Positions 1 through 22,170 of a stretch of 22,170 bases of DNA are shown in pieces. Source of the stretch: Candidatus Desantisbacteria bacterium CG1_02_49_89 (GTDB lineage: Bacteria; Desantisbacteria; UBA1551); the NCBI GenBank assembly GCA_001871075.1, contig MNUP01000110.1:1-22170 (forward strand), given 5' to 3'. Positions within the stretch are counted from its first letter, which is position 1, and each line of letters begins with the position of its first letter. A program made the translations under genes and the position numbers. The notes under the pieces were generated by a model. That model was not told the DNA's origin and ran no database searches. It worked only from the letters and a program-made list of their open reading frames with translations.

Positions 1-14
1 TAGATATTTGTGCA

Positions 15-53
15 TAATCCACAAACACCACTGTTAGTGTAATCTGTGGATTA
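15..53. repeat. Inverted-repeat hairpin in the leading intergenic region
   Basis: TAATCCACA (15-23) and TGTGGATTA (45-53) form a perfect 9-bp inverted repeat, with a further ACAC/GTGT pair inside (25-28, 37-40). The same word reappears as direct copies in other gaps of the window, so this is probably part of the intergenic word-repeat system rather than an isolated operator. Confidence 0.6.
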
Positions 54-98
54 GCACCCTCTCGTCGGAAAATTTGTCAAAAATGTGCGTTTTTCAGG

Positions 99-134
99 TG
101 ATTACATTGATTAATAAAAAGATTACAATGATTA
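99..134 (+). repeat. Left arm of GATTACA-type words before the GxxExxE gene
   Basis: Two copies of a GATTACAnTGATTA word occur at 99-113 and 121-134, ending about 15 bp before the start of the GxxExxE gene. Their reverse complements occur three times just after that gene (549-611), so the gene lies between inverted arms. Confidence 0.65.
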
Positions 135-149
135 TCAAAGTGAGACACT

Positions 150-536
150 ATGGGAAAGAAAGACGAATTCAGCGACTTAACTGAAAAGATCATCGCGGCA
201 TGTTTTGACGTCCACGGCGAGCTTGGCCCGGGATTTGTGGAAAAGATATATGTAAATGCCTTGAAAGTCGCATTGGATGAAAGGGTGTTAAAGCAGGAAA
301 CAGAAAAAGAATTCAGCGTACAATTCCACAATAGCCCGGCTGGTCAGTTCAGAGCCGATATAGTTGTTGAAGATTGCGTGATCATTGAAATAAAGGCAAT
401 AGAAGGATATATGCCAAAAATATTCGAAGCCCAGGTGATCTCGTACCTGAAATCATCGGGACTAAAAGTAGGTTTGCTGGTAAATTTCGGGAACAGGAGC
501 TGTGAGATACGGAGATTAGTAAATCCTAATTTTTAA
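150..536 (+). CDS. GxxExxE family protein (PD-(D/E)XK nuclease-like)
   Basis: This 128-residue protein carries the signature of the GxxExxE family: GPGFVEKIY near residues 27-35, the family's G-x-x-E-x-x-Y spacing. It is followed by a strand pair FRADIVVEDCVIIEIKAI (about 67-84) whose Asp and Glu-x-Lys resemble the active-site pattern of the PD-(D/E)XK nuclease fold. YLKSSGLKVGLLVNFGN near the C-terminus is also typical, and the length matches the family. No biochemical role is established that I know of; nuclease activity is inferred from the fold. The ATG at 150 has only a weak purine-rich leader. The gene reads more AT-rich than the genes downstream and stands alone between inverted word arrays (99-134 and 549-611), which suggests it entered as part of, or into, a repeat element. 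Confidence 0.85.
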   Translation: MGKKDEFSDLTEKIIAACFDVHGELGPGFVEKIYVNALKVALDERVLKQETEKEFSVQFHNSPAGQFRADIVVEDCVIIEIKAIEGYMPKIFEAQVISYLKSSGLKVGLLVNFGNRSCEIRRLVNPNF

Positions 537-548
537 TTTACTTTAAAT

Positions 549-611
549 AATCACTTTGCAATCATTTTTAAAATAATCACCGTAATCATCTTTTAAAAAT
601 CACTGTAATCA
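549..611 (-). repeat. Right arm of TGTAATCA-type words after the GxxExxE gene
   Basis: Three copies of AATCAC-n-GTAATCA-like words occur at 549-564 (diverged), 575-588 and 598-611. They are inverted relative to the copies at 99-134 and end directly before the ribosome binding site of the next gene. Nearly the same word recurs at 11476-11533 before another Gfo/Idh gene. Confidence 0.7.
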
Positions 612-625
612 AAAAGAGAGGAATA

Positions 626-1633
626 ATGGAAAAGAAAATAAGGATCGGGGTGATCGGGCTGGGTATGGGGTGGTACCACTGCGATATGTACAAAAATATG
701 CCCGAAGCTAAAATACTGGCGCTGTGCGATTCTGATCCGGCAAGGCTGGACGCCGGGCAGAAGGCGTTCGGGGCGGAGCTCAAATTCACAAAATACGAGG
801 ATATGCTGAAAGTCAAAGAGCTGGACGCGGTCGCGGTCGCGACCCCGAATTTCCTGCACAAGCCCATGACGATAGCGGCGCTGGAAGCGGGCAAGCACGT
901 GATGTGCGAAAAGCCAATGGCGCTGGACGCGGCGGAAGCGCAGGACATGGTCAGCGCGGCGAAAAGCGCGAAGAAAAACCTGATGATACATTTCAACTAC
1001 CGCTACGCGCCCGAGTGCCAGTTCCTGAAGAAATATATTGACAGCGGGAACCTCGGCAGTATTTACTACGCCAAAACCGGTTATTTGCGGCGCCGCGGGA
1101 TCCCCGGAAGGCAGTGGTTCACCAGAAAGGACCAGGCAGGCGCGGGAGCGCTTTTCGATATAGGCGTGCACGCGCTGGACCTCGCGCTGTGGTTCCTGGG
1201 CCACCCGAAGATCCTTTCCGTGTCAGGCGTTACCTACGACAAGTTCGGTTACAAGATGAACAGTAAGAACTGGGTTTTTGACGTGGATGATTTCGGCAGC
1301 GGGTTCATAAAAATGGAAGGCGGCAAAACGCTCTATCTTGAAACAAGCTGGGCCGCGAACATACAGGACAAACTCTATATGACCCTTCTGGGAGATAAGG
1401 CAGGCGTCCAGAGGGACGGCGGGACAACCACGATCCTTGCGGAGGAGAACGGCGAGCTTGTTGACGTCACCCCTGCCAGTTATCCCCCGTGCATTAATGC
1501 CCAGAAGGAATTCGTGGATTCGATAATCGAGGGAAGAGAGCCGGCTGCAAGCGGTGAGCAGGGCCTTGTCGCGATGAAGATCCTTGACGCCATAGCGAAA
1601 TCCTCAAAAACCGGCAAAGAAGTAACATTTTAG
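626..1633 (+). CDS. Gfo/Idh/MocA family NAD(P)-dependent oxidoreductase
   Basis: This is a complete 335-residue sugar or cyclitol dehydrogenase-like protein. The N-terminal Rossmann domain opens with GVIGLGMG (residues 8-15), and the acidic residue ending strand 2 is in LCDSD (about 33-37). The family EKP motif is at 95-97, with Lys96 the expected catalytic or cofactor-contacting lysine. The C-terminal alpha/beta domain carries GALFDIGVHALD (174-185), with Asp178 and His182 in the usual catalytic positions. It therefore looks active, oxidising a hydroxyl of a sugar or inositol-like substrate with NAD(P); the substrate is not predictable. The ATG at 626 follows AGAGAGG at good spacing. The related gene at 11554 has the same FDIGVH/LDIGVH arrangement and a similar word repeat in its leader. 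Confidence 0.9.
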   Translation: MEKKIRIGVIGLGMGWYHCDMYKNMPEAKILALCDSDPARLDAGQKAFGAELKFTKYEDMLKVKELDAVAVATPNFLHKPMTIAALEAGKHVMCEKPMALDAAEAQDMVSAAKSAKKNLMIHFNYRYAPECQFLKKYIDSGNLGSIYYAKTGYLRRRGIPGRQWFTRKDQAGAGALFDIGVHALDLALWFLGHPKILSVSGVTYDKFGYKMNSKNWVFDVDDFGSGFIKMEGGKTLYLETSWAANIQDKLYMTLLGDKAGVQRDGGTTTILAEENGELVDVTPASYPPCINAQKEFVDSIIEGREPAASGEQGLVAMKILDAIAKSSKTGKEVTF

Positions 1634-1663
1634 ACACAGATTGCCACGGATATCCACGGATTA
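1634..1663 (+). repeat. CCACGGAT word repeat directly after the stop codon
   Basis: Immediately after the stop codon come ACACAGATTG, CCACGGATAT and CCACGGATTA, three related words of about 10 bp. The inverse words (AATCTGTGG, AATCCGTG) occur before genes at 6938-6967 and 13318-13336. Confidence 0.6.
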
Positions 1664-1688
1664 TAATATTGTGAGATTGAGAGATTTA

Positions 1689-1724
1689 CCCCCACAGATT
1701 TTTTATGAAATCTAGACGCGGGGG
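1689..1724. repeat. Long imperfect hairpin
   Basis: CCCCC (1689-1693) pairs with GGGGG (1720-1724), and AGATTT (1696-1701) pairs with AAATCT (1708-1713) around a 6-nt loop. Asymmetric bulges separate the two stems. It could weakly terminate transcription from the upstream gene, but no T-run follows. Confidence 0.45.
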
Positions 1725-1748
1725 TTCCTTATGAAAGATTGTAAGATT

Positions 1749-1774
1749 GTTCCAAAGGAATCCCTTCGGGAAAC
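1749..1774. repeat. Short 26-bp palindromic element (GGRATCCC type)
   Basis: The stretch reads GTTCCAAAGGAATCCC then TTCGGGAAAC. It resembles segments at 9267-9292, 11406-11431 and 13256-13281, all built on TCC(C)-A/T-AAGGGATCCC, suggesting a small dispersed hairpin family. Confidence 0.4.
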
Positions 1775-1810
1775 TAAAGTTGATTTATTTAAATAAATTC
1801 CCTGCAGTTG

Positions 1811-1842
1811 CGTTGACACGTTGATACGCTGACACGTTGACA
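1811..1842 (+). repeat. Octamer tandem array, four units
   Basis: Four 8-bp units follow one another exactly: CGTTGACA, CGTTGATA, CGCTGACA and CGTTGACA, trailing into CG. The array lies about 25 bp before the start codon of the MFS transporter gene. Confidence 0.75.
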
Positions 1843-1867
1843 CGCTTTTAAAATAAACGGGAAAATA

Positions 1868-3115
1868 ATGAGCGACAAAAATCCGCCGGGCTTGGACGGG
1901 TGGAGAAGGAGGATCTTCGCCACCCTCTGGGTCACATACGCGAGTTTTTATCTCTGCAGGGTCAACCTTGCGGTCGCGATACCCAAGATAATAGAAGATA
2001 CGGGTTTCACGCGTTCCGCGATGGGGCTCTTGGGGAGCATTTTTTTCGTTGTGTACGCGGCAGGACAGTTCATAAACGGGCAGCTCGGGGACAGGTGGAA
2101 CCCCCGCTTTCTCATATTGACAGGCGCAATATGCTCTGCCTGCGCGAGCATTCTTTTCGGCTTTAGCAGCGTGTTCGCGGTAATGGCGGTGCTGTGGGGC
2201 ATGAACGGGTACTTCCAGGCAATGGGCTGGTCTTCCTGCGTAAAGGTCCTTACGAACTGGTTCCCGCACAGCAAAAAAGGAATGATCTCCGGGCTTTTCT
2301 CCACTTCATATTACCTGGGGAACGTGCTTTCATGGTTTCTCGCGGGATGGCTGCTGCTCTATTTCAGCTGGAGGGTCTCGTTCTGGGTCCCGGCTATCCT
2401 GTTCCTCGGCGCCGCGGTCCAGTTCCTCATATTTGAGAGGAACAGCCCTGGATCAGCGGGCTTTAAACCTGAAGCCGTATCCGCTGGCGCTGAGAACCCG
2501 GCGGAACTGGTAATGCAGGGGCTTCCGCTCCTTTCCAACCCCGGGCTCTGGCAGGCGGGATTTGCGGCGATGTGCCTCAGCATCATGTCTTCCGGGTTCA
2601 TATACTGGATCCCGACTTATTTATACGAAGAGATCGGTTTCAGCATATCCGGCGCGGCTTTCCGCGCCCTGGTCTTTCCCCTTGCCGGATGCGGCGGCGC
2701 TATGTTCGCGGGATGGGCAAGCGACAGGCTTGCAGGTTCAAAACGCTCGCCGGTCGCCGCGGCAATGCTTTCAGCCGCGGTATTCCTCGTCCTGCTCCTG
2801 CCGGGTATCAAGGGTGCCGGCATCCTGATCGTGGCGCTGGTTGCCCTGATGGGATTTGCGATAAACGGGCCCCAGATGCTTCTTGCCGTGACCCTCGCTA
2901 TGGATTTCGGCGGGAAGGAGAAGTCGGCTTCAACCGCGGGATTTATTGACGCGATGAGTTACGTGGGGGCGGGCATCGGCGCTTTTACCGCGGGTTTTCT
3001 GGTTGACAGGTTCGGCTGGAAAACGGTATTCCAGTTCTGGGCAGGCGTTTTAATAGCTACGATATTAATGGTTTTGCTGGTCTGGAGAAAAGAAAATCTC
3101 CGTCATGTTGGATAA
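1868..3115 (+). CDS. MFS transporter, organophosphate:phosphate antiporter (OPA)-like
   Basis: This is a complete 415-residue polytopic membrane protein with the hydrophobic pattern of a 12-helix major facilitator. The first helix ends in FYLCRVNLAVAIPKI (about 27-41), and the segment YFQAMGWSSCVKVLTNWF followed by KKGMISGLFSTSYYLGN matches the conserved 'GxxQ-GWxxxxxxxxxWF...RG' region of GlpT/UhpT-type (OPA) carriers. That family exchanges phosphorylated sugars or glycerol phosphate for phosphate across the inner membrane, although distant members carry other organic anions, so the substrate is open. The GDR-like loop (QLGDRW, about 74-79) fits the MFS A-motif. It sits between a Gfo/Idh gene and a URO-D-like gene with only a 53-bp gap downstream, so it probably shares a transcript with the latter. 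The leader has only a weak ribosome binding site. Confidence 0.85.
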   Translation: MSDKNPPGLDGWRRRIFATLWVTYASFYLCRVNLAVAIPKIIEDTGFTRSAMGLLGSIFFVVYAAGQFINGQLGDRWNPRFLILTGAICSACASILFGFSSVFAVMAVLWGMNGYFQAMGWSSCVKVLTNWFPHSKKGMISGLFSTSYYLGNVLSWFLAGWLLLYFSWRVSFWVPAILFLGAAVQFLIFERNSPGSAGFKPEAVSAGAENPAELVMQGLPLLSNPGLWQAGFAAMCLSIMSSGFIYWIPTYLYEEIGFSISGAAFRALVFPLAGCGGAMFAGWASDRLAGSKRSPVAAAMLSAAVFLVLLLPGIKGAGILIVALVALMGFAINGPQMLLAVTLAMDFGGKEKSASTAGFIDAMSYVGAGIGAFTAGFLVDRFGWKTVFQFWAGVLIATILMVLLVWRKENLRHVG

Positions 3116-3129
3116 GCAGTGTGTTTTTG

Positions 3130-3160
3130 CGATGAACGACGCACGATGGACGATGCGCGA
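3130..3160 (+). repeat. CGATG/ACGA word array that includes the ribosome binding site
   Basis: Related words of about 10 bp (CGATGAACGA, CGCACGATGGA, CGATGCGCGA) fill the short gap between the MFS and URO-D-like genes. The final GAGG (3159-3162) serves as the likely Shine-Dalgarno sequence for the ATG at 3169, so the array runs into the translation signal. Confidence 0.55.
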
Positions 3161-3168
3161 GGCGTGAT

Positions 3169-4998
3169 ATGACCGGAAAAGAACGTATAAAAGCAGTATT
3201 GGCGCATAAAATACCTGATATGGTTCCGATAGCCGAGCAGCTGATCGTCAGCAAGGTGGCGAAGGAGCTGCTGGGAAGGCACGCCTACACCGGCGGCGGG
3301 GAATACAATAACGACGAGATAAAAATGCTCAAGGGCGGCCAGAGGGAATTCCTGGTCTCAAAGTTCACGCAGGACGTGCTGGAACTCTACCACACAAAGC
3401 TTGACCTGGACGCCATACCTGTGGGGTTTGTGCCGCACAAGGATGAGAAACTTCCCCTTGTCATGGAAACTGAAGCCTTTACGTACCGCTACGAAAACGT
3501 GTACGGGCCAGGCACGTTCGAGACCAGGCAGTTCACCCCGGATTCGGGCGAATTCTTCGTTGTGGATTCAAGCCTGAAAGAGAACGGGCTTGCCGTGCTG
3601 AGGAAGTGGGTGAAGGAACTTGAGAAAGGGATAAGCCGTGAGATAGTTTACGACCCCAGCCAGCTTGAGATGATAGACGAAATAAATAAAAAAGCCGGAG
3701 GCCTTAAGGCGCTGATGGGCGGCCAGGCAATGAACATACCCATGAACCAGGTCTGGCTTCAGGCCCTTGTGGATGAGCCGAAAATAGTCGAAATATTCCT
3801 TGACGTCCAGCTGTACTGGAGCATGGCACAGGTAAAGACGCTTGCCGGGCACGGAGTTGACCTGATACTGGGCGGAGGTGACCTTGCCTCAAATCACGGT
3901 CCGGTTTACTCTCCCATGACCTTCAAGGAAGTGGTTGCTCCCCGGTTCAAAACACTGGTGGATTACTGCCACAAGCTGGGCGTTCCGTATATATTCCGCA
4001 CTGACGGGGACACGAGAGCCCTGTGGTCCTCGTTCAGAGAAATAGGCGTTGACGGGCTGGGAGAGATAGACAAACAGGCCGGGATGGACGTTGGCGAGAT
4101 CCGCAACTACTTCGGGAAGGACTTCATTATTTTCGGCGGTGTTGACTGCGCCAAGACGCTTGTTTTCGGCTCAAAAGAGCAGATCTCGGAGGAAGTGAAA
4201 TACGCGGTTGAAAAAGCAGGCGCGGGCGGCGGGCTGATACTTTCAACGTCCAACTGCGTGCACTGGAACGTTCCGGCGCAGAACTACCTCTGGATGATAG
4301 AAGCGGGAAGGCAATACGGTAAATACGAAGAAAAGATAAACCACGGAGACACGGAGGCACAGAGAGATGCACAGAGAAAAACAGATGCCGCGCTGGTCGA
4401 AGAAGAAGAAAAGAAGGAAGAGCGGGCTGAACAGAAAGCGCCTGCGGCCGCGCCGGCGCCCCTGCCGCAGAATGCAGAAGTAAAAAAGGAAGACCTGAAG
4501 AAAAAGAAACGGAAGATCACGCTCGAGCAGATAGTCACGGACGTGTATCTTATAGGGACCCTTGCGGTATTCTGGATAGGAGGGATGATAGGTTATTTCA
4601 GGAAACTCGCCCCTGTTGACTGGATACTGCGGTGCGCCGCAGTGCAGCTGATGCTGACCGTGGGCGCGGTTGTCGCGACCACAATAATAAAGACCATAAA
4701 GACGCCTGAAGAAAAAAGGCAGCTTAACCCGGTCAGCCTTCTCGGCCTTGCGTTTTTCCTTTTATACTGGATCTTCTACCTTACCTGGGACCTGGAGCTG
4801 TATCCTTACATGTTTGTCAGGTTCGGCAAGTTCATGAAGATCAGCTGGTTTGTGAGTTCCATAGCGTCCCTCGCGTTTACGTCCATCGGGGAGATCATTT
4901 CGCGCGAAAAAAGCAGGAACGAAGGCCTGGGAACCTGGGCGGTACTCATCATTATATGGTTCGTGATATTCTATTTCCTGTATTACGCGATGGGATAG
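3169..4998 (+). CDS. URO-D/MtaA-like protein fused to a C-terminal membrane domain
   Basis: This 609-residue protein has two unrelated halves. Residues 1 to about 387 match the uroporphyrinogen decarboxylase superfamily, including TDGDTRALW, EIDKQAGMDVGEIR and FGGVDC in the second half of the barrel. They end in the usual MIEAGRQYGKY, where related proteins normally stop. The many copies of this family in sugar-utilisation loci have no settled function; corrinoid methyltransferases (MtaA, CmuA) are other members. Residues 391-404 (NHGDTEAQRDAQRK) are a translated repeat. They are followed by a charged and Ala/Pro-rich linker (about 405-450) and four or five hydrophobic segments (about 457-476, 486-507, 521-541, 558-576, 588-607) with no family I recognise. 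The simplest reading is that a stop was lost and a former gap became linker. An alternative is a frameshift or assembly join. Confidence 0.8.
   Translation: MTGKERIKAVLAHKIPDMVPIAEQLIVSKVAKELLGRHAYTGGGEYNNDEIKMLKGGQREFLVSKFTQDVLELYHTKLDLDAIPVGFVPHKDEKLPLVMETEAFTYRYENVYGPGTFETRQFTPDSGEFFVVDSSLKENGLAVLRKWVKELEKGISREIVYDPSQLEMIDEINKKAGGLKALMGGQAMNIPMNQVWLQALVDEPKIVEIFLDVQLYWSMAQVKTLAGHGVDLILGGGDLASNHGPVYSPMTFKEVVAPRFKTLVDYCHKLGVPYIFRTDGDTRALWSSFREIGVDGLGEIDKQAGMDVGEIRNYFGKDFIIFGGVDCAKTLVFGSKEQISEEVKYAVEKAGAGGGLILSTSNCVHWNVPAQNYLWMIEAGRQYGKYEEKINHGDTEAQRDAQRKTDAALVEEEEKKEERAEQKAPAAAPAPLPQNAEVKKEDLKKKKRKITLEQIVTDVYLIGTLAVFWIGGMIGYFRKLAPVDWILRCAAVQLMLTVGAVVATTIIKTIKTPEEKRQLNPVSLLGLAFFLLYWIFYLTWDLELYPYMFVRFGKFMKISWFVSSIASLAFTSIGEIISREKSRNEGLGTWAVLIIIWFVIFYFLYYAMG
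4339..4380 (+). repeat. CCACGGAGACACGGAG-type word repeat inside a coding region
   Basis: The array has near-tandem words (CACGGAGA, CACGGAGG, CACAGAGAG, CACAGAGA) of the kind otherwise seen right after stop codons here. It is read in frame as codons 391-404 of the URO-D-like fusion gene and lies exactly at the end of the catalytic domain. Confidence 0.75.
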
Positions 4999-5003
4999 TC
5001 ATA

Positions 5004-5155
5004 GATTACACAGATTAGAACTGCGAGATTACACAGATTCAGCGGGCTGGTTTTGCCAGTTCAAATCAGTTATATGCAAAAACAGTGATAAACTGTGTTT
5101 ACATGGTTAAATTTGTTTTAATCGGAGTAATCGTCTTTTTGAAATCTGTGTAATC
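5004..5155. repeat. Intergenic palindrome with GATTACACAGATT ends
   Basis: GATTACACAGATT occurs at 5004-5016 and 5027-5039, just after the stop of the URO-D fusion gene. Its exact 13-nt reverse complement occurs at 5143-5155, just before the ABC transporter gene. The middle (5040-5142) is AT-rich without a gene. Confidence 0.8.
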
Positions 5156-5178
5156 AATATCTAAGGATAGGAACTCAC

Positions 5179-6108
5179 ATGGCCAATGTGATAGAAACCA
5201 GTAATTTAACCAAATATTACGGCAAAGTAAAGGTTGTGAATGATGTTTCATTGAGCGTAAGAAAGGGTGAGATCTACGGATTTTTAGGCCTCAACGGCGC
5301 GGGTAAAACAACAACGATCCGTATGCTGCTGGGCATGATAAAGCCTGCTTCCGGAGAAATATTCCTGAATGGCGATAAATTGCATTTTGGTCGCCGGGGG
5401 CCATGGGATAAAATCGGGTATCTTGTCGAAATACCGTATTCATATCCGGGATTAACTGTCAGGGAGAACCTTGAAATTACAAGGAGGCTCCGGCGAATAT
5501 CGGACACAAGGTCTGTTCAGGATATAATTGACAAACTGGTTTTAAATTCACACGCGGAAAAAAAAGCGGGACATTTGTCACAGGGGAATGCCCAGCGACT
5601 CGGTGTCGCGAAGGCGATGATGCACAACCCGGAGATGCTGTTATTAGATGAACCTTCAAACGGCCTGGATCCTGCCGGCATTGCCGAGGTGCGCGATCTT
5701 CTGAGAAACCTTGCTCTCAATAATGGCGTGACCATATTCATTTCGAGCCATATTCTTGGCGAAATTTCAAAAATTGCCACTCGTATCGGCATCATTCACA
5801 ACGGCAGGTTAATCCAGGAGATCAACGCTGACAGTCTGGGGACGCTTCTTCACCGGCGCCTTCTTTTGGACGCAATTGACAGAGATGGGGCAAGAAAGAA
5901 ACTCATTGAAAAGGGTTTTACCGTGAAGTTATCTCAGGAAGGAACACTGGAAATCAAAGATGACGAAGGCGCTATAAACCATCCTGAGGAAATAGCGGAT
6001 TATCTGGCGCGCGCGGGATATCCTCCGTCTATGTTCAAGGTCGAACAGGAAGATCTGGAGTCCTATTTTTTAAGAGTGACCGGGACGAATAAAGGAAAAG
6101 AAAAATGA
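5179..6108 (+). CDS. ABC transporter ATP-binding protein
   Basis: This 309-residue protein is the ATPase of an ABC-2-type exporter. The Walker A motif is GLNGAGKT at residues 37-44. The signature loop is LSQGNAQRLGVAK (133-145), with Gln in place of the usual first Gly of LSGG. Walker B is MLLLDEPSNGLDP (153-165), with Glu158 as catalytic base, and the H-loop histidine is His191 in FISSHILGE. About 90 residues follow the ATPase core, a common extension in the CcmA/DrrA-like group. Its stop overlaps the next gene's start (ATGA, 6105-6108), so the two are translationally coupled. The pair reads more AT-rich than the flanking genes. The cargo is unknown; drug, lipid or peptide export are all possible. 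Confidence 0.93.
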   Translation: MANVIETSNLTKYYGKVKVVNDVSLSVRKGEIYGFLGLNGAGKTTTIRMLLGMIKPASGEIFLNGDKLHFGRRGPWDKIGYLVEIPYSYPGLTVRENLEITRRLRRISDTRSVQDIIDKLVLNSHAEKKAGHLSQGNAQRLGVAKAMMHNPEMLLLDEPSNGLDPAGIAEVRDLLRNLALNNGVTIFISSHILGEISKIATRIGIIHNGRLIQEINADSLGTLLHRRLLLDAIDRDGARKKLIEKGFTVKLSQEGTLEIKDDEGAINHPEEIADYLARAGYPPSMFKVEQEDLESYFLRVTGTNKGKEK

Positions 6109-6884
6109 AAGACCTGATCGCTTCCATATGGGCAGAAGACCTGAAGGTCCGGCGTTCAAAATTACTTTGGATCTCCGCGATTATATTTTCCATGATACCG
6201 TTGGGAGTCGGATTTTTAATATTGGTTTTAAGATCTCCGGGTTTGGCAGGCCACTTAGGAATAGTTAAAACCAAAGCAAACCTGTTTCTGGCGGCTGCTG
6301 ATTGGCCGGCATATATGGGATTGCTCTCTCAAACAACCGCAGCCGATGGTATATTGTGGTTTGCGTTTGTAACAAGCTGGGTCTTTGGCCGTGAATATAC
6401 CGACCATACTGTTAAAGATCTGCTGGCCCTGCCGGTATCACGGATCACAATTGTTTTATCAAAGTTTATAATATTAGTAGTATGGTGCTTGCTGCTTTCA
6501 GCGCTTATTATTATATCAGGGTTAATAACAGGGTTTGCTATATCGCTTCCTAATTTTTCGTTAAACCTTTTATATTCCGGACTGGGAAAAATCATGGTAT
6601 CCGCTGTCCTCGCCATAATTCTCATTACTCCGGTCGCATTCCTGGCAAGTGTCGGTAAAGGGTATTTACTTCCCCTTGGATTTACTGCGTCAGTGTTTAT
6701 TGTTATTCAGGTAACCAATATGCTGGGCTGGGCAGCTTTTTTCCCATGGGCAATCCCGGTTCTCTATATAACACCATCCGAACATCTTGGAGCCGTTAGC
6801 TATATTATTCTTTTGTTAACAGGCATTGCCGGAACGATATTGACACTTGCCTGGTGGCAGTACGCAGATCAATCCGGGTCATGA
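6105..6884 (+). CDS. ABC-2 type transporter permease
   Basis: This 259-residue hydrophobic protein has about six membrane segments (near residues 20-43, 75-95, 120-148, 160-190, 195-215 and 230-252) separated by short loops, the usual plan of ABC-2 permeases. The loop FGREYTDHTVKDLLALPVSR (about 94-113) matches the conserved cytosolic region of this family, in which E..  .T....L..PVSR contacts the ATPase. It overlaps the ATPase gene by 4 bp and would form the exporter with it in the inner membrane. No adjoining substrate gene is present to suggest cargo. Confidence 0.88.
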   Translation: MKDLIASIWAEDLKVRRSKLLWISAIIFSMIPLGVGFLILVLRSPGLAGHLGIVKTKANLFLAAADWPAYMGLLSQTTAADGILWFAFVTSWVFGREYTDHTVKDLLALPVSRITIVLSKFIILVVWCLLLSALIIISGLITGFAISLPNFSLNLLYSGLGKIMVSAVLAIILITPVAFLASVGKGYLLPLGFTASVFIVIQVTNMLGWAAFFPWAIPVLYITPSEHLGAVSYIILLLTGIAGTILTLAWWQYADQSGS

Positions 6885-6937
6885 GTTCTAATTTGCTGAA
6901 TGCCCGAAGGTGCTGAAAGCTGAATGTAAAATATATA

Positions 6938-6967
6938 ATCTGTGGCAATCTGTGTTAATCTGTGTCT
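6938..6967 (-). repeat. AATCTGTG 10-bp tandem array, three units
   Basis: AATCTGTGGC, AATCTGTGTT and AATCTGTGTC follow one another at exact 10-bp spacing. This begins the 322-bp gene-free stretch 6885-7206, which otherwise holds two double-hairpin elements (6986-7055 and 7132-7194) and no credible gene. Confidence 0.75.
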
Positions 6968-6985
6968 AATTTTATTTCGTGATTT

Positions 6986-7055
6986 CCTCGCCCATCCTTA
7001 CAGGTGGGCGAAGTCTCGCCCGCTGAAAGACGGGCGGAGTGCTTTCGTGGAAATC
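6986..7055 (+). repeat. Double-hairpin element, copy A
   Basis: Hairpin 1 (6989-7010) pairs CGCCCA with TGGGCG and CCT with AGG around one bulged T. The linker AAGTCT is followed by hairpin 2 (7017-7036), pairing CGCCCG with CGGGCG. The tail reads GAGTGCTTTCGTGGAAATC. The 70-bp unit recurs at 10346-10415 as its reverse complement with one mismatch by direct comparison. Confidence 0.85.
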
Positions 7056-7131
7056 TTGTGAACCTATAGCTTGGTTTTTTAAATCTCCATGAATCCCTGT
7101 AAAATATTTTTCGTGCTTTCGTAATTTCCCC

Positions 7132-7194
7132 CGCCCCGAGCAAATATCGGGGCGAGGTCTCGCCCCCGCTTATGCGGGTGGCGGAGTGGAAATC
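7132..7194 (+). repeat. Double-hairpin element, diverged copy C
   Basis: It has the same plan as copy A with different stem sequences. CGCCCCGA pairs with TCGGGGCG (7132-7154), the linker is AGGTCT, and CGCC-CCCGC pairs with GCGGG-T-GGCG (7161-7183, one bulged T). The tail is GAGTGGAAATC. Linker and tail match copy A while the stems change with pairing kept. Confidence 0.75.
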
Positions 7195-7197
7195 TTT

Positions 7198-7202
7198 GGA
7201 GG
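7198..7202 (+). promoter_or_regulatory. Ribosome binding site that fixes the start at 7207
   Basis: GGAGG lies 4 nt before the ATG at 7207. The earlier in-frame GTG at 7186 sits in the tail of double-hairpin copy C and has no such site, so 7207 is preferred. Confidence 0.75.
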
Positions 7203-7206
7203 TTTG

Positions 7207-8265
7207 ATGTTGAAAGTGGGAATTGCGGGCCTGCGCAGGGGCCAGGGCCTTTATTTCAGTTTTAAGCACTGCGCGGACGCTGAAGTGACGGCTGTTTGCG
7301 ACACGAACAAGCAGGCTGCCGAGGATTTCGGGAAGGCGAACAATGTGCCCGAGGTCTATTCAGGCCTGCGAGAGTTCCTGAGATCAAAAATAGACATCGC
7401 GGTGCTTGCAACCCCCGCCCCGCTGCACGTTGAACACGCGGTTGAGGCGCTTGAAGCGGGAAAACACGTGCTTTCAGAAGTGCCTGCGGCAATGAACATG
7501 GAAGGCTGCAAAAAACTCGTGAAAGCGGTCAGGAAAGCGCAGAAGTACGGGCTTAAGTATATGATGGCAGAGAACTGCAATTACTATCACCCTATAAGGA
7601 CGTGGAAAAAATGGGTGGACGCGGGAAAGCTGGGCAGGATATTCTACGCTGAAGCTGAATACGTGCACGACTGCAGGTCTTTGATGCTTACGCAGGACGG
7701 AAAGCCTACCTGGCGGTTCGGGTTCACTCCCCTGCTTTACCCCACGCACAGCATCGGTCCCCTGCTTATGCTCATGCAGGACAGGCTTATCCTTGCTTCA
7801 GGTTTCAGCACCGGTATTGAGGTATCGCCGGAACTTAAATCGCCCAGCATGGAAGTCGGAATTTTCAAAACAAAGAAAGGCGCAGTTGTTAAGATCCTGT
7901 GCGGTTTCAGCATAGAGCGGGAGCCGTCGCACCTTTACTATTCGCTTTACGGCACGAACGGCTCGGTTGAGACGAACAGGTTTAACATCGGCGAGACCCG
8001 TGTTTACATAAAAGGCGAGCATAAGGCATTGACAGCTATGGATATTCCGCTGGACGATCCGGATGCGCCGCCTGAGGCGAAGCTGGGCGGGCACGGCACA
8101 AGCGAATACTACCTTGTCAGAGATTATATAGAGTCGGTCCTGAAAGACACGAAACCGCCTGTGGATATTTACGACGCGATGGATTGCACCGCGCCGGGCA
8201 TCTGCGCGCATCTCTCTGCGCAGAACAACGGCAAGCCGGTCAGCATTCCCGATTTCAGGCAATAG
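7207..8265 (+). CDS. Gfo/Idh/MocA family protein with altered EKP motif
   Basis: The 352-residue product starts MLKVGIAGLRRGQG, a variant Rossmann loop. The usual EKP motif reads EVP (residues 91-93), so the conserved lysine is Val92. The second-domain motif normally reading D-x-G-x-H reads YPTHSIG, keeping His181. SEVPAA and YMMAENCNY look like recurring features of a subgroup I recall, so this is more likely a divergent family than a decayed copy. Either catalysis differs from classic sugar dehydrogenases or binding is the main role. It is followed by a GH2 glycosidase gene, and the pair is bracketed by inverted double-hairpin copies (6986-7055 and 10346-10415), suggesting a glycoside-processing function. 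Confidence 0.85.
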   Translation: MLKVGIAGLRRGQGLYFSFKHCADAEVTAVCDTNKQAAEDFGKANNVPEVYSGLREFLRSKIDIAVLATPAPLHVEHAVEALEAGKHVLSEVPAAMNMEGCKKLVKAVRKAQKYGLKYMMAENCNYYHPIRTWKKWVDAGKLGRIFYAEAEYVHDCRSLMLTQDGKPTWRFGFTPLLYPTHSIGPLLMLMQDRLILASGFSTGIEVSPELKSPSMEVGIFKTKKGAVVKILCGFSIEREPSHLYYSLYGTNGSVETNRFNIGETRVYIKGEHKALTAMDIPLDDPDAPPEAKLGGHGTSEYYLVRDYIESVLKDTKPPVDIYDAMDCTAPGICAHLSAQNNGKPVSIPDFRQ

Positions 8266-8422
8266 CAACCACGCGATTTCACACGATTTTCACTAGATGA
8301 CCTGCCGCAAAGGCGGGTCATTGCGAGCCTGAAAGGCGCGGCAATCTGATAAATAGATTGCTTCGTCGTTTCACTTCTCGCAATGACATTTCGCGTGGAA
8401 ATCTCGTGTAATCGTGTGGTTA
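8266..8422. repeat. Nested palindromic intergenic element with GTCATTGCGAG core
   Basis: The outer arms are words after the stop (AACCACGCGATTTCACACG, 8267 on) and their approximate reverse complement before the next gene (CGTGTAATCGTGTGGTT, ending near 8421). Inside are a hairpin GACCTGCC/GGCGGGTC (8299-8319) and GTCATTGCGAG (8317-8327) with its exact inverse CTCGCAATGAC (8377-8387). At the centre GCAATCT (8341-8347) pairs with AGATTGC (8355-8361). The GTCATTGCGAG...GCAATCT core is a dispersed repeat seen in many unrelated bacteria, and further copies lie at 21049-21076 and 21802-21913. Confidence 0.8.
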
Positions 8423-8425
8423 AAT

Positions 8426-8430
8426 GGAGG
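8426..8430 (+). promoter_or_regulatory. Ribosome binding site that fixes the start at 8437
   Basis: GGAGG is 6 nt before the ATG at 8437. The longer reading frame to 8383 begins inside the GTCATTGCGAG palindrome and would add 18 residues unrelated to GH2 enzymes. Confidence 0.8.
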
Positions 8431-8436
8431 TTTGGC

Positions 8437-10257
8437 ATGGTTCCTCGTCCGGAGTACCCGCGGCCGCAGTTCGTAAGAAAAGAATGGCTTAACCTGAACG
8501 GCGAGTGGGAGTTTGAATTTGACGACGCGCCCGCAAGGTTAGAGGGGAAATGGCAGGGAAAGAAGATCATCGTTCCCTTCCCCTTCCAGTCAAAGCTTTC
8601 CGGCGTCAGCGACGTTTCCTTTCACGACGTGGTCTGGTATGCCAGGAATTTCACCGTCCCGGAAAAATGGGAGGGAAAAGAGATCCTGCTCCATTTCGGC
8701 GCGGTTGATTACGAATGCTGGGTATGGATCAACGGCAGGGAGATAAGCACGCACAAAGGCGGGAACGTTCCTTTCTATCTGAATATAACCAAATACCTTA
8801 AGCCCGGTGAAAACAAGCTGATGGTTCGGGTTGAAGATAAACAGGACCCGTTCCAGCCCAGGGGCAAGCAGGTTGTGGCGCTCAAGCCCGAAGGATGCGA
8901 TTACGACCGAACGACCGGGATATGGCAGACAGTGTGGCTTGAGCCTGTCCCGCGGACAAGGATAGAATATTTTAAGATAAAAACAGAGATCGACTTCGGC
9001 AAAGATAGCTCAAAGCTCAAAGGTCAAGGGTCAAGGGTCAAAACGCAAAAACCAGATTGCAAATTGAAAATTGTAAATTGTAAATTGCAAATTGTGACTA
9101 CCGGATGGAGACCGGGGCAGGAGATTGAGGTGTGTGTATATTATAAAGGAAAAACGGTTGCAAAGAGATCAGTTGAACTTGAGAACGGGTGCGCTGCCCT
9201 GGATATTCCCGTCAGAAACCCAAAGCTGTGGTCGCCGGAGGCACCTAATATTTATGATTGCAAATTGTCCCTAAGGGATCCCGTGAGACAAATTGCAAAT
9301 TGCAAAGGTGAAATAATTGATGAAATAGAGACATATTTCGGGATAAGAACGGTTTCGGTGAAAGGAAACAGGGTCCTGCTCAACAACAAGCCGTATTACC
9401 TGAAGCTCGTGCTTGACCAGGGGTATTTCCCGGAAAGCCTGCTCGCCCTTCCCTCGGACGAAGCGGTTAAAAAAGACATAGAGTTTACAAAGGCGTTCGG
9501 GTTCAACGGGTGCCGCAAGCACCAGAAAGTGGACGACCCCAGGTTTTATTACTGGGCGGATAAACTGGGGCTTATCGTATGGGGAGAAATGGCGAACGCG
9601 AGGCCCTGGAGCAAAGCAGGAGAAGGAATATTCCTGCACGAATGGCCAAAGGCCGTAAAGCGGGATATAAACCATCCCTGCATAATCGCCTGGGTGCCGT
9701 TCAATGAGAGCTGGGGGGTGCCGGAGCTTGGCAAGGACACGCGCCAGCAGGAATTCGTGAAAAAGGTTGTGCGGCTTACAAGGGAAATGGACCCCACGCG
9801 GCTCGTGGTGGATAACGACGGTTGGGAACACGTGGACACAGACCTGGTCACGATACACGATTATTCTTTGCACGCATCCGATTACGAGAAGAATTACGCG
9901 CAGTTCAGGAAGGACAATAAAACACTCCCCGCGGTTCACAGGCCCGCGTACGCAGAAGGATACGAATATGACGGCAAGCCTATACTGATAACAGAATACG
10001 GCGGCATCGGGTATAAACTCCCCGGCAGGCAATACGCGGAAAAGGACTGGGGATATCATAATCCAGAGACAGAAGAAGCTAAGGTCATCGCGAGGTTCAA
10101 AGAAGTGACCGAAGCGATCTTCGACCTGGATTTCTGCTGCGGCTTCTGCTACACCCAGCTCACGGACATCCAGCAGGAGATAAACGGGGTGCTGACGTTT
10201 GACCGCGTCCCGAAAGTGGACCCGAAAAAAATAGCAAGAATACTGAATCAAAAGTAA
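8437..10257 (+). CDS. Glycoside hydrolase family 2 enzyme with translated repeat insertions
   Basis: This 606-residue protein has the GH2 order: a sugar-binding jelly roll (RPQFVRKEWLNLNGEWEF at the start, then VWINGREISTHKGGNVPFY near 95-113), an immunoglobulin-like domain, and a TIM barrel from about residue 302. The expected acid/base is Glu424 in FNESWG and the nucleophile is probably Glu520 in LITEYGG. This suggests a beta-galactosidase, glucuronidase or related exo-enzyme; substrate is not resolved. No signal peptide is visible, so it may act in the cytoplasm. Two stretches in the immunoglobulin-like region (about residues 192-220 and 275-291) are translations of short-word repeats. Both keep the frame and leave catalytic residues intact, so the gene is probably functional. 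Confidence 0.9.
   Translation: MVPRPEYPRPQFVRKEWLNLNGEWEFEFDDAPARLEGKWQGKKIIVPFPFQSKLSGVSDVSFHDVVWYARNFTVPEKWEGKEILLHFGAVDYECWVWINGREISTHKGGNVPFYLNITKYLKPGENKLMVRVEDKQDPFQPRGKQVVALKPEGCDYDRTTGIWQTVWLEPVPRTRIEYFKIKTEIDFGKDSSKLKGQGSRVKTQKPDCKLKIVNCKLQIVTTGWRPGQEIEVCVYYKGKTVAKRSVELENGCAALDIPVRNPKLWSPEAPNIYDCKLSLRDPVRQIANCKGEIIDEIETYFGIRTVSVKGNRVLLNNKPYYLKLVLDQGYFPESLLALPSDEAVKKDIEFTKAFGFNGCRKHQKVDDPRFYYWADKLGLIVWGEMANARPWSKAGEGIFLHEWPKAVKRDINHPCIIAWVPFNESWGVPELGKDTRQQEFVKKVVRLTREMDPTRLVVDNDGWEHVDTDLVTIHDYSLHASDYEKNYAQFRKDNKTLPAVHRPAYAEGYEYDGKPILITEYGGIGYKLPGRQYAEKDWGYHNPETEEAKVIARFKEVTEAIFDLDFCCGFCYTQLTDIQQEINGVLTFDRVPKVDPKKIARILNQK
9011..9097 (+). repeat. Two adjacent heptad arrays inside the GH2 gene
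   Basis: Six 7-bp units of CAAAGCT/CAAGGGT/CAAAACG type (9011-9052) are followed, after CAG, by six 7-bp units of ATTGCAA/ATTGTAA type (9056-9097). The total is 87 bp, or 29 codons, read without a stop. Confidence 0.85.
9257..9305 (+). repeat. ATTGCAA heptad array split by a small hairpin, inside the GH2 gene
   Basis: One ATTGCAA unit plus ATTGT (9257-9268) is separated by the GTCCCTAAGGGATCCC hairpin element (9267-9292) from two more ATTGCAA units (9292-9305). The words are those of the array at 9056-9097, and the reading frame is kept. Confidence 0.7.
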
Positions 10258-10345
10258 CCACACGATTCCACAGATTTCCACGAGATTTCTTACAGGGAAC
10301 CCTCCACCAAGATTGGCGGGCAGGCTTACGAGAACTTAAACATAG

Positions 10346-10415
10346 GATTTCCACGAAAGCACTCCGCCCGTCTTTCAGCGGGCGAGACTTCGCCCACCTG
10401 AAAGGATGGGCGAGG
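10346..10415 (-). repeat. Double-hairpin element, copy B (inverted relative to copy A)
   Basis: It is the reverse complement of 6986-7055 over 70 bp with one difference (CCTGAAAGG against CCTGTAAGG). The rest of the 283-bp gap 10258-10540 holds CCACACGATT/CCACGAGATT words after the stop, ACACGAAA words at 10416-10436, and the heptad array at 10496-10523. I see no gene in it. Confidence 0.85.
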
Positions 10416-10495
10416 AAAGCACGAAAACACGAAAAAATAAATCAGGTTTCTTTCGTTAGAAAGTAGACTTTAATTTATCTACATACTGTTCTAAA

Positions 10496-10523
10496 CGTTA
10501 CACGTTACACCTTACACGTTACA
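10496..10523 (+). repeat. CGTTACA heptad array, four units
   Basis: Four exact 7-bp units (CGTTACA, CGTTACA, CCTTACA, CGTTACA) are followed by CGTTTTA and then directly by the AAGGAGGAG ribosome binding site of the next gene. Confidence 0.8.
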
Positions 10524-10540
10524 CGTTTTAAGGAGGAGAC

Positions 10541-11317
10541 ATGCTTCCCACAGTGGACTTTTGCGGCCTTAAAGTAACGCGCCTGATCATCGGGGCAAAC
10601 CCGTTCGGGGGATTCAGCCACCAGAGCGACCAGCGCAGCCGGGAAATGGGCACCTATTATACTCCTGAGCGCATTAAGGAAACATGGCGCCGCGCCGAAG
10701 CCGCGGGCATCAATACGATGATAACCAACAATGAGTCAGCGCATGTTATCCAGGCAGTGCGCGAATACCTGGGCGAAGGCGGGAAGCTCCAGTGGATCGT
10801 GCAGGCCGCTAATTATAAAGCAGATATGTTCAAGGCTGTGGACGAAGCAGTAGAGATCGGGGCAAAAGCTATTTATTTCCACGGCGGGCAGGTGGATAAT
10901 CTATATGCAGGCAGGGATGAGAAAACCCTGCGCGCGTGGGTCAAGCACGCCCGCTCGCACAAGATCCCGGCCGGCATAGCAGGCCATTCACCGGACGTGC
11001 ACTTTTGGGTGGACAGCATGGATATAGTGGATTTCCACGCAGTGGCTTTCTTCAACTGCGGGAGCCTTCACAGCGGGAAAGGCCACAATTTCAAGCTGGC
11101 AGACGCGTTCCCCGCGGCGGAGTGCGCGCGCAGGATCAAAAAACCGTGCATCGCCTACAAGATAATGGCCGCCGGGCGCATTGACCCGGTAATGGCGTTT
11201 GAGTTCGCGTTTGAAAACATCAAGCCGGGCGACGCGGTGAACGTGGGCATGTACCGCGGTGACAAAGATAACATGGTTGAAGAGGACGCCGCCATCGTCC
11301 GCACTATACTGAGCTGA
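10541..11317 (+). CDS. Aldo/keto-reductase-like TIM-barrel protein of unknown function
   Basis: The 258-residue product begins LKVTRLIIGANPFGGFSHQ (about 10-28), resembling the first strand and loop of aldo/keto reductases. It continues with TIM-barrel-like alternation (AEAAGINTMITNNES, QWIVQAANYKAD, GAKAIYFHGGQVDNL, IPAGIAGHSPDV). The length is short for the family (about 300-330), and the catalytic Asp-Tyr-Lys-His tetrad cannot be identified, so oxidoreductase activity is doubtful. I recall similar proteins in carbohydrate loci of planctomycete- and lentisphaera-like genomes, annotated only as hypothetical. A strong AAGGAGGAG site precedes the ATG. The TGA stop is also the first three bases of the next repeat word (11315-11328). 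Confidence 0.7.
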   Translation: MLPTVDFCGLKVTRLIIGANPFGGFSHQSDQRSREMGTYYTPERIKETWRRAEAAGINTMITNNESAHVIQAVREYLGEGGKLQWIVQAANYKADMFKAVDEAVEIGAKAIYFHGGQVDNLYAGRDEKTLRAWVKHARSHKIPAGIAGHSPDVHFWVDSMDIVDFHAVAFFNCGSLHSGKGHNFKLADAFPAAECARRIKKPCIAYKIMAAGRIDPVMAFEFAFENIKPGDAVNVGMYRGDKDNMVEEDAAIVRTILS

Positions 11318-11533
11318 TTACAGTGATTTCAAAAATGATTACAGTGATTATTGAAATATAAGGAGAATAACAAATCTTGGTTTTAGTTTTTTTAAAATAA
11401 TCACCGTCCCTAAAGAACCCCTGCGTCTTGTCCCGATTCTTTTTATCGGGACTGCAGGAGTAATCAGCAGTTAGAAATCACCGTAATCATTTTCAGATAA
11501 TCACCGTAATCTGTGTTAAAATCACCGTAATCA
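11315..11533. repeat. Intergenic palindrome of GATTACAGTGATT / AATCACCGTAATCA words
   Basis: TGATTACAGTGATT copies at 11315-11328 and 11336-11349 follow the stop codon. Inverted AATCACCGTAATC copies stand at 11476-11489, 11499-11511 and 11520-11533 before the next gene. A further copy is split into AATCACCGT (11399-11407) and GTAATCA (11460-11466) by an inserted hairpin. Confidence 0.8.
11420..11458. repeat. Strong hairpin inserted in a word copy
   Basis: GTCCCGAT (11430-11437) pairs perfectly with ATCGGGAC (11445-11452) around a T-rich loop, extended by CCTGC (11420-11424) with GCAGG (11454-11458). It could act as an attenuator or terminator in the 235-bp gap, but no T-run follows the 3' arm. 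Confidence 0.65.
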
Positions 11534-11553
11534 TCGGTTAAAAAGGAGGAAGA

Positions 11554-12609
11554 GTGAAGAAGTGGAAGGTGGGTTTCGTGGGAGTGGGCGGGATAGCGAA
11601 GTACGCGCACATGCCGGGGTGGAAGAACCTGCAGGGCGCGGAGGTTGTAGCGGTTTCCGACGTCAGGGAGGATGTGGCAAAGGCGTTCGCGAAGGACTTC
11701 GGCATAAAGAACGTGTTCACTGATTACAACAAGATGCTGGAGATGGATGAGCTGGAGATAATTGACATCTGCGCGCCGAACATGATCCATTATCCCGCGG
11801 CAATGGCGGGGTTCAAGGCGGGAAAACACGTTTTATCCGAGAAGCCGCTTACCGTCACTCCGAAGCATGTCCAGGATATGATCGACGCTTCAAAGAAGGC
11901 AAAAAAGAAACTATGTTCAATACAGAACCACAGGTTCAGGGCTGAAGCGCAGGTATTGAAAAAGATGATAGATAAGGGCGAGTGCGGCGAAATATATTAC
12001 GCGAGGGCGCACGCGCTCAGGCGCAGGCTTCTTCCGGTTGCCCCGACATTCATAAAGAAAAGCCTTTCCGGAGGCGGGCCGTGCCTTGACATAGGGGTGC
12101 ACGCCCTTGACCTTACTTACTGGCTCATGGGCCACCCGAAGGTCAGATCGGTAAGCGGCGTCGCCCTTACAAAACTGGCGAAACGCGAAGACATCCACGG
12201 GGACTGGGGCGAGTGGGACAGGAAGGCGTATGACGTTGAGGACTTCGCCGCTGGATACGTGAAATTCGCCAACGGCGCCAGCCTTACCCTTGAATGCAGT
12301 TTCCTGCTGAACACAAAGGAGAATGAGGTATTTTCGGCGCAGGTATTCGGCACGGAAGCGGGCGCGTACCTGCCCTGGGGAAGCCCTCCTGAGATATACA
12401 CGGAAAAGAACCGCACTTTCATGGTGAAACAGCTGGTAGGCCTGCCGCAGGTTGCCACGCACAGCGAGGAGATCAGGCTTTTCCTTGAGGCGGTTGACAA
12501 GAACAAGGAAGTTCCCGTTCCGCCGGAACAGACGCTTGAAGTGATTAAAATACTTGACGGGGTTTACCGCTCAAGCAAGTCCGGCCGCGAGGTAAGATTC
12601 ACAAAATAA
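11554..12609 (+). CDS. Gfo/Idh/MocA family NAD(P)-dependent oxidoreductase
   Basis: This 351-residue protein has the Rossmann loop GFVGVGGIAKYAH (7-19), the EKP motif at 96-98 and GGGPCLDIGVHALD (173-186), with Asp179 and His183 in the usual active-site positions. It should be a working sugar or sugar-acid dehydrogenase. It is closer in pattern to the gene at 626 than to the one at 7207; the shared FLKKYIDSGNLGSIYYA / VLKKMIDKGECGEIYYA region shows this. The start is a GTG at 11554, supported by GGAGGA (11545-11550); no ATG gives a better leader. The 235-bp upstream gap is a word palindrome, so promoter elements are hard to separate from repeats. Confidence 0.9.
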   Translation: MKKWKVGFVGVGGIAKYAHMPGWKNLQGAEVVAVSDVREDVAKAFAKDFGIKNVFTDYNKMLEMDELEIIDICAPNMIHYPAAMAGFKAGKHVLSEKPLTVTPKHVQDMIDASKKAKKKLCSIQNHRFRAEAQVLKKMIDKGECGEIYYARAHALRRRLLPVAPTFIKKSLSGGGPCLDIGVHALDLTYWLMGHPKVRSVSGVALTKLAKREDIHGDWGEWDRKAYDVEDFAAGYVKFANGASLTLECSFLLNTKENEVFSAQVFGTEAGAYLPWGSPPEIYTEKNRTFMVKQLVGLPQVATHSEEIRLFLEAVDKNKEVPVPPEQTLEVIKILDGVYRSSKSGREVRFTK

Positions 12610-12611
12610 CC

Positions 12612-12689
12612 AGTTTATAAAGTTTACAGAGTTTACAAAGTAAACGCCGTTTAAAAACCTCTGTAAACTGTATAAACTATGTAAACTTT
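12612..12689. repeat. 9-bp word array arranged as an inverted pair
   Basis: AGTTTATAA, AGTTTACAG and AGTTTACAA (12612-12638) are in 9-bp register. The inverse units GTAAACTGT, ATAAACTAT and GTAAACTTT (12663-12689) are in 9-bp register as well. They occupy nearly the whole gap between the Gfo/Idh gene and yajQ. Confidence 0.85.
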
Positions 12690-12707
12690 GGAAACTATTT
12701 TTGGCAC

Positions 12708-12712
12708 GGAGG
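12708..12712 (+). promoter_or_regulatory. Ribosome binding site that fixes the yajQ start at 12718
   Basis: GGAGG is 5 nt before the GTG at 12718. The longer frame from TTG 12688 begins inside the repeat array and lacks a site. Confidence 0.8.
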
Positions 12713-12717
12713 TGGGT

Positions 12718-13215
12718 GTGGCGGACGAATTTTCGTTTGACATTGTTTCGGTCCTGAACATGCAGGAAGTGGAGAACGCCGTAACCCAGGCGACCAAGGA
12801 GATCATACAGAGGTTTGACTTCAAGGGAAGCAAGTCCCGGATTGACCTGGACAGGGACAAGAAAACCATCACGCTTATCAGCGACGATGATTTCAAGCTG
12901 AAGAGCGTGGTGGACATCATGCAGGGCAAGCTGATAAAGCGGGGAGTTTCGCCGAAGGCGCTTGTTTACGGAAAGATCGAACCTGCCGCAAGCTCAACCG
13001 TCAGGCAGGTCGTGACCCTTCAGCAGGGAATAAACCAGGAAAAGGCGAAGGACATCGCGGGCCTGATACGCAGCAGCGGTTTGAAGGTAAAAACCCAGAT
13101 ACAGGGCGACCAGCTGCGGGTTTTCGGCAAAGTAAAAGACGACCTGCAGGCGGTTATGGCAATGCTGAAGGATAAAGACCTCGGCGTGCCGCTGCAGTTC
13201 ACAAACTACCGCTGA
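12718..13215 (+). CDS. yajQ: YajQ family nucleotide-binding protein
   Basis: The 165-residue product matches YajQ (DUF520) along its length. It starts [20 protein letters not shown] and continues [11 protein letters not shown], then [35 protein letters not shown] and [15 protein letters not shown], and ends [10 protein letters not shown], all family hallmarks. Family members bind nucleotides, and Xanthomonas YajQ binds cyclic di-GMP; the role in most bacteria is unsettled. The length equals the usual 160-165 residues when the GTG start is used. It is a housekeeping-type gene with no obvious link to the glycoside genes around it. Confidence 0.93.
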
Positions 13216-13255
13216 AGATAGTGTGTGGCGTATCGCGTATCGTTAAATACAGCTT

Positions 13256-13281
13256 ATCCCAAAGGGATCCCCTTGGGACAG
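13256..13281. repeat. 26-bp palindromic element (GGGATCCC type)
   Basis: ATCCCAAAGGGATCCCC then TTGGGACAG is nearly self-complementary, with one mismatched pair in the stem. It matches the plan of the elements at 1749-1774 and 9267-9292. Confidence 0.6.
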
Positions 13282-13317
13282 GCTTATAAGCTTACAAGTT
13301 TAAAAGTGAAAAGCCAT

Positions 13318-13400
13318 AATCCGTGTAAATCCGTGGCTGATTTTGTGTTTTGTAGCAGTTTTATCCGTATGCATCCGATCTTTTAATCCGTTTGCATCTG
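13318..13400 (-). repeat. AATCCGTG words and a diverged 15-bp direct repeat
   Basis: AATCCGTGT and AAATCCGTGG (13318-13336) are the inverse of the CCACGGATT words at 1641-1662. ATCCGTATGCATCCG (13363-13377) and ATCCGTTTGCATCTG (13386-13400) are a direct repeat matching at 13 of 15 positions. Confidence 0.55.
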
Positions 13401-13423
13401 CGAATATAATAAATATCAGCGTC

Positions 13424-13430
13424 AAGGGGA
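13424..13430 (+). promoter_or_regulatory. Possible ribosome binding site for a non-standard start
   Basis: AAGGGGA lies 7 nt before an in-frame ATT at 13438, whereas the first ATG (13474) has no purine-rich leader. It would favour an ATT start adding 12 residues (KTKRLDISKFD after the initiator). Confidence 0.35.
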
Positions 13431-13473
13431 AACGGCGATTAAGACCAAACGGCTGGATATTAGTAAATTTGAT

Positions 13474-15993
13474 ATGCCGGAATTTACCAGGCCGGACTCT
13501 TTTTACTGGCCCGGGTACATATGGTTCTGGAACGATCGCCTGTCCGTAAGAGCCCTTTCTTCCCAGCTGCGGGATATGAACAGGCATAAGGCGAAAAGCG
13601 TCTGGCCCCTGCCGACGCCAAGGGATTTCAGGCCTGATTCTATGCCCACATCCCTTGACCCGGATTATCTTTCAAAAGAATACCTGAAAAGATATAAATA
13701 CGCGGTTAAAGAGGCCCATCGGCTTGGTATGAAAGTCTGGCTTTACGACGAAGGAGGCTGGCCTTCAGGATCGGCTTGCGGCAGGATCGTTAAGGAAAAT
13801 CCTGCTTTGGCCCAGCAATATCTTTGCCGCAGGGAGATCAAACCCAAACCCAAAGAATTAGTAAAGGTTCCCGGGAATTGCCTCTCCGCCTTTTTGTATC
13901 ACGGCCCAAGTTTTATCAGGCGGTTGATCCCCGGGCAGGAAATAAAGATCAGCCGGGCCGGTTTCAGGCTGGAGATCTTCAGTGCCGGGCGCGCGGACGC
14001 GACACGATACCCGGATTTACTGAACCCGGAGGCAACCAGGGAGTTTATCAGGCTGACACACGAGGCATACAAGAAAACCGCGGGCAATTACTTCGGCAAT
14101 ACTATCCCTTTGGTATTCACCGACGAACCAAAGGTTGCCAACCCGCCCTGGACCAACGGTCTGGATAGAGATTTCAGAAGAAAAAAGGGGTATGACATAA
14201 TAAAAAAACTTCCCGCGATCTTCGGCGCCGGCAACCGGGAAGGCATGCGGGCCAGGATCGATTTTTATGACTGGTGGTCCCGGCGTTTTGCAGGGGCATA
14301 TTTCGGTCAGATCCAAAGATGGTGCAGAAAGAACGATCTTCTGTCTGCCGGCCATCTGGGAGGCGAGGACGACACCCTTGGGTCCGGGATATACGGATAC
14401 GGCCATATCCTGCGCATCCTGAGAAAGTTTGATATACCGGGCGTGGATACCATCTGGAGACAGATATTTCCGGGAACAGAGAAAAGGTCCGGCAATGCCT
14501 GGGGCGCATTCGTTATCGCAAGAAACCACCATTTTCCCAAATATGCATCCACGGCAGCCCATCAGGAAGGAACGCCCTGGGCATTGACAGAGTCCTTTTG
14601 TGTTTACGGCAGCGGGTTGACCCCGGCGCATATGAAATGGATCACGGATTTCCAGTATGTAAGGGGAATAAATATAATGACGATAGGTTCATACCCCCTG
14701 TCCACAAAGGGATATTATATGGCCGGACAGCGGCCGATGTTTTGCCCGAGTAATCCCCTGTGGAAATATATGGAGGAATACCATACCTATACAGCGAGGC
14801 TAAGCTATCTCCTCAGCCTGGGCAGGCCGGTGATAGAAACAGCGGTTTATTATCCTGTAAGGGATATATGGGCGGGCGGACCTGATGCCGGGAAGATCGC
14901 GGGGTCCAACGATGCCCTGGCAAAGACACTGCTTGAAAACCAGCGCGATTTTGATTTCATAGACGACGATATCCTGGAAAGAAAATCAACAAGGGTGGTA
15001 AACGGCAGGCTGAAAGCAGGGCGCATGGAATACCGCGCCGTGTGCGTTTCAAGATCAGGGTGGATGAGTGAGAAATCAAAAGCAAAATTATCTGAATTTG
15101 CGTCCCGGGGCGGCAGGGTCCTGCGGATAGATAACAGGAAAAATTTTAAGCTGACAAAATATATTAATCCTTTAGTCTGCGTGGAACCAAGGAACAGCGC
15201 GGTCAGGGTATGCAAGCGAAAGCTTGAGAACGGCAGCCTGTATTTCCTCTCCAACGAAGGCACCGGAAAGGTGAAATGCACTATCAGGTTTGCTGAAGAT
15301 CTTCCAATGGTCAGGATCGACCCGGAAACAGGGAAATGCTGCAAGCCGTCCGGGGCGTTTTATTCAAAAGGAATGTGGGCATTGCCGCTCAGTCTTGAAT
15401 TCGCCGGTTCCTGCGTTATCTTCTTCACGCGAGAGGACCTGCACCTGGCGCCTGCGCCCTTAGAAGCCGGGCAGGAACTCCTCTCTATCAAAACAGGATG
15501 GTCGTTGCGCGGGATAAGATCCTACCGCATCGGAAAGCGTGATTTTGAGATAGATGAACTGGACAAGAAACCGGTTCCGGCAAGGCTCGGAGACTGGACA
15601 AGAAGCCTGGGAAAAGATTTCTCGGGAGACGCGGAATACAGCGCGGAGTTTGAATGCGGCGGGGTTGTGGCAGAATGTGCCGGGGTACTGGACCTGGGAG
15701 AAGTCAGATATGCCTGTCAGGTATCACTCAACGGAAAAGACCTCGGCAAAAGTGCCTGGCAGCCCTTCTCTTTTCCGGTGAAAGGCCTGGTTAAAAAAGG
15801 GAAAAACCGGCTCAAGATAATAGTGACCAATACACTGGCAAACCAGTTTGTTACAACCCGGGTATTTGACAGATACCGGGAAAATGTAATCGGCCCCTAT
15901 CACAAGATCGCGCTCAATTTCGAGCCGGATTCAATGCCAAGCGGGCTCTTCGGCCCGGTAAGGATTATGCGCTGCCCCGGGAGCGCTAAATGA
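13474..15993 (+). CDS. Glycoside hydrolase, GH106 (alpha-L-rhamnosidase)-like
   Basis: This is a large protein of 839 residues from the first ATG. The barrel opens with YWPGYIWFWNDRLSVRALSS (11-30) and RLGMKVWLYDEGGWPSGSA (83-101), a pattern I associate with GH106-type alpha-L-rhamnosidases and their relatives. Candidate catalytic acids are Glu218 in FTDEP and Glu373 in LTESF, assigned by motif only. The C-terminus (about 735-835) is a GH2-like beta-sandwich with VSLNGKDLGKSAWQPFSFPV and KNRLKIIVTNTLANQ. No signal peptide is visible from either start, so a cytoplasmic or periplasm-independent role is likely. It overlaps the GH38-like gene by ATGA (15990-15993). GH106 assignment is likely at superfamily level; rhamnose specificity is an inference. 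Confidence 0.75.
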   Translation: MPEFTRPDSFYWPGYIWFWNDRLSVRALSSQLRDMNRHKAKSVWPLPTPRDFRPDSMPTSLDPDYLSKEYLKRYKYAVKEAHRLGMKVWLYDEGGWPSGSACGRIVKENPALAQQYLCRREIKPKPKELVKVPGNCLSAFLYHGPSFIRRLIPGQEIKISRAGFRLEIFSAGRADATRYPDLLNPEATREFIRLTHEAYKKTAGNYFGNTIPLVFTDEPKVANPPWTNGLDRDFRRKKGYDIIKKLPAIFGAGNREGMRARIDFYDWWSRRFAGAYFGQIQRWCRKNDLLSAGHLGGEDDTLGSGIYGYGHILRILRKFDIPGVDTIWRQIFPGTEKRSGNAWGAFVIARNHHFPKYASTAAHQEGTPWALTESFCVYGSGLTPAHMKWITDFQYVRGINIMTIGSYPLSTKGYYMAGQRPMFCPSNPLWKYMEEYHTYTARLSYLLSLGRPVIETAVYYPVRDIWAGGPDAGKIAGSNDALAKTLLENQRDFDFIDDDILERKSTRVVNGRLKAGRMEYRAVCVSRSGWMSEKSKAKLSEFASRGGRVLRIDNRKNFKLTKYINPLVCVEPRNSAVRVCKRKLENGSLYFLSNEGTGKVKCTIRFAEDLPMVRIDPETGKCCKPSGAFYSKGMWALPLSLEFAGSCVIFFTREDLHLAPAPLEAGQELLSIKTGWSLRGIRSYRIGKRDFEIDELDKKPVPARLGDWTRSLGKDFSGDAEYSAEFECGGVVAECAGVLDLGEVRYACQVSLNGKDLGKSAWQPFSFPVKGLVKKGKNRLKIIVTNTLANQFVTTRVFDRYRENVIGPYHKIALNFEPDSMPSGLFGPVRIMRCPGSAK

Positions 15994-18257
15994 TCAAAAA
16001 AGTGTTCGTGGTCCATCACAGCCACACGGACATAGGTTATACCGATATCCAGGCGAAGATCTTCAGGGACCACGTGAAATTTCTGGACCAGGCGCTTGAA
16101 TACTGCAGGGAAACTGACGGCTATCCGCGGGATTCTCAGTTCAGGTGGACCTGCGAGACTTCGTGGATGGCAAAGAATTACCTGGAACACAGGCCGGGAA
16201 AGGTCCGGGAATTCATCAGAAGGGTTAAAGAAGGAAGGGTCGAGATCACCGCTCTTTACCTGAACGTGACAGAGCTGTACACCGCGGAAGAGCTTATCCG
16301 CTCCATATACTTTGCAAAGGGATTAGAAAAGAGATACGGGATCAAGATCGTCTCGGCGATGAACTCCGACGTTCCGGGTATGTCCTGGGTCCTGCCCCAG
16401 GTCCTGGCAAAAGCAGGCATAAAATATTTTTCAATGTCCACCAATCCCATCAGGTCTTTCAGGCCGGAGGTCCCCTATCCTTTCTACTGGGTATCTCCCG
16501 GGGGCGGAAAGGTCCTTGCCTGGAACACGGAATCAAAAGAGCCTGGCAGCTGGTACGGCAGAGGATATTCACTGGGCCTGGGGGAAAGCTATGAAAAAGT
16601 CTCAGGGCTCCTGCCGGGATATCTGCGGAAACTGGAAAAAGAAGGATGTCCGTATGACGCGGTTTGCATCAGGACCGCGATGGATAACGCGGGCCCGCAC
16701 ATTGAGCTGTCAAAGATCGCGCGGGAATGGAATGAAAAACACGGGTCGCCGAAAATAATAGTTGCCACGAACAGGGAGTACTTTGAATACATGGAGCGAA
16801 AGTACGGCCGCAGGCTCCCTTTTTACAAGCTTGCCTGGCCTGACTGGTGGGCGGACGGCAACGCTTCCGCGGCGCGCGAAACAGGCATTTCAAGGGATAC
16901 GCACAGAAAATTGATCGATATTGAGAAGGCAGCTTCCTTTCTTTCCCTGTTTGACGAAAAATACCCGAAAGAAAGAATAGACAGGATATGGGATAACCTG
17001 ATGTTCTTTGACGAGCACACCTGGGGCTCAAGGTACAGCATAAGCAAGCCGCGATGTTTCCAGTCAAGGTCCCAGTGGGCTGTAAAATCCTCGTTTATCC
17101 GTAAAGCGCGCGCGGAAAGCGTAAAACTGCTTGGCTCGCTTTCACAGAAACTTTCCAAAAAGATAAAGACCTCTCTTAAGAATAAACTTTATTTTGCCGG
17201 AAACAGCATGGAGGGCAAATTTTACAGGATCACCCTTGATCCTGTTACCGGCGGGATAAAAAGCCTGTTTGATAAGGAATTAAAAAGGGAACTCGTTGGC
17301 CAAAATTCCTCCTGCAGGTTTAACCAGTATATCTATGAGGAGATCGTTTCCAAAGAAGGAAGAAGGGCGATATATGACGATACGGCCGGCTGCCCGGGCC
17401 CTAAGAAGCGAGACGCGAAATTCAGAAGGACAAGCCCGGGATCCTGCAGGATAACAAAAGGCAGGAATGATACTCTTGCCTGCAGCCTGATCGCGGCAAT
17501 AAGGGCAAGGGGATGCCAGTCGGTCAGGCAGGAGATCATTCTTTACGGGAACGAGAAAAGAATAGACATCGTAGATACCCTTTCAAAAAAAGAAACGCTT
17601 ATGCCGGAATCGATCTATTACGCCTTTCCCTTTAATTTCAGGAACCCTGAGATAAAGTTCGAGATCGCCGGGGCAATAATGAGGCCTGAGAAAGACCAGC
17701 TGCCAGGCACAGCGAAAGATTATTATTCCATCCAGGACTGGGTCTCTGTTTCCGGAGGCGGCTGCTCAGCGGTCTGGGTCAGCAGGGACGCGCCCCTGGT
17801 CCAGTTCAACAGGATAAACACGGGAAAATGGATCACCGGCAGGCTGAAGATCAAGAACGGAAATATTTTCTCCTGGGTAATGAATAATTACTGGTACACT
17901 AACTTCAGGGCAAGCCAGGGCGGGAAAACGGTTTTCAGGTACAGTATTACGAGTTTTAAAGGGAACGCTGAAAATTCAGAAGCAGAGCGGTTCGCGCGAT
18001 CGTGCCTTAACCCGCGGGACCGGGAATTCTGCTCTGCGGACAAAAAGAATCTTACTTTCCTGGCATTCAAAAGAGCGGAAGACGAAAACGGGATTATCAT
18101 CAGGATGCGGGAAACCGAAGGCAGGGATACGGCTGTAAACATATCCTTTCCCTGTTTTGACGTTCAGAAGGCATGCCTGTGCTCCATTGATGAAAAAGAG
18201 ATCGAGTCCCTTCCGGTCCGGGAGAACAGTAATAAAGCTGCCTGTAAAGAAATTTGA
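15990..18257 (+). CDS. Glycoside hydrolase family 38-like alpha-mannosidase
   Basis: This 755-residue protein has GH38 N-terminal domain landmarks. HSHTDIGYT (10-18) supplies the zinc-binding His12-x-Asp14. MNSDVPGMSWVLPQVL (124-139) places Asp127 as nucleophile and zinc ligand. FFDEHTWGSRYS (339-350) holds the late zinc ligand His343. A helical middle and a long beta-sandwich C-terminal half (from about 390) complete the family plan, though at 755 residues it is shorter than many bacterial alpha-mannosidases of 800-1000. Zinc-dependent retaining hydrolysis of alpha-mannosides is the family reaction, but distant members may use other sugars. The start codon overlaps the stop of the GH106-like gene, so the two are coupled and probably attack the same heteroglycan. 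Confidence 0.82.
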   Translation: MIKKVFVVHHSHTDIGYTDIQAKIFRDHVKFLDQALEYCRETDGYPRDSQFRWTCETSWMAKNYLEHRPGKVREFIRRVKEGRVEITALYLNVTELYTAEELIRSIYFAKGLEKRYGIKIVSAMNSDVPGMSWVLPQVLAKAGIKYFSMSTNPIRSFRPEVPYPFYWVSPGGGKVLAWNTESKEPGSWYGRGYSLGLGESYEKVSGLLPGYLRKLEKEGCPYDAVCIRTAMDNAGPHIELSKIAREWNEKHGSPKIIVATNREYFEYMERKYGRRLPFYKLAWPDWWADGNASAARETGISRDTHRKLIDIEKAASFLSLFDEKYPKERIDRIWDNLMFFDEHTWGSRYSISKPRCFQSRSQWAVKSSFIRKARAESVKLLGSLSQKLSKKIKTSLKNKLYFAGNSMEGKFYRITLDPVTGGIKSLFDKELKRELVGQNSSCRFNQYIYEEIVSKEGRRAIYDDTAGCPGPKKRDAKFRRTSPGSCRITKGRNDTLACSLIAAIRARGCQSVRQEIILYGNEKRIDIVDTLSKKETLMPESIYYAFPFNFRNPEIKFEIAGAIMRPEKDQLPGTAKDYYSIQDWVSVSGGGCSAVWVSRDAPLVQFNRINTGKWITGRLKIKNGNIFSWVMNNYWYTNFRASQGGKTVFRYSITSFKGNAENSEAERFARSCLNPRDREFCSADKKNLTFLAFKRAEDENGIIIRMRETEGRDTAVNISFPCFDVQKACLCSIDEKEIESLPVRENSNKAACKEI

Positions 18258-18337
18258 AATAATCACGCTAAAGATAAAAGCAAAATCCGCGCGCCCGAGC
18301 TAAATACTAACGCTCTGTAACACTAATTCCGACAACC

Positions 18338-18387
18338 AAATCCCCCTCTTGCTCCCCCCTTTCTCAAAGGGGGGTGAGGGGGGATTT
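18338..18387. repeat. C/G-rich double-stem palindrome
   Basis: CCCCCCTTT (18354-18362) pairs perfectly with AAAGGGGGG (18366-18374) around a 3-nt loop. The outer AAATCCCCCTC (18338-18348) pairs with GAGGGGGGATTT (18376-18387) with one extra G. It may stop transcription after the GH38-like gene but has no T-run. A related half-element lies at 21026-21045. Confidence 0.7.
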
Positions 18388-18402
18388 ATTCGTCAAGCTT
18401 GA

Positions 18403-18711
18403 ATGTCACAATGCACTAACGTAGGGGGAAATACGAGAAATTATTATAATGTTTGTTTCCGCAATATGATCATAGGAATTGCCGGGATCCTTCTTTTGTG
18501 CGGCCCGGCATTTGCCGCGGACCAGGCCATGACCGCCGCGGTCCTGGACCTGGACGCGAAGGAAGGGATCTCACAGGGCGTGGTCTCAACCATTACCGAT
18601 TACCTGCGCACACAGCTTGTAAACACGAACAGGTTCAATATCGTCACGAGAGAGAATATGGACCAGGTCCTGAAGGAGCAGAATTTCCAGTTGTCTGGCT
18701 GCACAAGCTAG
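18403..18711 (+). CDS. CsgG/LpoB-like N-terminal part, ended by an in-frame amber codon
   Basis: The 102-residue product carries a signal-peptide-like segment MIIGIAGILLLCGPAFAADQ (residues 22-41), so the alternative ATG at 18466 is also possible. Neither start has a clear ribosome binding site. It continues with AVLDLDAKEGISQGVVSTIT, YLRTQLVNTNRFNIVTREN and MDQVLKEQNFQLSGCTS, the usual opening of CsgG/LpoB-like envelope lipoprotein or periplasmic domains. It stops at TAG in the middle of the conserved CTS-x-EC region, and the same frame continues as the next entry without a break. As it stands this is either a truncated gene, a sequencing or point-mutation artefact, or the first part of a readthrough product of about 520-541 residues. 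Confidence 0.7.
   Translation: MSQCTNVGGNTRNYYNVCFRNMIIGIAGILLLCGPAFAADQAMTAAVLDLDAKEGISQGVVSTITDYLRTQLVNTNRFNIVTRENMDQVLKEQNFQLSGCTS
18709..18711 (+). other. In-frame amber codon inside a conserved motif
   Basis: The codons read TGC ACA AGC TAG GAG TGC (C T S stop E C). Related proteins have Gln, Glu, Asp or Ser at this position, and CAG or GAG is one base from TAG. TAG also ends several neighbouring genes (at 1633, 4998, 8265, 21005 and 21770), so it is an ordinary stop in this genome. Confidence 0.8.
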
Positions 18712-18720
18712 GAGTGCATT

Positions 18721-20028
18721 GTGCAGATGGGCCAGCTCCTGGGTGTGAACAAGATGTTCACCGGCTCGATCGGGAAGGTCGGCACCACGTATGTCATCAA
18801 CCTGAAGATCATTAATGTTGAAAGCGGCAAGATAGACAGGGCTGAGGCGGAAATGGCTTATTCCGAGGACCAGCTTCTGCCCGCAACCCAGAACCTCGCT
18901 AAAAAAATGGCAGGGCTGGCAACACAGCCGCTCGCAGGGCAGCAGCCCCAGGCAAAAACATTTGTTGAGCCTCAGCAGCCGGAAAAAATCACGCCTCCCG
19001 GATCACTCGGCGCCAATATAACCAGCATAACGGATAATTTCGCGAGATCCTTCGGTCTTTCAGTCAGGGATGGAGCGCTTGTGCTGGGCGTTGTCAAAGA
19101 AAGCACCGCTGATAAAGCACAGGTTAAAAAAGGTGACGTGATCACAGGATTCAACGGCACCGAAATTAAAAGCAGTTTTAACCTGATTTCGCTTATAAGC
19201 AAAACCCTTGCCGGGGATAACGTTAAGCTGAAAGTACTGCGCGGGGGCAAAGAGATCACGATCGAAACCGTGATGCAAAAGGCCGTTTCAAGCGAAGAGG
19301 TATCCTGCGACTTTTTTGGGCTGACTGTCCTGGATACCAGGGATGGTTTCCTTATAACCGGAATAAAGAAAGGGACCTTTGACGGGAACTCGGAAGTTGA
19401 GGTCGGGGATATGATAAAGGAAATAAACGGCCAGGAGTTCAATTACATAGCGGATTTCTACAGCGCAATAACAATGGCCGGAAGCTCAGCCGGTCTGCTG
19501 GTCGAAAGGGGTAACGCGCCTGTCAAAGCGACGGTATCAATGATCGAAAAAATAGGGATCGGCGCGTACTGGGCGCTGACCGGGATGTCGGGCGGAAGCC
19601 TTGCCCCGGGATTCACTCTGTGCAACTACGCGCCTGATGACCCCGGCAATAACATGGAAATGGACTTCAGGTTCTGGAAATCTGCCAGCGGCCTTAATGA
19701 CATGGAGCTCATCCTCGGTTATCCGTTTGTCTTCGTTTATCCCATAAAGACATACACGGTCACGCTTTTCCTGGGAGGCAACTGCAGGATGGAGTTCGGC
19801 GATATCCCCGGCTTCTCTGATTATTTCGGCACCGACATAGGTTTCCTCGCCAAGAGCGGCGTGGAATTTTTCGCCGGGCCAGCGGGATTTTTCTTTGAAG
19901 GCGGAGTGGACGTTATTATGCTCGGTTTGGCAAACTGGACAGACGCCGCGAATAAGGATCAGAAGACCCTGAGGTCTACAATTGACGTGTATTTCCCTAT
20001 TAGCGCCGGCGTCCGCTTTTACTTTTAA
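18721..20028 (+). CDS. CsgG/LpoB-like C-terminal part with two PDZ domains and a barrel-like tail
   Basis: Annotated from GTG 18721, this 435-residue frame is in phase with 18403-18711. It begins with the second half of the CsgG/LpoB-like fold (MGQLLGVNKMFTGSIGKVGT, then YVINLKIINVESGKI). After a Gln/Pro-rich linker (about 68-92) come two PDZ-like domains. The first (about 98-186) has KKGDVITGFNGTEI, and the second (about 197-275) has EVGDMIKEINGQEF. The remainder (276-435) alternates hydrophobic and polar residues and ends in RFYF, like the terminal strand of an outer-membrane beta-barrel. No ribosome binding site supports independent initiation here, so the piece is probably translated only if the amber is read through, or not at all. 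Confidence 0.7.
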   Translation: MQMGQLLGVNKMFTGSIGKVGTTYVINLKIINVESGKIDRAEAEMAYSEDQLLPATQNLAKKMAGLATQPLAGQQPQAKTFVEPQQPEKITPPGSLGANITSITDNFARSFGLSVRDGALVLGVVKESTADKAQVKKGDVITGFNGTEIKSSFNLISLISKTLAGDNVKLKVLRGGKEITIETVMQKAVSSEEVSCDFFGLTVLDTRDGFLITGIKKGTFDGNSEVEVGDMIKEINGQEFNYIADFYSAITMAGSSAGLLVERGNAPVKATVSMIEKIGIGAYWALTGMSGGSLAPGFTLCNYAPDDPGNNMEMDFRFWKSASGLNDMELILGYPFVFVYPIKTYTVTLFLGGNCRMEFGDIPGFSDYFGTDIGFLAKSGVEFFAGPAGFFFEGGVDVIMLGLANWTDAANKDQKTLRSTIDVYFPISAGVRFYF

Positions 20029-20048
20029 ATAAGGCCGGCATCAAAGCC

Positions 20049-20108
20049 ACCCTCTCCTTCGTCCTCTCCCCTTGAGGGAGAGGATTAAGGTGAGGGGGAG
20101 AATTTTTC
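20049..20108 (+). terminator. Probable terminator-like hairpin after the PDZ/barrel gene
   Basis: CCTCTCCC (20063-20070) pairs with GGGAGAGG (20076-20083) around CTTGA, and an imperfect outer stem pairs CCCTC-T-CCTT with AAGG-T-GAGGG. AATTTTTCT follows shortly after. The sequence also resembles a dispersed C/T-rich palindrome found in many genomes, so terminator function is inferred. Confidence 0.5.
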
Positions 20109-20147
20109 TGTGCTGGGAGAAACCATTATTTTAAACGGAGGTGTTGA

Positions 20148-21005
20148 ATGAAAGTAGCAATAAGGGACAGCATGGTAGAACCAAAGAACCTGGATGACCT
20201 GGCCAAGGGACTTGTGGAGGTCGGGGTAAGCAGTTTTGAGCTCTGGATAGAAAGGGACCTTACGACGATCTGGGGAGAAAGCCTGGCAGCGCCTGACAGG
20301 CAGGAGGCGTTCGCAAAAAAGATGGGCAGGCTTAAAACCAGGGCCTGCGCCGGAATAGTGGGAAGCAATCTTGCCAACGAGAACGCTGAGCCGGAAATAG
20401 ACTACGTGGTGAAGGCGTCGCGCCTGCTCTCTGTCCTGGGCTCAAAGGTCCTGCGCATAGACGTTGTGGCGAACGAGCCGGGTAAGGAACCCAAGACCTG
20501 GCAGGAATACCTCCAGCAAGCGATAAAGTCCGTGAAGGAGGTTTTGAAAAGGACCGAGAAGCTGGGCACTGAATTCGCGGTTGAGAACCACGGTTCGATC
20601 TCAAACAGGATCGAATTCCTGCGCGGCCTGTACAAGGGGGTTGACTCTCCAAGGTTCGGCCATACGCTTGACACGGGTAATTTCTACTGGTACGGCTATC
20701 CCCTGTCCCAGATCTATAAGATATTTGAGGAGCTTGCGCCGCTCGTAAAGCACACCCATATAAAAAATATTAATTACCCCAAAGAGGAAAGGGAAAAGAC
20801 CCGGCCCATGGGATGGGAATACGAGAAATATGTCTGCCCCATCGCGGATGGTGACATAGATATCGGGAAGGTGGTGAAGCTGCTTAAAAAAGCGAAATTC
20901 AGGAACGACATCTGTATCGAGGACGAATCTCTGGGCAAGTTCCCGGTGGAGCAGAGGCGCGGGATCGTCATAAAAGACGTTGAATTCCTTAAATCCCTGT
21001 TATAG
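20148..21005 (+). CDS. Sugar phosphate isomerase/epimerase-like TIM-barrel protein
   Basis: This 285-residue protein of the xylose-isomerase-like (AP endonuclease 2) superfamily has conserved metal-binding positions: Glu146 in FAVENHG, Asp175 in TLDTGNF, His204 in KHTHIKN, and Glu258 or Glu260 in CIEDES. The length is normal and GGAGGTG precedes the ATG at 20148. Family members isomerise or epimerise sugars, inosose or hydroxypyruvate, so function cannot be narrowed. Such genes usually sit beside Gfo/Idh/MocA dehydrogenases in carbohydrate loci, as here. The stop TAG at 21003-21005 is followed by a dispersed repeat. Confidence 0.88.
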   Translation: MKVAIRDSMVEPKNLDDLAKGLVEVGVSSFELWIERDLTTIWGESLAAPDRQEAFAKKMGRLKTRACAGIVGSNLANENAEPEIDYVVKASRLLSVLGSKVLRIDVVANEPGKEPKTWQEYLQQAIKSVKEVLKRTEKLGTEFAVENHGSISNRIEFLRGLYKGVDSPRFGHTLDTGNFYWYGYPLSQIYKIFEELAPLVKHTHIKNINYPKEEREKTRPMGWEYEKYVCPIADGDIDIGKVVKLLKKAKFRNDICIEDESLGKFPVEQRRGIVIKDVEFLKSLL

Positions 21006-21017
21006 CCCATTTTCCCA

Positions 21018-21076
21018 CTTTGTAAAAGGGGGATTAAGGGGGATTTTAGTCATTGCGAGCTAAAGCGAAGCAATCT
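21018..21076. repeat. Dispersed repeats: G-rich half-element plus compact GTCATTGCGAG copy
   Basis: ACTTTGTAAAAGGGGGATTA and AGGGGGATTTT (up to 21045) resemble one arm of the palindrome at 18338-18387. A 28-bp GTCATTGCGAG...AAGCAATCT unit (21049-21076) follows and ends close to the ribosome binding site of the next gene. Confidence 0.65.
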
Positions 21077-21098
21077 ATTTTAATAAAGGGAGGGCAAA

Positions 21099-21770
21099 AT
21101 GAAGAAGCTGGTTCTGGCAGTTGCAGTTTTGTTGGTTGTGGCAGGATACTGTTCCGCAGCCGAAAAAGGCCTTGTCCTGCATTTCAAGTTTGACGAGGGT
21201 TCGGGTGATACCGTTAAGGACGCTTCAGGCAGCGGGCTTGAAGGCACGGTTAACGGAGAGGTGTCCTGGGGAGAAGGAGTGTCAGGCAAGGCGATCTCGT
21301 TTGACGGCACGTCGTTCGTGGATGTGCCATACGACGACAGGCTTGCCCCTGAAAAGTTAGTTACGATCCTCGCGTGGATAAATCCCACGGATTATGAGTT
21401 TGATTCATATAAGAACATAGTGATCTGCTGGGACAGCTACATCCTGCGCTACGACAATCCGCCTGAGGGCGGCAAGTTCTCCTTCTTCATATTCCTGGAA
21501 GGAAGCCCTGAGCCCAGGGTCCAGATGGACGCCCCCGCTCTTAAGAAATGGCACCTTGTCGCAGGGATGTGGGACGGAAAGCAGAGCCATGTTTATATTG
21601 ACGGCAAAAAGCAGTCAGTGGACAGGCCGGGAGCCCCTGCCCCGAAAGAAAACACGTTCCACATCGGCGAGGGATATGTCGGCGCGATAGACGAGCTTAA
21701 GATCTACAACCGCGTGCTGACAGACGACGAGCTGAAGGCAGTCCTTGCTGCCGGCCCCAAAGCAAAATAG
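21099..21770 (+). CDS. Secreted LamG-like (concanavalin A-like) domain protein
   Basis: This 223-residue protein has a clear signal peptide, MKKLVLAVAVLLVVAGYCSA (1-20), probably cleaved before AEKG. A single LamG/laminin-G-like jelly roll follows: LVLHFKFDEGSGDTVKDAS (about 25-43), then GKAISFDGTSFVDVPYDDRL, AWINPTDYE, WHLVAGMWDGKQSHVYIDGK and IGEGYVGAIDELKIYNRVLT, which is the closing strand pattern of the family. Such domains bind carbohydrate or other ligands outside the cytoplasm. Nothing catalytic is visible, so it is a likely binding protein. GGGAGGGC precedes the ATG. Confidence 0.88.
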   Translation: MKKLVLAVAVLLVVAGYCSAAEKGLVLHFKFDEGSGDTVKDASGSGLEGTVNGEVSWGEGVSGKAISFDGTSFVDVPYDDRLAPEKLVTILAWINPTDYEFDSYKNIVICWDSYILRYDNPPEGGKFSFFIFLEGSPEPRVQMDAPALKKWHLVAGMWDGKQSHVYIDGKKQSVDRPGAPAPKENTFHIGEGYVGAIDELKIYNRVLTDDELKAVLAAGPKAK

Positions 21771-21774
21771 AAAC

Positions 21775-21913
21775 TTAACCACACGATTACACACGATTAG
21801 TGTCATTGCGGCCGTAGAGTCATCAACCCAGTTCTGACTCGAAGGCCCCTGTATTAAATTCCGGTTTAATCGGAATTACAGGGGGAAGCATTTTGAAGCG
21901 ACGAAGCAATCTG
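21775..21913. repeat. GTCATTGCG...GAAGCAATCTG element interrupted by a hairpin
   Basis: The gene-free stretch 21771-22085 begins with ACCACACGATTACACACGA words, then GTCATTGCG (21802-21810), unrelated sequence, a hairpin, and the closing GCGACGAAGCAATCTG (to 21913). The hairpin pairs CCCCTGT (21846-21852) with ACAGGGG (21878-21884) and AATTCCG (21857-21863) with CGGAATT (21871-21877). It appears to be inserted in the dispersed repeat. Confidence 0.6.
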
Positions 21914-21929
21914 TTAATTTGTCGTAACT

Positions 21930-21978
21930 CAGGGCTTTAGCCCTGAAGGATTGCGTGTAGGGGCGGGCTTGCCCGCCC
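21930..21978. repeat. Two compact perfect palindromes
   Basis: CAGGGCT/AGCCCTG (21930-21945) and GGGCGGGC/GCCCGCCC (21961-21978), each with a TT centre, lie in the same gene-free stretch. Similar compact palindromes are common dispersed repeats in bacterial genomes. I see no gene in 21771-22085. Confidence 0.65.
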
Positions 21979-22032
21979 AATATTAAAATTTCTCCAACTA
22001 CCCTGAAAATCCATTGAAAAATAAGGAGTTTA

Positions 22033-22055
22033 AAAATAGTGCCTGTCCCTATTTT
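22033..22055. repeat. AAAATAG/CTATTTT hairpin with a TGCCTGTCC loop
   Basis: AAAATAG (22033-22039) pairs with CTATTTT (22049-22055) around TGCCTGTCC. It resembles a REP-type hairpin I recall near IS200/RAYT-like genes in other bacteria, but no such gene is in the window. Confidence 0.45.
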
Positions 22056-22085
22056 AACAGCACCTTTATCGCAGGAGGCTAAATA

Positions 22086-22170
22086 ATGGCATTAACCAAA
22101 GAACAGGCGAAGAAAAATCTGGAAAAGCTCATAGAGAAGCTTGAAAAAGAGCAAGCTTCGGGCAAAGCTG
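22086..22170 (+). CDS. Start of a truncated gene, possibly a restriction-modification enzyme
   Basis: The ATG at 22086 follows AGGAGG (22073-22078) at 7 nt. The visible 28 residues begin MALTKEQAKKNLEKLIEK and run on as charged, helical sequence with LEKEQASGKA before the window ends. I recall similar openings in type IIG or Eco57I-like restriction-modification proteins, where a GWD motif follows later, but that part is not visible. The assignment is therefore weak; the gene itself is well supported by its leader. Confidence 0.5.
   Translation, partial: MALTKEQAKKNLEKLIEKLEKEQASGKA

Follow-up and report, generated by a model that had tools for sequence, protein, structure and literature searches.

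The mirrored words that lie between the genes of Candidatus Desantisbacteria bacterium CG1_02_49_89 are best explained, with a probability of about two in three, as the two inverted arms of mobile palindromes, small elements of the REPIN/MITE kind that are served by one of two proteins, GxxExxY or S23. The window analysed here is a stretch of 22,170 nucleotides (contig MNUP01000110.1; its features given below are on the forward strand). Its first-pass annotation had described intergenic words in one orientation after stop codons and in the inverse one before starts, each gap becoming a large palindrome, and had offered folding of mRNA leaders and tails or a mobile repeat as the cause.

We counted word orientation over 1.05 Mb of this genome, with genes called by a custom script. 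GATTACA occupies the stop half of its gap in 51 of 57 cases and TGTAATC in the start half in 57 of 65, and CCACGA (59/70) and TCGTGG (52/62) are likewise polar. The polarity first described stands for these four words, is weaker for TTACA (187/320) and CCACGG (36/54), and is not universal, CCGTGG showing none (20/44) and GGTTAAA not being polar. Comparison with shuffled gaps, the check proposed at the time, gave 312 repeat arrays in real gaps versus 1 in shuffled ones; a word-free orientation test on the 312 arrays agrees with the polarity. Array density is 2.8 per kb in gaps versus 0.085 per kb in coding DNA, and 43% of tandem gaps of this genome hold word arrays, which thus shape its gene boundaries at large scale. 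The polarity is strand-symmetric: from either end of a gap, each word reads inward. This is how a gap filled by an inverted-arm element looks, and it is silent on transcription. "One orientation after stops, the inverse before starts" equals "inverted arms filling the gap", so that the contrast of stop and start is not the variable as such. Convergent and divergent gaps are too few (n = 21) and, as the same arrangement is predicted for them, cannot separate the two readings. Arms directly after stop codons are nevertheless a real excess: the first array begins no more than 15 nt from the stop codon in 50.4% of array-bearing gaps, compared with 19.7% under random placement (maximum 27.8% in 1000 trials), and no such excess occurs at starts (16.7% versus 19.7%).

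Four gaps of the window contain inverted pairs scoring well beyond the best of 60 shuffles, so the description of each gap as a palindrome is right for these, and not for every gap. In gap 4999-5178, the pair 5001-5075/5088-5158 (score 37 versus 26) opens with the left arm AGATTACACAGATT (5001-5039, repeat I2) and closes with the right arm ending in AATCTGTGTAATCAA (5120-5158). The pair 8266-8347/8355-8434 (51 versus 26) fills gap 8266-8436, with left arm CAACCACGCGATTTCACACGATT at 8266-8293, an inner GTCATTGCGAG palindrome and right arm TGGAAATCTCGTGTAATCGTGTGG at 8396-8434; some window gaps fold below shuffled energy, this one at -78.3 versus -45.4. The left arm TTACAGTGATTTCAAAAATGATTACAGTGATTA at 11318-11356 begins immediately behind the TGA stop (11315-11317) and pairs with ATAATCACCGTAATCTGTGTTAAAATCACCGTAA at 11491-11530 (50 versus 40). 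Finally, AGTTTATAAAGTTTACAGAGTTTACAAAG, made of 9-nt words at 12612-12652, pairs with CCTCTGTAAACTGTATAAACTATGTAAACT at 12655-12696 (42 versus 24).

Other gaps hold one arm only. Left-type arms without a partner in the gap follow the stops at 1633 (CACAGATTGCCACGGATATCCACGGATT, 1630-1664) and 10257 (CCACACGATTCCACAGATTTCCACGAGATT, 10257-10290), and a lone right-type arm precedes the ORF at 13474 (ATAATCCGTGTAAATCCGTGGC, 13316-13337); the words at 1634-1663, 10257-10290 and 13318-13336, earlier taken as parts of palindromes, thus lack a match in their own gap. A further lone left-type arm, AACCACACGATTACACACGATT (21777-21798, repeats D5 and I8), follows the stop at 21770. Three gaps that had been called unclear (1816-1850, 3116-3168 and 10491-10530) in fact obey the rule, each with 7-8 nt words in a lone start-side arm before the start codon. 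The array at 1811-1846 (GTTGACAC; 8-nt words, GTTGACACG by direct reading) precedes the start at 1868 and has an S23-type word whose left form is CGTGTCA. That at about 3130-3160 (CGATGAACGACGCACG; 7-nt words, CGATGAACGACGCACGATGGACG by direct reading) precedes the start at 3169, and its reverse complements are found after stops elsewhere in the genome. The third, at 10493-10528 (CGTTACACG; 7-8 nt words, CGTTACACGTTACACCTTACACGTTACACG), precedes the start at 10541, and in reverse complement it recurs as the left arm beside the S23 gene of locus L091. The words at 6934-6969 (repeat I3), absent from the earlier list, are right-type, that is, start-type, yet fall in the stop half of gap 6885-7206 and break the rule. 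Left-type words also occur in frame within genes: CCACGGAGACACGGAGGCACAGAG at 4341-4375, translated as NHGDTEAQRDAQRK, sits between the URO-D domain and a membrane segment of ORF 3169-4998, and the 7-8 nt words GGTCAAGGGTCAA and CAAATTGTAAATTG at 9018-9095 lie in a GH2 ORF, the same words being present on the flanks of an S23 gene in locus L094.

One pair of arms encloses a gene. The words at 549-611, which had been assigned to a palindrome of their own gap, find their partner at 99-137, on the other side of the GxxExxY gene at 150-536; the left arm (GATTACATTGATTA...GATTACAATGATTA, 99-137) and the right arm (TAATCACCGTAATC, 548-611) score 39 versus a swapped-partner maximum of 29. The encoded protein of 128 aa belongs to the PD-(D/E)XK nuclease superfamily and matches TIGR04256 (E 3.1e-36, 124.3 bits, curated cut-off 35) and PF13366 (E 5.2e-34, 117.5 bits, curated cut-off 22). 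D70, E80 and K82 are invariant in 45 homologues. A search of PDB sequences with the GxxExxY profile gave nothing useful; the structure model (pLDDT 94.7) matches the fold of Cas4 SSO0001 (E 1.5e-4), and GxxExxY is, as modelled, a protein of 125-130 aa with a Cas4/lambda-exonuclease/Hjc-like PD-(D/E)XK fold. All five GxxExxY genes of this genome, including that of the window, lie inside word arms, and four of the five outscore every swapped-partner arm pair, the remaining one (locus L002) having a weak arm score though short arms are visible. In a wider set of 78 loci, arms surround GxxExxY in 38, from many phyla, and about half of the loci have no significant arms. Arrays stand beside GxxExxY in 34 of 64 cases versus 6 of 61 at 700 nt away (p 1e-7). 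Across 41 genomes, with our own left out of the comparison, the pattern CCACRGAD-N(1-3)-CACRGAD occurs on average 10.1 times in genomes with GxxExxY versus 0.4 times in those without (p 8e-5), and S23-only genomes have 0-1 such words.

The second protein found between arms is S23/23S-IVP, a family of four-helix-bundle proteins that are relatives of Avd of diversity-generating retroelements. Most S23 genes of this genome lie inside word arms and outscore every swapped-partner arm pair, a comparable arm-score cut being passed by 2.7% of all genes; loci L088 and L092 have weak arm scores. Of the S23 loci with full flanks in other genomes, about three quarters have conspicuous own-partner arms, and arrays occur beside S23 in 32 of 43 cases versus 4 of 41 at 700 nt away (p 9e-10). 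Enclosure of either protein by arms recurs across phyla. The arms are built from short words in tandem, nearly all 7-10 nt long, whose period depends on the protein: 8-10 nt with GxxExxY and 7-8 nt with S23, a division of periods of at most 7 from those of at least 9 splitting by protein with p 9e-19. In this genome, arrays far outnumber the genes for GxxExxY or S23.

Comparison of orthologous junctions shows, at the level of sequence, that whole elements have inserted, the insert-free sites being those of Prevotella and Flavobacterium rather than of this genome. The Prevotella mutA|mutB gap carries a 557-nt GxxExxY insert where relatives mostly have 5-20 nt (one has 58 nt), and at the site of an ORF-less 146-nt palindrome with near-identical arms, three relatives have -2 to 22 nt. 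In the genome G061, stretches of the arms are 94-97% identical between the GxxExxY copy and ORF-less copies, the same arms occurring at unlinked sites with and without the ORF. At Flavobacterium nadD|gmk, 11 species have an S23 insert, and elsewhere the junction holds spacers of 43-55 nt or palindromes of other words; an 81% identical S23 element lies at another site in a related genome (G140). The earlier suggestion of a mobile repeat is supported by these insert-free junctions, by the shared arms and by the relocated S23 element. Both neighbouring genes are intact at junctions that differ by a whole element. Terminal inverted repeats and presence/absence at orthologous sites, by which MITEs are recognised, were thus both found. 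No target-site duplication was seen at the compared junctions, where relatives are too distant to fix the site exactly, and no fixed terminal sequence was found in the elements. In Herpetosiphon, 6/6 genomes searched carry the nuoF|nuoG element, so that some elements are old and immobile.

Hairpins acting in RNA between cistrons, where selection would keep the arms complementary for transcript protection, processing (RNase III) or termination, are an improbable explanation of the whole pattern. They have a precedent in 23S rRNA intervening sequences, elements that RNase III cuts out and that hold S23 ORFs flanked by inverted termini (PMC4990558), and they fit the window gaps that fold below shuffled energy and the arms that change together between two Flavobacterium groups at one junction. 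However, strand symmetry points to no transcribed strand and gives no ground for preferring RNA, no Rfam family was matched in the window, and the link between period and protein and the presence/absence of whole elements are left unexplained. The mRNA leader and tail folding proposed in the first-pass annotation may be an effect in some gaps, but it does not account for conserved ORFs within arms. About as doubtful is an origin in place, by slippage for the tandem words and template switching from one nearby repeat to another (quasi-palindrome correction) for the arms, without a mobility factor. Tandem words fit slippage, arms evolve in concert, and words vary widely between elements and, at one junction, between species; against this stand the same arms at unlinked sites of one genome, with and without ORF, the S23 element lying elsewhere in another genome, the conserved ORFs within arms across phyla and the dependence of word period on protein family.

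It is very unlikely that these are ordinary REP/REPIN sequences moved by RAYT transposases of the genome. Ten Y1_Tnp matches are present, with REP-like palindromes near two of their loci, but the inspected Y1_Tnp genes have different palindromes on their flanks (GCAGGGCTTGCCCTGC, CTCAGGCCTTTAGGCCTGAG) and lack a flanking word repeat, and what lies between word arms is S23 and GxxExxY; RAYT was rejected as mover of the tandem words. An origin by chance or from the biased composition of AT-rich spacers, to which the weak polarity of TTACA and CCACGG, the words most stressed earlier, might point, has a negligible probability and is refuted by the array counts and densities given above.

We therefore favour small mobile palindromic elements that would insert in short intergenic spacers, often directly after a stop codon, the mirrored words being the two inverted arms of one element and each arm a run of short tandem words. 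Polarity would then hold irrespective of gene strand because inverted arms present their words inward from both gap ends. Two main families are proposed, that of GxxExxY, whose words measure 8-10 nt (CACRGAT-like, GATTACAGT, AGTTTACAG), and that of S23, with words of 7-8 nt; a few copies would keep the ORF between their arms, the majority being ORF-less or reduced to one arm. The arms may extrude as a DNA hairpin or cruciform, or fold in RNA. GxxExxY and S23 appear to be helpers of the inserts, and the encoded protein may act on arms in cis and in trans, mobilising or maintaining the elements. Arm words differ between elements within one genome, so they are not simply copies of one fixed sequence. 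Our tentative suggestion, on balance doubtful, is that the class is set by architecture (word period, palindrome and helper protein) and not by sequence, the words being rewritten repeatedly in concert and unrelated palindromes replacing one another at one junction; GxxExxY or S23 would be the factor dedicated to making, reading or copying periodic arms. GxxExxY and S23/IVP, widespread families of little-understood role, would gain a testable common setting in palindromic elements at gene junctions.

REPINs are short inverted pairs in spacers, with non-autonomous copies beside few coding ones and insert-free sites in relatives. The present elements resemble REPIN/RAYT systems and bacterial MITEs in all these respects and differ in their arms, which are tandem words of 7-10 nt that change from element to element, and in carrying GxxExxY (PD-(D/E)XK) or S23 instead of a Y1/DDE transposase. 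GxxExxY is not a known transposase, though its arms are common to ORF-less copies in G061, and, unlike in DDE/HUH elements, neither target-site duplication nor fixed termini were found. With Cas4, lambda exonuclease and archaeal Hjc, GxxExxY would share the modelled fold and the PD-(D/E)XK residues, but it is a stand-alone protein encoded inside palindrome arms, with low sequence similarity to them. Intergenic heptamer repeats are known as STRR in cyanobacteria. TAACTGA is described in Beggiatoaceae (PMC4679880), and for Xanthomonas and Nostoc the words are GGGAATC and GGGGA(C/T)T, respectively (PMC4692102), with 75 convergent pairs in Xanthomonas axonopodis; like our arms, these are tandem words of intergenic spacers, 7 nt long and consistently oriented relative to start codons. 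MacGregor suggested a mobile repeat-binding protein. The reports themselves propose regulation or quadruplexes, unlike our reading, and in the available excerpts describe neither a 9-10 nt GxxExxY class nor a period-protein link; a term search of the Beggiatoaceae text turned up neither 23S intervening sequences nor four-helix proteins. The S23-type elements, for their part, share with 23S rRNA intervening sequences, for which mobility has been suspected in Coxiella and others (PMC4990558), an S23-family ORF between complementary arms, but lie between protein genes rather than inside the 23S rRNA gene and have tandem-word arms and many ORF-less copies. Under the reading favoured here, several unexplained reports, on the heptamers of Beggiatoaceae, Xanthomonas and cyanobacteria, the 23S intervening sequences and HGDTEAQ-like peptides read in frame, would all concern pieces or remains of a single type of element.

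The first-pass annotation had claimed that intergenic words take one orientation after stop codons and the inverse before start codons. In the draft genome of which the window is an entire contig (G000:C45; 2.48 Mb, 150 contigs), our own script called 847 genes and 679 gaps over about 1.05 Mb, and words were counted in gaps of 50-800 nt only (n = 538). The polarity is real: GATTACA lies in the left half of the gap in 51 of 57 cases and TGTAATC in the right half in 57 of 65, as do CCACGA on the left (59/70) and TCGTGG on the right (52/62), although the short words originally put forward are weaker (TTACA 187/320, CCACGG 36/54, CCGTGG 20/44). A search for short-period arrays that uses no dictionary of words found 312 arrays in 542 tandem gaps against 1 after shuffling, mostly of period 7 (184), 8 (51), 9 (43) or 10 (28), at a density of 2.8 per kb in gaps and 0.085 per kb in coding DNA.

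When arrays of different gaps share words, they point the same way if both are close to stops (734:114) or both close to starts (238:40) and opposite ways if one is close to a stop and the other to a start (777:126); arrays lacking a partner in their own gap obey the same rule (218:22, 44:18 and 206:43). From the gap end inward, one reads the identical word at stop and start, whichever strand the genes occupy. The rule is thus symmetric, as expected of inverted arms, and uninformative on transcription. Gene ends have one true effect, an excess of arrays just after stops: in 50% of this genome's gaps with arrays, no more than 15 nt separate the stop codon from the first array (random placement, 20%), with no matching excess close to start codons.

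The further claim that each gap forms a palindrome did not hold throughout the window. Palindromes are clear in four gaps (4999-5178, 8266-8436, 11318-11553 and 12610-12717), arms stand alone at 1630-1664, 10257-10290, 13316-13337 and 21777-21798, and three gaps previously regarded as unclear each hold a lone start-side arm of 7-8 nt words. The words at 6934-6969 are an exception to the polarity rule, and within two ORFs (4341-4375 and 9018-9095) element words are translated in frame. At 3169-4998, a URO-D/MtaA-like domain is joined to a membrane segment via element words translated in frame (NHGDTEAQRDAQRK), which resembles the fusion of two genes by an insert. A further palindromic family, GGCGAAGTCTCGCC, is nested in word-bearing gaps, with 86-nt inverted copies (95% complementary) in two gaps at 6975-7060 and 10341-10426. 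A GTCATTGCGAG...GAAGCAATCT repeat is present at 21806-21918 and at 8318-8390, the latter copy inside the arms 8266-8434. A third palindrome system in this genome consists of RAYT-like (Y1_Tnp) genes at L061 16470-17100 and L028 1700-2300 and the REP-like palindromes that accompany them (GCAGGGCTTGCCCTGC, CTCAGGCCTTTAGGCCTGAG). Separately, a CsgG/PDZ gene (18403-20028) is broken by an in-frame TAG at 18709-18711, with the frame open beyond (pseudogene, assembly error or recoding).

The arm at 549-611 pairs with 99-137 across a gene, and this enclosed ORF (150-536), a GxxExxY protein (TIGR04256, PF13366), led to the association with proteins. All five GxxExxY genes of this genome lie between inverted arms, each with its own word; in four, the arms score above every swapped-partner pair, while those of the fifth, L002, are short. 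Since the null of some tests is built from other loci that share words themselves, these tests are conservative. Most of about ten S23/23S-IVP genes (PF05635) are likewise enclosed by inverted arms, here made of 7-8 nt words. Only 19 of this genome's 715 genes have arm scores of at least 37, and 5 of the 19 encode S23 or GxxExxY as read directly from the proteins. Upstream of the GxxExxY element of L001, positions 1200-1350 show a tentative resemblance to a cyclic-di-GMP riboswitch.

The association is general. In one-per-species genomes, 38 of 78 GxxExxY loci have significant own-partner arms, in Bacteroidetes, Planctomycetes, Chloroflexi, Proteobacteria and others. The S23 loci of other genomes show the same behaviour. 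Arrays occur beside 34/64 GxxExxY genes (6/61 at control distance) and 32/43 S23 genes (4/41), and the word period follows the protein: 7, 8, 9 and 10 nt were found 1, 12, 23 and 14 times at GxxExxY and 41, 14, 1 and 1 times at S23. The word pair CCACRGAD-N(1-3)-CACRGAD, counted in 41 genomes, has 179 copies here, a mean of 10.1 over ten further genomes with GxxExxY, 0.4 over thirty without it, and 0 or 1 in each of seven S23-only genomes, a count that is supportive only, as these genomes are phylogenetically non-independent. In another genome, G009, many S23 half-matches of opposite orientation are separated by a few hundred nt, as though the S23 genes formed inverted pairs.

Sites with and without the insert were compared in Prevotella and Flavobacterium. 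In Prevotella G061, two genes, presumably mutA and mutB for the subunits of methylmalonyl-CoA mutase, are separated by a 557-nt spacer that a GxxExxY element occupies; in relatives with both flanks placeable this spacer measures 0-20 nt (one exception, 58 nt). This genome also holds ORF-less copies of the element's arms (stretches 94-97% identical), one of them a 146-nt spacer that in three relatives measures 22, 10 and -2 nt. At a Flavobacterium junction read as nadD|gmk, 11 species carry an S23 element and others short spacers of 43-55 nt, while further species have ORF-less palindromes built from different words; 7 of 12 ORF-less spacers there are palindromic beyond 200 shuffles. The S23 arms agree within each of two groups and not between them, so that both arms changed together. 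In G140 the S23 element, at 81% identity, lies at another genomic place. The Flavobacterium junction L341 carries sequence similar to the GTCATTGCGAG...GAAGCAATCT repeat. No target duplication was seen at the compared junctions. The Herpetosiphon nuoF|nuoG element is present in 6/6 genomes, and thus not all elements are active.

The GxxExxY and S23 proteins probably act on structures built by the arms, which may be DNA hairpins, DNA cruciforms or RNA hairpins. S23 proteins are related to the Avd protein of diversity-generating retroelements (PMC10053308). Cas4 SSO0001 is the nearest match to the GxxExxY model (pLDDT 94.7), with weaker similarity to Hjc and lambda exonuclease-type nucleases; D70, E80 and K82 do not vary among 45 homologues. 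Insertion into spacers, often directly after a stop, would do least harm, which may explain why genes seem to delimit the palindromes.

Such elements can be compared with REPINs, MITEs and STRRs. In the open-access papers covered by our search, no report links such words with S23 or GxxExxY genes. Among 23S rRNA intervening sequences, S23 ORFs lie between complementary ends (PMC4990558). G-rich heptamers, some in convergent pairs, are described in Xanthomonas and Nostoc (PMC4692102), and TAACTGA heptamers before start codons in Beggiatoaceae, where a role in translation was proposed and a mobile binding protein raised as a possibility (PMC4679880).
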